Part shown: positions 1 through 64,000 of the stretch, in pieces
Position numbering within the stretch: the first letter of the stretch is position 1
Layout: every line of letters starts with the position of its first letter
From: Methylocystis rosea SV97
Lineage (GTDB): Bacteria; Pseudomonadota; Alphaproteobacteria; Rhizobiales; Beijerinckiaceae
Length of the DNA: 64,000 nt
Direction of reading: 5' to 3'
NCBI RefSeq assembly: GCF_000372845.1
Contig: NZ_KB889963.1
Coordinates: forward strand, 2,562,304-2,626,303
The notes under the pieces: generated by a model
The model's database searches: none
What the model saw: the letters and a program-made list of their open reading frames with translations, nothing else
Told to the model about the DNA's origin: nothing
Made by a program: the position numbers and the translations under genes

Positions 1-97
1 TGTCGTCGCGGCCCTTGGGCGAGGAATAGACCTTGCGCGATTTTCCGATCGGCCCAGTGGTGACGCTCGCCGGCATGCGCTTGTCGTGGATGTTCAT
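1..97 (-). CDS. thiC: Phosphomethylpyrimidine synthase ThiC, N-terminal fragment
   Basis: Only the first 32 codons lie in the window; the gene runs off the left edge. The peptide begins MNIHDKRMPASVTTGP and continues IGKSRKVYSSPKGRDD, which matches the VTTGPxxxSRKVY opening typical of ThiC. ThiC is the radical-SAM enzyme that converts aminoimidazole ribotide to hydroxymethylpyrimidine phosphate in thiamine synthesis. The call is strengthened by a TPP riboswitch about 110 bases upstream on the same strand, the usual control of thiC. The body of the enzyme, including the Fe-S cysteines, is outside the window and cannot be checked. Confidence 0.85.
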   Translation of the reverse strand, partial: MNIHDKRMPASVTTGPIGKSRKVYSSPKGRDD

Positions 98-209
98 GAT
101 CGCGCTCCTTCATCACGCTTCTTCAAGGGAAGCGGACGCTGAGTCAGGAAGACGAAGGAGGGATGCGCTATCATAGCGTCGACGCGGGCGCGCCGTTCGC
201 TCTTTCGCT

Positions 210-285
210 GGCCTTCCCTACGCCGGCATGACCCGGATCAGGTTCGACGGGTGCTTCTCAGCCGCGCTAGCGGCGCCCCTCGCCA
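210..285 (-). ncRNA. TPP riboswitch (THI element)
   Basis: Read on the minus strand, the segment carries the THI-box core: GGCGCTGAGA, then ACCCGTCGAACCTGATCC, then GGGTCATGCCGGCGTAGGGA. These match the conserved CUGAGA, ACCUGAUC and GCGUAGGGA blocks of thiamine pyrophosphate aptamers. A short P3-type hairpin (GCGCCGCTAGCGGCGC) lies between P1 and the CTGAGA block. It sits about 115 bases upstream of thiC on the same strand, so it probably represses thiC expression when TPP is abundant. No clear intrinsic terminator is visible after it, so the expression platform may sequester the ribosome binding site. Confidence 0.93.
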
Positions 286-682
286 TTATGGAAAAATTAC
301 CGCGTTCCCGCGCGTGTCGCAAGTTTCGCGCGGCGAAACCGGCAAATAGCGTCTGGCCCCGCTGAGCCTAGACGCTGACAATTTAGAATTTCCAGCCCTA
401 TGGAAGCCTGGAGCGGTGCTATTGAATACGGGCCAACGCGCGGTCGAAGCCCCGTCCCGCATTTGGCGACGATTGCTCCCCTTGTCCGACGCGACGTGAA
501 AAAGCGCTTGTGTTGCAAAGACGTAACAGGCGGACGAAATCTGTGCCCGTGAAGCGATATTTACGCCGCAAGATCGACGTGTCTGCTAATTGTAAAGCAA
601 CGTAAACATGCGTCGGTTCGCCGCGACGGCGAAGACAGCCCGTCGCCTGGATGAGGAATATTGCGCTTCGGGACTCGCCCCA
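286..682. other. Intergenic region between the thiC leader and a fadL-type gene
   Basis: About 400 bases without a convincing gene. It must contain the thiC promoter (minus strand, upstream of the riboswitch near 290-330) and the promoter of the outer-membrane protein gene on the plus strand. I cannot fix either to a clear -35/-10 pair. A 73-codon frame on the minus strand has no family likeness and no ribosome binding site and is not called. Confidence 0.5.
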
Positions 683-2017
683 ATGAAAAACATTGTTTCG
701 CGCGCCTTCCTGTTCACATTGACGGCCATCTCAGCGCTCGCGCCATCCTTCTCCTTTGCCGCCGACGGTTTTTTTGCGACGGGATACGGCCCGCGGCAGA
801 GAGCGCTTGCCGGCGCCAGCGTGGCCGATGGCCGGGACGGCATGGCCGCTTCGGTCAATCCCGCGTCGATTGTCGGCCTTGACCGGCAGTTTGCGTTTGG
901 CGTCGCCGCCAATCTTGCGTATCGCGGTTACCGCACCGAAGGACTTCCGAGGCTCATCGCGGCGGGCGACGTGCGCAGCGGCCGTCCATGGACGCCAATC
1001 CCCAACTCGGGCAACATTCGCCCGATCGACGCCGACTCCGCGTGGAGCTTTGTCACCTATTCGAATGGCGGCATCAACAGCGCCTATGACGTGAGGCATG
1101 CTCGGCCGCCGCTGGGTGGACCGTTCGGCGGCGGCTTCGTTGGCCTAGACCTGAGACAAGCCTTCGCCAGCGTCGATTATGCGCGTCGCTTCCACACGGC
1201 GATCGGCCCGATCACGATTGGTCTCGCGCCGACGATCGCGGTGCAAATGTTGAACGTTCAGGGCGTGAAGACGTTCGCGCCCTTTTCAATAAATCAGTGG
1301 GAGATGTCAGACATGGGGTTTGACTGGTCCTACGGCGGCGGCTTTCGCTTAGGGTTGCTGTGGGGAATTACGGACAGCCTGCGCTTCGGCTTTTCCGGCT
1401 CGACGCCCATGTGGATGTCGCGTTTCGACAAATATTCGGGTCTTCTCGGCGGCCAGGGCAGTTTCGACATCCCCGCCCAATTGCAGGCCGGATTCGCCTA
1501 CGACATCTTGCCCAACCTTACGCTCATGGCGGATTGGCGACATGTCTTCTATTCCGCCGTTCCCTCTTTAGGCAATTCCAACGCGCCCCTGTTCGTGCGC
1601 TCGCTCGGCGACAGCGCCGGCATCAATATGAAGGATACGGATTCGGCATCCTTCGCCGCCGAGTGGCGCGCGACGCCGACGCTGGCGCTTCGCCTCGGTT
1701 ATCATTACGCCACCAGCTCGCTGATTTCGCGTTCGTTGAACTTTGCGGTGCTCTCGCCGAGCGTGAACCGGCATCATCTCGGAGGCGGTTTCAACTACGC
1801 GATTACAAAAAACTCGTCATTTGATTTTTCCGTCCTTTGGGCTTTCAAGAATTCCGTATCCGCCTTTGAGGCGATCCCGCAGTCAGCAGGGCGGCCTTTT
1901 GGCGGATTCAATCCCGCCGCGACAATCAATGTGTGGGCCTATGGCGGCGCATTTTCAGTCGGCTACAATTACAAGTTCGACCAGGGGGACGATTCCTGGT
2001 TCCCGACGCATTTCTGA
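683..2017 (+). CDS. OmpP1/FadL family outer membrane transporter
   Basis: 444-residue outer-membrane beta-barrel of the FadL/TodX family, which moves long-chain fatty acids or other hydrophobic substrates across the outer membrane. The product starts MKNIVSRAFLFTLTAISAL with a signal peptide ending near SFAADG, followed by the FadL-like segment RALAGASVADGRDGMAASVN that precedes the barrel. Many amphipathic beta strands follow (for example HHLGGGFNYAITKNSSFDFS), and the chain ends in FDQGDDSWFPTHF, with the terminal Phe usual for Bam-assembled barrels. An in-frame start 25 codons upstream (608) would place charged residues before the signal peptide, so 683 is preferred. The gene is monocistronic and ends in an intrinsic terminator. 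Substrate not deducible. Confidence 0.87.
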   Translation: MKNIVSRAFLFTLTAISALAPSFSFAADGFFATGYGPRQRALAGASVADGRDGMAASVNPASIVGLDRQFAFGVAANLAYRGYRTEGLPRLIAAGDVRSGRPWTPIPNSGNIRPIDADSAWSFVTYSNGGINSAYDVRHARPPLGGPFGGGFVGLDLRQAFASVDYARRFHTAIGPITIGLAPTIAVQMLNVQGVKTFAPFSINQWEMSDMGFDWSYGGGFRLGLLWGITDSLRFGFSGSTPMWMSRFDKYSGLLGGQGSFDIPAQLQAGFAYDILPNLTLMADWRHVFYSAVPSLGNSNAPLFVRSLGDSAGINMKDTDSASFAAEWRATPTLALRLGYHYATSSLISRSLNFAVLSPSVNRHHLGGGFNYAITKNSSFDFSVLWAFKNSVSAFEAIPQSAGRPFGGFNPAATINVWAYGGAFSVGYNYKFDQGDDSWFPTHF

Positions 2018-2052
2018 GCTCCCTGACGGCCGGCGTTGATCGGCCCGCCTGG

Positions 2053-2084
2053 CGCGCCTCCCTAAAAGGAGGCGCGATTTTTTT
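2053..2084 (+). terminator. Rho-independent terminator of the fadL-type gene
   Basis: A perfect 9-bp GC stem (CGCGCCTCC, 2053-2061, with GGAGGCGCG, 2068-2076) closes a 6-base loop CTAAAA and is followed by A and seven T residues. It starts 36 bases after the stop of the plus-strand porin gene. Confidence 0.9.
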
Positions 2085-2100
2085 AACGGATGCGCCCTCT

Positions 2101-2481
2101 CTATTCGACTCGGGTGGCGATCCACCAGGTTGTGCCGCCGGCATCCTTGACGCCGCCGCGTTTGTCTTCGTCGTGTTTCTGCACGGGCGCCTGAACAGAC
2201 GCCGCGCCAGCCTGCAGCGCGCGCGCGTAAGTTTCGTCCACCGAGGGCACATAGACGTGGACATGCGCTTCGATCGCGGGCCATTGCGGGGCAGCGTCGG
2301 CGAGCATGACGACAGTATCGTCGATGCGCGCCTCCGCATGCATCAATCTCCCATTCGCATCAGGAAAGGTTCGAAGCACGGTGGCGTCGAAAACGGCCTG
2401 AAGGAATTTGATCGTCGCGGAGGCGTCGGCGACGACCAAATAGGGAGAGACGCTGTTTTGTCCTGAGGGCTTGAAGGACAT
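2101..2481 (-). CDS. VOC family (glyoxalase/PhnB-like) protein
   Basis: 126-residue single-domain protein of the vicinal oxygen chelate superfamily. It begins MSFKPSGQNSVSPYLVVADA and shows the PhnB-like pattern: YLVVADASATIKFLQAVFDA at the start, an acidic strand HAEARIDDTVVMLAD, and a C-terminal PVQKHDEDKRGGVKDAGGTTWWIATRVE. PhnB-like proteins often act as small-molecule binding or antibiotic-resistance-like VOC enzymes; no substrate can be assigned here. It lies just downstream of mrp on the same strand (21-bp gap) and may be cotranscribed. Its stop faces the terminator of the convergent porin gene. Confidence 0.85.
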   Translation of the reverse strand: MSFKPSGQNSVSPYLVVADASATIKFLQAVFDATVLRTFPDANGRLMHAEARIDDTVVMLADAAPQWPAIEAHVHVYVPSVDETYARALQAGAASVQAPVQKHDEDKRGGVKDAGGTTWWIATRVE

Positions 2482-2502
2482 TCAAATCAACCTTCGTCAG
2501 TT

Positions 2503-3645
2503 TCAGCCAACGACGATCTTTGGCGCAGCGCGCTGTTTTTGCGTTTCGAGCAACGCTTTCACCTTCGCCGCGAGATTGAGATAGACCGCGGCCTGCGGGC
2601 TGTCGGGCTCGGCGCCCACGACGGGACTCCCGGCGTCCGAGGTTTGACGGATCTTGATGTCGAGCGGCGCCTCGCCAAGAAAAGGCACGCCCATCTGTTC
2701 GGCGTCGTGGCGCGCGCCGCCATGCGCGAAAATTTCCGAGCGGCCGCCGCAGTGCGGGCACAGGAAGTAGCTCATATTTTCAATGACGCCGAGAATCGGC
2801 GCCTCGACTTTCTGGAACATCGACACGGCGCGCCGCGCGTCGATCAGCGCCAGATCCTGCGGCGTCGAGACGATCACCGCGCCGGCGAGCGGAACCTGCT
2901 GCGCGATGGTGAGCTGAACGTCGCCGGTGCCGGGCGGCATGTCGATGACCAGCGCGTCGAGCTCTCCCCAGGCGACTTCGCCGAGCATCTGCGAAATCGC
3001 CTGCGACACCATCGGCCCGCGCCAGACCATCGGCACGTTCTCGTCGACAAGAAAACCCATCGACATGATCTTCACGCCATAGGCTTCGAGCGGCGCGAGC
3101 TTGCCGCCTTCGACCTTAGGTTTGCCAGTTAGGCCGAAAAGCCGCGGCATCGAGGGGCCATAGACGTCGGCGTCAAGCAGGCCGACGCGCCAGCCCTGAG
3201 CGGCGAGGCCGAGCGCGAGATTGGCCGACGTCGTCGACTTGCCGACGCCGCCCTTGCCCGAGGCGACGGCGATAATGAAGCGGATTTTTTCGAGCGCCGG
3301 AATTCCGGCTTTTTGCTGAGGCGGCGGCGCGCCAGGCCCAGGCGCATGGGCATGCGCATGGCCATGAGCATGAGCTTGAGCCCGAGGCGCCGGAGCCTCG
3401 GGGCGCGCGGCGCGTTCAGCGGTCAAGGTCACGATCGCCTGCTCGATGCCGGGCGCCGCCTTGATCGCGCGCTCGGCCGCGACACGCGCCGCCTCCCAGG
3501 CCTGCGTCTGGCTCGGATCGCCGGCCAGTGAAACGAAGGCTTTGGCGCCCGATAGATTGACGCCGCTTACCGCGCCGGCGAGCGGCGCTCCGCCCGGGCC
3601 GTAGAGCCCCTCCAGAGCCTTCAAAATGTCAGCTTCCGTCGCCAC
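2503..3645 (-). CDS. apbC: Iron-sulfur cluster carrier Mrp/ApbC (P-loop NTPase)
   Basis: 380-residue Mrp/NBP35 family ATPase that carries and delivers Fe-S clusters. Residues 1-90 form a DUF59/MIP18-like domain (TEADILKALEGLYGPGGAPL). A linker follows with an unusual histidine-rich run AHAHGHAHAHAPGPGAP. The NTPase domain has the deviant Walker A GKGGVGKSTTSANLALGLA, the ADVYGPSMP switch and the C-terminal CxxC cluster site FLCPHCGG. The start is a GTG at 3645 because AAGGAG lies 7 bases before it. In-frame codons upstream (to 3771) encode no conserved sequence. It follows the pdh/GDCCxC genes on the same strand by about 50 bases. Confidence 0.92.
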   Translation of the reverse strand: MATEADILKALEGLYGPGGAPLAGAVSGVNLSGAKAFVSLAGDPSQTQAWEAARVAAERAIKAAPGIEQAIVTLTAERAARPEAPAPRAQAHAHGHAHAHAPGPGAPPPQQKAGIPALEKIRFIIAVASGKGGVGKSTTSANLALGLAAQGWRVGLLDADVYGPSMPRLFGLTGKPKVEGGKLAPLEAYGVKIMSMGFLVDENVPMVWRGPMVSQAISQMLGEVAWGELDALVIDMPPGTGDVQLTIAQQVPLAGAVIVSTPQDLALIDARRAVSMFQKVEAPILGVIENMSYFLCPHCGGRSEIFAHGGARHDAEQMGVPFLGEAPLDIKIRQTSDAGSPVVGAEPDSPQAAVYLNLAAKVKALLETQKQRAAPKIVVG

Positions 3646-3697
3646 GCGCCCGCTCCTTGCCTGTTTAGAGCTGTTCCAGGCAAGCCATATGCCGCGA

Positions 3698-3937
3698 TTA
3701 GGGACCCGCGTCCATCGGCCCGCCGCAACAATCGCCGTCCTTCTGGACGGGCGGGCATGGAACGTCGCCATAGGAGCAGAACACGCAGCAGTCTCCCGTC
3801 TTTGGCGTCAGCCGCGCGCCGCAGGAGACGCAGACATGCACGACGACGCAGGCGTCCTGCGGCATATCGAGCATTTCCGCGCGCGCGCAATGCGGACAGG
3901 TGAGGGTCGACTGAAGCTGCAAGTCGACCTCTCTCAC
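3698..3937 (-). CDS. GDCCxC-domain small cysteine-rich protein
   Basis: 79-residue protein with paired cysteines: TCPHCARAEM near the start, VCVSCGARLTP in the middle and the signature GDCCVFCSYGDVPCPP. It ends KDGDCCGGPM. The GDCCVxC family is usually found next to heavy-metal or mercury resistance genes and is thought to bind metal; no enzymatic role is known to me. Here the GTG start overlaps the stop of pdhC by four bases (GTGA), so it is translationally coupled to the pyruvate dehydrogenase genes, and mrp follows. The placement suggests a link to metal or thiol chemistry, for example protecting lipoyl thiols, but that is inference. Confidence 0.8.
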   Translation of the reverse strand: MREVDLQLQSTLTCPHCARAEMLDMPQDACVVVHVCVSCGARLTPKTGDCCVFCSYGDVPCPPVQKDGDCCGGPMDAGP

Positions 3938-4869
3938 GCGAACATCATCGCCGGATGTTCGATGACATGTTTGAATTCCGCCAAGAGCTCGGCGCCGAGC
4001 GCGCCGTCGACGGCGCGGTGATCGCAGGAGAGCGTCACGCTCATCATTGTCGCCACAACAGGCGCGCCGTTCTTGACGATCATGCGCTGCTCGCCCTGCC
4101 CGACCGCCAGGATCGTCGACTGCGGCGGATTGATCACCGCCGTGAAACTCTGCACGCCATACATGCCGAGATTGGACACCGCCGACACGCCGCCTTCATA
4201 TTCATGCGGCTTCAGCTTGCGCGCGCGGGCGCGCCCGGCGAGCTCCTTGATCTCCTCGGAAATCTCGCGAACCGATTTCGCCTGCGCGTTACGGATGATC
4301 GGCGTCACGAGCCCGCCGGGGATCGACACGGCGACGCCGATATCCGACGATTTATGGCGCAGCAACGCGTCCGGCGTGTAGGTGACATTCGCCTCGGGCT
4401 TGCGCTGCAGGGCGATGGCGAGCGCCTTGACGACGTAATCATTGACCGACGTCTTCCATGTCGGTTTGCCATCCGAGGCGAGCGGCGCGGCGGCGTTGAA
4501 ATCCTCGCGCAGGCGCAGCAGCGCATCGATCTCGCAGTCGACGTTGAGATAGAAAAGCGGAATGGTCTGTATGGCCTCGGTCAGCCGGCGCGCGATCGCC
4601 TTGCGCACATTGTCATGCGGAATTTCCTCGTAGGAGCCGGCCTCGAAGAATTTGCGCGTAACGTCGGCCGAAGGGGCTGCGGCGAGCGGCGCCGCCTTCG
4701 TCGTCTCTCCGCGCGCGAGCGCCGTCTGCACGTCGCGTTCGATGATGCGGCCGTGTGGCCCGGAGCCTTGGAGGGCGGAAAGATCGAGCCCGCCCTCCTT
4801 CGCCAATCGGCGCGCGAGAGGCGAAGCGAAGATGCGCGGCGCGCCAGTGTCGGGAGTGACGAGCGCCAT
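3934..4869 (-). CDS. pdhC: Pyruvate dehydrogenase E2 (dihydrolipoamide acetyltransferase) lacking a lipoyl domain
   Basis: 311-residue E2 core that transfers acetyl from lipoamide to CoA. It starts MALVTPDTGAP and goes straight into the peripheral-subunit-binding domain (FASPLARRLAKEGGLDLSAL, then GSGPHGRIIERDV). The catalytic domain runs from about residue 80 to the end with the active-site block LSCDHRAVDGALGAELL. No lipoyl domain (DKAxxE/V pattern) is present. Usual E2 proteins have one or more N-terminal lipoyl domains and exceed 400 residues. The start is firm, because the pdhB stop lies only two bases upstream and sequence further upstream is pdhB in another frame. The only lipoyl domain of the locus is on pdhB. 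Confidence 0.9.
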   Translation of the reverse strand: MALVTPDTGAPRIFASPLARRLAKEGGLDLSALQGSGPHGRIIERDVQTALARGETTKAAPLAAAPSADVTRKFFEAGSYEEIPHDNVRKAIARRLTEAIQTIPLFYLNVDCEIDALLRLREDFNAAAPLASDGKPTWKTSVNDYVVKALAIALQRKPEANVTYTPDALLRHKSSDIGVAVSIPGGLVTPIIRNAQAKSVREISEEIKELAGRARARKLKPHEYEGGVSAVSNLGMYGVQSFTAVINPPQSTILAVGQGEQRMIVKNGAPVVATMMSVTLSCDHRAVDGALGAELLAEFKHVIEHPAMMFA

Positions 4870-4871
4870 CA

Positions 4872-6344
4872 CTAAGACCTGTAAAGGACGGCCTTCGCCG
4901 CCGTGATGACATCCGCGACGCTCGGCAAAGCGAGCTTTTCGAGATTGGCGGCGTAGGGCATCGGCGTGTCCTTGCCGGTGACGCGCAGCACCGGCGCGTC
5001 GAGATAGTCGAAGGCTTCCTGCTGCACGCGCATGGCGATCTCGGCCGAGACCCCGCACTGCGGCCAGCCCTCTTCGATCGCGACGCAGCGGCCGGTCTTC
5101 TTGACGGACTTGATAATTGTCGCCGTATCCATCGGACGCAGCGTGCGCAAATCGATCACCTCGGCGTCGATCCCCTCTTTGGCGAGTTGCTCGGCGGCCT
5201 GCAGCGCATAGGTCATGCCGATCGAGAAGGAGACGAGCGTCACGTCCTTGCCGGGCCGGGCGATGCGCGCCTTGCCGATCGGCAGGACGAAGTCCTCAAG
5301 CGCCGGCACTTCCGACGTCTTGCCGTAGAGAATCTCATTTTCGAGAAACACCACCGGATTGTCGTTGCGGATCGCAGCCTTCAGCAGGCCTTTCGCGTCG
5401 CTCGCGTTTGACGGCGAAATCACGATCAGTCCGGGCACCTGCGAATACCAGGCGGAATAATCCTGGCTGTGCTGCGCGGCGACGCGCGCCGCGGCGCCGT
5501 TCGGTCCGCGAAAGACGATCGGACAGTTGATCTGTCCGCCGGACATGTACAGCGTCTTCGCCGCCGAATTGACGATGTGGTCGATGGCCTGCATCGAAAA
5601 ATTGAAGGTCATGAATTCGAGGATCGGCCGCAGCCCGGCGAAAGCCGCGCCGACGGCGACGCCGGCGAAGCCATATTCGGTGATCGGCGTATCGACGACG
5701 CGTTTGGCGCCGAATTCCTGCAGAAGACCCTGCGTAATCTTGTAGGCGCCCTGATATTCGGCGACCTCTTCTCCCATTACGAAGACGTTCGGATCGCGCC
5801 GCATTTCCTCGGCCATGGCGTCGCGCAAGGCTTCGCGCATGGTCATCGACACCATCGTCGTGCCTTCGGGCACCTCAGGGGCGACGCGCGGGGATGGCTG
5901 CGCGGCGACGCTTGTCGCCTTGGGCGCGGGCGTCGCGGCCTCGACAGCGGCTTTGGTCGCGGCCTTATTGGCTTCGCCGGGTTCGTCCTGCGGCGCGGTC
6001 TGGCCCGGAACCGGTGGGGCGGCTTCAGCCTGCTTTTGCGCTTTGTCCTCTTCGCCGACGCGATCGGCCGGCGCGTGGTCGGCCGTATCGGCGACTTCCT
6101 CGCCTTCCTCGGCGATCACCGCGATCGGCGTGTTGACGGCGACATTCTCCGTGCCGCCGGGAACGAGGATGCGCGCCAGCACGCCTTCGTCGACGGCCTC
6201 GACCTCCATCGTGGCCTTGTCGGTCTCGATCTCGGCGATGACGTCGCCGGCTTTCACCGCGTCGCCTTCGTTCTTGAGCCATTTGGAGAGCTTGCCCTGC
6301 TCCATCGTGGGAGACAGCGCCGGCATGAGGACATTGACGGTCAT
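4872..6344 (-). CDS. pdhB: Pyruvate dehydrogenase E1 beta with N-terminal lipoyl domain
   Basis: 490 residues. Residues 1-80 form a biotinyl/lipoyl domain ([20 protein letters not shown], with the lipoylation lysine in [17 protein letters not shown]). A long Ala/Pro/Glu linker runs to about residue 155. The transketolase-like E1 beta domain follows ([40 protein letters not shown]) and ends with the C-terminal transketolase domain ([15 protein letters not shown]). A lipoyl domain on E1 beta is known in alphaproteobacteria. Here it appears to be the only lipoyl domain encoded at the locus. It sits between pdhA (12-bp gap) and pdhC (2-bp gap) in one transcription unit. Confidence 0.95.
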
Positions 6345-6356
6345 TGACTCAATCCC

Positions 6357-7364
6357 TCACGACGCCAGCACGTCCGTCCACAACTCGCTCGGGTCCGGCT
6401 CCTTGTCCGCAGTGGCGAAATCCGCGGCTTCGGCGACGATCTTGCGTGCATTGGCGTCGATCTTCTTGAGTTCGTCCTCGCTCATGCCGTCGGCGATCAG
6501 CCGCGCGCGAACTTGCTCGATCGGATCATGCTCCTCCCGCATCTTCTGGACTTCTTCCTTCGAGCGATATTTCGCGGGATCGGACATCGAGTGGCCGCGA
6601 TAGCGATAGGTCTGCGCCTCTATGAGATAGGGGCCCTTGCCGGCGCGGCACCATTCGATCGCCTCGTCCGCCGTCGCCTTGACGATACGCACGTCCATGC
6701 CGTCGATCTGCTTGCCCGGAATGCCGAAAGCCGCGCCGCGTTTGGAGAGGTCGATTTGCGCGGAGGCGCGGGAAATCTCCGTGCCCATCGCATAACGGTT
6801 GTTCTCGACAATGAAAACGACCGGCAGTTTCCAAAGCGACGCCATGTTGAAGGCTTCGTAGACTTGGCCCTGGTTGGCGGCGCCTTCTCCGAAAAAGGTC
6901 AAAGATACGCGGCCGTCGCCTCGATAGGCGTTGGCGAAGGCCACCCCCGCGCCGATCGGCGCCGGCGCGCCGACGATGCCGTGCCCGCCGTAGAAATTCG
7001 CTTCGCGCGAAAACATGTGCATCGAGCCGCCCTTGCCCTTGGAATAGCCGCCGCGCTTTCCGGCGAGTTCCGCCATAACGCGCCTGGGCTCCATCCCGGA
7101 GGCGAGCATATGTCCATGGTCGCGGTAGCTCGTGGTGAACTGGTCGCCGTCGCGCGCCGCCATCTTGACGCCGACGACCACCGCTTCCTGGCCGATGTAG
7201 AGATGGCAGAATCCGCCGATGACCCCCATGCCGTAAAGCTGTCCGGCCTTTTCCTCGAAGCGCCGGATGAGCAGCATTTCGCGAAAGGCGGTGAGCTCCT
7301 GCTCGCGGGTGAACGGGGGAATCATTGGCGCGCTTGCTGAAGCGACGCCGCTTTCCTCGACCAT
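6357..7364 (-). CDS. pdhA: Pyruvate dehydrogenase E1 alpha
   Basis: 335-residue thiamine-diphosphate-dependent E1 alpha subunit that decarboxylates pyruvate. It shows FREMLLIRRFEEKAGQLYGM near the N-terminus, GFCHLYIGQEAVVVGV, and the ThDP/Mg motif starting GEGAANQGQVYEAFNMASLW and ending VENN. The phosphorylation-loop-like segment TYRYRGHSMSDPAKYRSKEE is present. The ATG at 7364 has GGGAG nearby upstream. It is the first gene of pdhA-pdhB-pdhC-GDCCxC. No lpd (E3) gene is in the window. Confidence 0.96.
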   Translation of the reverse strand: MVEESGVASASAPMIPPFTREQELTAFREMLLIRRFEEKAGQLYGMGVIGGFCHLYIGQEAVVVGVKMAARDGDQFTTSYRDHGHMLASGMEPRRVMAELAGKRGGYSKGKGGSMHMFSREANFYGGHGIVGAPAPIGAGVAFANAYRGDGRVSLTFFGEGAANQGQVYEAFNMASLWKLPVVFIVENNRYAMGTEISRASAQIDLSKRGAAFGIPGKQIDGMDVRIVKATADEAIEWCRAGKGPYLIEAQTYRYRGHSMSDPAKYRSKEEVQKMREEHDPIEQVRARLIADGMSEDELKKIDANARKIVAEAADFATADKEPDPSELWTDVLAS

Positions 7365-7457
7365 TTCACCGCTCCCGTCGCTAAGCTTTGCTTTGCAGCA
7401 TAATCGAAGACGCTGATGAAAACGAGCGTCTCGCCTGCCTACAATTTGGGGAGCGCG

Positions 7458-8234
7458 CTAGCGCGCGTCGAGTTGCGATTGGAGTTCCTCGGCGAAAGCG
7501 GCGATTCTTTTGGCGTTCACGCCAAAGTCATGGCGTCCGTAACGCGACGCCGAGCGCAGATCGATGCGCGTCTGACCGGGCAGCGGCTTGAAGCGGACGG
7601 TGATGTCGTCGTCAAATCCCATGACGAGCGTTTTGTCGATGAAATCGATATGGCCGTCGCCGCTGCGTCCGCCCGGCGGCCGCTTGTCGACGAGCGTCCA
7701 GCCGCGCGCTTTGGCCGTTTTCAGCACCAGAGCATAGGCCTCGTCCGTGTCGAGATCGACGACGATCGGTTCGACGTCGGGATAGGCCGGCCGCTGCGCC
7801 TCCCGCGCCCGGGATGGGAGACCCGGAGGCTGGAAGCCGCTGCGCGCCTCGAAGGCGGCTTTGGAGAAGGAGAAATATGGCGGATCGGCGACGTCCGTCG
7901 AAATGTCGGAAAGCACCGGCAGACGCACCGCCTCGAAAGCCAGATAGGCTGGGTAGCCCAGCGTCAACGCCGCGATGACGAAGGCGGTCGCCGCTGCGCC
8001 CGCCCCGCGCCGTCCCGTGCGCCAAATCACGTTGCAAGCGGCGCAAAACAAAAGCAGCGCGATCAGCGCCAAGGCCATGGCGCCGCCAAGCGACGCGAGC
8101 GCGGACGCCGGGTCAAGGGCGCCGAGTCGCCCCAGAAGGATCGCCAAAATCGCCACAGTCGCGGCGAAAATCGCGAACCGTCGGCTCCACAGCGCGACTT
8201 TCGACCAGGGCTCGGGCGGAAGATGACGTCGCAT
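7458..8234 (-). CDS. DUF1499 membrane protein
   Basis: 258 residues. The first 110 residues hold three hydrophobic helices (FAIFAATVAILAILLG, then GAMALALIALLLFCAACNVI, then AAATAFVIAALTLGYPAYLA). The C-terminal half is the soluble DUF1499 domain, recognisable by ISTDVADPPYF, AYALVLKTAKARGWTLVD and the closing SASRYGRHDFGVNAKRI. The biochemical role of DUF1499 is unknown. It stands about 90 bases upstream of pdhA on the same strand and may be independent of it. Confidence 0.85.
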   Translation of the reverse strand: MRRHLPPEPWSKVALWSRRFAIFAATVAILAILLGRLGALDPASALASLGGAMALALIALLLFCAACNVIWRTGRRGAGAAATAFVIAALTLGYPAYLAFEAVRLPVLSDISTDVADPPYFSFSKAAFEARSGFQPPGLPSRAREAQRPAYPDVEPIVVDLDTDEAYALVLKTAKARGWTLVDKRPPGGRSGDGHIDFIDKTLVMGFDDDITVRFKPLPGQTRIDLRSASRYGRHDFGVNAKRIAAFAEELQSQLDAR

Positions 8235-8441
8235 CGGTTCAAAGACTCGCGTGACCGCCGCCCAGGGGGCGGCTCGCGCGCATTTTTCGCAATTTCACGG
8301 CGAATGCAACGGCTCTCGCGCATTTGAAAAAAAGTTGGGCGAGCGCCGCCTCGACCCCGGTTCCTTAGCGGCTCGTTAACTTGCCGAGGACAATCCTAGG
8401 AAAACGTCCCTTGAGTTCCCCTCCTGTCGTCGAGCGCGCCC

Positions 8442-8654
8442 ATGTCCGACAAGTATTCCGTCGAGTTCAACGAACCCCAATCCAACGGCCATCCCCATGA
8501 CCTTCTCGCGCGGCTTTACCGCGAGATCGGCATCTCCGCCGTCGCCGCGGCGCTGGAAGTCGAGCAGTTCGCTCAGCAGCCGACGGCCACGGTCGAGCGC
8601 CTAGACGAGCGCCGCCTGCCCGCGGTGCTTCTGGGCGAGGAACTCGCCGCCTGA
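8442..8654 (+). CDS. Hypothetical small protein, 70 aa
   Basis: 70-residue acidic protein starting MSDKYSVEFNEPQSNGHPHD, with a likely helix LLARLYREIGISAVAAALEV and an ending LPAVLLGEELAA. No family recognised. Support is the clean ORF with typical codon use and its own ATG after a 200-base leader that contains no other gene. It could be a lineage-specific regulatory or adaptor peptide; nothing in the sequence fixes a role. Confidence 0.5.
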   Translation: MSDKYSVEFNEPQSNGHPHDLLARLYREIGISAVAAALEVEQFAQQPTATVERLDERRLPAVLLGEELAA

Positions 8655-8747
8655 AATGGCGCTAAGCAGCCCTTTACGGCTGCCGCTCGCCGGGCCGCTT
8701 CCTTGTGACCCCGGACCTCTATATGCTTCGGGCAGGAGGACAACGCC

Positions 8748-9056
8748 ATGCGCAAGGCTGTCGCCCTATTCCTGCTCATCGCCGTCGCCACTATTGGTCT
8801 GACAACCGCCGCCGCTGCCGACGTACGCGTGCGCGGCGCGCACGCCCGAGTTCATCGCGTTGCGCCGCCGCCGTCATATACTGATGACGGCTATTTCGCA
8901 GACTATGTGACCGGACCGACGGGGGCTCCAACCCCCGTCATGCAAGTGCCGGGCTCCACCAGCGTCATCACCCGAAAAATGATGGACGACTTCCAGTCGC
9001 GCAATCTCTGCGACGCGCTGCGGCTCGCGCCGGGGGTCAGCGGCGGAGGCTGCTAG
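8748..9056 (+). CDS. Small exported protein with a TonB-receptor plug-like C-terminus
   Basis: 102 residues with a signal peptide (MRKAVALFLLIAVATIGL, cleavage near AAAADV) and a good ribosome binding site (AGGAGGACAACGCC before the ATG). The mature part ends with VPGSTSVITRKMMDDFQSRN then LCDALRLAPGVSGGGC. This resembles the first helix and strand of a TonB-dependent receptor plug (typically SVTVITREQLDDQ...LDALRxxPGV) and stops there. No barrel follows, and the next gene is on the opposite strand. It may be a remnant of a receptor or a small protein that kept only this fold element. Two cysteines are present, one at the C-terminus. Confidence 0.65.
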   Translation: MRKAVALFLLIAVATIGLTTAAAADVRVRGAHARVHRVAPPPSYTDDGYFADYVTGPTGAPTPVMQVPGSTSVITRKMMDDFQSRNLCDALRLAPGVSGGGC

Positions 9057-9110
9057 AATCCACCGTCATTCGTATTTGGCGGCTTCCGTCGGCCATCCAG
9101 TCGACATGCG

Positions 9111-9680
9111 TCAGTCGAAGAGTTCAGGGCGACGAAGACGCAGCGCCTGAACCAGCGCGAGCGTTTTCATGTCGACGATGCCGTCCGCCGCCATCAGCTC
9201 GGCGAGTTCCTTAAGGCCCAGTTCGACGACGCGAACCTCTTCGTCTTCATGTGCGACGCCGCCGCCGTCGCCGACGCGATCCTCGGCACGGTATTCGGCG
9301 AGATAAAGCGCCATGCGCTCGGTCGAAACGCCCGGCATCGACCAGGCGGTCGCGACATGCTCCAGCGCGCCGAGCTGCAATCCGCCTTCTTCAAGCGCCT
9401 CGCGTTTCGCCGTCGCCGCCGCGTCATCCTCGCCCTCGACGAGACCCGCGATCGCTTCGAGCGAATGCGTCGCGCCGACGGCGATCAGTTCAGCGGCGCG
9501 CAGCTGCTCGACGAGCAGCGCCGTCTTGCGCGCGGGATCGAATGGCAGCACGGCGGCCGCGCAGCCATGGTCCTCGACATCGCGCAGGAAGGTTCTTCCG
9601 TCCGGCATGCGGATGGTCGCGATCGACATCGTCGCCCAGCGCTCATGCGTGCGTTCGAGTTTGATGACGGAAGGCTTCAT
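9111..9680 (-). CDS. NUDIX hydrolase (ADP-ribose/nucleoside-diphosphate-sugar pyrophosphatase type)
   Basis: 189 residues starting MKPSVIKLERTHERWATMSI. The NUDIX box is complete except for one conservative change: it starts at GLVEGEDD and ends KREALEEGGLQLG, with Asp in place of the first Glu of Gx5Ex7REUxEExGU. Length and the preceding AAVLPFDPARKTALLVEQLR resemble ADP-ribose pyrophosphatase/NudK-like enzymes, which hydrolyse nucleoside diphosphates linked to another moiety. In-frame codons upstream to 9893 overlap the vapBC promoter and are not conserved, so 9680 is preferred. Confidence 0.85.
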   Translation of the reverse strand: MKPSVIKLERTHERWATMSIATIRMPDGRTFLRDVEDHGCAAAVLPFDPARKTALLVEQLRAAELIAVGATHSLEAIAGLVEGEDDAAATAKREALEEGGLQLGALEHVATAWSMPGVSTERMALYLAEYRAEDRVGDGGGVAHEDEEVRVVELGLKELAELMAADGIVDMKTLALVQALRLRRPELFD

Positions 9681-9791
9681 GGGCGCGGGTCCGAAAAAGG
9701 GCAATGGCGCGGCTGCCGCCCTTTTACTTTTGCCACGCTTCAGCGTCGACCCCCCGATAACCGATGCGACGATGCGGCGACGATGCATATC

Positions 9792-9834
9792 TTGACGGTG
9801 CGCCGATGCACTGTATATCCTCATTGGATATACA
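9792..9834 (+). promoter_or_regulatory. vapBC promoter with overlapping palindromic operator
   Basis: A perfect 9-bp inverted repeat TGTATATCC (9812-9820) and GGATATACA (9826-9834), separated by TCATT, lies 16 bases upstream of the vapB ATG. A -35-like TTGACG (9792-9797) is followed after 16 bases by TATATC (9814-9819), which lies inside the left arm. This is the expected layout for autorepression by the VapB-VapC complex, where operator and -10 box overlap. Confidence 0.8.
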
Positions 9835-9850
9835 TGCCAGCGAGGCGAAA

Positions 9851-10084
9851 ATGACCACCGTCGCCACGACCATATTTCAAAACAATCGGACACAGGCCGT
9901 GCGCCTGCCGAAAGCCGTCGCCTTTCCTGATACCGTCAAGGAAGTGGAAATCGTCGTCGTCGGCGACTCGCGCATCGTGTCGCCTGCAGGCAAGAGATTT
10001 ACCGAATGGGCGAAACGGCATCCGCCCTTCCCCGATTTCGAACGTCCCTCGCAGCCCCCGCTCGACGACGAAGCCATTTTTTGA
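9851..10084 (+). CDS. vapB: VapB-type antitoxin (AbrB/SpoVT-fold)
   Basis: 77 residues. The N-terminal swapped-hairpin DNA-binding part is MTTVATTIFQNNRTQAVRLP followed by KAVAFPDTVKEVEIVVVGDS. The C-terminal tail FPDFERPSQPPLDDEAIF is the toxin-wrapping part. The protein should bind its own operator upstream and neutralise VapC. ATG 9851 is chosen because it lies just after the palindrome and matches the family N-terminus. An in-frame ATG upstream (9806) would put codons inside the operator. Its stop TGA directly abuts the vapC ATG. Confidence 0.9.
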   Translation: MTTVATTIFQNNRTQAVRLPKAVAFPDTVKEVEIVVVGDSRIVSPAGKRFTEWAKRHPPFPDFERPSQPPLDDEAIF

Positions 10085-10480
10085 ATGCGCTATATGCTCG
10101 ACACGAATATTTGCAGCGCTGTCATTAAGCGCCGGGATGCGCATGTGCTCGACAAGTTTGACGCCGAGGCGGGACGCATGTGCATCTCGTCGATTACGAT
10201 GAGCGAACTGCTGTTTGGCGCCGAAAAGAAGCGAAACGCGGCGCTCGACGCCGCGTTGCGAGACTTTGCGGCCTGCATTGGGGTGGTCCCCTACGACGAA
10301 GCCGCGGCGGCGCATTATGGGCAGTTACGCGCCGAACTCGAAAGGATGGGATCCCCGCTCGGCGCGAACGATCTCTTCATCGCCGCGCATGCACGGTCCT
10401 TGGGGTTGGCGCTGGTGACGAATGACGCCGCCTTCGACCGCGCGCCGGGGCTGCGCGTGGAGAATTGGCTACGAGGCTGA
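10085..10480 (+). CDS. vapC: VapC toxin (PIN-domain ribonuclease)
   Basis: 131-residue PIN-domain endoribonuclease. Expected acidic residues are present: Asp in [11 protein letters not shown], Glu in [13 protein letters not shown], Asp in [13 protein letters not shown] and Asp in [13 protein letters not shown]. VapC toxins cleave specific RNAs, often initiator tRNA or rRNA. The gene starts immediately after the vapB stop with no gap, so expression is coupled to the antitoxin. Confidence 0.93.
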
Positions 10481-10492
10481 TGTCTCAAAGCG

Positions 10493-10521
10493 CGGGGAGG
10501 ATGCCGCCCGGCCCCTCCCCG
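10493..10521. terminator. Possible hairpin between convergent vapC and tuf
   Basis: An 8-bp stem CGGGGAGG (10493-10500) with CCTCCCCG (10514-10521) and a 13-base GC-rich loop lies in the 52-base gap between the convergent stops. Neither strand has a real T tract after it, so intrinsic termination is only possible. Confidence 0.35.
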
Positions 10522-10532
10522 ACGGGCTCACA

Positions 10533-11723
<1,191 letters not shown>

Positions 11724-12311
11724 GATCCTCGTTCCGAGTGGTCACGAGCCCGTCGCTCGCGCGCGGCGAGGCTTTAAGGCTATCGAGGGGATTCTTCAAG
11801 GGGCGCGGCTGGCCCTGGGCTATCCGGACCCGGCTGGGGCGTCGGCAATTCGCAGTTGCATCCGGAATGCGGACCCTAGCCGAGTCACCGGCCGTTTGGC
11901 GTTGCGCGGACATGATGGCGTGACACACGCTGCGAACATGCGCCTGCCTCTATTTCGTTTGCTCCTTGCCCTGGAACGCCGGACTTCCCTTGGCTGGGAA
12001 TTCCATGTGTCTTTTGATCTCGGATTTAGGCTCCGGCGCAGTGTGTGGCGAAAAGCGCTTTCATAAATTCACTCCTAATTCTTAGAGCCCTTTAATTCTT
12101 AGAAGCAGTCGTATGTTCATAAGGCGGCTCACGCATTCCTCAAGAGTCGCTGATAGCCTTCCCAGGAGCATCATCGCAGGAGTCTTCGCCTTATTTGGCG
12201 TTTGTTCAAGCGCCGGGCGATGCCGATGGCCCGCGACTAAAGCGCTGCGCGTTGAAATCGCCGCCGCGCGCGCCAACTGGTTGTGGTGGGGCCTAAATGC
12301 GGCTTTGAAAA
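11724..12311. other. Intergenic region upstream of tuf
   Basis: Nearly 590 bases with no supported gene. It holds the tuf leader on the minus strand. At 12076-12103 there is a short direct repeat (TAATTCTTAGA twice, 6 bases apart) in a locally AT-rich stretch. A 73-codon plus-strand frame starting at 12113 has one hydrophobic segment but no family likeness and is not called. Confidence 0.45.
11772..11799 (-). promoter_or_regulatory. Candidate tuf promoter
   Basis: On the minus strand TTGAAG (11799-11794) is followed after 16 bases by TTAAAG (11777-11772), about 50 bases upstream of the tuf start. The match to the sigma70 consensus is moderate, and the assignment rests on position. Confidence 0.35.
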
Positions 12312-13419
12312 TTGCGCTACGACTTCTTCGATGATCCGGTCGATTGGGCCTTCGCCGCCCTCTTCGCCCTGCTCACCCTCGTCGCTTGGGGTGTGCGACT
12401 CTGGGAGCCGTCGATCGGCGGCCCGCTCACAAATCTGGCGCTGAACTTCGCCGCGCTCGTCGTCATCCTGCTCGCCGCTCAGTATCTGGCCCAGCTGGTT
12501 TCCGAACTACCCTTTCGGGGTCGGCGCGGCCTGGAGGCGCGTCGCCGCCTATCCGCTGCGCCAATTCGTCTATGCGTTCGCGGGCCTGCTCATCGTCAGC
12601 AGCGGATTCGAAGCGATTTTCAGCGGCGCTTCGTTTGACGTCGTGGGGATCTCGGCCGGATCGCCGGGTCTCGCGGATCCTGGCTTCGCCGAGGTCGCAC
12701 GCGCACTGAACCGGATCGCCGCCTTCGCGCTCCCGGCCGGATTGATCGCCTATCTCGGCTTCGTCGCTTTGGCCGGACCGGCGCGGCGCACGACGTCGAC
12801 GGCGCTTGTCGCCGCCGCGCCGCCAAGGATGGCGTTGGCGCTCTCGCCGGAATCGGTTCTGATCGGGCAGGATCTTGGCCGTCGCATCCGCCTCATGGGT
12901 TGGATCGGATTTTGGCTGGATTTCGTCCTGGCGTTCCTGACCACCCCGCTCCTTGCGTTTGGCGCGGTTGGCCAATCCATCAGTTCCACCGTCTGGGTCA
13001 GCGATCCCATTCATTGGGGATATTTCGGACTGGGACTCTTGTTTGCTTCACTGTTCCTGGATCTATTTTCGACGATCGCCTCCGGCAGGCTGATGCGCGA
13101 TCCGGCCAGCGTGCTCGGCGCCGACCAGTCCGCGGCGCTGTGGTTTTTGGGGGCCGGTTCACTCGTCAATGCGCTCGGCTCGGTGGTCTCATTCATCGGC
13201 TCCGGCTTGAGCATCGCGCTGCTTGTCGCCAAAACCGTTTCCCAGCCGCCGGGAATCGCGATTACCGATCCGGACAGGATCGTGCGCGCGCTCGACGTCT
13301 TCATCTTAATGGCGAACTTTAACTTGCTACTTGCTCATTTCATTAGGGTTGGAGCTGCGGTCTGGCTCAGTATGCAGGCGCTGAAGGCGCGACACAGATT
13401 CGCTGCCGCATTGGGATGA
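12312..13419 (+). pseudogene. DUF3611-like membrane protein gene interrupted by a frameshift
   Basis: The 5' part (from a TTG at 12312) encodes two hydrophobic segments up to about LLAAQYLAQLVSE. Around 12495-12515 the coding frame changes: the next frame continues NYPFGVGAAWRRVAAYPLRQ, then FVYAFAGLLIVSSGFEAIF, and runs on to a 258-codon stretch ending at 13419. That part shows DUF3611-like segments such as RRIRLMGWIGFWLDFVLAFL and ALDVFILMANFNLLLAHFIR. Total length is 1108 bases, one more than a multiple of three, so a single-base insertion (or a two-base loss) explains it. The 3' part could still be expressed from ATG 12643. Function of DUF3611 is unknown. Confidence 0.65.
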
Positions 13420-13512
13420 GGAACTGCGACGGGCAAAAAAAGGGCGCCAGACGGAACCTCGGACGGTCGCCGCGGTTGAAGGCGAGCTGGGGATTCGACC
13501 AAGGAGAATGTC

Positions 13513-13617
13513 ATGACTGATAGCTATGGCTGGTTCGTTCCCGCCTGGATCCTGGGCGCGCCGTTTCTGCTGATGATCGCGGAAGCCGTCCGGTCGTCGA
13601 GCCGACACGTCCGCTGA
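13513..13617 (+). CDS. Putative 34-residue single-span membrane peptide
   Basis: Short ORF with a strong ribosome binding site (AAGGAG, about 7 bases before the ATG). The peptide MTDSYGWFVPAWILGAPFLL then MIAEAVRSSSRHVR has one hydrophobic helix with a basic C-terminal tail, the usual shape of small inner-membrane peptides. It lies between the DUF3611-type gene and convergent pyrC. No family recognised. Confidence 0.5.
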   Translation: MTDSYGWFVPAWILGAPFLLMIAEAVRSSSRHVR

Positions 13618-13654
13618 TTCTGGCCGGCGACAAGCGCAAAGCGCTGTCGCGGCC

Positions 13655-14956
13655 TTATTCCTCGTAGACGACTGTCCCCGCGACAACGGTCGTCCTAACG
13701 ACGCCCTGCAATAACGCGCCGTCGAAAGGCGTGTTTTTGGATCGCGAGTGCAGCGTTGCGGGATCGACGACGAAGGGCGCGTCTGGGTCGAAGCGTATGA
13801 TGTCCGCGGGGGCCCCTTTTTGGAGCCTGCCCCGCCGCAGCCCTAGAATTTCCGCCGGGCGCGACGTCATCGCCTCGAGCAGGCGGATCAGCGTGACGTC
13901 GCCCGAATGCACGAGCCGAAGCCCCGCGGCGAGCATCGTCTCGACGCCGATCGCCCCATATTCGGCTTCGGCGAAAGGCAACCGTTTGGTTTCGACGTCC
14001 TGCGGATCATGGTCGGATACGATGACGTCGAGCAGACCTTCGCCGAGCGCGCGAACGAGCGCCTTACGTTCATCCTCATGGCGCAACGGCGGCCTGAGCT
14101 TGAGGAAGGTGCGATAGTCGCCGATATCGTTCTCGTTCAGCGTCAGATGATTGATCGAAGTCCCGCAGGTGACGGCCAAGCCCTCGTCCTTGGCTCTGCG
14201 CAACGCGTCCAACGATAGCGTCGTCGTCACGATCGCAGCGTGATACCTCGCGCCCGTCAGCGCGACGAGCCTCAAGTCGCGGTCGAGCATGATCGCCTCT
14301 GCTTCGCGCGGCGCGCCAGCGAGGCCGAGCCGGTGCGCAAATTCGCCTTCGTTCATGACCCCGACGGAAAGATCCGGGTCTTCGGCGAAATGAATGACGA
14401 GCGCATCAAAATCACGCGCGTAGGTGAGCGCGCGTCGCATGACCAGCGCGCTTCGCACGGAGCGCGCGCCGTCGCAGAAAGCGATCGCGCCGGCCTGCTG
14501 CAGCAGGCCCAGCTCGGCGATTTCCCTGCCCTCGCGGCCGCGGGTCAGCGCCGCCATCGGCGCGACGCGGACGCGCCCGGTGTCGCGCGCGCGGCGCAGA
14601 ACGAAATCGACGACGGCGGGATCGTCGACGGGCGGCGCCGTCGCCGCAGTTGACACGATTGTCGTCACGCCGCCCGCCGCAGCGGCGAGAGTGGCGCTGG
14701 CGATGGTTTCGCGATGCTCCGCCCCCGGCTCGCCGACAAAGGCCTGCATGTCGATGAGGCCCGGCGCGACGACGTCGCCGGCGCAATCGATGACCCGCGC
14801 GCCTTCGGGAGCGTCGCCCTGGCGAACGGATTCGCCGACCTCGGCGACGAGTCCGTCGAGCGTCACGAGGCCGCCGCGCATTTCGCGACCCGAGCCCGGA
14901 TCGACAAGCCGTGCGTTGAGAAAGAACAGCGGCGCTGGGGCTTGTGTCGGCGACAT
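13655..14956 (-). CDS. pyrC: Dihydroorotase-family amidohydrolase, HxH motif missing (PyrC/PyrX type)
   Basis: 433-residue amidohydrolase of the dihydroorotase family. Dihydroorotase closes carbamoyl-aspartate to dihydroorotate in pyrimidine synthesis. The usual zinc motif DxHxHxR after the first strand is replaced by LIDMQAFVGEPGAEHRET, so both metal-binding histidines are absent. Other landmarks remain: GGVTTIVSTAATAPPVD, HFAEDPD, NHLTLNENDIG and VSDHDPQDVETKRLPFAEAE. This pattern matches what I recall of alphaproteobacterial PyrC-like proteins and noncatalytic PyrX partners of aspartate carbamoyltransferase. pyrB is 41 kb away in this window, whereas the two are commonly adjacent. Confidence 0.82.
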   Translation of the reverse strand: MSPTQAPAPLFFLNARLVDPGSGREMRGGLVTLDGLVAEVGESVRQGDAPEGARVIDCAGDVVAPGLIDMQAFVGEPGAEHRETIASATLAAAAGGVTTIVSTAATAPPVDDPAVVDFVLRRARDTGRVRVAPMAALTRGREGREIAELGLLQQAGAIAFCDGARSVRSALVMRRALTYARDFDALVIHFAEDPDLSVGVMNEGEFAHRLGLAGAPREAEAIMLDRDLRLVALTGARYHAAIVTTTLSLDALRRAKDEGLAVTCGTSINHLTLNENDIGDYRTFLKLRPPLRHEDERKALVRALGEGLLDVIVSDHDPQDVETKRLPFAEAEYGAIGVETMLAAGLRLVHSGDVTLIRLLEAMTSRPAEILGLRRGRLQKGAPADIIRFDPDAPFVVDPATLHSRSKNTPFDGALLQGVVRTTVVAGTVVYEE

Positions 14957-15096
14957 GGCGTCTGCTTAGGCCATTTCTCGGCGGTTGAAAATGCGCCTGG
15001 GACGGGGGTATGGGGTTGAACTCGTCTCGCCAGCGCCTAGCTACCGCGAGTTGGGGCTGCGAGCGGCGCGTGCCGGGCGCCCCCGGGGGAAAACGT

Positions 15097-16206
15097 ATGC
15101 GTTCCCTCAGCCTTCGAGACTCCCCACTCGCGCCAAGCGTAGCGGAAGGCGAAGAACGCCCTGATCTGCCGGCGATGATGAACGCCGCCTTCGACGGAAT
15201 CATTGCGCTCGACGAGCACGGCGTGGTGCGCTCGATCAGCGCGGAGGCGGCGTCGCTCTTCGGCTATGCGCCTGGCGACATTGTCGGGCGGGATTTCGGC
15301 ATGCTGACGCCAGAGGCGAACCAGCGCCACCGCGACTATCTGCGGCGGGGAACGCCAAGCATTCGCCGACAGATCGAAGGCTTGCGAGAGGACGGCTCCG
15401 TCTTCCCTGTGGAGCTTGTCGTCAGCGAAGTCGCCTGCGACGGGGAGCGGCTTTTTATCGCTTTGATGCGCGATCTCAGCTCCAGGCGCCGCTTCGAGCA
15501 GGGGGTTCAGGAACTTCAGGCGAATCGCCTTGAGTTGATTGAGAATATGGCGACCGGATTGGCGCATGAGCTCAAGCAGCCTTTGACGGCGATCGGCGCC
15601 TATCTCAATTTCGCGCGTCGGCATTTGAACGAAAAAGACCTCTCGATCGAGAAGGTCGAGGAGATGTTGGACAACGCCGATGCGCAAGTCTTCCGCGTCG
15701 CCGAAATTATGGACAATCTGCGCCAGTTCATCGCGCGCGGAGAGACCTCAAAAGCTCCCCAAAATCTGAACGCCGTCATCCGAACCGCCTGCGAGTTCAC
15801 CGATGCGCTCGCCAAGGAACATCATGTCCAAACGGCAATCGACCTCGAAGCGTCGCCGGACACGGTGGTGATCAACAAAGTTCAGATTCAGCAGGTCGTC
15901 GTCAATCTTAAGCGTAACGCCGTCGAGGCGATGCAGAACTGCGAGCGACGCGAGATGAGGGTGTCGACTCGCCTGATTGAAGGCAATCTCATTCGCGCCG
16001 ATGTCACGGACACCGGTCCTGGATTGCCCCAGGAGATCAAAGAAAGGCTCTTCGAGCAGTTCACGACGACGAAGCCGCACGGTCTGGGGGTCGGCCTCTC
16101 CATTTCGCGCTCGATCATCGAAGCGCATAATGGGAAGATCTGGGCGGAGCCTAACCCCGGGGGCGGAACCATCTTCAGCTTCGTATTGCCTCTGCAAGAT
16201 CGGTGA
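15097..16206 (+). CDS. PAS-domain sensor histidine kinase (FixL-like)
   Basis: About 369 residues, no transmembrane segment. A PAS domain (residues ~25-130; AFDGIIALDEHGVVRSISAE, FGYAPGDIVGRDF, REDGSVFPVELVV) is followed by the dimerisation domain with H-box MATGLAHELKQPLTAIGAYL (His about 157) and the catalytic domain: N box VNLKRNAVEAM, G1 VTDTGPGLP, F box FEQFTTTK, G2 HGLGVGLSIS. The layout resembles FixL, but the heme-proximal His of FixL PAS has no counterpart in YLRRGTPSIRRQIEG, so oxygen sensing is not supported. Start uncertain: 15010, 15097 or 15175. The region before the PAS encodes poorly conserved sequence. No response regulator gene is adjacent. Confidence 0.85.
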   Translation: MRSLSLRDSPLAPSVAEGEERPDLPAMMNAAFDGIIALDEHGVVRSISAEAASLFGYAPGDIVGRDFGMLTPEANQRHRDYLRRGTPSIRRQIEGLREDGSVFPVELVVSEVACDGERLFIALMRDLSSRRRFEQGVQELQANRLELIENMATGLAHELKQPLTAIGAYLNFARRHLNEKDLSIEKVEEMLDNADAQVFRVAEIMDNLRQFIARGETSKAPQNLNAVIRTACEFTDALAKEHHVQTAIDLEASPDTVVINKVQIQQVVVNLKRNAVEAMQNCERREMRVSTRLIEGNLIRADVTDTGPGLPQEIKERLFEQFTTTKPHGLGVGLSISRSIIEAHNGKIWAEPNPGGGTIFSFVLPLQDR

Positions 16207-16392
16207 CGGGTCAGGCGGGTGATGGCGGCGGCGCAAAGCGCCGTCGCATGCATAGAAGTTCCGAGACAAGACATCGTTAAGAGTGATGATGGCTAAGCAG
16301 GGCTGAACTGCTATTGTCGCGAATCGTGCATCCGTCCCGAGCGTCAATCGAACCCCCGCCGTTGGGGCCATCTTTGGGGAGAAGACGGCGTC

Positions 16393-17055
16393 GTGTTGAC
16401 CTTTGAGAATGTCGGCTTGCGCTATGGCGTCGGCGCCGAAACGCTCCGAGACGTGAATTTCCAGATCGAACCGCGTTCTTTCCAGTTCCTGACCGGCCCG
16501 TCAGGCGCAGGCAAGACCACCCTGATGCGATTGATCATCATGGCGCTGCGGCCGACGCGCGGGTTGATCAATATCTTCGGCAAGGACACGGCGGCGCTCA
16601 GCAATGAAGACGTCGCCGAGACGCGCCGCAAAATCGGCGTCGTCTTCCAGGACTTCCGCCTTCTGGATCATCTGACGCTTTACGAGAACGTCGCCCTGCC
16701 CTTGCGCGTGCTCGGGCGCGAAGAGTCGACCTATCGCGCCGAGGTGCTCGAACTGTTGCGCTGGGTGGGTCTCGGCGAACGCGCGCATGCCTTCCCGACG
16801 GTCCTTTCGGGCGGCGAGAAGCAGCGCGCGGCGATCGCCCGCGCGCTGATTTCGCAACCCAAACTGCTGCTTGCCGACGAGCCGACGGGCAATGTCGACC
16901 CGACGCTCGCGCGCCGGATCCTGCGCCTCTTTATAGAGCTCCACCGATCCGGAACCGCCGTCATCATCGCCACTCATGACTTAAGCCTCATGGACCAGTA
17001 TGAAGATGCGCGGCGTCTTGTGCTTGCCGACGGCCGGCTTCACATCTTCGAATGA
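16393..17055 (+). CDS. ftsE: Cell division ATP-binding protein FtsE
   Basis: 220-residue ABC ATPase that partners with FtsX to control septal peptidoglycan hydrolysis. Walker A is GPSGAGKTTLMRLI, the Q-loop VVFQDFRLLDHLT, the signature LSGGEKQRAAIARAL, Walker B LLLADEPTGNVDP, and the switch His is in IIATHDLSLM. The start is GTG 16393, and the product begins MLTFENVGLRYGVGAETLRD. It is followed directly by ftsX. Confidence 0.96.
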   Translation: MLTFENVGLRYGVGAETLRDVNFQIEPRSFQFLTGPSGAGKTTLMRLIIMALRPTRGLINIFGKDTAALSNEDVAETRRKIGVVFQDFRLLDHLTLYENVALPLRVLGREESTYRAEVLELLRWVGLGERAHAFPTVLSGGEKQRAAIARALISQPKLLLADEPTGNVDPTLARRILRLFIELHRSGTAVIIATHDLSLMDQYEDARRLVLADGRLHIFE

Positions 17056-17062
17056 GCAGACG

Positions 17063-18031
17063 ATGGCCCTGATGCGATTTTGGTCCTCGATTCGCCCGGC
17101 CGCGTCTGACGTCGATGAAGACGCCGAAGAGATTCCAGCGCAGAGCGCGCTGGTCCCCGCCGATTCCGTCGCCGGCCGCTCGCTCGTCATCGTCATCGCG
17201 ATCATGACGTTTCTCGCCGCGCTCGCCGCTAACGTCGCCATTCTGGTCGCCGATGCGAGCGTCGAATGGCGCAGCGACGTCGCGCGCGAAGCGACCGTGC
17301 AGGTGCGTCCGGTCCCCGGCCGCAACGTCGAGGCCGATGTTAAGGAGGCGGCGGAGGCGATGCGGCGAACGCCCGGCGTGCGGGAAGCGCGGGTCTACGC
17401 CAAGTCGGAATCCGAGGCGCTGCTGACGCCGTGGCTCGGCGAGGGTCTGGATCTCTCTGAATTGCCCACGCCGCGCATGATCGTGCTGAAGCTCGACGCG
17501 GATAGTCGGGCGGATCTCGACAAGTTGCGCGTGGAGCTCGAGCGCGCCGTTCCTAACGCCGTGCTCGACGACCATCATGTCTTCATCGAGCGTCTCGGCG
17601 ATATGGCGCGCGCAGCCGTGGCCATAGCCGCCCTCATCTTCGTTTTGATCCTGGCGGCCATGGCCGTCGCCGTGGCCTCAGCCACCCGCGCCGCGGTGGC
17701 GACTAACCGCGAGATCGTGGAAGTGCTCCATATCGTCGGAGCCGCCGACTCGTTCATCTCGCGAGAATTTCAGCATCGCTTCATGGCGTTGGGATTTCGC
17801 GGCGCGCTGATCGGCGGCGGCGGCGCGATCGCCTTTTTCGCCCTGGCGCAGTTCTTGGCGCAGCGGTGGCGCGCGACCGGCGGCGGCGATCAGATGGAGG
17901 CCCTGTTCGGCGATTTCACGATTGGCCCGAGCGGCTTTGTCGTCATCGTTCTGCTCGCGGGCGGCGTCGCCGCGCTGACCGGCTATCTCTCGCAGTTCAT
18001 TGTGCTGCGCCACCTGCAGCGGCTCGGTTAA
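17063..18031 (+). CDS. ftsX: Cell division protein FtsX
   Basis: 322-residue FtsX-type permease. The first transmembrane helix is VIVIAIMTFLAALAANVAIL, followed by a periplasmic ECD (about residues 65-170; TVQVRPVPGRNVEADVKEAA) and three more helices ending in FVVIVLLAGGVAALTGYLSQ. FtsEX couples ATP hydrolysis to activation of peptidoglycan hydrolases during division. ATG 17063 lies eight bases after the ftsE stop; earlier in-frame codons overlap ftsE. Confidence 0.93.
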   Translation: MALMRFWSSIRPAASDVDEDAEEIPAQSALVPADSVAGRSLVIVIAIMTFLAALAANVAILVADASVEWRSDVAREATVQVRPVPGRNVEADVKEAAEAMRRTPGVREARVYAKSESEALLTPWLGEGLDLSELPTPRMIVLKLDADSRADLDKLRVELERAVPNAVLDDHHVFIERLGDMARAAVAIAALIFVLILAAMAVAVASATRAAVATNREIVEVLHIVGAADSFISREFQHRFMALGFRGALIGGGGAIAFFALAQFLAQRWRATGGGDQMEALFGDFTIGPSGFVVIVLLAGGVAALTGYLSQFIVLRHLQRLG

Positions 18032-18178
18032 GCGCATTCACCCAAAACAGCCGCCCCGATAACATCGGCGCAGAAATAGCCCTATAGTCGCGTCAGAATC
18101 GCGCCTCGCGCGTTCTGGGCAGGAAGCATGGGCGAAGGACCCCAAGATTGACGACCTCCGCACGCCAGGGAGTGAAGA

Positions 18179-18832
18179 ATGGGTAGCGCCGTCCGTAGGG
18201 CCGCGTGCGCGATCCTCGCCGGCTGCGCCTTTCTCGCCGCGGCGCTCCTGTTGGGTTTTGTCGGCTTCGCGCTGTCGCTGCCGCGCGAGGAGTTCTCCAT
18301 TCCGGTGCAGGCGGAAGGCGTCGTCGCGCTGACTGGCGGCTCGGATCGCGTGCTCGACGCGGCGACCCTTCTCGCCAGCGGCCAGGCGCGACGCATGCTG
18401 ATCACCGGCGTCAATCCCTCTACCCGCAGCTCCTTGCTCGCGAAAATACTCCCCATGTCGCGCGAGCTCTTCGACTGCTGCGTCGATCTCGGCTATCAGG
18501 CGCTCGACACCGCCGGCAACGCCAAAGAGACGCGCGATTGGGCGCGCGAGCACAACATCACCCGCACGCTCATTATCGTCACGTCGAACTACCACATGCC
18601 GCGTGCGCTGGTCGAAATCTCAGCCGCCTTGCCGAATGTCGAGCTCTATCCCTTTCCGGTCGTCAGCGAACATATCGACGTCGCCGACTGGATCAGCGAT
18701 TTGCGCGTCGCCCGTTTTGTCGGCAAGGAATATGTGAAATACGTCGGATCTCTGCTGCGCACCAAGCTTTTCAGGAGATACGAGGAGTCGGAGCCTCTCC
18801 CGCAGCTTCGCCACAGCGTCGCATCTGAGTGA
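18179..18832 (+). CDS. YdcF family (DUF218) membrane-anchored protein
   Basis: 217 residues with an N-terminal hydrophobic anchor (ACAILAGCAFLAAALLLGFV) and a DUF218 domain: VVALTGGSDRVLDAATLLAS, MLITGVNP, GYQALDTAGNAKETRDWARE, IIVTSNYHMPRAL. YdcF/SanA/ElyC-type proteins affect envelope integrity and may bind nucleotides; the exact reaction is unsettled. The order ftsE-ftsX-ydcF-plsC recurs in Rhizobiales and points to an envelope-building unit. Confidence 0.87.
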   Translation: MGSAVRRAACAILAGCAFLAAALLLGFVGFALSLPREEFSIPVQAEGVVALTGGSDRVLDAATLLASGQARRMLITGVNPSTRSSLLAKILPMSRELFDCCVDLGYQALDTAGNAKETRDWAREHNITRTLIIVTSNYHMPRALVEISAALPNVELYPFPVVSEHIDVADWISDLRVARFVGKEYVKYVGSLLRTKLFRRYEESEPLPQLRHSVASE

Positions 18833-18898
18833 GAGCTTGTTCCAACGCCTCCTGGCGCCGTAAAAGCGCGCCACGCCTCCTTCGCCCAGATCTCGCCC

Positions 18899-19687
18899 AT
18901 GCTCCTCCTGCGCTCCCTCATTTTCCAGATCGTGTTCTTCTTGAACATGTTCACGCTCATGATCATTTGGCTGCCGGGCCTGATGATGCGGCGCCAGATC
19001 AACCAGGAGCTTGGACGCACCTGGGGGCGCACGACTCTCTGGCTGCTCGACAAAATCTGCGGCGCGAAGATCGACTGGCGGGGTCTCGAGAATATCCCGA
19101 AAGGCGCAGTGATCGTCGCCTGCAAACATCAGTCGATCTGGGAAACCTTCGTTCTGCCGATCAGATTTCCCGACTTCAGCTACATCTTGAAGCACGAACT
19201 GATCTGGCTGCCTTTTTTCGGCTGGTATTTGCTGGCGGCCGAGCAAATCGCCATCGATCGCGCTAAGGGCGGCAAGCTGCTGCCGCAGCTGATCGCCAAA
19301 TCCAAGAAGATTTTCGCCCAGGGACGGCAGCTCTTCATTTTTCCCGAAGGCACGCGTCGCCCGGCCGGCGCGCCGCCGCAATATAAGTTCGGCATCGCCC
19401 ATCTTTATTCAGCGACCGAAACGCCAGTGTTGCCCGTGGCGGTGAATTCCGGACTGTTTTGGCCGCGCCGCTCGTTCCTCGTCCGGCCGGGAACCGTCGT
19501 GATCGAGTTCCTGCCCTTGATCGCGCCCGGCATGGAGCCGCGCGCTTTTTTCGACAAGCTCTCGACGGAGATCGAGGCGGCGTCCGACCGACTGATCGCC
19601 GAAGCGCTCGCGAAAGACCCGTCGCTCGCGGAAATCGTCGAGAAGGGCCGTGCAAACGCCCAACCTATGGCGTCGGCGCAGGAATGA
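18899..19687 (+). CDS. plsC: 1-acyl-sn-glycerol-3-phosphate acyltransferase
   Basis: 262-residue PlsC-type acyltransferase that makes phosphatidate from lysophosphatidate. It has an N-terminal hydrophobic helix (FQIVFFLNMFTLMIIWLPGL), the catalytic block VACKHQSIWETFVLP (His followed by Glu four residues on, a common alphaproteobacterial form of the Hx4D motif) and the substrate-binding block FIFPEGTRRPAGAPPQYKFG. It lies 66 bases after ydcF and is probably cotranscribed. Confidence 0.93.
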   Translation: MLLLRSLIFQIVFFLNMFTLMIIWLPGLMMRRQINQELGRTWGRTTLWLLDKICGAKIDWRGLENIPKGAVIVACKHQSIWETFVLPIRFPDFSYILKHELIWLPFFGWYLLAAEQIAIDRAKGGKLLPQLIAKSKKIFAQGRQLFIFPEGTRRPAGAPPQYKFGIAHLYSATETPVLPVAVNSGLFWPRRSFLVRPGTVVIEFLPLIAPGMEPRAFFDKLSTEIEAASDRLIAEALAKDPSLAEIVEKGRANAQPMASAQE

Positions 19688-19712
19688 AGGACGCCGTATC
19701 CTCCGGCCGAAT

Positions 19713-20027
19713 CTAAAGAGTGTCCCGTTCAAGGTTGAGATGCTGCTCGACCCGCCGAAGACGCGCTTCAAGTTCGCTGATAAGGACGCCGTGGCCGATC
19801 GCGGACGTATGATATTCGATCACCGCTCGGCGCAATCCCACGATCTGCTCGCTTAAATCCTTGCGGGTTGCATCGACTTTGGCGTCGAGCGACATCAGAT
19901 CCGAAGCGACATCGGCGCGCAAGGAGCGCGACTGGGCAGCTATCTCCGCCAGGTCATTCTTTGTGGCCATTTCCGCGCGCATGTCGCGAAGCAGCTGCAG
20001 GATCGGACTTTCAGGCGCCTCGGCCAA
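19713..20027 (-). CDS. Hypothetical coiled-coil protein, 104 aa
   Basis: 104 residues, strongly helical. The middle (MATKNDLAEIAAQSRSLRAD, SLDAKVDATRKDLSEQIVGL) and the end (SELEARLRRVEQHLNLERDTL) have heptad-like leucine spacing. The KNDLAEI / LRADV / LDAKVDATR pattern resembles short proteins of the apolipoprotein/DUF-type coiled-coil class found beside mobile or toxin genes, but no family can be named. No signal peptide. It lies alone between plsC and thpR. Confidence 0.6.
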   Translation of the reverse strand: MAEAPESPILQLLRDMRAEMATKNDLAEIAAQSRSLRADVASDLMSLDAKVDATRKDLSEQIVGLRRAVIEYHTSAIGHGVLISELEARLRRVEQHLNLERDTL

Positions 20028-20103
20028 ATCGGCGATCTTTCATTCGCGAGCATATTAAGCGGCTCTTAATCTCCTGCAATTGTTTACCCGTTTCTGCGTG
20101 CGC

Positions 20104-20673
20104 CTAACCTCCCGCCGTTCCTGTCAGCGCTTGCGGCGCCACAAGCAGCGGATATTCCGCCTCGACGATGTAGGGGCCGCCCCCCACGGAATCGCGCGAC
20201 GAATAGAGCACGAAGCGCTCCGCGGTGAAGCGCAGCGGCGGGAAATAGCCGCGCGCGCCGAGATAGGCGGCGACAGCGCCGGCGCTGGCGCCGCGCAGAC
20301 GCGCGAGCGTCACATGCGGGATGAATTTGCGCGGCTCGGGCGGCGCGCCGAGCCGGCGCAACAGCCGCTCCTGCTCCGCCTGCATGTCCATGAGGGTCGG
20401 CTCCAGCCGCGCGCGCGCGACGATGGCGCGGGGCTTGTCGCCGCCAAACGACGTCAGCTGGTCGAAGGTGACGGTGACTTCCGGACGGCGGATAAAGGAG
20501 AGCGCATTCGCCGCGTCGCGCGCGAAAGCGTCGTCAACATCGCCGATGAAGCGCAAGGTGACATGATAATTCTCGACGTCGATCCAGCGGCCGCCGGGGA
20601 TTCCGCCGCGCAGGCGCGCGAGGCTTTCGGCGATTGATCGGGGAATCTCCAGGGCCGTAAACAGTCTGGGCAT
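20104..20673 (-). CDS. thpR: RNA 2',3'-cyclic phosphodiesterase (2H phosphoesterase)
   Basis: 189-residue LigT-like enzyme. Both HxTx motifs are present: YHVTLRFIGDVD near residue 42 and PHVTLARLRG near residue 124. It begins MPRLFTALEIPRSIAESLAR, the usual ThpR opening. 2H enzymes hydrolyse 2',3'-cyclic phosphate ends of RNA; the physiological substrate in bacteria is unclear. It lies 30 bases after the TesA-type esterase gene on the same strand. Confidence 0.9.
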   Translation of the reverse strand: MPRLFTALEIPRSIAESLARLRGGIPGGRWIDVENYHVTLRFIGDVDDAFARDAANALSFIRRPEVTVTFDQLTSFGGDKPRAIVARARLEPTLMDMQAEQERLLRRLGAPPEPRKFIPHVTLARLRGASAGAVAAYLGARGYFPPLRFTAERFVLYSSRDSVGGGPYIVEAEYPLLVAPQALTGTAGG

Positions 20674-20703
20674 GACATCCTCCCCAAGCGGGATCGCGCA
20701 GCC

Positions 20704-21414
20704 TCATTGCGCGCGCGAGGTCCTACTCGCCCCCATGGAAACGAGCGTTCTTTCAACATAGGGTGCGATTTTTTTGACGATCTTCGCCACGCCGGCGGCG
20801 TTGGGATGAATGCCGTCCGAGATGAGGAGCGCGGGCGAGCCCCAGACGCCTTCCAAGATAAAGGGCACGAGCGGCGCCTCATGTTTGGCGGCAAGATCCG
20901 GATAAACCGAATCGAATTCCTTCTTGTAAGCTTGCCCGTGATTCGCGCTCGAGACCATCGCCGTCAGCACCGGGCGCACGCCTTTCTGCTTTAACGTCGC
21001 AAGAATCCGATCGAGATTGGCGCGCGTGATCTTTGGATCATGCCCGTTCAGCATGTCATTCGCGCCGAGCTCGACGACGGCGATGTCGAATGGCCCGGCG
21101 CCGAGGGTATAGTCGAGGCGCGCGAGCCCGGTCGTCGTCGTGTCGCCGGAAACGCCCCCTTGGACGACCTCGACATTATATCCGTCGTCGCTCAGCCGTC
21201 TCTTGAGCTGCGCCGGAAGCGAATCTTCGGCGCCGATGCCGGGCCCCGCCGTCAGGCTGTCGCCAAAGGCCAGGATGCGCACGGGTTCGGCGCGCGCCGA
21301 TGTAAGCGCCATGGTCAAAAGGGCCAAGGACCCGAGAGCCGCGGCTTGGAGAGAACGGCGGAAAGCGCAATAAGGCGACTGGACTGCGGGCGTCGAATGC
21401 GGCGCATCATTCAA
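20704..21414 (-). CDS. tesA: SGNH-type arylesterase/lysophospholipase (TesA-like)
   Basis: 236-residue secreted GDSL esterase. A signal peptide (LQAAALGSLALLTMALTSARAEP) precedes block I ILAFGDSLTAGPGIGAEDSL with the catalytic Ser. Block III is VVELGANDMLNGHDP and block V is ISDGIHPNAAGVAKI with the Asp and His. TesA-like enzymes hydrolyse thioesters and esters in the periplasm. It is divergent from the ABC exporter pair, with start codons only 11 bases apart. The tesA/ybbA/ybbP arrangement is widely conserved. Confidence 0.9.
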   Translation of the reverse strand: MNDAPHSTPAVQSPYCAFRRSLQAAALGSLALLTMALTSARAEPVRILAFGDSLTAGPGIGAEDSLPAQLKRRLSDDGYNVEVVQGGVSGDTTTTGLARLDYTLGAGPFDIAVVELGANDMLNGHDPKITRANLDRILATLKQKGVRPVLTAMVSSANHGQAYKKEFDSVYPDLAAKHEAPLVPFILEGVWGSPALLISDGIHPNAAGVAKIVKKIAPYVERTLVSMGASRTSRAQ

Positions 21415-21425
21415 GGTTTTACTCC

Positions 21426-22115
21426 GTGCTGCGACAAGTCATCGAAGTTGAAGGCGTCGATCTCACGCTCGGCGAAGGCGCCGCCCGCGTGCATGTGCTC
21501 AAGAGCGTCAGCCTGAACGTAGACCAGGGCGAAACTGTCGCTCTTCTGGGACCGTCCGGCTCAGGCAAATCGACTTTGCTCATGACCCTCGCCGGACTGG
21601 AGCGACCGGACGCCGGAAGCGTCAGGATTGACGGGCGCGATCTTGGCGCCCTTTCGGAAGACGCGCTCGCGCGTTTCCGCGGAGAAAACATAGGGATCGT
21701 CTTCCAGTCTTTCCAGTTGATCCCCACCATGACGGCGCTGGAGAATGTCGCCATTCCGCTGGAACTCGCCGGGAAATCAGACGCTTTCGAACGCGCCGAG
21801 GCCGAGCTTGCGGCGGTCGGGCTCGCTGAACGCCTGTCCCACTACCCGGCTCAGCTTTCGGGAGGCGAGCAGCAGAGAGTGGCGCTCGCCCGGGCGCTCG
21901 CGCCCGACCCGCTGATTCTCGCGGCGGACGAGCCCACGGGCAATCTCGATTCGGAAACCGGGGCCGCCGTGATTGAACTTATTTTCGCGCAACAACGGCG
22001 CCGCGGCGCGACGCTCGTGCTCGTCACCCATGATGCGGCGCTCGCCGCACGTTGCAGCCGACGGGTTCTGCTGCGCTCGGGCCGCATCGAGGCGAGCGAG
22101 CGGGCGCCGTCATGA
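21426..22115 (+). CDS. ABC transporter ATP-binding protein (YbbA/LolD-like)
   Basis: 229-residue ABC ATPase starting at GTG 21426. Walker A is GPSGSGKSTLLMTLAGLERP, the Q-loop VFQSFQLIPTMTALENV, the signature QLSGGEQQRVALARAL and Walker B LILAADEPTGNLDSETG. The sequence is of the MacB/LolD class that powers FtsX-like permeases. Its stop overlaps the start of the permease gene (ATGA), and it is divergent from the TesA-type gene, as in ybbA/ybbP loci. Confidence 0.93.
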   Translation: MLRQVIEVEGVDLTLGEGAARVHVLKSVSLNVDQGETVALLGPSGSGKSTLLMTLAGLERPDAGSVRIDGRDLGALSEDALARFRGENIGIVFQSFQLIPTMTALENVAIPLELAGKSDAFERAEAELAAVGLAERLSHYPAQLSGGEQQRVALARALAPDPLILAADEPTGNLDSETGAAVIELIFAQQRRRGATLVLVTHDAALAARCSRRVLLRSGRIEASERAPS

Positions 22116-24667
22116 AGCCGGTGCGCTTCGTCGCCCTGCCCTTCGCCTTGCGCTTCGCCCTGCGCGACCTGCTCGGCGACCCGCGCGGCTTTGGCGTCTT
22201 CATCGCCTGCATCGTCATCGGCGTCGCCGCGATCTCCGGCGTGTCCGGGCTTTCACGCTCGCTGGCGCAGGGGCTCGCGAAGGAAGGCCGAACGATATTG
22301 GGCGGCGACGCCTCCTTCAGCCTCGTCTCGCGGGAGTTTTCGCCGGAGCAACGCGCCTTCTTCGAGGCGCGCGGGCGGCTTTCCGAAATTTCGCTGATGC
22401 GGGCGATGGCCCGGCGCGACGACGGCGAGGCCGCGCTGGTGGAGATCAAAGCCGTCGATCCGGCGACTTATCCAACTTTCGGCGCGGTCGCGCTCGATCC
22501 CGACATGGCTTTGGCCGAGGCGCTGGAGGTGCGAAACGGGCTGCCAGGGGTCGCGGTCGATCCGATGCTGCTCGCGCGCCTCGACGCCAAGCTCGGCGAG
22601 ACCGTGATGATCGGCGTTTCGCGCTTCACGCTGCGCGCAATTCTGCGCAGCGAACCCGACAAGCTCGCGGGCGGAATTGGCTTTGGGCCGCGCGTCATGA
22701 TGACGCGCGCCGCGCTCTCAGGCGCGGAACTGGCGACGCCGGGCTCCATCGTGCGGCATGTCATCCGCGTCACGCTGCACGGGGGCGCCGACGCCGACCT
22801 CAAGGCGTTCGCCGCCGACGCCGCGAACGCCTTTCCGCAAGCCGGATGGGAGGCGCGCACGCGTGACGCCGTCTCACCGCAGTTCTCGCGCAATCTCGAC
22901 CGGTTCGCCCAACTGCTCACCCTCGTCGCGCTCACCGCCCTTGTCGCCGGCGGCGCCGGCGTCGCGAACGCCGTGCAGGGCTTCGTCGAGCGCAAGCGCG
23001 CGCAATTCGCAATTCTCAAGGCGCTCGGCGCCGAGGGCTCTCGGGTCTTCAAGATCGCCCTCGCTGAGGTTTTGGCGGCGGCGTCTTTGGCGATCCTGCT
23101 GGGACTCGTCGTCGGCGGGGCGATTCCCTGGGGAGCGGCGCAAGCGCTGCGCGATCTCGCCGATCTCCCCGTATCGGCGTCGCTCGACGCGCAAGGCGCG
23201 CTCTATGGGGCTCTGTACGGGCTGCTCGTCGTCCTGATCTTTGCACTCGTTCCTCTGGGCCGCGCGCATGAAGTTCCCGTAGCGGCGCTGCTGCGCGACG
23301 ACCAGCGGGGCGCGACTCTCGCACGCTACCGCGCTGGCGCAGGGGCCGCGGCGATTGCGCTCGCCGCCCTCGTCATGGCCACGTCCTTTGACCTGAAGCT
23401 CGGCGCTGCCTATGTCGCCGCCGCTGTCGCGGCCTTCGCCCTGCTACGCGGCGCGGCCTGGGTCGCCATGCGGCTGGCCCGCAGCCTTCCCCGTTTGCGC
23501 GACGCGCGGCTGCGATTCGCGCTCGCCAACATCTGGCGGCCGAAAAGCCTGACGCCGGCGCTGATGATCTCCATCGGCCTGACGCAAACGCTGCTCATTT
23601 CGCTCGCGCTGGTTGAAGGCGCGATTCACAACGAGTTGGCGCGGGCGGACGCCGGAGAAATCCCCAACTTCTTCTTCATCGACGTGCCGAAGGCGCAAAC
23701 TGAGGCTTTTGTTGATTTCCTCTCTGCCGAAGCGCCCGGCGCCCGCATTGAACACGTGCCGATGATGCGGGGCCGCATCGTCGCCGTGAAAGACGCGTCT
23801 ATCGACAAGACCGCGGTGGCGGACGACGCCAAATGGGCGCTAGAGGGCGACCGCGGCGTGACGTTTTCCCCCACAATTCCGGCGAACTCCGCGCTCGCCG
23901 AAGGTGAATGGTGGCCGGCGAATTACGTCGGTCCGCCGCTCGTATCACTAGAGCAGAAGGTCGCCGAAGGATTGGGTCTGACCGTTGGAGACTCGATTCG
24001 AGTCAATGTGCTCGGCAGGGAGGTGACAGCGCAGGTCGCCAATATGCGCCGGGTGGATTGGCGCAGTTACGCGATCAATTTCATCATGGTGTTTTCGCCC
24101 AATGTTTTTGCCGGCGCGCCCTACACCGAGCTCTTCACCGTGGCTTACGGCGCGCCATCCGTGGCGGCCCGCGACGCCAAAGACGCGCGGCTCGCGCGCG
24201 AGGCGGCGAGACGCTTTCCGAGCATCGTTTCGGTGCGGGTCAAGGATGCGCTTGCCGCGATAGACAAGATCGCCGGGCAGTTGGCGCTGGCCGCGCGCGC
24301 CGCGGCCGGACTCGCCATCGTCACGGCGGTGCTGGCGCTTGCGAGCGCGCTCGCGAGCGGCCAGCGCGCAAGGCTGCATGACTCGGTGGTGCTAAAGACG
24401 CTCGGCGCGACCCGCCTCTGGCTCGCCTCAGCCTACGCTCTGGAATTTGGGCTGGTCGGCCTTGCCGCCTCCCTGATCGCGGTCGCCGCCGGATCCGCCG
24501 CCGCCTACGCGATGACGACGATCCTCATGAAAATCGATTTCGCCTTCCTGCCCTGGACCACGGCGCTGATCTCGCTCGCCACTCTCGCCGTCACTATCGT
24601 CCTCGGCCTCACCGGCGCCTGGCGGGCGCTCTCCAGACGTCCCGGACCGGAGTTGCGCCGGCCGTGA
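22112..24667 (+). CDS. FtsX-like ABC transporter permease (YbbP type)
   Basis: 851-residue permease with a helix near residues 22-45 (GFGVFIACIVIGVAAISGVS), a large extracytoplasmic domain, two FtsX-type membrane blocks (FAQLLTLVALTALVAGGAGV with ERKRAQFAILKALGA; AGLAIVTAVLALASALASGQ with HDSVVLKTLGATRLWL) and a second extracytoplasmic region. This double layout matches YbbP, the partner of YbbA. The substrate is unknown; the family may export hydrophobic compounds or act on the envelope. ATG 22112 overlaps the ATPase stop. Confidence 0.92.
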   Translation: MKPVRFVALPFALRFALRDLLGDPRGFGVFIACIVIGVAAISGVSGLSRSLAQGLAKEGRTILGGDASFSLVSREFSPEQRAFFEARGRLSEISLMRAMARRDDGEAALVEIKAVDPATYPTFGAVALDPDMALAEALEVRNGLPGVAVDPMLLARLDAKLGETVMIGVSRFTLRAILRSEPDKLAGGIGFGPRVMMTRAALSGAELATPGSIVRHVIRVTLHGGADADLKAFAADAANAFPQAGWEARTRDAVSPQFSRNLDRFAQLLTLVALTALVAGGAGVANAVQGFVERKRAQFAILKALGAEGSRVFKIALAEVLAAASLAILLGLVVGGAIPWGAAQALRDLADLPVSASLDAQGALYGALYGLLVVLIFALVPLGRAHEVPVAALLRDDQRGATLARYRAGAGAAAIALAALVMATSFDLKLGAAYVAAAVAAFALLRGAAWVAMRLARSLPRLRDARLRFALANIWRPKSLTPALMISIGLTQTLLISLALVEGAIHNELARADAGEIPNFFFIDVPKAQTEAFVDFLSAEAPGARIEHVPMMRGRIVAVKDASIDKTAVADDAKWALEGDRGVTFSPTIPANSALAEGEWWPANYVGPPLVSLEQKVAEGLGLTVGDSIRVNVLGREVTAQVANMRRVDWRSYAINFIMVFSPNVFAGAPYTELFTVAYGAPSVAARDAKDARLAREAARRFPSIVSVRVKDALAAIDKIAGQLALAARAAAGLAIVTAVLALASALASGQRARLHDSVVLKTLGATRLWLASAYALEFGLVGLAASLIAVAAGSAAAYAMTTILMKIDFAFLPWTTALISLATLAVTIVLGLTGAWRALSRRPGPELRRP

Positions 24668-24711
24668 GCGCTTCCCGGTCCCATGGAATCATTTGATCGG
24701 GAAGAACCTGC

Positions 24712-25092
24712 TCAGGCGGAGAGGGAAGGCTCGACGATAAAGGGAAACGCTCCCTCAACGATCGTTCCATCCGTTGCGAGCACTCGATAGTCGACTTCAT
24801 AAAGTCCTGGCTGCAGAACCGGCGTGTCGAGGATCAACTCTTTGGAGGCTTGTTTCTGGGTCGCTTTGGCGATCACCAGGCCGTTTCTGCTCTTGAGCGT
24901 TATCGTTGAGATGACGGCGTCAGCCTTCCCCTCAAACACAAGCTTGATTTGACGCACTGGCTTAACTACCCGCTGGTTCGAGGCAGGGAAGGACTCGACG
25001 AGGAACTGATGATGAGCCAGCCCGGCCGTCGCAGAGCACAAGCCCAGCCCGGCGGCGAGGAACGCCGCCCAAGCGTATCTGATGAGCTTCAT
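24712..25092 (-). CDS. copC: CopC-domain copper-binding protein
   Basis: 126-residue periplasmic protein. Signal peptide MKLIRYAWAAFLAAGLGLCS ends near GLAHHQF, so the mature chain starts with His-His, a typical Cu(II) site of CopC. Further family marks are ESFPASNQRVVKPVRQIKLV and VDYRVLATDGTIVEGAFPFIV. It is standalone, with no CopD fused or adjacent. The start has AGGAG upstream. Upstream in-frame codons (to 25308) overlap the divergent gene's leader and are not conserved. CopC probably binds or buffers periplasmic copper. Confidence 0.87.
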   Translation of the reverse strand: MKLIRYAWAAFLAAGLGLCSATAGLAHHQFLVESFPASNQRVVKPVRQIKLVFEGKADAVISTITLKSRNGLVIAKATQKQASKELILDTPVLQPGLYEVDYRVLATDGTIVEGAFPFIVEPSLSA

Positions 25093-25345
25093 TTGTCTTT
25101 CTCCTGACCGGCGAACCGCCGCCCGCCTCGATGTCTGGAGAAATAACTTTCCCACGCGCAATTTGTTCGAGCGCAGGCGCACGTAAGAGGCGCGGCGCGA
25201 CGACACGAAATTTGCCGGAAATTTGCCAACGGCTGCGCCGCCTTGCCCTTTGGGCTGCGACCTCCTAAAACCCTTGGGCGTCGACGGTCCCGGCGCCTTT
25301 CGCGTCATGCGCCAATGCGCGACGCGCCGTCAGCGGAACCCAGTT

Positions 25346-26332
25346 TTGTCCGACAAGAACGCCCTCTCCTGGCCGAATTTCGCCGTGTCGATTCTCGGCG
25401 GCGTCGCAGCGGCCGTGATCTTCGCCGTCGTCGCGCGCGGCGGCGTCGGCGGGCTCCTCTTGGCGCATCTGGCACCGCTGCCGATTATGATCGTCGCCTT
25501 CGCCTTTGGCCTGATCCACGGTGCAACGTCGGCAGTCCTCGCCACGATCATCCTGATTTTCTGGCCGCATCCGGTGATCGGCATGGGCTATGCCCTGCTG
25601 ATCGCTGCGCCGGCGTGGTCGGCTGTCTACGCGGCGCTCGGGGCGCCCCGCGGCGGCCGGAACAGGCTGACGCGTTATCTGCCGGCCTGGTCGGCGCTCG
25701 CGCCAGCGACCTTTCTGGCGACGGCGATCATTCTCTGGCTGATTGTCGCCACCCTCGCGTTCGGGTCGCTCGACGAAGCGCTAAATCCGATCCGGGCGCG
25801 CGCTTTCATCCTGCTCGACATGATGGTGAAAGAGCGCGACCTTGGCGATAGCATCGATCCGACGACGCTTTCGGGGTCCGTCGCGCGCGCCATCCCCGCC
25901 TTTCTTGCCGGTTATGGCCTGCTGATCCACGTTATCAATTTGTGGCTCGCCGCAAGGATTGCGCAAGCATCCAAGCTGCTCAGCCGCCCCTGGCCGGACA
26001 TCGCCAATGAATTCCGCCTGCCCAAGCCGGTGGGCGGCCTCTTTCTGAGCGGAATCGCTCTGGTCTTCTTCCATGGCCTCGCCGGCGCGATTGGACTGGT
26101 GCTGGCGACGACCATGGGATTGCTCCTTGCGTTCCAAGGGCTCGCCGTCGCGCATATCTACCTGCGCGGTTCGCGCTCGAGCGCCCTGGTGCTGTCGGTC
26201 ATCTATTTCACCCTCGGATTTTTGGGGTGGCCACTCCTGTTTTTCGCCGCACTCGGCGTCGCCGACCTGATCTTCAACTATCGCGCCCGAAAGACGGACG
26301 CCGGGCCCACCGCGATGCAAAAACCGGATTGA
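25346..26332 (+). CDS. DUF2232 integral membrane protein
   Basis: About 328 residues with eight or so hydrophobic helices ([60 protein letters not shown] and others). DUF2232 proteins are commonly found between rpsR and rplI in alphaproteobacteria; the function is unknown. Here rplI follows but rpsF/rpsR do not precede. Start uncertain: a TTG at 25346 ([14 protein letters not shown] upstream) fits the family N-terminus; ATG 25307 and an ATG at 25223 are alternatives. Confidence 0.8.
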
Positions 26333-26384
26333 CTTTCGCCCGGTTTTTCTCGACATAGCCCGCAATCTCGGAGAAGTAGCAAAG

Positions 26385-26948
26385 ATGGACGTCATTCTGC
26401 TGGAACGCGTGGCCAAGCTCGGCCAGATGGGCGAGACCGTGCGCGTGCGCGACGGCTACGCCCGCAATTTCCTGCTGGCGCGCGGCAAGGCGCTGCGGGC
26501 GACGGAAAACAACAAGAAGCATTTCGAGACACAGCGGGCGCAGATCGAAGCGCGCAATCTCGAGGCTAAGAAAGAAGCCGAAGCCGTCGCCGAAAAGCTC
26601 AACGGACAAAGCTTCAATATCATTCGCCAGGCGGGCGAGAGCGGCCAGCTCTACGGCTCGGTTTCGGCGCGAGATATCGCCGAGGCGGCGACCACGGGCG
26701 GCTTCTCGGTCAATCGCGATCAGATCGTCCTGGTGCATCCCATCAAGACTCTCGGCCTTCATCAGACGCCCGTGCATCTGCATCCGGAAGTCGATGTGAA
26801 GATCACAATCAACGTCGCCCGTTCGGAAGAAGAGGCCGAGCGGCAGGCGCGCGGCGAAAGCGCTACGATTCGGGAAGAGACGTCGATGGACGATCTCGGC
26901 CTCGAAGTCGGCGCGGCTCTTGCGGAAGCCGGCGACGTCGAGATGTAA
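26385..26948 (+). CDS. rplI: 50S ribosomal protein L9
   Basis: 187-residue bL9. It begins [20 protein letters not shown] and contains [20 protein letters not shown], the conserved N-terminal rRNA-binding domain, then a long helix and the C-terminal domain ([20 protein letters not shown]). A C-terminal extension of about 35 acidic residues is typical of alphaproteobacteria. GGAGAAG lies just upstream of the ATG. Confidence 0.97.
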
Positions 26949-26976
26949 GCTCGCGTAACCGCGCACGCGTCCATCG

Positions 26977-27008
26977 CCGGCGGCCCTTGGGCCGCCGGTT
27001 TCGTTTTC
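26977..27008 (+). terminator. Rho-independent terminator after rplI
   Basis: A perfect 10-bp stem CCGGCGGCCC (26977-26986) with GGGCCGCCGG (26989-26998) is followed by TTTCGTTTT. It begins 29 bases after the rplI stop and separates it from dnaB. Confidence 0.8.
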
Positions 27009-27214
27009 CGGGCCCTCTCTGATTCTCTTTTAAATGCAAGAAGAGTCGGACACGCGCGAACGAATCTTTTTTCACCGTGTGGATAAGACTCGCTTCTCGC
27101 TGCAGCGGACAAAAGCCTATGGCGGCGCCGACGCGTTAATGTATTGTTAACGGCGTCTCAGGCTCGCGCGTCGCGTTCGCAGCCCGGAACAGTCTCAAAC
27201 AAGTCCGATCATCG

Positions 27215-28720
27215 ATGCCACCAATCGAACAATTGGCGGGCCGGCGCGCGTTTCAGGTCGCGCAGCCGGACGCGCCCGCCTATCGCGCGCCGCCGCACAA
27301 TATCGAGGCTGAGCAAGCGCTGCTCGGCGCGATTCTCGTCAACAATGACGCTTTCGACAGAGTCTCGGACTTCCTGAAACCCGAGCATTTTTCCGAGGAC
27401 TTGCACCGCCGCATCTATGAAATCGCGGCGCAGCTCATTCGCGCCGGCAAGCTCGCGACCGTCGTGACGCTGAAAACTTTTCTCGCCGACATCGAGCTTC
27501 CGGCCGGCGTGACGATCCAGGCCTATCTCGCCCGACTCGCCGCCGAGGCGACGACGATCATCAACGCCGAGGACTATGGCCGCACCGTTCATGATCTCGC
27601 GGTTCGCCGGGATCTCATCGTCATCGGGCAGGACATCGTCAACACGGCCTATGATTCGCCGATCGATTCGCCGCCGCGCGCGCAGATCGAAGAAGCCGAA
27701 CGGCAGCTCTATTCGATCGCCGAGACGGGACGCTATGACGGCGGCTTTCAGCGATTTGCCGACGCGCTCACCACCGCGCTCGACATGGCGAGCAGCGCCT
27801 ATATGCGCGACGGGCATCTGTCCGGCGTCGCCACGGGCCTGCTCGATCTCGACGAGAAGATGGGCGGTCTGCAAAAATCCGACCTCATCATCGTCGCCGG
27901 GCGACCGGGCATGGGCAAGACCGCTCTCGCCACGAACATCGCCTTCAATGTCGCGCGCGCCTATCAATTCGAAGCTGAGCCCGACGGAACGCATAAGGCG
28001 ATCAATGGCGGCATCGTCGGCTTCTTCTCTTTGGAAATGTCGGCCGAGCAATTGGCGACTCGCGTCATCGCCGAGCAATCCGGCGTGCCGAGCTACAAGA
28101 TCCGCCGCGGCGACATCAATGAGGACGATTTTCGGCGCATCGCCGACGCCGCACGGGAAATGCAGAGCATTCCCTTCTACATCGATCAGAGCGGCGGCAT
28201 CTCGATCGCGCAGCTCACCGCGCGGGCGCGGCGCCTCAAACGCCAGAAAGGCCTGGACCTTCTCGTCGTGGACTATCTCCAACTGCTCGCCGGTTCGCGT
28301 TCCCGCAATGAAAATCGCGTGCAGGAACTCACGGAAATCACGACCGGCCTCAAGGCGCTATCCAAAGAGCTCAATGTGCCGATCATCGCGCTGTCGCAGC
28401 TCTCACGCCAGGTCGAGAACCGCGACGACAAGCGGCCGCAGCTGTCCGATCTGCGCGAGTCAGGCTCGATCGAGCAGGACGCCGACGTCGTCATCTTCGT
28501 CTATCGCGAAGAATATTATCTGCGTAACCGCGAGCCGCGCGAAGGCACCGAAGAACACATTCAATGGATGGCGGAGATGGAGCGCGCGCATGGCCGCGCC
28601 GAAGCGATCATCGGCAAGCAGCGTCACGGTCCGACAGGGACGGTGCAGCTCGCCTTCGAGGCTGAGGTCACCCGATTCTCCAATCTTGCCGACGAGGACA
28701 AGCTGCCGGCGCGAATGTGA
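27215..28720 (+). CDS. dnaB: Replicative DNA helicase DnaB
   Basis: 501-residue hexameric helicase. The N-terminal domain is PPHNIEAEQALLGAILVNND with FLKPEHFSEDLHRRIYE. The RecA-like domain has Walker A VAGRPGMGKTALATNIAFNV, GFFSLEMSAEQLATR, Walker B LLVVDYLQLL and the arginine-finger region DLRESGSIEQDADVVIFVYR. It unwinds DNA ahead of the replisome. The rplI-dnaB order is conserved in many alphaproteobacteria. It ends at a hairpin shared with the convergent PRC-barrel gene. Confidence 0.97.
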   Translation: MPPIEQLAGRRAFQVAQPDAPAYRAPPHNIEAEQALLGAILVNNDAFDRVSDFLKPEHFSEDLHRRIYEIAAQLIRAGKLATVVTLKTFLADIELPAGVTIQAYLARLAAEATTIINAEDYGRTVHDLAVRRDLIVIGQDIVNTAYDSPIDSPPRAQIEEAERQLYSIAETGRYDGGFQRFADALTTALDMASSAYMRDGHLSGVATGLLDLDEKMGGLQKSDLIIVAGRPGMGKTALATNIAFNVARAYQFEAEPDGTHKAINGGIVGFFSLEMSAEQLATRVIAEQSGVPSYKIRRGDINEDDFRRIADAAREMQSIPFYIDQSGGISIAQLTARARRLKRQKGLDLLVVDYLQLLAGSRSRNENRVQELTEITTGLKALSKELNVPIIALSQLSRQVENRDDKRPQLSDLRESGSIEQDADVVIFVYREEYYLRNREPREGTEEHIQWMAEMERAHGRAEAIIGKQRHGPTGTVQLAFEAEVTRFSNLADEDKLPARM

Positions 28721-28748
28721 AAAAACCTCGCCGCAGAGCGGCGAGGTT
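28717..28748 (-). terminator. Intrinsic terminator of the first PRC-barrel gene
   Basis: An 11-bp perfect stem (AACCTCGCCGC, 28724-28734, with GCGGCGAGGTT, 28738-28748) closes a 3-base loop. On the minus strand it is followed by a run of T residues, so it terminates the PRC-barrel gene that ends at 28786. On the plus strand it abuts the dnaB stop and may also stop that transcript, although the T tract there is poor. Confidence 0.85.
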
Positions 28749-28785
28749 AGCGTCAAAACAGGCCGACGGCGGTTACTTGCGGCGG

Positions 28786-29277
28786 TTACTTGCTGCCGAG
28801 GGTCCAAAGGCCCTTGTTCTTGTCGAAGCGGAAGCCCGTTGCGTTCTTCAGCTCGTCCTTGGTGGCGTTGATCGTCAGCCACCATTTGTTGTTGCGCTCA
28901 GTGGCGCGGAGATCGCTGAAGGCGACGGCGATGTCCTTCTCGCCCATGCCAAGGAAGCCGCCCACTGAGATGATAGCCGCGGTGACTTTGCCGCCGCGAT
29001 CCAGCACGAGATCCTTCACTTCGCCGATTTTGTTCTCCTGCGGATCGTACACGTTCTGGTCATGGATATTCGAGACCAGCAGCGCATTCTGCGGAAGCGT
29101 GGTCAGGAAATCCGGCCGACCCGCCGCGGCCCCAGTGGTCGAACGATCCATCGTCCCGGTCGTTGAGCGGTCCATCGCCCCGGCGGGACGATCGGTCGTG
29201 CGATTCATCTGCTCGGCCAAAGCCGCGCCTGACAGCGTCGCGATAAGCGCGCCTGCGAGGAGGTAGGACTTGAGCAT
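28786..29277 (-). CDS. Exported PRC-barrel protein (copy 1, with DRSTTG repeats)
   Basis: 163 residues. Signal peptide MLKSYLLAGALIATLSGAAL ends near ALAEQM. A low-complexity segment follows with DRPAGAMDRSTTG then TMDRSTTGAAAG. The PRC barrel runs from about residue 62: VYDPQENKIGEVKDLVLDRG, VTAAIISVGGFLGMGEKDIA, TINATKDELKNATGFRFD. PRC barrels are small beta domains that bind other proteins or ligands. The two following genes on the same strand are paralogues. Role unknown; an envelope or stress function is likely. Confidence 0.87.
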   Translation of the reverse strand: MLKSYLLAGALIATLSGAALAEQMNRTTDRPAGAMDRSTTGTMDRSTTGAAAGRPDFLTTLPQNALLVSNIHDQNVYDPQENKIGEVKDLVLDRGGKVTAAIISVGGFLGMGEKDIAVAFSDLRATERNNKWWLTINATKDELKNATGFRFDKNKGLWTLGSK

Positions 29278-29424
29278 GGCTGTCTCCGGTCATGTTGTTA
29301 GCGCCACACGAACGGCGTTCGTGTGTGTGCCTAGAACAAGCATCGAAGATCGATGTTCCAAGCTTCGCGGCAGATATCCATCAGGAGGACAGGCCGCCGC
29401 GCGCGTCTGGAACAGTTCAGCCGA

Positions 29425-29844
29425 TCAAATCGGGTCCCACAGACCGGTGGCTTTGTCGAACTTATACGCGAGGGCCTTCTTCAGCAGGTCCTTCGTCGTG
29501 TTGAGCGTCAGCCAGCTCTTGTTGTTTTTCTGAGTGATGGTGATCGCGGATACGGGAATCGCAATATGCTTCACACCGAGCCCGAGAAAGCCGCCAACGT
29601 TCAGCATCACGGCGTTTATGGAGCCGTCGGCGGAAAACAACATGTCCGCAATCGAGCCGAGCTTCTTTTCATTGGGATCATAGACCGGCTGCTTGTACCA
29701 GGCGGAGACCACCGAACCATAGACCGGCAGCCTTTCGAGCGGCACGACTACAATGGTTTCGGTTTGGGCGCTTTGTGCGCCAGCCGGTAGCGGCGCCAAA
29801 GCGGCAAGAGCGAGCGAGGCTGTGACGAAGACGCGTTTCAGCAT
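29425..29844 (-). CDS. Exported PRC-barrel protein (copy 2)
   Basis: 139 residues with signal peptide (MLKRVFVTASLALAALAPLP, cleavage near GAQSAQ) and a PRC barrel: VSAWYKQPVYDPNEKKLGSI, MLFSADGSINAVMLNVGGFL, TLNTTKDLLKKALAYKFDKA. It shares VSAWYKxPVYD, the VMLxVGGFLGxGxKHxAIP block and the TxNTTKD block with copy 3. That points to a local duplication later than the split from copy 1. Confidence 0.85.
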   Translation of the reverse strand: MLKRVFVTASLALAALAPLPAGAQSAQTETIVVVPLERLPVYGSVVSAWYKQPVYDPNEKKLGSIADMLFSADGSINAVMLNVGGFLGLGVKHIAIPVSAITITQKNNKSWLTLNTTKDLLKKALAYKFDKATGLWDPI

Positions 29845-29917
29845 AGAAGAATCCTTTTTGGAACGAGCGGCAGCCGGACGGCGCGCTACGCGAAATTCTC
29901 ACGGCGCGGCGCCCTTG

Positions 29918-30334
29918 CTACTTCACCTTCCAGGCGTGTTCGGCCGCATCATATTTGTAGCCGGTCGCCTTCTTCACGATGTCCTTTGTCGTATTGATGG
30001 TCAGCCACGTCTTGTTGTTCTTTTCTGTGACCGTGATGTCGTTGGCCGGAATGGCGACGTGCTTCGCGCCGATGCCGAGAAAACCGCCGACGTCGAGCAT
30101 GACGGCGTTGATCTCGCCGCCTGAAAACAGCATGTCGGTGATCACGCCGACCTTCTTATCGTTCAAATCGTAGACTGGCTTTTTGTACCAAGCGGAAACG
30201 AGCGAGCCATAACGCGGCAACGCTTCCATAGGCACGACGACCTTGCTGTCGGGCGCGGCGGTTTCCGCGCGGACAGGATGGGCGACCGCGATGGCCATGC
30301 AGAATGAGAGCGCAACAAGCAAAGTTCTGTTCAT
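29918..30334 (-). CDS. Exported PRC-barrel protein (copy 3)
   Basis: 138 residues with signal peptide (MNRTLLVALSFCMAIAVAHP, cleavage near VRAETA) and a PRC barrel: VSAWYKKPVYDLNDKKVGVI, MLFSGGEINAVMLDVGGFLG, IGAKHVAIPANDITVTEKNN, TINTTKDIVKKATGYKYD. It is the first of three tandem paralogues on the minus strand and lies about 50 bases upstream of the copy 2 leader. Confidence 0.86.
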   Translation of the reverse strand: MNRTLLVALSFCMAIAVAHPVRAETAAPDSKVVVPMEALPRYGSLVSAWYKKPVYDLNDKKVGVITDMLFSGGEINAVMLDVGGFLGIGAKHVAIPANDITVTEKNNKTWLTINTTKDIVKKATGYKYDAAEHAWKVK

Positions 30335-30382
30335 TCGACCAATCTCCCCAACATCCTTGATACGACGGCGATCATAGCTGAT

Positions 30383-31441
30383 TCATCGCGGCAGCACGCC
30401 CCAATAATCAAGATCAAGCAGCACCGCCGGATCGGGCTTGCCGTCGGCTCCGTAGAGCGGGAAATAGGCGCAGGGCTTGTCCTTGGTTGCGACGAGCCGC
30501 AGGCGCAACGCGCCGATATCCTGGCGCCCGGGGATCTCCGCCTTCTCCAGAACCTCCGACCAGGCGAAGACCGTGCCCCCCGCGAACAGCGGGTTGACGT
30601 GGCGTCCGCCGTTCACGGCCGAGATATGGAAGACGTTCTCCAGGCCGTTGAAGGACAGCGCCCGGGCGAGGGAAATCACATGGCCGCCGTAGATGATGCG
30701 CTTGCCGAAACGGCCCTGCGCCTCATAGTACTGATTAAAATGAACTTTCGAGTTGTTCTGGTAGAGCCGGGTCGCGAGTTGGTGCTCCGCCTCCTCGACC
30801 GTCATGCCGTCGATATGGTCGATTTTCTCGCCCTGGTCGTAATCCCCCCAAAAATAGCGGGAGCCGGCGAGCGCCTTGTCATAGGCGCCGACATTGATCG
30901 CCGGCGCCGCCTTGCCAAGTTCGGAAGGGGCGACGGACTTCGGCAGATCGGGCACGACCTCCGGTCCCACGGGGGCGTCCCGGTCGCGCTTTTTCACCAT
31001 TACCCAGCGCGCATAGCTCAGCACGGTCTCGCCGCGCTGATTGGCGCCTGTCGTGCGCACATAGACGACGCCGGTTTCCTTGTTGGAATTTTCCTTAAGG
31101 CCGATGACTTCCGAGGTCGCCGACAGCGTGTCGCCCGGATAGACGGGGATCAGAAATTTGAAATCGGCGTAGCCGAGGTTGGCGATGGCGTTGAGCGAGA
31201 CGTCGGGCACGGTCTTACCGAGCACGAGATGAAAGACGAGCAGATCGTCGATCGGCGCGCGCTCGTAGCCGATCGCCTGCGCGAAAGCGGTCGAGGACTG
31301 CACGGCGAAGCGCGGCAAATACAGGGCCGTATACAGTGCGACCTCGCCGACTGTGACCGTCCGCGGCGCGGCGTGGCGAATGATCTGGCCGATTTTAAAG
31401 TCTTCGAAAAAATTGCCGACGTTGATCTTCGACTTGCTCAT
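30383..31441 (-). CDS. mch: Mesaconyl-CoA hydratase (beta-methylmalyl-CoA dehydratase, MaoC-like)
   Basis: 352 residues, two MaoC-type hotdog domains. N-terminal marks: NVGNFFEDFKIGQIIRHAAP, RTVTVGEVALYTALYLPRFA. C-terminal marks: SRYFWGDYDQGEKIDHIDGM, RIIYGGHVISLARALSFNGL. The enzyme interconverts mesaconyl-C1-CoA and beta-methylmalyl-CoA in the ethylmalonyl-CoA pathway (also named MeaC or Mcd). That pathway regenerates glyoxylate for the serine cycle in methylotrophs and serves acetate assimilation in other alphaproteobacteria. It is not clustered here with other pathway genes; yggU follows three bases upstream of its start. Confidence 0.9.
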   Translation of the reverse strand: MSKSKINVGNFFEDFKIGQIIRHAAPRTVTVGEVALYTALYLPRFAVQSSTAFAQAIGYERAPIDDLLVFHLVLGKTVPDVSLNAIANLGYADFKFLIPVYPGDTLSATSEVIGLKENSNKETGVVYVRTTGANQRGETVLSYARWVMVKKRDRDAPVGPEVVPDLPKSVAPSELGKAAPAINVGAYDKALAGSRYFWGDYDQGEKIDHIDGMTVEEAEHQLATRLYQNNSKVHFNQYYEAQGRFGKRIIYGGHVISLARALSFNGLENVFHISAVNGGRHVNPLFAGGTVFAWSEVLEKAEIPGRQDIGALRLRLVATKDKPCAYFPLYGADGKPDPAVLLDLDYWGVLPR

Positions 31442-31444
31442 GTC

Positions 31445-31789
31445 CTAACCGTTTGTTGGCGCCAGCTTCGCCAGCGCGTCGAGATAAAGCGCGGGCGCGC
31501 CCGCAACGAAAACTGTTTTGACGCGGCTGGTCGCGCCGGCGCGGATCGAAACCGCGCTTTTAGGGGTTCTTAGCGTCGACGCGATCAGCGCGATCAGCGC
31601 CGTGTTCGCTCGGCCGTTCTCCGGCGCGGCGCGCACCCGCGCCTTCAGGACGCTGCGGCCGTCGGCGAGAGTCTCCACGCCTTCGACGGCGTCGCGTCCG
31701 CCTTTCGGCGTCAGCCGCACGTAAACGGCGACGCCTCCCGATTCGATCGCCCATGCGGAGGATGCTTTCTCCGCGCCTCCTTCACCCAA
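31445..31789 (-). CDS. DUF167 (YggU) family protein
   Basis: 114 residues. The DUF167 pattern is visible: VYVRLTPKGGRDAVEGVETL, then KARVRAAPENGRANTALIAL and VSIRAGATSRVKTVFVAG. Function unknown. It overlaps the end of the upstream yggT gene by 8 bases, so the two are translationally coupled, as in many genomes. The mesaconyl-CoA hydratase gene follows after three bases. Confidence 0.9.
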   Translation of the reverse strand: MGEGGAEKASSAWAIESGGVAVYVRLTPKGGRDAVEGVETLADGRSVLKARVRAAPENGRANTALIALIASTLRTPKSAVSIRAGATSRVKTVFVAGAPALYLDALAKLAPTNG

Positions 31790-32078
31790 GCGCGTAGGCG
31801 CCGGCGCTGTTGGCGATGAGATCGCGCAGGAACTGCATGAGCAGCAGCAGGATGAGCGGCGAGATGTCTAATCCGCCGACGCTGGGCAGCACCGAGCGGA
31901 TCGGACCCAGCAGCGGCTCGGTCATGGCGTTCAGCCATTTCCAGATCGAATAGGCGACGTTCGAGCGCATATTGATGACGTCGAAGGCCGTGAGCCAGGA
32001 CACAACCACCGTGGCGAGCAGAATCCACCAGTAAATATCGATGATCGTGAGAAGAAGTTTGACCATAGCGTAGGACAT
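31782..32078 (-). CDS. YggT family membrane protein
   Basis: 98 residues with two hydrophobic segments (LLTIIDIYWWILLATVVVSW and SPLILLLLMQFLRDLIANSA) and the family blocks TAFDVIN and MTEPLLGPIRSVLPSVGGLD. YggT proteins are conserved inner-membrane proteins, linked in some bacteria to osmotic tolerance or to cell-division positioning. It overlaps the downstream DUF167 gene. Confidence 0.92.
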   Translation of the reverse strand: MSYAMVKLLLTIIDIYWWILLATVVVSWLTAFDVINMRSNVAYSIWKWLNAMTEPLLGPIRSVLPSVGGLDISPLILLLLMQFLRDLIANSAGAYALG

Positions 32079-32257
32079 GACCGGCTTCCAGCGGATGAGG
32101 TTCCGCCCTGTCTAGCCTCCCTGCCCCGTCGCGGCAATCCTTGGGGGCGCGGCACCCTCATGCGACAAGAATTCGCGATGGCAAGCGCTTGGCGGCGCTT
32201 GGCGGCGCCAACACGATTGACAGGCTATCGCCCCCCGTGTACCCCACGCGCCGGAGC

Positions 32258-32333
32258 GGGGCTGTAGCTCAGATGGGAGAGCGCTGCAATCGCACTGCAG
32301 AGGTCCGGGGTTCGATTCCCCGCAGCTCCACCA
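32258..32333 (+). tRNA. tRNA-Ala (anticodon CGC)
   Basis: 76 bases with encoded CCA. Acceptor GGGGCTG pairs with CAGCTCC. The D arm is GCTCAGATGGGAGAGC, the anticodon stem is CTGCA/TGCAG around loop ATCGCAC (anticodon CGC, codon GCG), and the T arm is CCGGGGTTCGATTCCCCG. The last bases are duplicated at 45718-45730, so this tRNA is the likely integration site of a genomic island. Confidence 0.95.
32320..32332 (+). repeat. Putative attL core within the tRNA-Ala 3' end
   Basis: CCGCAGCTCCACC here is repeated exactly at 45718-45730, about 160 bases beyond the 5' end of the integrase remnant. P4-type integrases use tRNA 3' ends as attachment sites, so the pair looks like the direct repeats flanking an integrated element of about 13.4 kb. 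Confidence 0.65.
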
Positions 32334-32593
32334 AATGACAACATAAGCTCCTGAATTTATGTTACCTTTTGAAGCGGCCGCTTCTTTACGCGCATATCTG
32401 CGTACAACAAATCCCCTCACCGTTGCGTCCGCGCGCTGAGGGGGTGTTTGGCGAGGGCGCAGAAGCACGCTGCCGCTCGGCGCGATGAAGGGTTCAGAGC
32501 CGGCTCTTCAAATTTTCGGACTGCGGTCATGCGGAGCCGCGGAGCCGCTCTGGTGAAAGGCCATTTTAGGAACTGCCGGCGACGTTCAACTCC

Positions 32594-33094
32594 ATGCCGA
32601 GACCGGTCGCTGAGAAGCCGATGTTTCGATCGGCATCAGTGCGCGCCGCGCGTCATCAGCTGGGCTTCTATGAATGGACGCGAGTACGCCGACTTTTCTT
32701 AGCGCCTGACCGCCGGCTGCTCGCCTTCGCTAGGCTCTGGGAAAGCGTACCAATCCCAGAGACAAAGAAGATGATCGACTCGACGACGATCATTGTCAGG
32801 CCCGCTAACGATTGGATGAGCCGCTTTCATGATCGGATGCCGGTAATTCTCGGCTGGCGCGAGGTCGGGGCGTGGCTGGTCGGCGGCGATCCTGCCGCGC
32901 TGTTGCACGCGCCTACCGAGGACGCGTTGCAAGAATGGATCGTCTCGCCGCGCGTGAACCGCTCGGGCATCGGCGATGACGATCCGACACTGATCGGGCT
33001 TCAAGACTGGGCACTTCGAAGACCGCTTAGCGCCAGGAGCAGACTTTCCGCGACCGCGACCGCGCCAAAGGCTTACTCGCGACATAAATTTTGA
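32594..33094 (+). pseudogene. Remnant of an SOS response-associated peptidase (SRAP/YedK) gene
   Basis: The frame carries the middle and C-terminal parts of a YedK/HMCES-like protein: VAEKPMFRSASVRAAR, GFYEWTRVRRLFLAPDRRL, LLAFARLWESVP, STTIIVRPANDWMSRFHDRM then PVIL, and ALQEWIVSPRVNRSGIGDDD. The N-terminus with the catalytic Cys2 (MCGR) is missing, the AET segment before VAEKP lies in another frame, and the C-terminal tail is not family-like. SRAP proteins crosslink to abasic sites in single-stranded DNA. The gene is decayed and cannot give an active enzyme. It lies just inside the proposed island, next to the tRNA. Confidence 0.7.
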
Positions 33095-33331
33095 GCAATC
33101 GCCAAAAAGCACACGTCGGACATAACAATACGCCGAAAGAACGAACGCTCTGGTCACTGGCGCGATCGAATTCAACGCAAAAGATTTAGAGAGCGTCGGC
33201 GATGGCGAAACGGCGGCCCGCTCGAACATAAAAGCCGCGAGGATACTTTTTGGCGCTGCAACTGCAAAGCCTGCTCGTGATCCTCTTGGCGACGCCGCTC
33301 GTATAAACATCCGGGGTCGTCAGGAGACTCG

Positions 33332-33736
33332 ATGTTCCGCATCATCTTTGCCTATGCAGGCGCGGCTTTCGGCATGCTGGCGCTGGACGTGATCTGGCTA
33401 ACATCGATGGCCGAGAGCTTTTACCGGCCGCAACTCGGTGTGCTGCTCGCGGATGACTTTCGGGCTGCGCCGGCGATTGCCTTTTACGCGCTCTACCTAT
33501 TCGGAGTTGTCTATTTTGCATGCGCGCCCGCGCTCCAGAATGGCGACTGGCGGAAGGCGACGCTGAATGGGGCTGTGTTCGGCCTTGTCGCTTACGGCAC
33601 GTATGACCTGACCAATCAAGCGACGCTCAATCACTGGCCCGTGCTCGTAACAATCGTTGATTTGTGCTGGGGTGTTTTCCTCACCGCGATTGCGGCATCC
33701 GCAGGCTATGCCGCCGCAAGGCGCTTCACGGGATGA
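33332..33736 (+). CDS. DUF2177 family membrane protein
   Basis: 134 residues, four hydrophobic segments: IIFAYAGAAFGMLALDVIWL, FYALYLFGVVYFACAP, LNGAVFGLVAYGTYDLTNQA, VTIVDLCWGVFLTAIAASAG. The YGTYDLTNQATLxxWP and DxxWG blocks are the DUF2177 signature. Function unknown. DUF2177 genes often accompany cyclopropane-synthase/ChrR stress clusters, and here it adjoins one. Its stop overlaps that of the convergent gene by 11 bases. Confidence 0.87.
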   Translation: MFRIIFAYAGAAFGMLALDVIWLTSMAESFYRPQLGVLLADDFRAAPAIAFYALYLFGVVYFACAPALQNGDWRKATLNGAVFGLVAYGTYDLTNQATLNHWPVLVTIVDLCWGVFLTAIAASAGYAAARRFTG

Positions 33737-34298
33737 GGAGACCTTGTTCGCGCCGTATGGACATAAACATCCATGCTGCTATCACGCTCAAAGTAGAGGC
33801 GGAATAGAAGTTGAGGGAGCTTAGGGCTTCTTGCTGCGTCGCATCCATCGGATATAGGGGCTGCCCGTAACCGCCATGCAGCAGCATGAATAGGCAGAGT
33901 AGTGCTCCGACATAGGCGCCGAGCGCACGCATATCCGTCCTGCGACACGACAGAACGGCGATTATCAGACATGGCGCGAGAAACCACTCGACGCCGGACC
34001 CCTCGCCAAAAATGAAGGCGCAAAAAAACGTGTTGATCGCGCCGACGGCGGGGAACCACAAGCGTCCAACGTCCGGGAACCGCCTCGCCATCCATGGCGA
34101 AGCGAGAAAAAACGGGGTGGAAAGCAGCGTCAGAGCGAGAAGCGCGTGCGCTTCTCCGGTCACCCAACGCACGTAGAGCGGATAGAATGGCTGGTTCGAC
34201 GCGAGGATCAGCGCGAGCCTGTTGGACGTCGCCGTCAGCGGATCGGCGGCGGCGGCGTAGTCTTTCACACGCCGCCTAAGCGCGTGCAGATTATCCAC
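33726..34298 (-). CDS. Hypothetical polytopic membrane protein
   Basis: About 190 residues with five or six hydrophobic segments (HALLALTLLSTPFFLASPWM, LWFPAVGAINTFFCAFIFGE, VEWFLAPCLIIAVLSC, LGAYVGALLCLFMLLHGGYG, SASTLSVIAAWMFMSI). No family recognised. It resembles membrane sensor regions of cyclases or kinases but lacks an output domain. It is last in the minus-strand arm of the sigma/ChrR cluster. A GTG at 34298 overlaps the methyltransferase stop (GTGGATAA); an ATG at 34343 is also possible but lies within the conserved end of that gene. Confidence 0.6.
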   Translation of the reverse strand: MDNLHALRRRVKDYAAAADPLTATSNRLALILASNQPFYPLYVRWVTGEAHALLALTLLSTPFFLASPWMARRFPDVGRLWFPAVGAINTFFCAFIFGEGSGVEWFLAPCLIIAVLSCRRTDMRALGAYVGALLCLFMLLHGGYGQPLYPMDATQQEALSSLNFYSASTLSVIAAWMFMSIRREQGLLIP

Positions 34299-35322
34299 GG
34301 GATGGACGCAGGCGATAGTGGCTGACGCCCCATTCCTCACCATTGCGATCGCCGAAAAGGCCTTCTGTTGCGAGGAAAAACAGTCGCCAGCGGCGGCGCC
34401 AGAGCGTGGCGTCGCTTCCGTAGGTTTCGCTCAGGACCGCGTTGATCTCGTCCCGACGGGCGTCGAAATTGCGAAGCCAGTCGATCGCCGTGCGCTGGTA
34501 ATGAAGGCCGCTCCACAGCCATTCTGCCTCGACTTCGAAGAGATCCCCGAAGCTGTGAATGAGCTGACGGCTTGGCATGATGCCGCCCGTAAAGAAATGC
34601 TGCGCGATCCAGTCGGCTTTCTCGGTGTGATCGAAGCGATAGGGTTGGTTGCGGTGCGTGAAGATATGGATGAAAAGCGATCCTTCCGGCGAAAGCCAGC
34701 CGCGCAACCGCGAGAGCAGCGGGCGCCAGTTCGACATATGCTCGAACATCTCGATCGACACGATCCGGTCGAAGCGCTGATCCATGGCGAAATCGTTCAT
34801 ATCCGCCGTGATCACGCGCAAATTCGTTAGACCCAGCTCCGCAATTCGCCCCTCAATATAGGCGCGCTGGCTCGCGGAGTTGGACACCGCGGTGATATGG
34901 GCGTTCGGGTAGCTCTGCGCCATGAAGAGCGAAAGCGATCCCCACCCGCAGCCGAGTTCTAGAATCCTCTGACCATCGGCCAGCCCGGCGTCCCGCGCGG
35001 TTTCTTCGAGCGCGCGCTCCTCCGCCTGGGCGAGCGTGGTTTCGGCCGAGTCGTAATAGCAGCACGAATATTTGCGGCGCGGCCCGAGCGTCAGTTCGAA
35101 AAATCGCGCGGGCACTTCATAATGCTGCGCGTTGGCTTCCCGCGTGTGGATCGCGATGGGGTAGTTTGCCATGTCGCGCGCAAATGCTTCCACGGCCGCT
35201 GGCGGGGCCAGGCTGAGGCGGTCCCGCGTGCGGCCGACGAGATAACCGACGCCCATGCGCAAAACCGAGTCAGGCAGGGGCGCGCGTTCGACGACGCTGA
35301 CGGCCGAAGCGATAAGGGACAT
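34291..35322 (-). CDS. Cyclopropane-fatty-acid-synthase-like SAM methyltransferase
   Basis: 343 residues, class I methyltransferase of the Cfa family. SAM motif I is ILELGCGWGSLSLFMAQSYP. Other Cfa-type blocks are YSCCYYDSAETTLAQAEERA, DRIVSIEMFEHMSNWRPLLS and FFTGGIMPSRQLIHSFGDLF. It lacks the roughly 90-residue N-terminal Cfa domain and is divergent from the second Cfa-like enzyme at 39759. Such enzymes transfer a methyl(ene) group to unsaturated phospholipid acyl chains. In the furan fatty acid pathway an extra SAM methylase (FufM) methylates the furan ring, and this gene could play that part, but sequence alone does not show it. ATG 35322 has GGAGGA 7 bases upstream. Confidence 0.85.
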   Translation of the reverse strand: MSLIASAVSVVERAPLPDSVLRMGVGYLVGRTRDRLSLAPPAAVEAFARDMANYPIAIHTREANAQHYEVPARFFELTLGPRRKYSCCYYDSAETTLAQAEERALEETARDAGLADGQRILELGCGWGSLSLFMAQSYPNAHITAVSNSASQRAYIEGRIAELGLTNLRVITADMNDFAMDQRFDRIVSIEMFEHMSNWRPLLSRLRGWLSPEGSLFIHIFTHRNQPYRFDHTEKADWIAQHFFTGGIMPSRQLIHSFGDLFEVEAEWLWSGLHYQRTAIDWLRNFDARRDEINAVLSETYGSDATLWRRRWRLFFLATEGLFGDRNGEEWGVSHYRLRPSRG

Positions 35323-35343
35323 TCGACGATCCTCCAACCAGAT

Positions 35344-36147
35344 TCACAAGCGCTTTTGCGGGCCGGGAAAAAAGACGTTCACACGCGCCTGGTAGGCGCG
35401 GAACGCGTCTCCGCGCGACGCCAGCATATGCTTTTCAAGCGGCGGAACGCCGGAGACATGGGCGAGCAGCCAGTACATGAAGGCCGGCGCCAGCATTGCG
35501 AGCCAGCCCTGCGGCCAGGCGCCGCTAAAGTCGATCGCGACGACCGCGAAGCCGGCCCAGTTCAGCCACTGGAAAAAGTAGTTGGGATGCCGCGACCAAG
35601 CCCACGGCCCCTCCATGCAGACGCTTCTGCCAGGACCGCGCGTCGCGCGAAAGCGCGCAAGCATCGCGTCGGACCAGGCCTCGCCCGCGATCGCGGAGAC
35701 CAGAATGACCGCGCCGGCAATGTCGGTTGGGGCCGGAAAGGCGACGGGATTGCGGGCGGCAAGAAAAACAGCGAGCGACAGCAGGAACGCGCAGCCCGCC
35801 TGAATCTGCAGGAACCAGAACAGGCGCCACGGAAAATCGGCGCCCCACTCCACGGCCAGCTCGAAATAGCGCGGATCTTCGCCAGCGTTGATGCTGCGCG
35901 CGATGATATGCAGTCCAAGACGCGCCGCGCCGGCAACCGCGAAAGCGGCGACGAAAACCTGCCGTGCGCCCGGCGCTCCGCCATCGAGCGGCGCCAGCGC
36001 GAGAAACGCTCCTGCTGCTCCGATGGCGAAGGACCATGTCGCGTCGATCCAGCCGGACTGGCCGGTCCTGCGCTGCAGGAGCCATGCAAAAGCCATGACC
36101 GCAGAGAGGCCGCTCGCCGTCGCGAGCAGAAGAAGTCCAAGACTCAT
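35344..36147 (-). CDS. DUF1295 membrane protein (steroid 5-alpha reductase-like)
   Basis: 267 residues, about six transmembrane segments. The C-terminal block CMEGPWAWSRHPNYFFQWLN is the DUF1295/5-alpha-reductase/ICMT signature, and AVMAFAWLLQRRTGQSGWID is the N-terminal block. These membrane enzymes act on double bonds of lipid-like substrates or on isoprenyl cysteines. It follows chrR with an ATGA overlap and precedes the Cfa-like methyltransferase by about 20 bases. Position in the sigma/ChrR operon suggests a step in membrane lipid modification during oxidative stress. Confidence 0.87.
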   Translation of the reverse strand: MSLGLLLLATASGLSAVMAFAWLLQRRTGQSGWIDATWSFAIGAAGAFLALAPLDGGAPGARQVFVAAFAVAGAARLGLHIIARSINAGEDPRYFELAVEWGADFPWRLFWFLQIQAGCAFLLSLAVFLAARNPVAFPAPTDIAGAVILVSAIAGEAWSDAMLARFRATRGPGRSVCMEGPWAWSRHPNYFFQWLNWAGFAVVAIDFSGAWPQGWLAMLAPAFMYWLLAHVSGVPPLEKHMLASRGDAFRAYQARVNVFFPGPQKRL

Positions 36148-36803
36148 ATGTCCCGGAACTTCTGATAGAGACGTCCGAACCAGCTGCTCGGACGCGTGCG
36201 TCCTTCCATGGCGATCAGACAGAGACACGGATCGCCCGCGTCAATCATGATGTCGTGCTCGACCTCTTCGTCGACCTGCGCCACATCGCCCGGCCCGAAA
36301 TGCGCGTCGCGATCACGAAACCCGCCGCGCAGCACACAGGTCGCCTCGTCGCCCACATGTCCGTGCCGGGGAACGGTCATGCCCGGAGCGATCTCGAGCA
36401 GAAAGGCGCGCGACGCGCCATGTTCCGGCAGGGCGATGCTTGCGGACCGGACGCCAGGCGCAATCCAACGCCAATGGTGGATGTCGACACTGGCGAGGGG
36501 GGCCGGCAAAGCAAATCCCTCTGGCAATTTGGGATGCGTCGCCTTGCGCTTGGGAAGGTCGACGGCCGGCTCCCCATCCGTGTCGAGTGCGCGCAGGGCG
36601 CGGTTCCACGCGGCGGGGTCAACATCCGCTGGCGCGAGTTCCTCGAGCAGTGCGCCGCCAAGCGCCTCGAAGTGTGCGTGCAGCCGCCGTGAGGCCGGCG
36701 ACATTGCGAGATGCGTCTCGATGAGCAGCGAAAACGCCGGATCGAGCGCGCCCGTCGCATGGCGCAGGATAAGATCCTCGGGCGCATGGCCGGGATTTGT
36801 CAT
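36144..36803 (-). CDS. chrR: ChrR-type cupin anti-sigma factor with altered zinc site
   Basis: 219 residues. The N-terminal anti-sigma domain (1-85) has His6 and His31, but the two cysteine ligands known from Rhodobacter ChrR (35 and 38) are serines: ETHLAMSPASRRL. The C-terminal cupin keeps all four metal ligands with conserved spacing: His147 and His149, Glu153 (RHGHVGDEATC) and His183 (EEVEHDI). In Rhodobacter, ChrR binds sigmaE and releases it on singlet oxygen; the N-terminal zinc is needed to hold sigmaE. Coupled by overlap to the sigma gene upstream and to DUF1295 downstream. Confidence 0.9.
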   Translation of the reverse strand: MTNPGHAPEDLILRHATGALDPAFSLLIETHLAMSPASRRLHAHFEALGGALLEELAPADVDPAAWNRALRALDTDGEPAVDLPKRKATHPKLPEGFALPAPLASVDIHHWRWIAPGVRSASIALPEHGASRAFLLEIAPGMTVPRHGHVGDEATCVLRGGFRDRDAHFGPGDVAQVDEEVEHDIMIDAGDPCLCLIAMEGRTRPSSWFGRLYQKFRDI

Positions 36804-37378
36804 GATCCAAGATCCTCGAGTTCCGCACGCAGGCGCTGAACCGCCAGCCGCACGCGCGATTTCACCGTGCCGAGCGGCACGCCGAGCATCCGCGCGATTT
36901 CCGACTGGGGGTGTTCCTCGAAATAGAAGAGTTCGATGATGTGCGCCTGCTCGGCCGGGAGTGCGGCCAGCGCCGCGTGCAGGCGGGAGCGCCGCTCATT
37001 CATGATGGCGATCGCTTCGCCGCTCGGCGGCGCATCCGGCTCCTCACTTGGATCGCGTTCGAACCCATCGATGTTGCGCTCGCCGCGCAGTCGATCGATG
37101 CGCAGGTTTCGCGCAATGACAAAAATCCAGGTCGACGCCGCCGCCGCGCGCGGATCGAAGCTATCGGCCTTGCGCCAGACGCGCAGCAGCGCTTCCTGCG
37201 CGAACTCTTCCGCGCCGGCGGGCGACGCGCCAACGCGCAGCATATAGGCCTTCACGCGCGGGAAATAGTAAGCGAACAGGGCCGCGAAGGCCCCGCGGTC
37301 CTGCGTTTCGGCAATTCGCCTGATGAGGCTTGTCGCTTCCGCCGAAGACAAGGCGGCGGGCGCCGTTCGCAGGGTCAT
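36800..37378 (-). CDS. rpoE: ECF RNA polymerase sigma factor (ChrR-partnered, sigmaE type)
   Basis: 192 residues from ATG 37378. Region 2 is ALFAYYFPRVKAYMLRVG with EEFAQEALLRVWRKADSFDP and STWIFVIARNLRIDRLRGER. Region 4 is AALPAEQAHIIELFYFEEHP with SEIARMLGVPLGTVKSRVRL. Its stop overlaps the chrR start, the usual sigma/anti-sigma layout. An upstream ATG (37462) would add 28 residues but lies at the expected transcription start of a promoter of the sigma's own class, so it could only serve a leaderless message. It should direct the two divergent promoters next to it. Confidence 0.9.
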   Translation of the reverse strand: MTLRTAPAALSSAEATSLIRRIAETQDRGAFAALFAYYFPRVKAYMLRVGASPAGAEEFAQEALLRVWRKADSFDPRAAAASTWIFVIARNLRIDRLRGERNIDGFERDPSEEPDAPPSGEAIAIMNERRSRLHAALAALPAEQAHIIELFYFEEHPQSEIARMLGVPLGTVKSRVRLAVQRLRAELEDLGS

Positions 37379-37467
37379 CGTCGACGCTTCCCGAAGACGC
37401 GATTCCGCGACGGCGCGCCGGTCCGGGATCTCGACAGTCTGTGTAGCGACAGCGCCAATCATGCTCC

Positions 37468-37497
37468 CTTCTACGCGCGGCCTGCGAATTTGGATCA
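37468..37497 (-). promoter_or_regulatory. SigmaE-type promoter of the rpoE-chrR arm
   Basis: On the minus strand TGATCC (37497-37492) is followed by exactly 18 bases and TAGAAG (37473-37468). TGATCC as -35 with an 18-base spacer is the pattern of Rhodobacter sigmaE promoters. It faces the sigma-factor gene and implies autoregulation. The predicted start is near 37461. Confidence 0.75.
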
Positions 37498-37535
37498 CCG
37501 GGCTACGCGGTTCGTCTGGCGGCGCCCGAAACGAG

Positions 37536-37565
37536 TGATCCATTGGCCAAGCCCGAGCGTATAAC
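37536..37565 (+). promoter_or_regulatory. SigmaE-type promoter of the FAD/DUF1365/Cfa arm
   Basis: TGATCC (37536-37541), an 18-base spacer and TATAAC (37560-37565) match the sigmaE promoter pattern. It lies back to back with the rpoE promoter, 38 bases between the two -35 boxes. It would start transcription near 37571, so the FAD oxidoreductase start must lie after that. Confidence 0.8.
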
Positions 37566-37632
37566 GCTGCAGACCGTAAAGGACAGGATTGTGACGGCGC
37601 AAGAAAGAGAGAAGTTGCACGAGAGGCGGAGG

Positions 37633-38955
37633 ATGGCGCCTAGCGGCCTGAATAAACGGCTGAAAATTGCTGTGCTCGGGGCCGGCGTCACGGGTCTTTC
37701 AGCGTCGTGGCTTTTGTCTCATGCGCATGAGGTCACGATTTTCGAGCAGGGCGACTATGCCGGCGGGCATAGCAACACCGTCGAGGTCGAGGGGCCGTTG
37801 GGCCCGATCGCGGTCGACACCGGGTTCATCGTCTATAATGAGCCGGCCTATCCAAATCTGACGAAGCTTTTCGAGCATCTCGGCGTCCGCACGAAGCCGA
37901 GCGAGATGACTTTCGCGGTGTCGATGGCGGACGGGGGGCTCGAATATGCGGGCAACGACCTCTTCACACTCTTTGCGCAGAAGAAAAACATCGTCAGCCC
38001 GCGCTTCTGGTCGATGCTCCTCGACATTCGTCGGTTTTATGCTGAGGCGCCCAGTCAAATCGCGCAGATGGAGGGCATGACGCTCGGCGATTATCTCGAC
38101 ATGCACCGCTACGGCGCGCCCTTCCGTGAGGATCATCTTTATCCGATGGCGGCGGCGATCTGGTCGCTTCCCGCGCGCGATGTCGCCGCATATCCGGCGC
38201 GGGCGTTCACGCGCTTTTGCGAAAATCACGGGCTGCTGAAGATTACCGGCCGGCCGGTGTGGCGTACGGTCGAAGGCGGTAGCCGCGAATATGTGAAAAA
38301 GCTGACTGCGCCGGTCGGCGAGCGTGTGCTGTTGAACGCTTCGGTGCGGCGGGTTACCCGCGCCGACGATGGCGTTGTCGTCGAATGGTCCGGCGGCGCG
38401 CAGCGTTTCGATCATGTGGTGATCGCCGCGCATGCGGATCAGGCGTTGCGCATGCTCGGCGATCCGTCCGCGGAGGAAACGCGGCTGCTCTCGCGCTTTC
38501 GTTACAGCTGCAACGAAACTATCCTTCACGGCGACGCGGCGCTGATGCCGAGACTGCGTTCAATCTGGTCGAGCTGGAACTATCTCGCATCCGGTCCGGA
38601 CTCTCCGCTCTGCGTCACCTACTGGATGAACCGGCTTCAGGACCTCTCGCCGTCGACGCCGCTCTTCGTGACGCTGAACGCCATTACGCCGCCGCGCGAC
38701 GACCTTGTCTCCCGCCGCTTCGTGTATGAGCATCCGATATTCGATCTCGCCGCCATCGACGCCCAGCGCGAACTCTGGTCGCTTCAGGGCGTGCGCCGCA
38801 CTTGGTTCTGCGGCGCCTATTTCGGGTCGGGGTTTCATGAAGACGGGCTGCAGTCCGGCCTTGCCGTTGCGGAACAGCTTGGCGGCGTGCGGCGGCCCTG
38901 GACTGTCGAAAACGAATCCGGCCGCATCCATGTCGGCCCGGCGCCGCGGGCATAG
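37633..38955 (+). CDS. FAD/NAD(P)-binding amine-oxidase-like oxidoreductase (COG2907 type)
   Basis: About 440 residues. The Rossmann FAD site is KIAVLGAGVTGLSASWLLSH with VTIFEQGDYAGGHSNTVEVE; later blocks are PIAVDTGFIVYNEPAYPNLT, TGRPVWRTVEGGSREYVKKL and the closing GAYFGSGFHEDGLQSGLAVA. This family regularly sits with DUF1365 and Cfa genes in sigmaE/ChrR regulons. The furan fatty acid desaturase UfaD is a candidate equivalent, but this needs alignment. Start: ATG 37633 (GAGAGG upstream); GTG 37591 with AAGGA 7 bases upstream is nearly as good. An earlier TTG at 37543 lies inside the promoter. Confidence 0.85.
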   Translation: MAPSGLNKRLKIAVLGAGVTGLSASWLLSHAHEVTIFEQGDYAGGHSNTVEVEGPLGPIAVDTGFIVYNEPAYPNLTKLFEHLGVRTKPSEMTFAVSMADGGLEYAGNDLFTLFAQKKNIVSPRFWSMLLDIRRFYAEAPSQIAQMEGMTLGDYLDMHRYGAPFREDHLYPMAAAIWSLPARDVAAYPARAFTRFCENHGLLKITGRPVWRTVEGGSREYVKKLTAPVGERVLLNASVRRVTRADDGVVVEWSGGAQRFDHVVIAAHADQALRMLGDPSAEETRLLSRFRYSCNETILHGDAALMPRLRSIWSSWNYLASGPDSPLCVTYWMNRLQDLSPSTPLFVTLNAITPPRDDLVSRRFVYEHPIFDLAAIDAQRELWSLQGVRRTWFCGAYFGSGFHEDGLQSGLAVAEQLGGVRRPWTVENESGRIHVGPAPRA

Positions 38956-38964
38956 GAGCGGACG

Positions 38965-39771
38965 ATGGCGGTGAACAGCGCGCTCTATGTCGGTTCGGTG
39001 GCGCATCGCCGTCTGCGGCCGAAAGCGCACCGGCTACGCTATCGCGTCTTCGCGCTGCTGCTCGATCTCGACGAGTTGCCGTCGCTCGACAAACAGCTCC
39101 GGCTGTTCTCGCTCGCGCGCTTCAATCTCTTCGGATTTCGCGCGCAGGATCACCTTTTCGCCCGCACTGGCGATCTGCGCAGCGAAGTCGAGTCGATCTT
39201 GCGCGACGCCGGTCTCGAGGCGCGGGGCGGCGCGATCCGCCTCTTGACCATGCCGCGCATTCTCGGTTTCGCCTTCAATCCGCTGAGCATCTTCTTCTGC
39301 TATCGCGTCGATGGCGCGATACAGGCGATCCTCTACGAGGTCAACAACACATTCGGGCAGCGTCACGCTTATCTCTTTCCGGTCAACGCGGACCGCAAAG
39401 AGCTTCGTCACGACTGTTCGAAGCAGTTCTATGTTTCGCCCTTCGTGGCGATGGACATGGCGTACAGTTTCCGGATCAAGCCGCCGGACGACGCCTACAC
39501 GATCTCGATATCGGTTGCGGACGACGCCGGCGACATGCTGATCGCCACGCAGCGCCTCGCGCGCCAGACGCTCGACGATCACGCCTTGCTGCGCGTCTTT
39601 CTCTCGCATCCGCTGCTGACGCTGAAAGTGATCGCCGGCATTCACTACGAAGCGTTGCTGATCTGGCTCAAGGGCGTCCGGCTGCATGTCCGGCCGCCGC
39701 CGCCTGATCGCGCCGTAACCGTCGTCATCAAGCAAAACAGCGAAAAGGAAAGCCTTTCATGTCAGATCTGA
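38965..39771 (+). CDS. DUF1365 family protein
   Basis: 268 residues. Family blocks: SALYVGSVAHRRLRPKAHRL, RILGFAFNPLSIFFCYRVDG, ILYEVNNTFGQRHAYLFPV, KQFYVSPFVAMDMAYSFRIK. No clear transmembrane helix except weak segments near the end. DUF1365 is nearly always next to Cfa-like synthases and COG2907 oxidoreductases. Its job is undefined, but a role in cyclopropane or furan lipid formation is likely from context. Its stop overlaps the next start by 13 bases. Confidence 0.9.
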   Translation: MAVNSALYVGSVAHRRLRPKAHRLRYRVFALLLDLDELPSLDKQLRLFSLARFNLFGFRAQDHLFARTGDLRSEVESILRDAGLEARGGAIRLLTMPRILGFAFNPLSIFFCYRVDGAIQAILYEVNNTFGQRHAYLFPVNADRKELRHDCSKQFYVSPFVAMDMAYSFRIKPPDDAYTISISVADDAGDMLIATQRLARQTLDDHALLRVFLSHPLLTLKVIAGIHYEALLIWLKGVRLHVRPPPPDRAVTVVIKQNSEKESLSCQI

Positions 39772-40997
39772 CGTCCCCCGGCACACAGGGTCTTTCGGTG
39801 TCGGGTCGCATTGCCGGGAGCGGCATGGGGCTTTCGGCGCTTGTCCTGCGCAAGGTGATGGCGGCGATGGAGAAGGGCCGTCTGATCTTCGTGCTCCCGG
39901 ACGGGACGCGCGTCGACTGTCACGGTCCAAAGCCGGGGCCGGAAGCGACAATCGTTGTTCACAAAATGTCGGCGCTTCGGCGGCTACTGTTCTCCGGCGA
40001 CGTCGCCTTCGCGGAGGCTTTCCTTCGCGGAGAGTGGAGCAGCCCCAATCTTGTTTCCGCAATCGAGGTTGCGGCTGTCAATGGCGACGCCTTCATGCGC
40101 GCGGTGCAGGGCTTCGCGCCGGCCCGTTTCGCAAACTGGCTGATGCATCGCTTGCGCGCCAATTCCCGCGCCGGCAGCCGGCGCAACATCGCCGCGCATT
40201 ACGATCTGGGCAATGAATTCTATCGCCTGTGGCTCGATCCGCAGATGTTCTATTCGTCCGGTATCTATCCAACGGGAGAAGAGACACTTCAACAGGCGCA
40301 GCGCAACAAGATTGATCGCGTGCTCGATCTGCTCGACGCGCGTAATGGCGAAACGGTCCTAGAGATCGGCTGCGGCTGGGGCGGTCTCGCCGCCGAGATG
40401 GCGCAGACGGGCGCGGGCGCCATCACTGGACTGACGCTTTCGAAGCAACAGCTCGCCAACGCGCAAGACGTGATTGCGAAGCGCGGCCTTCAGTCAAGGG
40501 TCGATCTTCGTCTGCAGGATTATCGCGACGTCTCCGGCGTCTTCGACCGCATTGTCTCGATTGAAATGATCGAGTCGGTCGGCCGCGACTATTGGCCCGT
40601 CTATTTCTCGACGCTGCGCGATCGACTCGCGCCGGGCGGCTATATCGTGTTGCAGGCGATCACCATAGAAGACGGCCGCTTTGAGGAGTACATGAACACG
40701 CCGGATTTCATCCAGCGCTACATCTTTCCGGGCGGCGCGCTTCCCTGTCCGCGCGCCCTGCAGGAGGAAGCGGATCGCGCGGGTTTGCGCCTCGAAACGA
40801 TCGAGACGTTCGGCGACGGCTATGCGCGAACGGTCGCCGACTGGCGTCGTCGCTTCCATGCGAACTGGAACGAGATCGAAGCGCTCGGTTTCGATCCGTC
40901 CTTCCGGCGGCTGTGGGACTACTACCTCTGCTATTGCGAAGGCGGCTTCCGCGCCAGCGCGATCGATGTAGGGCTTTATCGGCTCACCCATGCATGA
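39759..40997 (+). CDS. cfa: Cyclopropane-fatty-acyl-phospholipid synthase family methyltransferase
   Basis: 412 residues. The N-terminal Cfa domain (ALVLRKVMAAMEKGRLIFVL, LLFSGDVAFAEAFLRGEWSS) precedes the SAM domain: NIAAHYDLGNEFYRLWLDPQ, MFYSSGIYPTGEETLQQAQ, motif I VLEIGCGWGGLAAEMAQ, DRIVSIEMIESVGRDYWPVY and FIQRYIFPGGALPCPRALQE. Enzymes of this family methylenate cis double bonds of phospholipid acyl chains to cyclopropanes, or methylate them to 11-methyl chains (UfaM type) as the entry to furan fatty acids. Length and order match a full Cfa. Confidence 0.92.
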   Translation: MSDLTSPGTQGLSVSGRIAGSGMGLSALVLRKVMAAMEKGRLIFVLPDGTRVDCHGPKPGPEATIVVHKMSALRRLLFSGDVAFAEAFLRGEWSSPNLVSAIEVAAVNGDAFMRAVQGFAPARFANWLMHRLRANSRAGSRRNIAAHYDLGNEFYRLWLDPQMFYSSGIYPTGEETLQQAQRNKIDRVLDLLDARNGETVLEIGCGWGGLAAEMAQTGAGAITGLTLSKQQLANAQDVIAKRGLQSRVDLRLQDYRDVSGVFDRIVSIEMIESVGRDYWPVYFSTLRDRLAPGGYIVLQAITIEDGRFEEYMNTPDFIQRYIFPGGALPCPRALQEEADRAGLRLETIETFGDGYARTVADWRRRFHANWNEIEALGFDPSFRRLWDYYLCYCEGGFRASAIDVGLYRLTHA

Positions 40998-41012
40998 CGA
41001 AAGGAGGCAATA

Positions 41013-41402
41013 ATGCGCAATAGGCTACTTGCCCGTTTCTTTTCTATCCTCTTCGGGACAATGCTGATCCCAGGATTCGCTAGCGCCGAGAATAACGGCA
41101 TTCTCGGCAGTTGGGCGCGTGGCGACGGCAATGCCCGTGTGCGCATCGCGCCCTGCGGCGGCGCGCTTTGCGCGATTAATACCTGGATTCGCGATCCATC
41201 GAGCGACGAACATGTCGGCGATCGGCTGGTGATGAAAGTTTCGGGCGGCGATTCCTCCATGTCCGGCACTGCCTATGACCCGCAGCGTAAGCTCAATTAC
41301 CGCCTCGAGATCAATTACGGCTCGCAGTCGATGCAGACTCGCGGATGCGTGCTCGCGGGGATCGTCTGCAAATCGATCAGTTGGACACGCGTGTCGCGTT
41401 GA
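41013..41402 (+). CDS. DUF2147 exported protein
   Basis: 129 residues. Signal peptide LARFFSILFGTMLIPGFASA ends before ENNGILG. The DUF2147 pattern GSWARGDGNARVRIAPCGGA, LCAINTWIRDP and SGTAYDPQRKLNYRLEINYG, ending in GCVLAGIVCKSISWTRV, is clear. Small beta-rich periplasmic domain of unknown role, often beside lipid-modification genes. It has AGGAGG upstream and lies 15 bases after the Cfa gene, so it belongs to the same operon. Confidence 0.87.
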   Translation: MRNRLLARFFSILFGTMLIPGFASAENNGILGSWARGDGNARVRIAPCGGALCAINTWIRDPSSDEHVGDRLVMKVSGGDSSMSGTAYDPQRKLNYRLEINYGSQSMQTRGCVLAGIVCKSISWTRVSR

Positions 41403-41428
41403 CGCGTCAGCGCCACCCGAGGGAGAAC

Positions 41429-41950
41429 ATGATGAAAAAGAACAGCGTCATTCGCTCTCTGCTGATCCTTCTGGCGCTCGGCGCCAGCGCGCAGGCGCTC
41501 GCGCAGGACCGCCCGGTAAGACCGATCGACCCGGCGCGCTTCTATCGGGGAACCTGGCTCGAAGTCGCCCGCCGCCCCATGTGGATCACCGACGGCTGTG
41601 TAAGAGGAACGACGAGTTATGCACGCGGCGCGCAGCCCAATCAGGTCCATGTGCGTGACGCCTGTCGCAAGGGTGCCGAAGAGACTGTTCTCAATGGCGA
41701 CGCCGAGATCCTCGATCCGGGCGTCAATTCCAGGCTGATGGTTCGCTACAATCCGCTGCTGTCGGTCGAATACAACATCGTCGATCACGCGCGCGACTAC
41801 AGTTGGTTCATCGAGACCAGCCCGACGCTGGACAATGTGTTCATTTTCACGCGCAGATTGCCATCGAAGAAACAGTTGTCGGCGCTGGTGAACCGCACCC
41901 GGGCGCTTGGTCATGATACATCGGCGCTGGAATTTCCATGGAGTAAATAG
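41429..41950 (+). CDS. Lipocalin-family (Blc-like) exported protein
   Basis: 173 residues. Signal peptide MMKKNSVIRSLLILLALGAS ends near ALAQDR. The lipocalin opening is present as PARFYRGTWLEVARRP (a variant of the GxW motif), followed by NPLLSVEYNIVDHARDYSWF and ETSPTLDNVFIFTRR. Bacterial lipocalins bind lysophospholipids or fatty acids, and a role in lipid repair or traffic fits the operon. GGGAGAAC precedes ATG 41429; in-frame codons before it overlap DUF2147. Last gene of the plus-strand arm. Confidence 0.85.
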   Translation: MMKKNSVIRSLLILLALGASAQALAQDRPVRPIDPARFYRGTWLEVARRPMWITDGCVRGTTSYARGAQPNQVHVRDACRKGAEETVLNGDAEILDPGVNSRLMVRYNPLLSVEYNIVDHARDYSWFIETSPTLDNVFIFTRRLPSKKQLSALVNRTRALGHDTSALEFPWSK

Positions 41951-42301
41951 TCCCTTGGCGACGCGCCGCTCATCGTCGATTTGTCGGAGTTTTTCTTCCC
42001 AAAGCGTAACGTCTGCTTTGGGTCAAAACCGGACTGACGTGGGATTTGTCTTTTCCACGACGCCAGAGCCCAGGCGAATGCACGGCGACCGAGGCACTCG
42101 TTCATTCGCGCGCCTCTTTCTAATCGGTGCGCGATTGCGTTTTTGGCCAATTTGACCCCCGATATCAATTTCGCGACGGAGAAGACGGCGGACCCCACCC
42201 GGTGACCGCCCCCTGGGGCGGCAGGGATTTGCACCCCCCTACCCCTGCGCTCCACCTCGTGCGACATGGTCATCGCCCGGCTCGGACGGCGGCGGCGCCG
42301 A
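41951..42301. other. Intergenic region between lipocalin and island protein
   Basis: About 350 bases between convergent genes. No gene, terminator or repeat is supported. A minus-strand frame that extends the island protein's region downstream (42275-42400) reads RSVAGYQRSGPQRIDQEVVE, which looks more protein-like than the annotated C-terminal tail and hints at a frameshift near 42400. Confidence 0.4.
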
Positions 42302-43237
42302 TCAGAACGCCGCCGCGCCCGAACTCCTCGACAACTTCCTGATCGATACGCTGCGGTCCCGAGCGCTGGTATCCGGCGACCGAGCGCCCCAGGCGCGAGA
42401 GCGCGAGCCGGACATCCCCATGTCGGGCTCACCTGCCTCATTTTCGTTTGCGGAAAGTTGGGTGGCCACCATCCCAATTGATTCCTTATATGTCGTTGCC
42501 ACCATACTTTCCGCACCATCCGAGAGGGTTTCCTCCAAGGCGGCTTGGCGCGCTTGGCGCGCCGCCGCCAGCAAGGCTCCGCGCTGTCCGGGGCTCCTGC
42601 GGTCGTATGTGTCGCGAGAAATACGGGCGAGCGCGCAGGCTTCACGTATCAGCGCGGCGTTGTCGAGATAGACCGCACGAGTCGGTCGTAGGGCGTCGCG
42701 GCGCTGCTTGGCGCGCCGCTCGCGCTCATTCACAGTCCTGGCCCGCCGACGTTCGGCGGCGCGCACGCGAGCCCTATCGCGGCGAGCGGCGTCCATCTCC
42801 TCGGGCGTCTGATCGCAGGCGCCGAGCAACCACGCCCTGTTTTCGAGACGCCATGCCGCCGTGATGCCGAGCCGGCGCGCGGCGGCGAATCGGTCATGAC
42901 CGTTGTGAAGCTTGATGCGATCAAGCGAGGATTTCACGCAAGCGATGATCTCGTCCGGCAGCTCCTCGTCGAGATCGAAAGGAGCATTCTTGCCCTTGAA
43001 GAAGAAATCGCCGAGCCGGGTTCCCCGCCAATAGCCCGGCGAACCGTCGCTGTTTAGGGATTCATAGAACCCGGCGGGGGTGATGTTGCCCTCGTCGACC
43101 ATCAGGTCGGTGAAATACTGCCAGTCGAACCCCGGGATCGTCCGGGCATGTCGGGCGAATTTTTGAAACTGCGCGCGACGGAAGCGCGCGACCATAACCA
43201 TCTTTTTCAGACCGATGGGCAGGGAGCGGGCGCTCAT
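42302..43237 (-). CDS. Hypothetical island protein, 311 aa
   Basis: No family recognised. The N-terminal third is globular (KFARHARTIPGFDWQYFTDL, YESLNSDGSPGYWRGTRLGD). The middle is very basic and helical (RARVRAAERRRARTVNERER) and is followed by a possible helix-turn-helix-like stretch NAALIREACALARISRDTYD. The composition suggests nucleic-acid contact. It is flanked by an AlpA regulator and an integrase remnant, so it is probably mobile-element cargo or machinery. The last 35 residues are low-complexity Ser/Arg and may be read in the wrong frame. Confidence 0.55.
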   Translation of the reverse strand: MSARSLPIGLKKMVMVARFRRAQFQKFARHARTIPGFDWQYFTDLMVDEGNITPAGFYESLNSDGSPGYWRGTRLGDFFFKGKNAPFDLDEELPDEIIACVKSSLDRIKLHNGHDRFAAARRLGITAAWRLENRAWLLGACDQTPEEMDAARRDRARVRAAERRRARTVNERERRAKQRRDALRPTRAVYLDNAALIREACALARISRDTYDRRSPGQRGALLAAARQARQAALEETLSDGAESMVATTYKESIGMVATQLSANENEAGEPDMGMSGSRSRAWGARSPDTSARDRSVSIRKLSRSSGAAAF

Positions 43238-43496
43238 CGGCGCGCCTCCCCGATAAAGGCGCGAAGCGACGCGAGGTTATCGCCACGCCGGCCGGAGGCG
43301 TCGTCACGCCATTTCCAATTCAGGCGATTGACGCGAAGCCGCGAGAATTTCGGGCGAGATCGGCCCGGCTCGGAATTTGTTGCCGCGACGAGTCCGCTGC
43401 GGTATTTTCGACGGTGACCCCACCCAAGGTGTCACGGTTTTGAAAGCTGCCCCCTGCCTCACGCGGGGGCGGCTTTCGCCATTTTGGCGCGGACAT

Positions 43497-43739
43497 TTAC
43501 GCGGCCGCCGACTCGCGGGAGGCGAGCTTCGCCTTCTGCCAAGCGGCGACTTCATCGGCGCGCCACGCGCAGAGGCGCGCGCTGATGCGAAAATTTTTCG
43601 GAAACGTGCCCGACGCCATCATTTGATAAATGGTCGACGTGGGCAGGCCCGTAATGCGGCTCACTTCGGGGCGACGCAGGAATTGAATGAGTTCCGGCCC
43701 GCACGACGCCGGGATATCGCGCTTTGTTGGTTTCAGCAT
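43497..43739 (-). CDS. AlpA-family transcriptional regulator/excisionase
   Basis: 80 residues with a MerR-like winged helix: LIQFLRRPEVSRITGLPTST, IYQMMASGTFPKNFRISARL and CAWRADEVAAWQKAKL. This is the AlpA/phage Cox-like pattern that regulates or assists excision in P4-type elements. It lies downstream of the integrase remnant on the same strand, as expected for such an element. Confidence 0.88.
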   Translation of the reverse strand: MLKPTKRDIPASCGPELIQFLRRPEVSRITGLPTSTIYQMMASGTFPKNFRISARLCAWRADEVAAWQKAKLASRESAAA

Positions 43740-43805
43740 GTTCCAAACCTCCTTAGAAGGTTCGGAACAACTACGCGCGATGCGTTGTGACAGTGGCCGG
43801 CAGTG

Positions 43806-44408
43806 TCACAACTTTTTTTCGCGGCGGTGGCGATACCACAACGCTCTATTGCCGGCCGCGGCGCCCAAGCCTTCCTTTGCGCACTGTCCGGCCGCTCCCG
43901 AGACAGTCATCTTCGGCATTAAACTTTCCATACGGGCGAGGACTCTTTCGGTCTTTGGCCTTTTCCACTTGGCTGCTTTGTGTCCCCCGGCCTTCGCGCT
44001 CTCCACAACTTTCTCTCCGCGAAGCGCGTCAGCTTCCCATCCCCACTTCAACTTCGCCGTAGCCCATTCCACGCCAACAATGGATGCTAACCGCGCCGCA
44101 CGGTCGGCGTCGCCGCTGTTGATTGCCTCTTTCGTCGCTGCGATGAATTGAAGAATTCGTTGCGCAAAATCCTCGGGAGTGTCAATTATCGGGACGGCAT
44201 CTTTCGCCTCCGACAAGATTTGTTCGCAGGTTCTGATGACGGGAAGCCACGTGGCATGAAAGATGCCGCCTTCTTTTACGGCTCGATTCCAGGCATTGGC
44301 AGACTTATCGAACGTTTCCGACAAGGCCGACGCATCTTCAGGGCTAGTTGCGTATGCAGTGACCTTGTAGGCGGTGATTCCAGTGCCCCTGTCGACCTTG
44401 CGCGGCAT
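43806..44408 (-). CDS. Hypothetical island protein, 200 aa
   Basis: 200 residues starting MPRKVDRGTGITAYKVTAYA. No family recognised. It has helical segments FAQRILQFIAATKEAINSGD and RAARLASIVGVEWATAKLKW, and a basic C-terminus ending ALWYRHRREKKL. Its ATG overlaps the original integrase stop (TAATG), which ties it to the integrase transcript. The TWLPVIRTCEQILSEAKDAV region is probably helical. Likely accessory protein of the element. Confidence 0.6.
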   Translation of the reverse strand: MPRKVDRGTGITAYKVTAYATSPEDASALSETFDKSANAWNRAVKEGGIFHATWLPVIRTCEQILSEAKDAVPIIDTPEDFAQRILQFIAATKEAINSGDADRAARLASIVGVEWATAKLKWGWEADALRGEKVVESAKAGGHKAAKWKRPKTERVLARMESLMPKMTVSGAAGQCAKEGLGAAAGNRALWYRHRREKKL

Positions 44409-45557
44409 TAGCGCGCCCTCGCGATCGGGACGACGTTTCCGCCCTTCTCGGCCGGCCGCGCGCAATATGCGGCCCAGTCGCGCATGAGGCGCGCGCGCTT
44501 CTCGAATAGCTCGCCGCGCCGCTAAGCCGCCTCGACCTTGTCGCTGACGACATGCGCCAGCGCGGTTTCGCTCACGATGTTTGGATGGTTTGTGGCTTCG
44601 CTAGCCCAATCCTTGAACGCCGATCGGAATCCGTGAACGGTCAGGCCAGGACGCATGCCGCGCAGCAATTCCAGCATCGCCATATTGGAAAGGCCCGCGC
44701 CCTTCCTTGGCCCCGGAAACACGTGCGTCTCGCCCTTTAGGCGCGGCAACGCTGTGAGAACTTCGACGGCTCGGTCAGATAGCGGAATGCGATGCTCTCG
44801 GCCTCCTTTCATGCGATCGGCGGGGACCGTCCACTCCTTCGCCTTAAGATCTATTTCGGGCCAGCGGGCACCAATGACTTCGCCCGTCCGGGCCGCCGTT
44901 AAAATGCAAAATTCAAGCGCACGCGCCGAGAGGCTGTCACGCTCGCGCAGCTCACCCATGAACGCGGGGATATCCCGCCAAGGCAGCGCCGGATGATGCT
45001 GCACGCGCTTTGCCTTCCCAGGCGCAGGCAAAGGCATTCCGGCGTTCACCCAATGGACGACGCGCTCGATGCGCTGCTTCGTCCGGCTCGCCGTCTCCGG
45101 CGTTTTCTTCCAGATCGGCGCGAGAGTGTGATTGATGATCGGCGCGTCGATCGCCTTGACAGGGCGGGTGCCAATGGCGGGATAAGCATATTTTTCAAGC
45201 GTCGCTCGCCATTGCCAGCGATGCTTTTCATTCCGCCAGCCGGACTCGTGAACCTTCAAGAACCGCTCGGCCGCATCCTTAAAGGTGATGCGCTCCGCTT
45301 CGTCCTTGCGGCGCGCGTCACGCTCAGCAAGTCGCGCCTCGATAGGGTCTATGCCGTCCGCAATCTGTTGGCGCGTCAGCCGAGCGCGCTCTCGCGCCTC
45401 GGCGAGGGAAAAGTCATTGACGCTGCCCAAGCCCATTTTGCGGGCGCGGCCATTAAGCTGAAAGCGGAAGATCCATGACTTCGTGACGACGCCCTTGTCG
45501 CCGATGTCGGCGCACTGGAGGTACAGCGCGCGCGCTCAATTTCGCAAGCTTCCGCAT
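44408..45557 (-). pseudogene. P4-type tyrosine integrase, decayed (amber at catalytic Tyr, 5' deletion/frameshift)
   Basis: The middle is a clear DUF4102/phage integrase: SWIFRFQLNGRARKMGLGSV, NDFSLAEARERARLTRQQIA, AARTGEVIGARW (catalytic Arg) and TVHGFRSAFKDWASEATNHP with ALAHVVSDKVEAA. At 44524-44522 a TAG stands where the family has Tyr (AAYxRxxLFEKR). The same frame then continues RRGELFEKRARLMRDWAAYC to a TAA at 44410-44408. At the 5' end MRKLAKLSARAV (from 45557) is in another frame than LYLQCADIGDKGVVTKSWIF, with the linking KPGxxADGGG segment missing. A truncated product could start at 45436. The gene cannot encode an active recombinase. Confidence 0.87.
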
Positions 45558-45717
45558 TTCGATTTTTCTCAAAAACTGCGCACATGCCTACGCACGTTCA
45601 GTTCTTGGAATGTGCCAGAAAGTGTCGGAAGCGTCCAGAGCGAATGCCAGCGCAAGTTGTGGATAATCAAGGAATTATTGTAGGGCTTCGGAACACCTCG
45701 GAAGTTAACTTAGCGGG

Positions 45718-45730
45718 CCGCAGCTCCACC
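45718..45730 (+). repeat. Putative attR core (copy of tRNA-Ala 3' end)
   Basis: Exact 13-base copy CCGCAGCTCCACC of the tRNA-Ala 3' end at 32320-32332, on the same strand, 160 bases upstream of the integrase 5' end. It marks the probable right edge of the island; the universal stress protein gene begins 134 bases further on. Confidence 0.65.
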
Positions 45731-45863
45731 GCCCGATCGATGGATTGCGAACGGCTCGCGATCGCCGCGGACCGCGGCCGCGGTCCGCAAAACGCGCGCC
45801 GCCTCATCATTGTTTCGAGCAGGTCCCGCGCCATATCCGGAGAGAATCTCCCGGAGCGCGCCG

Positions 45864-46298
45864 ATGTATCGCAAAATTCTGCTGCCGATCGATCTCACCG
45901 AACCTGAGATGACCGACCGGGCGATCTCCGTCGCACAGGCTCTGGCGAAGGCGTTCGACAGCGAGGTGCGCGTTGTCAACGTGCAATCGCTCCTGCCCAT
46001 CTCATTTCTCGACTACGTGCCTGAAAATTTCACCGTTCAGGTGCGTCGCGGCTTGGAGAAGGAAATAGCGGCGGTCGCCGCCAAGATCGACTGCGCGCCC
46101 GAACGCGTGTCCACGACGCTGCTGTTCGGCCCCGTTTATCAAAAGGTCTTGGCCGAGGCCGAGGACTGGGGCGCCGATCTCATCGTGCTGTGCTCGCATC
46201 GGCCGGGCATGGACCGTTTTCTCATTGGCTCCAACGCAACGACCATCGTCAATCACGCGCAATGCTCGGTTCTGGTGGTGCGCGGGCTCGTATCCTAA
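45864..46298 (+). CDS. Universal stress protein (UspA family)
   Basis: 144 residues with the Usp fold: MYRKILLPIDLTEPEMTDRA at the start and the ATP-binding-like end GADLIVLCSHRPGMDRFLIG with SNATTIVNHAQCSVLVVRG. The G2xG9xG(S/T)-type loop is present in modified form (SHRPGMDRFLIGSNA). ATG 45864 has GGAG 8 bases upstream. Usp proteins help survival under stress; the target is unknown. Confidence 0.92.
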   Translation: MYRKILLPIDLTEPEMTDRAISVAQALAKAFDSEVRVVNVQSLLPISFLDYVPENFTVQVRRGLEKEIAAVAAKIDCAPERVSTTLLFGPVYQKVLAEAEDWGADLIVLCSHRPGMDRFLIGSNATTIVNHAQCSVLVVRGLVS

Positions 46299-46479
46299 GG
46301 CCTCTAAAACTTCGGCAGCCTTGGTTCGGGTTCGCCATTGGCGACCGGGGCGACCCCGCGCGTGTGAACCTAAAGTGGCGCTCGGGTGACGCGGCCTTCA
46401 CGAAACTCTCATCACGCTCTCACATGACTTTGCTACCGACGCATGGATGCGGCGATCAGTGATGTCTCGCGAGGATGCC

Positions 46480-46680
46480 ATGTCGAAAGAGGCGATGCAG
46501 AACGCCGGCGGTTCGGCGACGGAAAAACCTGAGAGCAACACCGGCAAGATCGTCGGCGGCGCGATCGCCGCGGCGATCGGCGGCGTGATCGGCGCGCTGC
46601 TGATGGGCAGTTACGCAATCCTGCCGGCGGCGGTCGTCGTCGGCCTGCTTGGCGTCGCGCTGGGCTCGGTGTTCGACTGA
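46480..46680 (+). CDS. Small glycine-zipper membrane protein
   Basis: 66 residues from ATG 46480 (GAGG upstream). After a polar start (MSKEAMQNAGGSATEKPESN) it has IVGGAIAAAIGGVIGALLMG and LPAAVVVGLLGVALGSVFD, two hydrophobic segments rich in GxxxG. Function unknown. Starts at 46447 and 46462 are also in frame. Confidence 0.6.
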   Translation: MSKEAMQNAGGSATEKPESNTGKIVGGAIAAAIGGVIGALLMGSYAILPAAVVVGLLGVALGSVFD

Positions 46681-47024
46681 GCGGAATTTCGGGCCGGGCG
46701 TCGCGCGCACGCGCGTCCGGCTCGGGAGCGTGCGTTTCGAGTTCGCGCGTGAGAAACTTGGCGGCTGAGTCTTCCTTAACCGGCAGGCGAAGCCGCTTCT
46801 TTTTTGCCTCGCCATGATTCTTTTGCTCTGCCGCGAGCGCGGTCGATAACTCTAATGGAATTTGGTCGGCGCACAGCTCGGCCTTTCGCTTTGCTAAAGC
46901 CAAGCGTAGGAATATGTGTGCTTCGAGGACTACGGTCTTGGGCGGAACCGTTTCGCTCCGGTTTCGTTAGTCTTCGGAAACGGGCCTTGCTAATCGGCCC
47001 GGTTTTCATCTGGGGAGGATAGAG
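46681..47024. other. Intergenic region upstream of the SH3 protein gene
   Basis: About 340 bases without a supported gene. At 46981-47006 a hairpin CGGGCC...GGCCCG followed by GTTTT stands 19 bases before the ATG of the SH3 gene. It could end an upstream transcript or act as a leader hairpin. A long minus-strand frame here is a shadow of the SH3 gene. Confidence 0.4.
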
Positions 47025-47507
47025 ATGAAGAAAATTATCGGATTCGCTGCGGCGACTGCCGTTCTGTTCGGCGCTTCCGCTTTTGCCAGCCCGCTGACCA
47101 GCGCCGCGAACGTCCGGTCCGGCCCGAGCCCCAAGTGGCCCGTCATCGGCCAGCTGCCCGCCGGCGTCGACGTCACAGTGCTCGATTGTGGCGGCGGCTG
47201 GAAGCGCGACTGGTGCCAAATCCAGGCCGGCGACATGAAGGGCTTCGTCGCCGCGGGCGTGCTCGGCACGCAGGGCAACAACGTCGTCGTCGCGCCGGTG
47301 ACCACCAACAACGATGTCGCCATCTACAAAGGCCCTGGCGTCAATTACAAGATCCTCGGCAGCATCCCCGAGAACACGACGGTCAACATCGGCTCCTGCG
47401 TTTATGGCTGGGGCGAGACGACCTGGTGCAAGGTGAACTACGGCGGAAAAAAGGGCTACGCTCTGCAATCCGAGCTGCAGCGTCAGAACTCCCTTTTCCC
47501 GATGTAA
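47025..47507 (+). CDS. Exported protein with two bacterial SH3 domains
   Basis: 160 residues with signal peptide (MKKIIGFAAATAVLFGASAF, cleavage near ASPLTS). Two SH3_3 repeats follow: TSAANVRSGPSPKWPVIGQL with WKRDWCQIQAGDMKGFVAAG, and NNDVAIYKGPGVNYKILGSI with ETTWCKVNYGGKKGYALQSE. Such domains bind peptidoglycan or proteins in the periplasm. GGGGAGGAT gives a strong ribosome binding site. Paired cysteines occur in each repeat. Confidence 0.9.
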   Translation: MKKIIGFAAATAVLFGASAFASPLTSAANVRSGPSPKWPVIGQLPAGVDVTVLDCGGGWKRDWCQIQAGDMKGFVAAGVLGTQGNNVVVAPVTTNNDVAIYKGPGVNYKILGSIPENTTVNIGSCVYGWGETTWCKVNYGGKKGYALQSELQRQNSLFPM

Positions 47508-47582
47508 TCTGCGTGGCGCGGCGCTGGAACGTCCCACCGCCGCGCCGCTCTTTCGAGCGCGCCTGCGACGCCTTATGATGCC

Positions 47583-48506
47583 GTGCGGCCCCTTGGTCGC
47601 GATGAGGGCGCCGTCATTCAAGCCGGAACACACCCAGCCGTTTCGGCGCGCCTGTCGGCGCTGACGCGACGCGCGCTCGCGCCAAACCCCGGTCCGTTCA
47701 CCTTCACAGGAACATGCAGCTACCTCGTCGGAAACGGCGATGTGGCGATCATCGACCCCGGACCTGACGACCCGCGTCACATCGGGGCGCTGCTTGCAAG
47801 CATCGGCGGCGAAAGACTGCGTTACGTGCTGGTGACCCATACGCATCGCGACCACTCGCCGGCGGCGCGCGCCTTGAAGCAGGCGACGGGCGCAATAATC
47901 GCCGGCTGCGCTCCCTACATGCCCAGCGAGGCGGGACATCACGGCGCCCCCAACCTCGACGCAGCCCACGATCGGACCTACGCGCCGGATATCGTGCTGA
48001 GAGACGGCGACACGCTCGAAATCGGCGACGCTTTACTCGTGGCCCTGGCGACGCCGGGTCATACGGCGAACCATCTTTGCTTCGCGCTCGCGAAGGAGCA
48101 GGCGCTCTTCACCGGCGACCATGTGATGGCCTGGGCGACCACCGTGATCGCGCCGCCGGACGGCTCCATGGGCGCCTATATGGCGTCGCTCGAACGGCTA
48201 CGCGGGCGCGGTGACCGCATCTATTGGCCGGGGCACGGCGAACCGGTGCACGATCCCCAGCGTTTCCTGCGCGCCCTGCTTCATCACCGGCGCGCGCGCG
48301 AGGCCGCCATTCTTCAGCGTCTCGAATTGGGGGACGAAACGATCGCTGAAATCGTCGCCCACATTTACGAAGGCGTCGACAAACGTCTCCACGTCGCGGC
48401 GGCGATGACCGCCCTCGCCCATCTTGAAGATCTGATCTCGCGGGACCTTGTCGACTGCGCGGGACCGCCCGGCTTGCAGGCGCGTTTCTCGCCGCGCCGA
48501 GGTTAG
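47583..48506 (+). CDS. MBL-fold metallo-hydrolase (LACTB2-like)
   Basis: 307 residues. The metal motif is VLVTHTHRDHSPAARAL, with further ligands in ATPGHTANHLCF and ALFTGDHVM and a late YWPGHGEP. The C-terminal 70 residues form a winged-helix-like domain (LELGDETIAEIVAHIYEGVD) as in LACTB2-type enzymes, some of which are RNases. Substrate not known. Start is GTG 47583. The stop overlaps the convergent ftsB stop by four bases. Confidence 0.88.
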   Translation: MRPLGRDEGAVIQAGTHPAVSARLSALTRRALAPNPGPFTFTGTCSYLVGNGDVAIIDPGPDDPRHIGALLASIGGERLRYVLVTHTHRDHSPAARALKQATGAIIAGCAPYMPSEAGHHGAPNLDAAHDRTYAPDIVLRDGDTLEIGDALLVALATPGHTANHLCFALAKEQALFTGDHVMAWATTVIAPPDGSMGAYMASLERLRGRGDRIYWPGHGEPVHDPQRFLRALLHHRRAREAAILQRLELGDETIAEIVAHIYEGVDKRLHVAAAMTALAHLEDLISRDLVDCAGPPGLQARFSPRRG

Positions 48507-48832
48507 GGCGCGCCCGGCGGCGGCAAAAAGATCACGACGTCGTTCTTGTGCGCCCGCCCCAGTCGCTTGCGCGCCTCCTCGTCGAGGATGTCGGCGTCTA
48601 CGGTCTCGCCCTTGATGAGGGCCAGGCGACTTTCCCAATGCATGCGCTGAAGCTTGAGCAGGTTGCGCTCCAGACGCAGCTGATCGAGCTTCTGCTCATA
48701 TTCTTCACCGATCTTCAGCCCGCGCTGGCCGTTAACGCCGTGCCAGATGAAATAGGCGGCCAAGACGCCAGCCACTGTGTAGAGGCTAAGCGGGAGGACG
48801 AGCGTATGAATCATGACTCGGAGCCGATGCAT
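48503..48832 (-). CDS. ftsB: Septum formation initiator FtsB/DivIC-like
   Basis: 109 residues with one transmembrane helix near the N-terminus (TLVLPLSLYTVAGVLAAYFI) and a coiled coil (IGEEYEQKLDQLRLERNLLK), then DADILDEEARKRLGRAHKND. This is the FtsB/DivIC layout; FtsB forms a complex with FtsL and FtsQ in the divisome. In many alphaproteobacteria ftsB lies between eno and pdhA; here it is away from the pdh genes. Confidence 0.88.
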   Translation of the reverse strand: MHRLRVMIHTLVLPLSLYTVAGVLAAYFIWHGVNGQRGLKIGEEYEQKLDQLRLERNLLKLQRMHWESRLALIKGETVDADILDEEARKRLGRAHKNDVVIFLPPPGAP

Positions 48833-48868
48833 GGCCGCGAGGATAGCTTCGACCCGTTTAAAGCGTCG

Positions 48869-49540
48869 TTAAGGCTGACTGGGTTTGCGCGCCGAAGCCG
48901 CAAGACGGTTTGCAGGCCGGGCGATCCGTTCGATTTCGGCGCGCACCAGCTGCTCCACGAGCGACGGCAGATTGGCCTCGAGCCATTGCTGCATCATCGG
49001 CTGCAGCAATTCTTTTGCGCACCTGTCGAGAATGTCGCTCTCGCTGAATGCTACGCCAGCGGCGAGCGCTTGAAGTTTTGACGCGACCGTCGCAGCGGAC
49101 TCGTCCGACAGCAACGCCCTCTCAACGGCCGGCGCAACATCGCTGATCTCCGTGCCCGCCTCTTCGTGCTCAGCCACGCGTTCAATCTCGGAGGACTCTT
49201 CGCCCTCCGACAGTTCGGCTCCCGTCTCGTGCCCAGCCGCCTCGCCGGCGACATACACCAGCCGAACCTCCCCTGCGTCCTCGACCCCGTCGCGCAAGTC
49301 GTCAACGAGCGACAACGGCGGTTCGTCCTCGCGTCGCTCAAGCACGGGCGCCGGATAGGCGCTGCGCGCCGCGTCGATGTCGCGCGCACGCCGGCGATCA
49401 TCGCGACGCGCCTCCGGCAGGCTGTCGTCGTCGGCGATGATACGACGGATGGAAGCGAGTATTTCCTCCATCGAGGGCTCGTTCGCGCGCGCTTCGTCCT
49501 GCAACGAGTGCGACGGGGCGGATGCGTTCGCTGCGCTCAT
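48869..49540 (-). CDS. popZ: PopZ polar organizing protein (DUF2497)
   Basis: 223 residues. It has the conserved N-terminal helix EPSMEEILASIRRIIADDDS, a long acidic proline-poor linker (GHETGAELSEGEESSEIERV) and the C-terminal helices DILDRCAKELLQPMMQQWLE with ANLPSLVEQLVRAEIERIAR. PopZ self-assembles at the cell pole and anchors the chromosome through ParB. ATG 49540 matches the family start; upstream in-frame codons to 49639 are not conserved. Located next to the TolC-type gene. Confidence 0.92.
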   Translation of the reverse strand: MSAANASAPSHSLQDEARANEPSMEEILASIRRIIADDDSLPEARRDDRRRARDIDAARSAYPAPVLERREDEPPLSLVDDLRDGVEDAGEVRLVYVAGEAAGHETGAELSEGEESSEIERVAEHEEAGTEISDVAPAVERALLSDESAATVASKLQALAAGVAFSESDILDRCAKELLQPMMQQWLEANLPSLVEQLVRAEIERIARPANRLAASARKPSQP

Positions 49541-49678
49541 GGAGTTCTGCCGCTTTGCGGGGAAAGGCCGCGCATGAGGATGGATCGGATCTCTGACCGC
49601 GCGAAATCCGCGAATCAACTCGGTCCGAACGAATTCCACACTTTTCGCGCTATGATGTCACCCGCATTCGCGAAATTC

Positions 49679-51148
49679 TTATCGGCCGTCGGGCGTGTCG
49701 AGACCGAACCACAGGTCGTGCACCTGATTGAGATGAACGCTCGGGTCATAGAGCGCGACCGCGAGGTCGAGTTCTTGCGCCGACAAGCGTCCGATCGACC
49801 CCAGCGCCGCATAAGAGGCGACGACCCGATCGCGCTGCGACGTGACGAGGTTGACCCTGGCGTTTAGCAGCGACTGCTGCGCGTTCAACACATCGAGGGT
49901 GGTGCGTTGCCCGACCTTGGCCTCCTCGCGCACCCCGGCGAGCGCGGTCTCCGCCGCCTTCACCGCGGCCTGCCCAGAGATAATCGACGCCTTGGCGGTG
50001 TCGAGGAGCCCGTAGCTCGACACGACGCTTGCGCGGACGCTCTCGCGCTGAACGTCGGCATTAAGCCGCGCCTGGCCGAGTTGCTCCTTGGCTTGGCGAA
50101 TTGAGGCATATTCGACGCCGCCCTGATAGAGCGGGACATTCAACTGCGCTGTCGCTGATGCAGTGAACTGCTTCGATCCCGGCAATCCGAGAAACGAGTC
50201 ATATTGATTTGACACCTGGCTGTTGACGGAGAGATTCGGCGCCAGCGCGCCTTCCGCGACCTTGACCGCGAGCGCCGCCGCGTCCACCTGGTGAAAGGCT
50301 GCGGTCACGCCGGGATGCTCCACCAATGCGATGCCGATCGCCTGCTCCAGAGATTTGGGCAACAACGGCTCGAGGCTGCGCCCCGGCTCAAGGTGTTTTG
50401 GCTCAGCGCCGATGATTTGGCGGTAGTTCGCCATGCTGTTCTTGAGCTGCGCCTGCGCGGCATAGAATTCCGAACGCGCCAGCGCGACCGAGGCTTCCGC
50501 CTGGGAGACGTCGGTTCGAGTCACTTCGCCGACCTGAAAACGATCGCGGCTCTGCTTGAGCTGTTCCTCAAGCACCGAAATGTTGTTTTTGCGCAGCGAC
50601 ACCACCGCCGTGTCGCGCAGCACGTTCATATAGGCGGTTGCGCCGTTCTGAAGGGTCGCCTGCTCGGTCAGGCGCATGGTCGAGCGCGCCGCGAAGACGC
50701 CCGATTCCGCCTGGCGCACGGAGTTTTCAGTGCGGAAGCCGTCGAACAGCGTCTGCGACATGTTCAGAGTCGCGCCGCGTGGGTAACCCACGTAGGTGTC
50801 CTGAAAATCGCCGCTCGCGCCGGCCGCGGCGCCGGCCTGCTGGCTACTGCTGCCGCCAAAGGGAATCTTGATCGCCGCATATTGCGCGCCAGCCTGTGCG
50901 GTGATGCTGGCTTTCGGTCGAAGGCCCGATTTTGCTTTCGGCGCATCTTCGTCGCGCACCCGCACATTGGCGCGGCTCTGGTTGAGATCCGGGTTGCCGT
51001 AATAGGCCCGCGCTAGAGCCGACAGAAGGCTCTCCGCGGAGGCCCGGCCCGGCGATAGAGCGACCGCTGCAAGCGCCAATGCGGCGGACGTGCAAGACAG
51101 GACGTTGGCCGACCGCCGCCACCCGAGGCCAAACCCGTCGATTCTCAT
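49679..51148 (-). CDS. tolC: TolC-family type I secretion outer membrane protein
   Basis: 489 residues. Signal peptide ends near RASAES, followed by LLSALARAYYGNPDLNQSRA. Two OEP repeats follow, with coiled-coil helices RFQVGEVTRTDVSQAEASVA and LAGVREEAKVGQRTTLDVLN. TolC trimers form the outer-membrane channel for type I secretion and drug efflux. The inner-membrane partners are not in the window. Convergence and spacing show it is in line with the Pcm-like gene upstream on the same strand. Confidence 0.93.
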   Translation of the reverse strand: MRIDGFGLGWRRSANVLSCTSAALALAAVALSPGRASAESLLSALARAYYGNPDLNQSRANVRVRDEDAPKAKSGLRPKASITAQAGAQYAAIKIPFGGSSSQQAGAAAGASGDFQDTYVGYPRGATLNMSQTLFDGFRTENSVRQAESGVFAARSTMRLTEQATLQNGATAYMNVLRDTAVVSLRKNNISVLEEQLKQSRDRFQVGEVTRTDVSQAEASVALARSEFYAAQAQLKNSMANYRQIIGAEPKHLEPGRSLEPLLPKSLEQAIGIALVEHPGVTAAFHQVDAAALAVKVAEGALAPNLSVNSQVSNQYDSFLGLPGSKQFTASATAQLNVPLYQGGVEYASIRQAKEQLGQARLNADVQRESVRASVVSSYGLLDTAKASIISGQAAVKAAETALAGVREEAKVGQRTTLDVLNAQQSLLNARVNLVTSQRDRVVASYAALGSIGRLSAQELDLAVALYDPSVHLNQVHDLWFGLDTPDGR

Positions 51149-51261
51149 TGTTCTCAACCTATCTTCGCGCGTCGACACGCACGCCAATCTACGGCAGCGA
51201 TCAGTCTCGACGATGACACCGAACGCTACGCTAGAAACGCGAATAAGGCGAAATGGCGGCG

Positions 51262-51966
51262 CTAGAGGTTGAAGGCGGGAGCCTGTTCGAAGCCATCGAG
51301 CACCGGCGCCGTCGCCGAGAACAACGGCAGTTCGCCCGCCGAACGCCCGTCCTGGCGCTCGAAGCGTACGACCTGCTGGCCGGCGCGCGTCTCCGGCGTG
51401 ACGATCGCCAGCAGCCGACCATCGGGCGTTAGCTGTTCGAACAACGCCTCGAGTCCTGCCTGAACGCGGCCTTGAATAATGATGACGTTGTAAGGGGCGC
51501 CGCCGGCGAAGCCCTTTTCCAAAGGCCCGAGCTCGAATTGCACGTTGTCGCAGCCCAAAGCCGCGAGGCCTGACTTGGCGCAGTCGGCGAGACCGGAATC
51601 ACATTCCAGCGCGACAACCTTGTCGGCGAGGCCAGAGAGCAGTGCGGACGAGTATCCCACGCCCCCGATATCGAGCACCCTATCCGTCGCTTTGACATCG
51701 GCGCTTTGAAGCATCCGGGCCAACACGAGCGGCGGAAGCAGGTTGCGTTTGCGTCCGCTGGCGCCCTTTACGGAAATCGCCAAATCCGAATAGGCGAGCG
51801 AGGCGAGTGAGTCCGGGAGGAAAATCTCGCGCGGCGTCTCGAGGAAGCGCTCAAGCAAAGGCACATCGGTCACATCGAACGGACGAAGCTGGCGTTCGAC
51901 CATGGTGTGGCGCAAAATCGCTGTCGCCTCGCCCGTCTTCGTCACTTGCGCCACCCTGTCCAACAT
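51262..51966 (-). CDS. Protein-L-isoaspartate O-methyltransferase-like protein
   Basis: 234 residues. It has the PCMT pattern: MVERQLRPFDVTDVPLLERF, REIFLPDSLASLAYSDLAIS, LVLARMLQSADVKATDRVLD and IGGVGYSSALLSGLADKVVA (SAM motif I, with one Gly replaced: usual form is GTGSGY). PCMT repairs isoaspartyl residues using SAM. The IGGVGYSSA variant and short C-terminus are typical of the alphaproteobacterial copy found upstream of tolC, whose activity is less certain. ATG 51966 follows GGAAAGCG. Confidence 0.87.
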   Translation of the reverse strand: MLDRVAQVTKTGEATAILRHTMVERQLRPFDVTDVPLLERFLETPREIFLPDSLASLAYSDLAISVKGASGRKRNLLPPLVLARMLQSADVKATDRVLDIGGVGYSSALLSGLADKVVALECDSGLADCAKSGLAALGCDNVQFELGPLEKGFAGGAPYNVIIIQGRVQAGLEALFEQLTPDGRLLAIVTPETRAGQQVVRFERQDGRSAGELPLFSATAPVLDGFEQAPAFNL

Positions 51967-52051
51967 TCGCTTTCCGGCCTTGCGCCGGTCCCTTGGAGGA
52001 ATGCTGCGGCGCAAGAAAAGAATCTGCCGCCAGCGTTTTATAGGAGCCGGC

Positions 52052-52534
52052 TCACGCCATGTCCATGGCTTGGCGCACAGCTTCCCCACCGACGAGCAGA
52101 CGGACGCCGTCGCCGCTCTCGCCCAATCCGCGCATCTGCTCAAGCGACGTCTTGTCGAGCACTTCTGCGATCGCCTGTCGCGCCCGCAGCATGACGAGGC
52201 GGACCGCGCATCGCGTCTCGTCCGTGCAGTCGTCGCACCGACGGTAGACGGTCTTACTTGCGCATTGGATAGGCGCCAGCGGTCCGTCGAGCGCGCGCAC
52301 GATATTGCCGACGCCAATGTCTGAAGGCGGCCGCGCCAACATATAGCCGCCGCCTTTGCCTTTTTTCGAATGGACGAAACCGGCATTGCGCAGTTCGCCC
52401 AAAATTGCGTCGAGAAACTTTTTCGGAATCTGGTTGGAGGCGGCGATGTCCGCGACCAAAGCGGTTTCTCCCGGCCGTACCCCCGCGAGGTGAACCATGG
52501 CCTTGAGGCCGTATTTGGCTTTCTTTGTCAGCAT
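52052..52534 (-). CDS. Rrf2-family transcriptional regulator
   Basis: 160 residues. The winged helix is MLTKKAKYGLKAMVHLAGVR with LVADIAASNQIPKKFLDAIL and LRNAGFVHSKKGKGGGYMLA. Four cysteines (91, 100, 103, 109) lie in PIQCASKTVYRRCDDCTDET and RCAV, a site suited to an Fe-S cluster or thiol switch, though spacing differs from IscR. It diverges from a TSUP transporter and cysK, so it probably regulates sulfur or cysteine supply. Confidence 0.9.
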   Translation of the reverse strand: MLTKKAKYGLKAMVHLAGVRPGETALVADIAASNQIPKKFLDAILGELRNAGFVHSKKGKGGGYMLARPPSDIGVGNIVRALDGPLAPIQCASKTVYRRCDDCTDETRCAVRLVMLRARQAIAEVLDKTSLEQMRGLGESGDGVRLLVGGEAVRQAMDMA

Positions 52535-52639
52535 TTCCCGTTTTGACCTTTAGGGCCTAGGTCCGGACCGGACGCCCTTTTGCGCCGTCATACTACTGCA
52601 GTCGACCGGCATGTTCATCTTTTCCCAAAATGTGGCGCG

Positions 52640-52680
52640 TCAGATTTGACAAAGTTGACTAGATTTATAGAGTAGAATTA
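52640..52680 (+). promoter_or_regulatory. AT-rich promoter region of the TSUP-cysK unit
   Basis: A 40-base AT-rich tract in otherwise GC-rich sequence with TTGACA (52646-52651), a second TTGACT (52655-52660) and -10-like TAGAGT (52668-52673) or TAGAAT (52673-52678). The exact pair is uncertain. It lies 25 bases before the TSUP start and is a likely target of the divergent Rrf2 regulator. A 10-bp palindrome GGTCCGGACC at 52560-52569 lies near the Rrf2 start. Confidence 0.4.
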
Positions 52681-52702
52681 GCACTGCCGACGAAAGAAAG
52701 AA

Positions 52703-53506
52703 ATGCCCGCCTTTTTGGACGCGCTCAGCGCGATCAATCTCCTTTATTCCGCTTCTGGCTTCTTCGTTGGCGCGCTTGTCGGCTTTACGGGCGTCGGCGG
52801 CGGCTCGCTGATGACTCCGATCCTGATGCTGGTTTTCGGCGTGCCCCCGACGACCGCCGTTGGCACCGACCTGCTTTACGCCGCCGTCACCAAGACGAAT
52901 GGCACGCTCGTTCACGCCCTGCACGGCACCGTCGACTGGCGCATCACCCGCCGGCTGGCCTATGGCAGCGTGCCCGCAAGCGTCGCGAGTCTTCTCGTCC
53001 TCTCTTGGCTCGGCAAGTCCGGCGGCCATTCGGCGAATGGGCTGATCACCTCGGCGCTTGGATTCGCACTGCTGCTGACCGCCTTCTCGATTCTCTTCCG
53101 GCGGTGGATCCTCGATCACATCGCGAAACACACGAACGACATGAGCGATCGGCGCTTGTTGTGGCTGACGGCGATTCTCGGCGTTCTTCTCGGCGTGCTG
53201 GTCTCGATCTCTTCGGTCGGCGCCGGGGCGATCGGCATGACCGTGCTGCTGGCGCTGTATTCGCACACGCCGACGGCGCGCCTCGTCGGCTCCGATATCG
53301 CCCACGCCGTGCCGCTGACGCTGATCGCCGGCTTCGGGCACTGGCTGATGGGCGGCGTCGACTGGTTGCTGCTGCTTTCGCTCCTCATCGGATCTCTTCC
53401 AGGCATCGCCATTGGCGCCCATTTCGCTGCTCGGGTTCCCGACCGCTATCTGCGGCCGGCCCTTGCCAGCGTCATGGCTCTGGTCGGAATCAAACTCTCA
53501 ATCTAG
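52703..53506 (+). CDS. TauE/SafE (TSUP) family sulfite/sulfur-anion permease
   Basis: 267 residues, about eight transmembrane segments. The family blocks are GALVGFTGVGGGSLMTPILM with GVPPTTAVGTDLLYAAVTKT in the first half and SSVGAGAIGMTVLLALYSHT with TARLVGSDIAHAVPLTLIAG in the second half. TSUP proteins carry sulfite, sulfoacetate or related organosulfur anions. Position before cysK and beside an Rrf2 regulator supports a sulfur role. Confidence 0.9.
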   Translation: MPAFLDALSAINLLYSASGFFVGALVGFTGVGGGSLMTPILMLVFGVPPTTAVGTDLLYAAVTKTNGTLVHALHGTVDWRITRRLAYGSVPASVASLLVLSWLGKSGGHSANGLITSALGFALLLTAFSILFRRWILDHIAKHTNDMSDRRLLWLTAILGVLLGVLVSISSVGAGAIGMTVLLALYSHTPTARLVGSDIAHAVPLTLIAGFGHWLMGGVDWLLLLSLLIGSLPGIAIGAHFAARVPDRYLRPALASVMALVGIKLSI

Positions 53507-53536
53507 ACCTCATTCTTCTTTCCCTGGGGGCGAAAC

Positions 53537-54520
53537 ATGTCGCAGGCAGCACCGAGCTTCACGCCGCCGGCCAAACCTGGCCGAGGCCGAATCTATGATT
53601 CCATCACACAGACGATCGGCGATACGCCGCTCGTCCGGCTCGATCGATTCGCGCGAGAGCGCGGCGTAAAGGCGAATCTCCTCGCCAAACTCGAATTCTT
53701 CAACCCGATCGCGAGCGTCAAAGACCGCATCGGCGTCAGCATGATCGAATCGCTCGAGGCGAGCGGTAAGATCACGCCGGGGAAAACGGTGCTGATCGAA
53801 CCGACGTCGGGCAACACCGGCATCGCGCTTGCCTTCGTCGCCGCCGCGCGCGGCTATCGACTCATTCTCATCATGCCGGAATCGATGTCGATCGAGCGGC
53901 GCAAGATGCTGGCGCTGCTCGGCGCCGAGCTTGTGCTCACTCCCGCCTCGCAGGGGATGAAAGGGGCCCTCGCCAAGGCCAGTGAACTCGCCGCCCAAAA
54001 TCCCGACGCCGTTATTCCCCAACAGTTCGAGAACCCGGCCAACCCCGATATTCACCGCGTGACGACGGCGGAGGAAATCTGGAACGACACGAATGGCGAG
54101 GTCGACTATTTCGTGTCGGGCGTCGGCACCGGCGGCACGATCACGGGCGTCGGCCAGACGCTGAAAGCGCGCCGGCCCGGCTTGCGCGTCGTCGCCGTGG
54201 AGCCCGAAGATTCCGCCGTGCTTTCCGGACGTCCGCCCGGTCCCCACAAGATTCAGGGAATCGGCGCGGGCTTCGTGCCGCCCATTCTCGATCGCAGCGT
54301 CATCGACGAGATCATCACGATCGGCAATCAAACGGCGTTCGAGACGGCGCGGCTGCTCGCTCGGGTGGAGGGAATTCCGGGCGGCATATCATCCGGCGCC
54401 GCCGTCGCCGCCGCCTTGGAGATCGCCGGCCGCCCTGAGGCCGAGGGCAAGAATATCGTTCTGATCATCCCGTCCTTCGCCGAGCGCTATCTCTCGACGG
54501 CGCTGTTCGAAGGGCTGTAA
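53537..54520 (+). CDS. cysK: Cysteine synthase A (O-acetylserine sulfhydrylase)
   Basis: 327 residues, PLP enzyme making cysteine from O-acetylserine and sulfide. The PLP lysine is in [20 protein letters not shown], the substrate loop is [18 protein letters not shown], the phosphate-binding glycine loop [15 protein letters not shown], and the conserved serine lies near the end in [16 protein letters not shown]. It lies 30 bases after the TSUP gene with GGGGG upstream, so the two form one unit. Confidence 0.95.
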
Positions 54521-54546
54521 CGAAACGCGCCGAAAGCCCCGGAGCG

Positions 54547-54655
54547 CTTATCGATCACATAGAGTCATGTGATCGATAAGGCATCGTTCAAATCAAAATG
54601 GTGGAGCAGGTTCTCATCGAAAAAGTCTGTCAACTTTCTCGATGAGAACCTGCTC
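54547..54655. repeat. Double-palindrome intergenic element
   Basis: Two perfect inverted repeats stand side by side. The first is 14 bp (CTTATCGATCACAT, 54547-54560, with ATGTGATCGATAAG, 54567-54580). The second is 17 bp (GAGCAGGTTCTCATCGA, 54604-54620, with TCGATGAGAACCTGCTC, 54639-54655). The linker contains CAAATCAAAATGGTG. This resembles RIME-like palindromic repeats scattered between genes in Rhizobiales. It lies between convergent cysK and a membrane protein gene and may act as a bidirectional terminator. Confidence 0.7.
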
Positions 54656-54663
54656 TATGAACA

Positions 54664-55074
54664 TCAGCTGCGCTTGCGCTTTTGCGGCTGCTTGGCCGCC
54701 GGGCTCGCCGCCTGCGGCGGCTGCACCGCCTGTCTAGGCGTCGCCTGCGCGATCTTGCGGCGATGCACCGCCCCGCGCGCATAAGCGCCTGTGACATAGC
54801 CGACCGCGACAATGATAATGTAGACGATCACCAGGAAGCCGCCGCGCTGATTGGCGGACGCCGCCCGTTCGAGAAGGGCGATGACTTCCGTCTGGTCAAT
54901 GAATTTGTCGGCGATGATGCCGCAGACAATGCCGACGATTGGCACGAGCCAGGACGGCAGCCGGAAATAGCCGAGCGCCGCGGCGAGAAGAAACGCCACG
55001 AGCCCGAAGACGTGCAAAAACTCGATCAAGATTGACTGGATGATGAGCCCAACAAAGCGGATGAGCTTGATCAT
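54664..55074 (-). CDS. Hypothetical small membrane protein, 136 aa
   Basis: 136 residues with three hydrophobic helices (FVGLIIQSILIEFLHVFGLV, WLVPIVGIVCGIIADKFIDQ, GGFLVIVYIIIVAVGYVTGA) and a basic Pro/Ala/Gln-rich C-terminal tail (QAVQPPQAASPAAKQPQKRK). No family recognised. AGTAGAAATG at the start has little ribosome-binding character. It lies 35 bases downstream of... pyrB's end on the other side is upstream in the same direction, so cotranscription after this gene is not indicated. Confidence 0.6.
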   Translation of the reverse strand: MIKLIRFVGLIIQSILIEFLHVFGLVAFLLAAALGYFRLPSWLVPIVGIVCGIIADKFIDQTEVIALLERAASANQRGGFLVIVYIIIVAVGYVTGAYARGAVHRRKIAQATPRQAVQPPQAASPAAKQPQKRKRS

Positions 55075-55109
55075 TTCTACTCCCCTACGATCATTGATTT
55101 TGGAGAAGC

Positions 55110-56060
55110 TTACACATTTGGCAGATGCTGCGCGAGCGCTTCGAGCACCGCCATGCGCACCGCGACGCCCATCTCGACCTGTTCGCGGATAAGTGAACGC
55201 GGGCTGTCGGCGACGGCGGTGTCGATTTCCACGCCACGGTTCATCGGTCCCGGATGCATGACCAGCGCATCGGGCGCCGCATAGGCCAGCTTCTCTTCGT
55301 CCAGCCCGAAGAAATGGAAATATTCGCGGGCGCTCGGCGTCAGCGCGCCGGCCATGCGCTCGCGCTGAAGGCGCAGCATCATAACGATGTCGGCGGCCTC
55401 AAGTCCGCGCCTCATGTCGTGAAACACCTCGACGCCCAGCCGCGACAGACTGTCCGGCGCAAGCGTCGAAGGCCCGACGACGCGCACCCGGGCGCCAAGC
55501 GCGCCAAGCAGCAGAATGTTTGAGCGCGCGACGCGTGAATGGAGAATGTCGCCGCAGATCGCGATCGTCAGCCCCTCGATGCGCCCCTTGTTCCGCCTGA
55601 TCGTCAGCGCGTCGAGCAGCGCCTGCGTCGGATGTTCATGCGCGCCGTCGCCGGCGTTGACGACGGAACAGTCGACCTTTCGCGCCAGAAGATGCGCCGC
55701 GCCCGCATGCGCATGGCGAACCACGATGATATCCGGCCGCATCGCGTTCAGCGTCACCGCCGTGTCGATCAGCGTCTCGCCTTTCGACTCCGAGGAGCGC
55801 GCGACCGACATGTTCATCACGTCGGCGCCCAGTCGCTTGCCGGCGATCTCGAAGGACGCCTGCGTGCGCGTTGACGATTCGTAAAACAGATTGATTTGCG
55901 TCCGCCCGCGCAAACTCGAACGCTTCTTGTCGACCCGCCGCGACACTTCGATCGCCTCCTCGGCCATGTCGAGGAGGGTGACGATGTCAGGACGGGTCAA
56001 TCCTTCAATGCCGAGAAGGTGGCGGTGCGGGAAAGAAGCTGGCGTCGCCCCTGATTGCAT
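55110..56060 (-). CDS. pyrB: Aspartate carbamoyltransferase catalytic subunit
   Basis: 316 residues. Carbamoyl-phosphate motif [20 protein letters not shown], AspxLys region [19 protein letters not shown], and [17 protein letters not shown] are all present. It condenses carbamoyl phosphate with aspartate in pyrimidine synthesis. ATG 56060 matches the usual start ([20 protein letters not shown]); in-frame codons upstream to 56165 are not conserved. pyrC-like (13655-14956) is not adjacent, unlike in many alphaproteobacteria. Confidence 0.95.
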
Positions 56061-56264
56061 GCGCCGTCTATAGCAGCTTTGACCAGCGCCGAAAGCGCCA
56101 TCGGCGTAAGCCGGAACGGACCCCTCGCCGATCCTTCCCTTGACATATACTCGTGCCGAGCACATGTCTTACGCGACGAAGTTGCGAGATCCTCGTCCGC
56201 GGCTTAGTCTTGAAAGCTTGAGCGCTCCGAGCGGGGATCCGTCTCGGAGATTTATTGGGGGCTA

Positions 56265-56287
56265 CTTATACTCACTATGAGTATAAG
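56265..56287 (+). promoter_or_regulatory. Palindromic operator of the nad operon (NadQ-type candidate)
   Basis: Perfect 10-bp inverted repeat CTTATACTCA (56265-56274) and TGAGTATAAG (56278-56287) with a 3-base spacer. The left arm contains TATACT, a good -10 hexamer, so binding would block transcription. It stands 16 bases before the nadA start. NadQ repressors control nadABC in alphaproteobacteria, and I recall a TATACTCA-type palindrome for them; the match is from memory. Confidence 0.7.
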
Positions 56288-56303
56288 AGTGAGGCGCCAG
56301 ACA

Positions 56304-57404
56304 ATGACACTCTTGACCAGCGACGTTCGAAGCGCGCCGAGCGCGAGGCGCGAGCCTCCGGCGAACGCCCTTGGCGTTGGCCCTCGCGGCCGCTTTCGGG
56401 TTCTTCCCCGCCCCGCTCTGGAATGGACGCCCGAGGTCCAGGCCGCGACCGCGCATCTTTACGAGCGCGTGGCGAGAGTCATTCCGCCCGTCGAGTGGCC
56501 GTTCCACGCCCCTTACGTGAAGGCGATCAACGAGCTCAAACATGTGCGCAACGCCACCATCCTTGCGCATAATTACATGACGCCGGAGATCTACCACTGC
56601 GTCGCCGATCACATCGGCGACAGCCTGCAGCTCGCGAAACTTGCCGCGACATCCGACGCCGACATCATCGTTCAAGGCGGCGTGCATTTCATGGCCGAAA
56701 CGTCGAAGCTGCTCAATCCGAACAAGGTCGTGCTCACCCCGGACATGAAGGCGGGCTGCTCGCTTGCGGAGTCGATCACCGGCGCCGATGTGCGCGCCCT
56801 GCGCAAACAATATCCCGGCGTTCCCATCGTCGCCTATGTCAACACCTCAGCCGATGTGAAGGCGGAGGTCGACATCTGCTGCACGTCGTCGAACGCGGTA
56901 AAGGTCGTCGAGAGCCTCGGCGCCGAGCGCGTGATCATGGTTCCCGACCGCTATCTGGCGCAGAACGTCGCCGCCCAGACGCAAGTGAAGATCATCGCCT
57001 GGAGCGGCGCCTGCGAGGTGCATGAGCGCTTCACCGCCGAAGAGATCCAAAATTATCGCGCCGATCATCCCGGCGTGCAGGTGCTCGCGCATCCGGAATG
57101 TCCGCGCGAGGTGATCGAGGTGTCGGATTTCGCCGGCTCGACGGCGGCGATGATCGACTTCGTGCGCAACAGGAAGCCGGCCCGCGTGCTGCTCGTCACC
57201 GAATGCTCGATGGCCGACAATGTCGCCGCCGAAACGCCGGACGTCGAATTCGTGCGACCGTGCAACTTCTGCCCGCATATGAAGCGGATCACGCTGCCGA
57301 AAATTCTCGACAGCCTGCTTTACGTCCGCGAAGAAGTGACCGTTGACCCCGCAGTGGCCGAGCGCGCGCGCCGCAGCGTGCAACGTATGATCGATCTGGG
57401 CTAG
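56304..57404 (+). CDS. nadA: Quinolinate synthase
   Basis: 366 residues. It condenses iminoaspartate with dihydroxyacetone phosphate to quinolinate using a [4Fe-4S] cluster. Visible marks: [85 protein letters not shown] and [13 protein letters not shown] with cluster cysteines. ATG 56304 is used because an ATG at 56277 lies inside the operator palindrome. First gene of nadA-DUF4202-nadB-nadC. Confidence 0.95.
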
Positions 57405-57433
57405 GCTGTGGCCTGACTTGAACAGGGCGGACA

Positions 57434-58054
57434 ATGCTGGCGCTCGATGCGACGATTGCGGCCATCGACGCCGCCAATGCCGACGATCCGCGCCGGCTCG
57501 AGGGCCGAGCCTTTGAGCAGGTCTACGCCGAGCGCATGAGCGCGCGGCTTGCCGCGCTCTACCCCGACGCCTCCGATCTGCTGAAGATTGCGACGCGCGC
57601 GCAACATCTGCGCCGCTGGGAGATCGAGCGCACGAACTATGAGGAAGGCCGTCGCGGCTACAACGACTGGCGGCGCGCCTGCCGCATCCACCACGCCGAT
57701 CTTGCTGCGCAGATAATGCGGGCGCATGGCTACGACGAAGCGGCCGTCGCGCATGTCGGCGCGCTGATCCGTAAGGAACAGCTCAAGAAAGACCCGGAGT
57801 CGCAGGCGCTCGAAAACATCGCCGCGATCGTCTTTCTCGAGCATTACTTCGACGAATTTCTTGAAAAGCACCGGGAGTATGCCGACGACAAGCTCGTCGA
57901 CATTCTCGGCAAAACCTTGTGCAAAATGTCGCCCAAGGGCCATGCGGCGGCCCTCGCCCTGCCCCTGCCGCCGCGCACGCGCAGCCTCGTCGAAGCGGCG
58001 ATCGCCCGTGAGGCCGCCGCGCTCGCGCGGCTCGCCGCAGTCGCGGTCGACTAG
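57434..58054 (+). CDS. DUF4202 family protein in the nad operon
   Basis: 206 residues. DUF4202 marks: AAIDAANADDPRRLEGRAFE at the start, LKIATRAQHLRRWEIERTNY, RGYNDWRRACRIHHADLAAQ and FLEHYFDEFLEKHREYADDK. The conserved His and acidic residues (QHLRRW, RIHHAD, EHYFDEF) look like a metal-binding HD-like helical fold; enzymatic activity is not established to my knowledge. It sits between nadA (29-bp gap) and nadB (6-bp gap), so it is expressed with NAD synthesis. Confidence 0.82.
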   Translation: MLALDATIAAIDAANADDPRRLEGRAFEQVYAERMSARLAALYPDASDLLKIATRAQHLRRWEIERTNYEEGRRGYNDWRRACRIHHADLAAQIMRAHGYDEAAVAHVGALIRKEQLKKDPESQALENIAAIVFLEHYFDEFLEKHREYADDKLVDILGKTLCKMSPKGHAAALALPLPPRTRSLVEAAIAREAAALARLAAVAVD

Positions 58055-58060
58055 GCGTCG

Positions 58061-59599
58061 ATGCGCGAGAATTTGCCTCCCATCCTCATCATCGGCGGCG
58101 GGCTTGCAGGCGTGTTCTGCGCGCTGAAACTGGCCCCGACGCCGGTGGCGATCTTCGCGCCGACGCCCGTCGGATACAGCGGCTCGTCCTTTTGGGCGCA
58201 GGGCGGCATCGCCGCGGCCGTCGAAGAAGGCGACACGCCGGAAAGCCACGCCGACGACACGGTCGCCGCGGGCGGCGGCCTCGTCGACCGCGACATCGCG
58301 CTCGGCATGGCGCAAGAAGCGCGCGCGCGCGTCGAAGACCTCGCGGCGATGGGAACGCCGTTCGATCGGTCGGCTCTCGGCGGCTTTCTCCCCTCGCAGG
58401 AGGCGGCGCATTCGCGTCGGCGCATCGTGCGTGTCCAAGGCGATGTCGCCGGGCGGGCGATCATGGACATTCTGGCCAAGGAAGTCGCCAGAACCCCATC
58501 GATCCAGATCGTCGAAGGCTATTCGGCGCAGGAGATCATCGTGCGCGGAGGGCGCGCGGTTGGCGTGCGCGCCCGCGACAACGCCGGCATGATCCACGAG
58601 ACGCCCTGTTCGGCGCTGATTCTCGCGACGGGCGGGATTGGTCATCTGTACCGAGTCACGACCAACCCGTTGGAGGCGCGCGGCATCGGCGTCGCGATGG
58701 CGGCGCGGGCGGGCGCGCTGATCGCTGACGCGGAGTTCGTTCAGTTTCACCCGACGGCGATCGACATTGACGCCGATCCGGCGCCGCTCGCGACCGAGGC
58801 TCTGCGCGGCGAAGGCGCGACGATCGTGGATCGAGATGGCCGACGCTTCATGCTCGACATCGATCCAAATGGGGAGCTTGCGCCGCGCGACATTGTCGCC
58901 CGAGGCGTTTTCGCCAGCGTTAAGGCTGGAAAGGGCGCATTTCTCGACGCCCGTTCGGCCATCGGAGCCGAATTCCCGACGCGCTTTCCGACGGTTTACG
59001 CGAGTTGCATGAGCGCCGGGATCGATCCCTCGCGCGAACTTATTCCGATCGCGCCGGCGGCGCATTACCATATGGGCGGCGTGTGGACCGACGACCGCGG
59101 GCGCACCAACCTCGATGGCCTCTGGGCGGTCGGCGAAGTCGCTTCGACCGGCGTTCACGGCGCGAACCGGCTCGCCTCCAATTCTCTTCTCGAGGCGATC
59201 GTTTTCGGCGCCCGCGTCGCTGCGGACGTGCGCGCGACGCCGCTTTTGCCGGTCGAATGGCTCCCGAAGGCGGAGCGCATCGAGCCCGTGCCGCGCGACG
59301 CTGATTTCGCGGTCATCGAAGAGCTGCGCGATCTGATGTCGGCGAATGTGGGCGTCATCCGTAACGGCGCCGGGCTCGCGGTCGCGGTAAGGTCGATCCG
59401 GCGCATGATCTCGCGAACGAGCGATATTGAGGCGCGCAACATGTTGACCACGGGTCTGTTCATAGCGGCGGCTGCGCTCCAGCGCCGCGAGAGCCGCGGC
59501 GCGCATTTCCGCTCTGACTTTCCACAGCCGGTCCCCGCGCTCGCGCGCCGCTCGCTCACGACGCTCGACGCCGTCCTGCGCATCGCCGACGAGGTTTAA
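58061..59599 (+). CDS. nadB: L-aspartate oxidase
   Basis: 512 residues. FAD-binding start ILIIGGGLAGVFCALKLAPT; further marks are GYSGSSFWAQGGIAAAVEEG, RIVRVQGDVAGRAIMDILAK, ATGGIGHLYRVTTNPLEARG, AEFVQFHPTAIDIDADPAPL and STGVHGANRLASNSLLEAIV. It oxidises aspartate to iminoaspartate for quinolinate synthase. Length is standard. nadC follows after three bases. Confidence 0.95.
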   Translation: MRENLPPILIIGGGLAGVFCALKLAPTPVAIFAPTPVGYSGSSFWAQGGIAAAVEEGDTPESHADDTVAAGGGLVDRDIALGMAQEARARVEDLAAMGTPFDRSALGGFLPSQEAAHSRRRIVRVQGDVAGRAIMDILAKEVARTPSIQIVEGYSAQEIIVRGGRAVGVRARDNAGMIHETPCSALILATGGIGHLYRVTTNPLEARGIGVAMAARAGALIADAEFVQFHPTAIDIDADPAPLATEALRGEGATIVDRDGRRFMLDIDPNGELAPRDIVARGVFASVKAGKGAFLDARSAIGAEFPTRFPTVYASCMSAGIDPSRELIPIAPAAHYHMGGVWTDDRGRTNLDGLWAVGEVASTGVHGANRLASNSLLEAIVFGARVAADVRATPLLPVEWLPKAERIEPVPRDADFAVIEELRDLMSANVGVIRNGAGLAVAVRSIRRMISRTSDIEARNMLTTGLFIAAAALQRRESRGAHFRSDFPQPVPALARRSLTTLDAVLRIADEV

Positions 59600-59602
59600 G
59601 TC

Positions 59603-60454
59603 ATGATCCCCGATTTGCCCCCGATGCTGATCGAGGAGGCGGTTCGCGCCGCGCTCGCCGAAGATTTGGGGCGCGCCGGCGACGTCACGACGCAGGCGAC
59701 CATCCCCCGGCGCGCCCAGGCCCGGGCGGGGATTGTCGCGCGCGATTCGGGGGTGGTCGCAGGAATTCAGGCGGCGCGCGCCGCCTTCGCGCTGATGGAC
59801 CGAGAGATCATCTTCGAAGCGCAGGCGGCCGATGGCGCCGTAGTCGAGCCGGGAACGCTCGCAGCGATAATTTCCGGCCGGGCCCAGCCCATTCTCTCGG
59901 CCGAGCGGGTGGCTCTCAATTATCTTGGCCGGCTGTCCGGCATCGCCACGCTCACGGCGCGCTACGTCAGCGCCGTCGCCGGCACATCCGCGCGAATCTG
60001 CGACACGCGCAAAACCACGCCCTTGTTGCGCGCCTTTGAGAAATACGCCGTGCGATGCGGTGGCGGCGTCAATCACCGCTTCGGTCTCGATGACGCTGTG
60101 CTCATTAAGGATAATCACGTCGCTATTGCTGGCGGCGTTATCCCGGCGCTCAGAGCCGCCAAGCGGAATATCGGCCATCTCGTCAAAATCGAGATCGAAG
60201 TCGATACGCTCGACCAGCTGCGCGAGGCCCTGGACGAGGGGGCGGACGCCGTGCTGCTCGACAATATGACGCTCGACGATCTGCGCAGCGCCGTGGCGCT
60301 CGTCGGCGGCCGGATGACCTGTGAAGCCTCGGGCGGCGTCACGCTCGCGAGCGTGACCGAAATAGCGAAAACCGGCGTCGACTTTATTTCCGTTGGCGCG
60401 CTGACGCACTCCGCCCCGGTCTTCGATTTCGGTTTAGATGTTGAATTCGTATGA
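59603..60454 (+). CDS. nadC: Nicotinate-nucleotide pyrophosphorylase (carboxylating)
   Basis: 283 residues. Quinolinate phosphoribosyltransferase that forms nicotinate mononucleotide. Marks: ALAEDLGRAGDVTTQATIPR, ICDTRKTTPLLRAFEKYAVR (PRPP/quinolinate-binding basic cluster), CGGGVNHRFGLDDAVLIKDN, VKIEIEVDTLDQLREAL, AVLLDNMTLDDLR and ISVGALTHSAPVFDFGLDVE. Last gene of the operon. Confidence 0.96.
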   Translation: MIPDLPPMLIEEAVRAALAEDLGRAGDVTTQATIPRRAQARAGIVARDSGVVAGIQAARAAFALMDREIIFEAQAADGAVVEPGTLAAIISGRAQPILSAERVALNYLGRLSGIATLTARYVSAVAGTSARICDTRKTTPLLRAFEKYAVRCGGGVNHRFGLDDAVLIKDNHVAIAGGVIPALRAAKRNIGHLVKIEIEVDTLDQLREALDEGADAVLLDNMTLDDLRSAVALVGGRMTCEASGGVTLASVTEIAKTGVDFISVGALTHSAPVFDFGLDVEFV

Positions 60455-60568
60455 ATTTATTCGTCAGAAGGACTTAAGCAGCTGGCTGCGGCCGATCGCT
60501 TCCTTGGCGAGGCTCGCGCTGCTATAAGCCGTCAACCTTTCGCGGACCCTTGAGAAACATCAGGAGCC

Positions 60569-61351
60569 ATGCCCTCGTTCTTCGCCCGAAAGTTGATCAA
60601 TCGAGTGCGGCGAAGGCTTTGGAGCTCACCGCTCTCATCAATGCCGTCGCCCCTGCGGGCCGAGGCGACGCGCGATAAAAGCCTCGCCGCCGAAATCGGG
60701 GACTATGAGCGCGCCTTCGGCTACGCCCACAGCGCGGGGTCGATGCCCCTACGCACCTTGCTGCGCATCGAGCGCCTGCTGACGGGAACGCAGATCTTCT
60801 CAGCCGAAACGGGCTGCGGAAAGTCCACGATCTTTTTTTCGCGCATCGCCGAACGGCACAAGGTTTTCTGCTTTGACGATCGCGGACAGAAGGCGTCAAG
60901 CGTCGACTATTTCATGAACTGTCCCGCGACCCGTTCGGACCGCCTCGACCTTGTCTTTGGCCCGACTCAACTCACGCTGCCGCGGCACGAAGACCATTCT
61001 CGCTACGACCTTGTCCTGATCGATGGCCCGCACGGCTTTCCGTTCCCCGAACTCGAATATTACTACTTCTATCCGCACCTGAAGACGGATGGGCTGCTCG
61101 TCGTCGACGATATTCATATCCCAACCATCAGCCGGCTCGCGGACTTCCTGAGCGAAGATCAGATGTTCGAAAAGGTGGAGTTTGTCGGCTCGACCGCGAT
61201 CTTCCGCCGAACCGACGCGCCGGTCTTCGATCCGCTGGGCGACGGATGGTGGCTGCAGGCCTTCAACCGCCGACGCGCGTCGTTCTCGAAAGACATCTAT
61301 CTGGAGGACGGCAAGAAACGGGCGCCGATCTCATTTGAAGGGATCTACTGA
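60569..61351 (+). CDS. Class I SAM-dependent methyltransferase-like protein
   Basis: 260 residues. The Rossmann motif is IFSAETGCGKSTIFFSRIAE with a following acidic residue in KVFCFDDRG. A second strand block is YDLVLIDGPHGFPFPELEYY and a later block LKTDGLLVVDDIHIPTISRL. These match the Methyltransf_24-type fold found with surface-polysaccharide genes. Substrate unknown. Its stop overlaps that of the convergent deacetylase by 7 bases. The ETGCGKST string could be mistaken for a Walker A motif, but spacing and the DDG..DD block fit a methyltransferase. Confidence 0.7.
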   Translation: MPSFFARKLINRVRRRLWSSPLSSMPSPLRAEATRDKSLAAEIGDYERAFGYAHSAGSMPLRTLLRIERLLTGTQIFSAETGCGKSTIFFSRIAERHKVFCFDDRGQKASSVDYFMNCPATRSDRLDLVFGPTQLTLPRHEDHSRYDLVLIDGPHGFPFPELEYYYFYPHLKTDGLLVVDDIHIPTISRLADFLSEDQMFEKVEFVGSTAIFRRTDAPVFDPLGDGWWLQAFNRRRASFSKDIYLEDGKKRAPISFEGIY

Positions 61352-62229
61352 GCCGCCGTTTGCTCGGCGCTTAGGTTCCGGTCCGCCTGCGACAGACGAC
61401 CCAAACGCAGGCCGCGCTTCTCCAGCATCTCCGGCAGTCGAGTCGACAGCAGGAAAGCAAGCTCCTGCTCGCGCGTGATCGTCACCGGATCGAGCCTTCG
61501 CAGCTCTTCGTCCACATGGCCAGGATGGCACATGATGAGATGTCTGCTGCCGGGAGCTCGAAGATAGCTTTGAAAAATCTTCGCGTAATCGAAGCTTGGA
61601 TGGAAATTCGAGAATCCGGCGAAGCCGTCGTTGACGCCGAAGCCGCGCTGGCGCACCTCCCGGCGAAAGCCGCCAGCCAGCGAGAGCGCAGAGAGCGCCT
61701 TGCGGGCGTTGATGCCGCGCAAGAGAATGCGGTGTAAGCCATCCCCAGCGTCGCGAACCCAGGCCCGGCCGCCAAGCTTTCGCGCCTCCATCGCGTCAAG
61801 CAGCGCCGTCCTGATGCCGGGAAGGACGTGTATGTGCTGGTGGCCGTCGACATGGTCCGGCGGGCGGTCGATCACCGCTTCGAAGCGGTCGAACTGACGA
61901 TCGATCTCTGTGCGAATCTCGTCCATGGGCAACCGTCGGCCGAAAGCCATCTGGACAACTTTGGAAAGCGGGGGAAACTCTCCATTAGGCGCGAACTGCG
62001 GCATGGACGAAAGAGGCCGCCCGAGGGTGAGATTGAAATGCAGGCCGATGTCCGCGTTTCGGCCGCGGCGAGACAGCTCTAGCCCCATGGCGGACCAGCG
62101 GGAACCATTCACCAAAGCCGAAACAGCAGTGAGCCTCCCCGCGTCGAGCGCTTCCAAAATGCCGGCGCTCACCCCATAAGACAGGCTGTAATCGTCCGCG
62201 CAAACCGCAACAATTTGGTTATCAACCAT
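61345..62229 (-). CDS. ChbG/HpnK (YdjC) family carbohydrate deacetylase
   Basis: 294 residues. Metal and catalytic motifs: VCADDYSLSYGVSAGILEAL, IGLHFNLTLGRPLS, PDHVDGHQHIHVLPGIRTAL and LIMCHPGHVDEELR. YdjC enzymes remove acetyl groups from chito-oligosaccharides or from glycolipids such as hopanoids (HpnK). Located beside a GT2 transferase, so a polyprenyl- or hopanoid-linked sugar is a likely substrate. It begins MVDNQIVAVC and diverges from the GT2 gene. Confidence 0.9.
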   Translation of the reverse strand: MVDNQIVAVCADDYSLSYGVSAGILEALDAGRLTAVSALVNGSRWSAMGLELSRRGRNADIGLHFNLTLGRPLSSMPQFAPNGEFPPLSKVVQMAFGRRLPMDEIRTEIDRQFDRFEAVIDRPPDHVDGHQHIHVLPGIRTALLDAMEARKLGGRAWVRDAGDGLHRILLRGINARKALSALSLAGGFRREVRQRGFGVNDGFAGFSNFHPSFDYAKIFQSYLRAPGSRHLIMCHPGHVDEELRRLDPVTITREQELAFLLSTRLPEMLEKRGLRLGRLSQADRNLSAEQTAAQ

Positions 62230-62320
62230 CGCCCGCTCCTTTGCGCCGCCCAGGCGACTGCGCCTATGCTGCGCCCGTTAATCCTATGCTCTGCCTATAA
62301 ATATTGGTTTAAACGCCGCC

Positions 62321-63298
62321 ATGAACAGGCCTGATGTATCGATCGTGATCCCCGTCTTCAACGAAGCGCAAAATCTTCGCGCTCTCGCGGCCAGACTCGC
62401 CCTCGCCGTTGACGCATGCGACGTCTCCTATGAAGCGATCTTCGTCGACGACGGCTCCAGCGACGAGAGTCTGGAGATATTGCGCGACCTCTGCGCCGAG
62501 GAGCCGCGCTTTCGCGCCCTGTCGCTTTCCCGCAACTTCGGCAAGGAAGTGGCGATCGTCGCCGGGCTGGACGCCACGCTCGGAAGCGCGGTCGTCATCA
62601 TGGACGCCGACCTGCAGCACCCCCCGGAAGTCATCCCACAATTCATCGAGAAGTGGCGGGAAGGCTACAAGAACGTCTACGGCGAGCGCATAGACCGAGC
62701 CACCGACCCCAAGCTGCGCGCAGCGTTCACGCATGTTTTTTACCGTTTGCTGGAGGACTTTGGCGACGTGCGCCTGCCGCCAGGCGCAGGCGACTTCCGC
62801 CTTCTCGACCGGCAGGCGGTCGACGCGCTGCTGACGATGCGCGAGCGCGCGCGCTTCAATAAGGGCCTATTCGCCTGGATCGGCTTCAAATCGATCGGCG
62901 TGCCCTTCGACGTCGAAGGCCGCGCCGGCGGAACGTCAAAATTCAATTTCCTCCGGCTTGCACGATTTGCGCTCGACGGGCTGATGTCCTTTTCGTCGAT
63001 TCCGCTCAAGGTGTGGACCTATGTAGGCTTAGCGATTTCCGCCTTCGCGATTGCGATGGCCGGCTACTACTGGGCCCGCACCATGGTTTTTGGCGTGGAT
63101 ACGCCGGGCTTTCCCACTCTGGTGGTCTCGATCGCCTTCTTCTCCGGCGTTCAGCTGATTTCGCTTGGCGTGCTCGGCGAGTATGTCGCCCGCATCTTCA
63201 ATGAGGTAAAGGGAAGGCCGCTCTATCTCGTCGCCGAGAAGCTGGGCGAGAACGACGTAACCAACGGCAAAGCGGGCGACTGGGGCGTCGACAACTGA
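62321..63298 (+). CDS. GT2 polyprenyl-phosphate glycosyltransferase (GtrB/DPM-like)
   Basis: 325 residues. GT-A fold start MNRPDVSIVIPVFNEAQNLR, nucleotide/metal region VIMDADLQHPPEVIPQFIEK (DxD-like), GAGDFRLLDRQAVDALLTM and the two C-terminal helices (VWTYVGLAISAFAIAMAGYY; LVVSIAFFSGVQLISLGVLG), ending EYVARIFNEVKGRPLYLVAE. Such enzymes load a sugar from a nucleotide onto undecaprenyl phosphate. Partner enzymes are not seen except the deacetylase. Confidence 0.92.
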   Translation: MNRPDVSIVIPVFNEAQNLRALAARLALAVDACDVSYEAIFVDDGSSDESLEILRDLCAEEPRFRALSLSRNFGKEVAIVAGLDATLGSAVVIMDADLQHPPEVIPQFIEKWREGYKNVYGERIDRATDPKLRAAFTHVFYRLLEDFGDVRLPPGAGDFRLLDRQAVDALLTMRERARFNKGLFAWIGFKSIGVPFDVEGRAGGTSKFNFLRLARFALDGLMSFSSIPLKVWTYVGLAISAFAIAMAGYYWARTMVFGVDTPGFPTLVVSIAFFSGVQLISLGVLGEYVARIFNEVKGRPLYLVAEKLGENDVTNGKAGDWGVDN

Positions 63299-63363
63299 AT
63301 GCGGGGGGCTTTCGCAGATGCGTCACGCGCTGCAACGGCACAAAGGGGACGAGGCGTGAATCC

Positions 63364-63777
63364 ATGAACACCGAGCGCCGTTCGCCATTGCGCGGCAGAA
63401 ACCTCTTGATCGCCGCGGCCTTGATTGCGCTATTCGCCGCCTTCGGCGTCCGCATGTGGCGCTTCGTGGCGGCCCCCGCCCTGCCGACCCTGCTCGACGG
63501 CCTCCCCGAATCGAAAACCGAGGCCGATCAGCGGGTCTTCCAAGCGCGGCTCGCCCAACGCTTTCACGTGGGTTCGACAGAAGTCGACGATCTCATTGAT
63601 GAACTGCGCGAAGACGGATTCACGGTCGATGCGGATCAGGATGTCGCCACATACGAGCGCCGAGCCGACATTTCCGACAAATGCCGACGCAGCGCCAACA
63701 TTCGCTGGTCTCGGGGCGAAGGCGACGAGCTCGCCACGATCACTGGCGGATACTCCCTGCACTGCCCGCAGCACTGA
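63364..63777 (+). CDS. Hypothetical membrane-anchored protein, 137 aa
   Basis: 137 residues with an N-terminal anchor (NLLIAAALIALFAAFGVRMW) and a small soluble domain (DQRVFQARLAQRFHVGSTEV, DDLIDELREDGFTVDADQDV, two cysteines in KCRRSANIRW and SLHCPQH). No family recognised. It lies between the GT2 gene and murJ, with a 65-base gap to GT2. An ending LHCPQH close to the C-terminus suggests a single disulfide with the earlier Cys. Confidence 0.6.
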   Translation: MNTERRSPLRGRNLLIAAALIALFAAFGVRMWRFVAAPALPTLLDGLPESKTEADQRVFQARLAQRFHVGSTEVDDLIDELREDGFTVDADQDVATYERRADISDKCRRSANIRWSRGEGDELATITGGYSLHCPQH

Positions 63778-63818
63778 CGGGAGCGCAGGCTTAACCGAAT
63801 CCTGCTAGGACGATTGCG

Positions 63819-64000
63819 ATGATTCGCAATCTGCTCTCGGTTGGCGGCTTCACCCTGCTCTCGCGCGTGACGGGCTTTCTGTCGCTCGCCATGCAGTCGG
63901 CGATCATGGGGGCCGGCGCCGTCTCGGACGCCTTCTTCATCGCCCAGCGGCTGCCGAACAGTTTTCGCGCGATCTTTGGCGAAGGCGCGTTCAACGCGGC
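63819..64000 (+). CDS. murJ: Lipid II flippase MurJ, N-terminal fragment
   Basis: First 60 codons only; the gene runs off the right edge. MIRNLLSVGGFTLLSRVTGF, LSLAMQSAIMGAGAVSDAFF and IAQRLPNSFRAIFGEGAFNA match MurJ/MviN openings (LLSRxxGFxRD-type and AFxxAxRLPNxxRRxFxEGAF). MurJ moves lipid II across the membrane for peptidoglycan synthesis. AGGA lies 9 bases upstream of the ATG. Confidence 0.93.
   Translation, partial: MIRNLLSVGGFTLLSRVTGFLSLAMQSAIMGAGAVSDAFFIAQRLPNSFRAIFGEGAFNA

Follow-up and report, generated by a model that had tools for sequence, protein, structure and literature searches.

The synthesis of furan fatty acids has been described in Rhodopseudomonas palustris CGA009, in which the pathway UfaM-UfaD-UfaO-FufM corresponds to RPA2569-2571 and RPA0924 and the oxygen step belongs to UfaO, a protein with the domain DUF1365 (PMC7380195). 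In Rhodobacter sphaeroides, according to the available parts of two accounts (PMC6852236, PMC7074977), the ufaD-ufaO operon adjoins rpoE-chrR, the sigmaE/ChrR pair of the ECF11 type, and ufaM (RSP_2144) is distant from ufaD-ufaO. Halomonas sp. YLGW01 has ufaM, ufaD and ufaO in consecutive positions, and its UfaM gave 11-methyl-octadecenoate in E. coli; neither fufM nor a linkage to sigmaE/ChrR is mentioned in the accessible part of that report (PMC12089945). As the source of a membrane antioxidant the pathway has been studied so far in purple photosynthetic bacteria, and the methane oxidiser Methylocystis rosea SV97 is, by gene content, a predicted new host.

The window (the whole stretch of DNA analysed, 64,000 nucleotides of contig NZ_KB889963.1) contains at 33278-41950 a block of about 8.7 kb, in a genome of 3.9 Mb, that is very probably a sigmaE/ChrR-controlled furan fatty acid cassette (Table 1). 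The sequence-only reading had proposed a possible pathway of this kind under a sigma/ChrR pair; with corrections, this core stands on the protein tree, the identities and the promoter motif described below, and every gene that it named is found, in the order given. As in CGA009, the block has, by prediction, the four enzyme types and the order ufaD-ufaO-ufaM, an order also found in R. palustris JSC-3b and Rhodopseudomonas sp. B29. In these two relatives a DUF1295 gene likewise stands beside fufM, but fufM is located away from the ufa operon, whereas the block holds everything within 8.7 kb; rpoE-chrR was absent from both Rhodopseudomonas stretches read. The homologous regulatory pair and the adjoining ufaD-ufaO genes are shared with R. 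sphaeroides; unlike there, ufaM is part of the operon, fufM is included and ChrR lacks the zinc-finger Cys residues. The three ufa genes are consecutive as in Halomonas, here together with fufM and rpoE-chrR.

Table 1 Features of the block (positions in the window; the start codons of fufM, DUF1295, rpoE, ufaD and lipocalin are inferred).
Feature	Position	Strand	Remarks
SigmaE-type promoter motif TGATCC-N16-CGTATAA	33278..33306	+	25 bases 5' of DUF2177 start codon; exact match
DUF2177 membrane protein	33332..33736	+	PF09945 3.8e-44
MASE7-like membrane protein	33726..34343	-	PF20967 3.6e-07; absent from the list of the sequence-only reading
fufM candidate (CMAS/Cfa-like SAM-dependent methyltransferase)	34291..35322	-	open frame up to TTG 35337
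DUF1295 membrane enzyme, steroid-reductase-like	35344..36147	-	PF06966 4e-48, PF02544 1.1e-05
chrR, anti-sigma factor with cupin domain	36144..36803	-	TIGR02451 168 bits; PDB 2z2s 3.4e-29
rpoE, ECF sigma factor (sigmaE)	36800..37378	-	top PDB entry 2q1z (R. sphaeroides SigE), 7.2e-37
Putative sigmaE-type promoter of rpoE-chrR-DUF1295-fufM	37469..37497	-	exact motif match
Putative sigmaE-type promoter of ufaD-ufaO-ufaM-DUF2147-lipocalin	37536..37564	+	exact motif match
ufaD candidate, FAD-dependent desaturase	37633..38955	+	PF01593 1.2e-20; open frame up to TTG 37543
ufaO candidate, DUF1365	38965..39771	+	PF07103 8.5e-81, 271.5 bits
ufaM candidate, CMAS methyltransferase	39759..40997	+	PF02353 1.8e-80, 270.6 bits
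DUF2147 protein	41013..41402	+	PF09917 1.1e-09
Lipocalin	41429..41950	+	PF08212 2.5e-28

Positions 26001-50000 of the window were compared by BLASTN (E 1e-10) with two stretches of the same genus and one of the same family. One congener matched over 33278-41950 (78.6%) and the other over 33350-41942 (74.2%), both with zero matches outside, and the same-family stretch matched piecewise from 33377 to 41293. The block is more than a chance neighbourhood, because the homology to congeners has just its extent and the only three exact motif sites of the genome all fall inside it. A search of 32000-47000 found no repeats flanking the block. An island anchored at a tRNA is unsupported, the 3' end of tRNA-Ala (32258-32333) having no second copy in the window. 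An AlpA-like gene and an integrase gene are located at 43497-45436.

The closest solved relatives of the sigma factor and of ChrR are both R. sphaeroides proteins, in agreement with the stress regulon of the sigmaE/ChrR type that had been suggested, and by this relative and its adjacency to chrR the rpoE product is assigned as a predicted ECF11-type sigmaE. The motif TGATCC-N16-CGTAnnA has three exact sites in the genome (before DUF2177, rpoE and ufaD) against 0 for the control, while chance expectation from base composition, with GC set at 0.63, is about 1 genome-wide and 0.002 in 8.7 kb. In R. sphaeroides sigmaE drives rpoHII too (available parts of PMC6852236 and PMC7074977), whereas the strict motif, which would miss weaker sigmaE sites elsewhere in the host genome, has zero sites outside the block. 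Allowing one mismatch gave 10 sites in the host, eight of them within open frames of at least 200 codons and the remaining two, outside such frames, being identical copies. Across 16 genomes scanned there were 34 sites against one control match. The divergent rpoE/ufaD regions of relatives had the motif on at least one side in 14 of 26 cases and on neither side in 12. One congener has a single exact site on the ufaD side, a second has two (DUF2177 and rpoE side), and a third has one site though it is devoid of ufa and fufM genes; in JSC-3b and Bradyrhizobium BTAi1 the lone exact site is away from both the ufa and the fufM loci.

ChrR passes the curated cut-off of TIGR02451 (124.5 bits) and falls below the equivalog cut-off of NF051881 (173.5 bits vs 300). 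The four cupin zinc ligands (His141, His143, Glu147 and His177) are all present. At the zinc finger His6 and His31 are retained and both Cys35 and Cys38 are changed to Ser, departing from the ZAS zinc site H-X24-H-X3-C-X2-C (as given in the available part of PMC6432622), and the protein was not classed as a ZAS protein. Zinc at this site is needed for sigmaE inhibition by R. sphaeroides ChrR, going by the accessible portions of PMC6852236 and PMC6432622, so with two of the four ligands gone regulation may differ here. These changes, and the additional loss of His6 in one congener, could indicate a weakened anti-sigma factor, with sigmaE constitutive and the cassette permanently on. We consider this improbable, because the chrR frame is intact with its other ligands in place, the proteins of two congeners (71 and 76% identity) are also Cys-less with the frame kept, and both Cys are missing in 17 of 47 ChrR rows, all 17 of which retain the cupin ligands. 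The Cys-less ChrR looks more like an altered protein than a decaying one. Such natural variants bear on a published open question, the role of the anti-sigma zinc site in singlet-oxygen sensing.

A 34-row tree of the CMAS family, rooted at the midpoint, grouped the protein at 34291 with Rhodopseudomonas FufM-type proteins (support 100/100), and its identity to those of JSC-3b and B29 was 59-62%, the reference FufM being assigned by elimination in genomes other than CGA009. The top three CMAS proteins of B29 comprise one UfaM, one of the true-Cfa type and one of the FufM type, a trio that parallels RPA2569, RPA3082 and RPA0924 of CGA009 (PMC7380195) and so leaves the last as FufM; among the strong CMAS matches of JSC-3b the true-Cfa type is absent. 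The proposal of two different Cfa-like methyltransferases is kept in the sense that both kinds are distinct (UfaM clade vs FufM clade), and as the second is now a FufM candidate the predicted end product is a dimethyl furan. The pathway might instead end at a monomethyl furan or a methylated diene, the FufM-like protein using another substrate. The FufM type is much rarer than UfaO (19 vs 77 of 149 family genomes sampled) and its family is nearest to amine N-methyltransferases, coclaurine-type enzymes being the closest solved structures. This outcome seems quite unlikely to us given the identity to Rhodopseudomonas proteins, the presence of ufaO in 19/19 of the fufM genomes and the finding that 59 of the 80 named fufM loci have ufaD plus ufaO no more than 10 kb away. 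A dimethyl furan remains the predicted end product.

The CMAS protein at 39759 fell in the UfaM clade (98/93), inside which its position is unresolved. The Cfa clade (99/94), with the E. coli enzyme and four further Cfa-like rows, excludes both CMAS proteins of the block. The bicarbonate ligands of Cfa are Glu239, His266 and Tyr317 (PMC11387697). The Glu and Tyr are kept in the UfaM candidate and His266 is changed to Gln, which leaves the Cfa bicarbonate site incomplete; Ser occupies positions 139 and 240 (E. coli Cfa numbering). Ser139 and Gln266 match other UfaM rows; actually, Gln at 266 was found in 74 of 74 distinct UfaM-type rows and His in 5 of 5 Cfa rows, providing a simple annotation mark to separate furan-pathway methylases from cyclopropane synthases. 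Identity to the JSC-3b and B29 orthologues was 46% for ufaM, 45-47% for ufaD and 44-46% for ufaO. The ufaD product is FAD amine-oxidase-like and orthologous to the first gene of the Rhodopseudomonas ufa operon, and the DUF1365 protein is flanked by ufaD and ufaM. By the terms of the sequence-only reading, its proposal would fail if the proteins clustered among ordinary cyclopropane synthases and oxidoreductases of an unrelated kind; tree and identities give the opposite. Although both CMAS proteins belong to PF02353 and have NCBIfam Cfa equivalog models as top matches, far under the cut-offs, it is highly improbable that they are ordinary cyclopropane synthases in a general membrane-stress regulon making cyclopropane lipids, as neither reaches the Cfa equivalog cut-off, the tree sets both apart from Cfa, UfaM lacks Cys139, His240 and His266, and FufM is, among solved structures, closest to the coclaurine-type enzymes, even though its bicarbonate-site Glu, His and Tyr are retained.

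We know of no furan-pathway step for DUF1295, whose fold weakly resembles that of steroid 5-alpha-reductase 2 (E 4.7e-03, prob 1.00, TMq 0.44). It had been counted among the pathway enzymes, but the oxygen step belongs to DUF1365 (UfaO); DUF1295 as the furan-forming enzyme is rejected on the same assignment (PMC7380195). Homologues were found at the 80 named fufM loci in 69 cases for DUF1295, 56 for DUF2177, 31 for the MASE7-like protein, 20 for DUF2147 and 3 for the lipocalin. DUF1295 and DUF2177 are concrete candidates for missing pieces of furan lipid metabolism.

In the furan cassette that we favour, UfaM would methylate the 18:1 chain of a phospholipid, leaving the alkene and closing no cyclopropane, UfaD would then desaturate the methylated chain, UfaO would add an O2-derived oxygen and close the furan ring, and FufM would put a second methyl on the furan. 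ChrR would keep sigmaE bound until singlet oxygen, or its lipid products, cause release, and the freed sigmaE would read the three block promoters, giving more sigmaE and more lipid enzymes. As furan lipids in the R. sphaeroides model are a scavenger and are also needed for the response, the whole loop would lie inside a single locus, with a dimethyl furan fatty acid as predicted product under singlet-oxygen control. The main 18:1 of type II methanotrophs is omega-8 and not vaccenate. A wider reading, doubtful when taken jointly, would make the block a self-contained and transferable lipid sensor, in which furan lipids act as both scavenger and trigger, a ChrR devoid of the singlet-oxygen-reactive Cys senses via its cupin domain alone, sigmaE serves this block only, DUF1295 reduces the ene-dione left by singlet-oxygen-quenched furan, detoxifying or recycling the spent lipid, and the omega-8 substrate gives a shifted furan, not previously seen.

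The host genome has two adjacent Photo_RC (pufLM-type) genes, and phototrophy genes in Methylocystis are already in print (available parts of PMC7285482 and PMC7660913). Furthermore, the full core set is present in 27 of the 80 named fufM loci, in other Alphaproteobacteria. The cassette is therefore less unexpected in a methanotroph than had been suggested. As a mark of phototrophy fufM was rejected (Photo_RC in 6 of 19 fufM genomes, Fisher p 0.79); ufaO was found in 30 of 43 Photo_RC genomes vs 47 of 106 others (p 0.006, uncorrected for kinship), both within the 149 family genomes. By gene content the furan fatty acid pathway is extended to a methane oxidiser, and the block offers a compact, putatively sigma-controlled set of four enzymes usable for tests of dimethyl furan synthesis.

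Domain searches of the window (G000:C1:2562304-2626303 in a genome of 3.91 Mb and two contigs) bore out the gene list of the sequence-only reading. Its guess of a furan fatty acid locus under sigmaE/ChrR held as well, to judge from the genes, with the full predicted set present. The block is very probably a furan fatty acid locus with every enzyme of the predicted pathway, connected to sigmaE/ChrR; the assignment of FufM by elimination and the uneven promoter motif results lower the confidence in this reading slightly. For rpoE, ufaD, DUF1295, fufM and lipocalin, the start codons were predicted with the help of promoter motifs, overlaps and alignments.

Features of the block (genes listed left to right), its surroundings and the host genome
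Feature	Position	Strand	Remark
Block	window 33278-41950		
DUF2177		+	leftmost gene of block
MASE7-like membrane protein		-	
CMAS-family methyltransferase (candidate fufM)	window 34291-35322	-	
DUF1295		-	
chrR	window 36144-36803	-	
rpoE	window 36800-37378	-	
FAD oxidoreductase (candidate ufaD)	window 37633-38955	+	
DUF1365 (candidate ufaO)	window 38965-39771	+	
Second CMAS protein (candidate ufaM)	window 39759-40997	+	
DUF2147		+	
Lipocalin		+	
MaoC/mesaconyl-CoA hydratase-like gene	window 30383-31441		
tRNA-Ala (anticodon cgc)	window 32258-32333		~0.9 kb left of block
AlpA-like regulator and phage-type integrase	window 43497-45436	-	~1.5-3.5 kb right of block
pMMO-family genes (PF02461)	C1:1495750-1496454, C1:2839088-2839792		chromosome; equal score
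pMMO-family gene (PF02461)	C2:142146-142847		second contig; differs from chromosomal pair
Photo_RC gene pair (PF00124)	G000:C1:1006950-1008614		adjacent, pufL + pufM type

In the description given in PMC7380195, UfaM is a methylase, UfaD a desaturase, UfaO a DUF1365 protein and FufM (RPA0924) a second methylase, with ufaD-ufaO-ufaM corresponding to RPA2571-2570-2569. A scan with a 19-row alignment as query gave at least 577 confirmed relatives of the candidate FufM. The best 80 were kept and include R. palustris JSC-3b and Rhodopseudomonas sp. B29, both of which have a separate locus with ufaD-ufaO-ufaM orthologues in the gene order of the window (identities of 45-47% for ufaD, 44-46% for ufaO and 46% for ufaM). 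B29 has three strong CMAS (PF02353) proteins, the first orthologous to UfaM, the second a true Cfa type and the third a FufM type adjoining DUF1295, the same trio described for CGA009 in PMC7380195, and therefore the candidate FufM of the window was assigned by elimination, via JSC-3b and B29. The strong CMAS matches of JSC-3b were of UfaM and FufM type only. In a 34-row tree the window UfaM fell inside the UfaM clade (support 98/93, position within the clade not settled) and the window FufM grouped with Rhodopseudomonas, Caulobacter and Rhizobium rows (100/100). The closest solved structures to the latter are coclaurine-type N-methyltransferases.

Glu239, His266 and Tyr317 of E. coli Cfa are described as holding a bicarbonate ion thought to accept a proton, closing the cyclopropane (PMC11387697). 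We compared 79 distinct rows, 68 of them UfaM encoded beside ufaO (window included), six UfaM-type farther off and five Cfa (E. coli Cfa and four Cfa-like). All 68 and all six have Gln at position 266; their residue 240 is Ala, except in the window UfaM, which has Ser, and their residue 139 is either Ser or Ala. The five Cfa rows have His266, His240 and Cys139. At the equivalent of 266, FufM rows have His (18/19) or Gln (1/19). The lost bicarbonate ligand would be a simple reason for UfaM leaving a methylated alkene.

Among 80 named fufM loci, some ending at contig ends, DUF1295 was the most frequent of the neighbours counted (69), followed by ufaD (60), ufaO (59), DUF2177 (56), an rpoE-like gene (44), ufaM (39), chrR (36), a MASE7-like gene (31), DUF2147 (20) and lipocalin (3); ufaD, ufaO, ufaM, rpoE, chrR and DUF1295 were all together in 27. 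The predicted structure of DUF1295 (pLDDT 90.5) resembled steroid 5-alpha-reductase 2 and a sterol reductase (probability 1.00, E 4.7e-03 and 8.6e-03, with modest TM-scores), suggesting that it may be a reductase. Furans react with singlet oxygen to give an ene-dione, and it is our guess that DUF1295 might reduce this product. The main 18:1 of type II methanotrophs is omega-8 rather than vaccenate, which raises the idea that a shifted furan might be made from it.

The motif TGATCC-N16-CGTAnnA was derived from the divergent rpoE/ufaD region of the window and its relatives, and was present on at least one side in 14 of 26 such regions and on neither side in 12. The host genome has three exact sites, before DUF2177, rpoE and ufaD, against none in the reversed control, and across 16 genomes there were 34 sites versus one (14 genomes with a site). 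Among congeners, a single exact site was present in G217, on the ufaD side, and another single one in G285, which lacks ufaO and fufM, whereas G310 has two (DUF2177 and rpoE side); the sole exact site of JSC-3b and that of Bradyrhizobium BTAi1 lie at neither furan locus. The sites of these five genomes speak against a simple regulation story. With one mismatch the host had 10 sites versus five in the control; eight were inside open frames of at least 200 codons and two were identical copies, one per contig, 5' of an open frame. By the strict motif test, the predicted sigmaE regulon of this genome would be the block alone, whereas in R. sphaeroides sigmaE is described as driving rpoHII as well (PMC6852236), and phrA and others are tabulated with it (PMC7074977).

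In an alignment with 2z2s, the ChrR of R. sphaeroides, the window protein keeps His6, His31 and all four cupin ligands and has Ser for Cys35 and Cys38. Over 47 rows (window and 46 relatives) both cysteines were found in 29, one in 1 and none in 17, namely the window, two congeners, two Caulobacter and 12 more (four named Bosea). The cupin ligands are retained in every one of the 17, while in this alignment His6 is absent as well from the 12 further rows and from one of the congeners. According to PMC6852236 and PMC6432622, the R. sphaeroides protein requires zinc at the cysteine-bearing site to hold sigmaE, and in a model peptide the reaction of these cysteines with singlet oxygen is fast, the exact sensing role of the site being stated there as open.

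When window 26001-50000 was compared (BLASTN, E 1e-10) with stretches of two congeners including both flanks, they matched at 33278-41950 (L175) and 33350-41942 (L174), and nothing matched outside the block. Both ufaO and fufM were present in three of six genus genomes sampled (both congeners that belong to these three show the whole block) and neither in two. The sixth, G254, has ufaD-ufaO-ufaM with DUF1295 and DUF2177, without fufM. In this congener, which has Photo_RC genes, these five genes stay together (L263, G254:C52:56000-70000), in a stretch where no relative of rpoE or chrR was detected by TBLASTN. Among 149 genomes of the family, 19 had fufM, all of them among the 77 with ufaO. The patchy distribution fits transfer or repeated loss. 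The AlpA-like and integrase genes could be what is left of an integrative element. Nothing was found to connect them with the block, nor was there a second copy of the tRNA-Ala 3' end within the window.

The three PF02461 (pMMO/AMO family) matches make the host a methanotroph by gene content, and the Photo_RC pair makes bacteriochlorophyll and singlet oxygen plausible there; phototrophy genes of Methylocystis already appear in print (PMC7285482, PMC7660913). The kind of locus is itself already known, and the features of interest are its compact layout and the ChrR devoid of cysteines.
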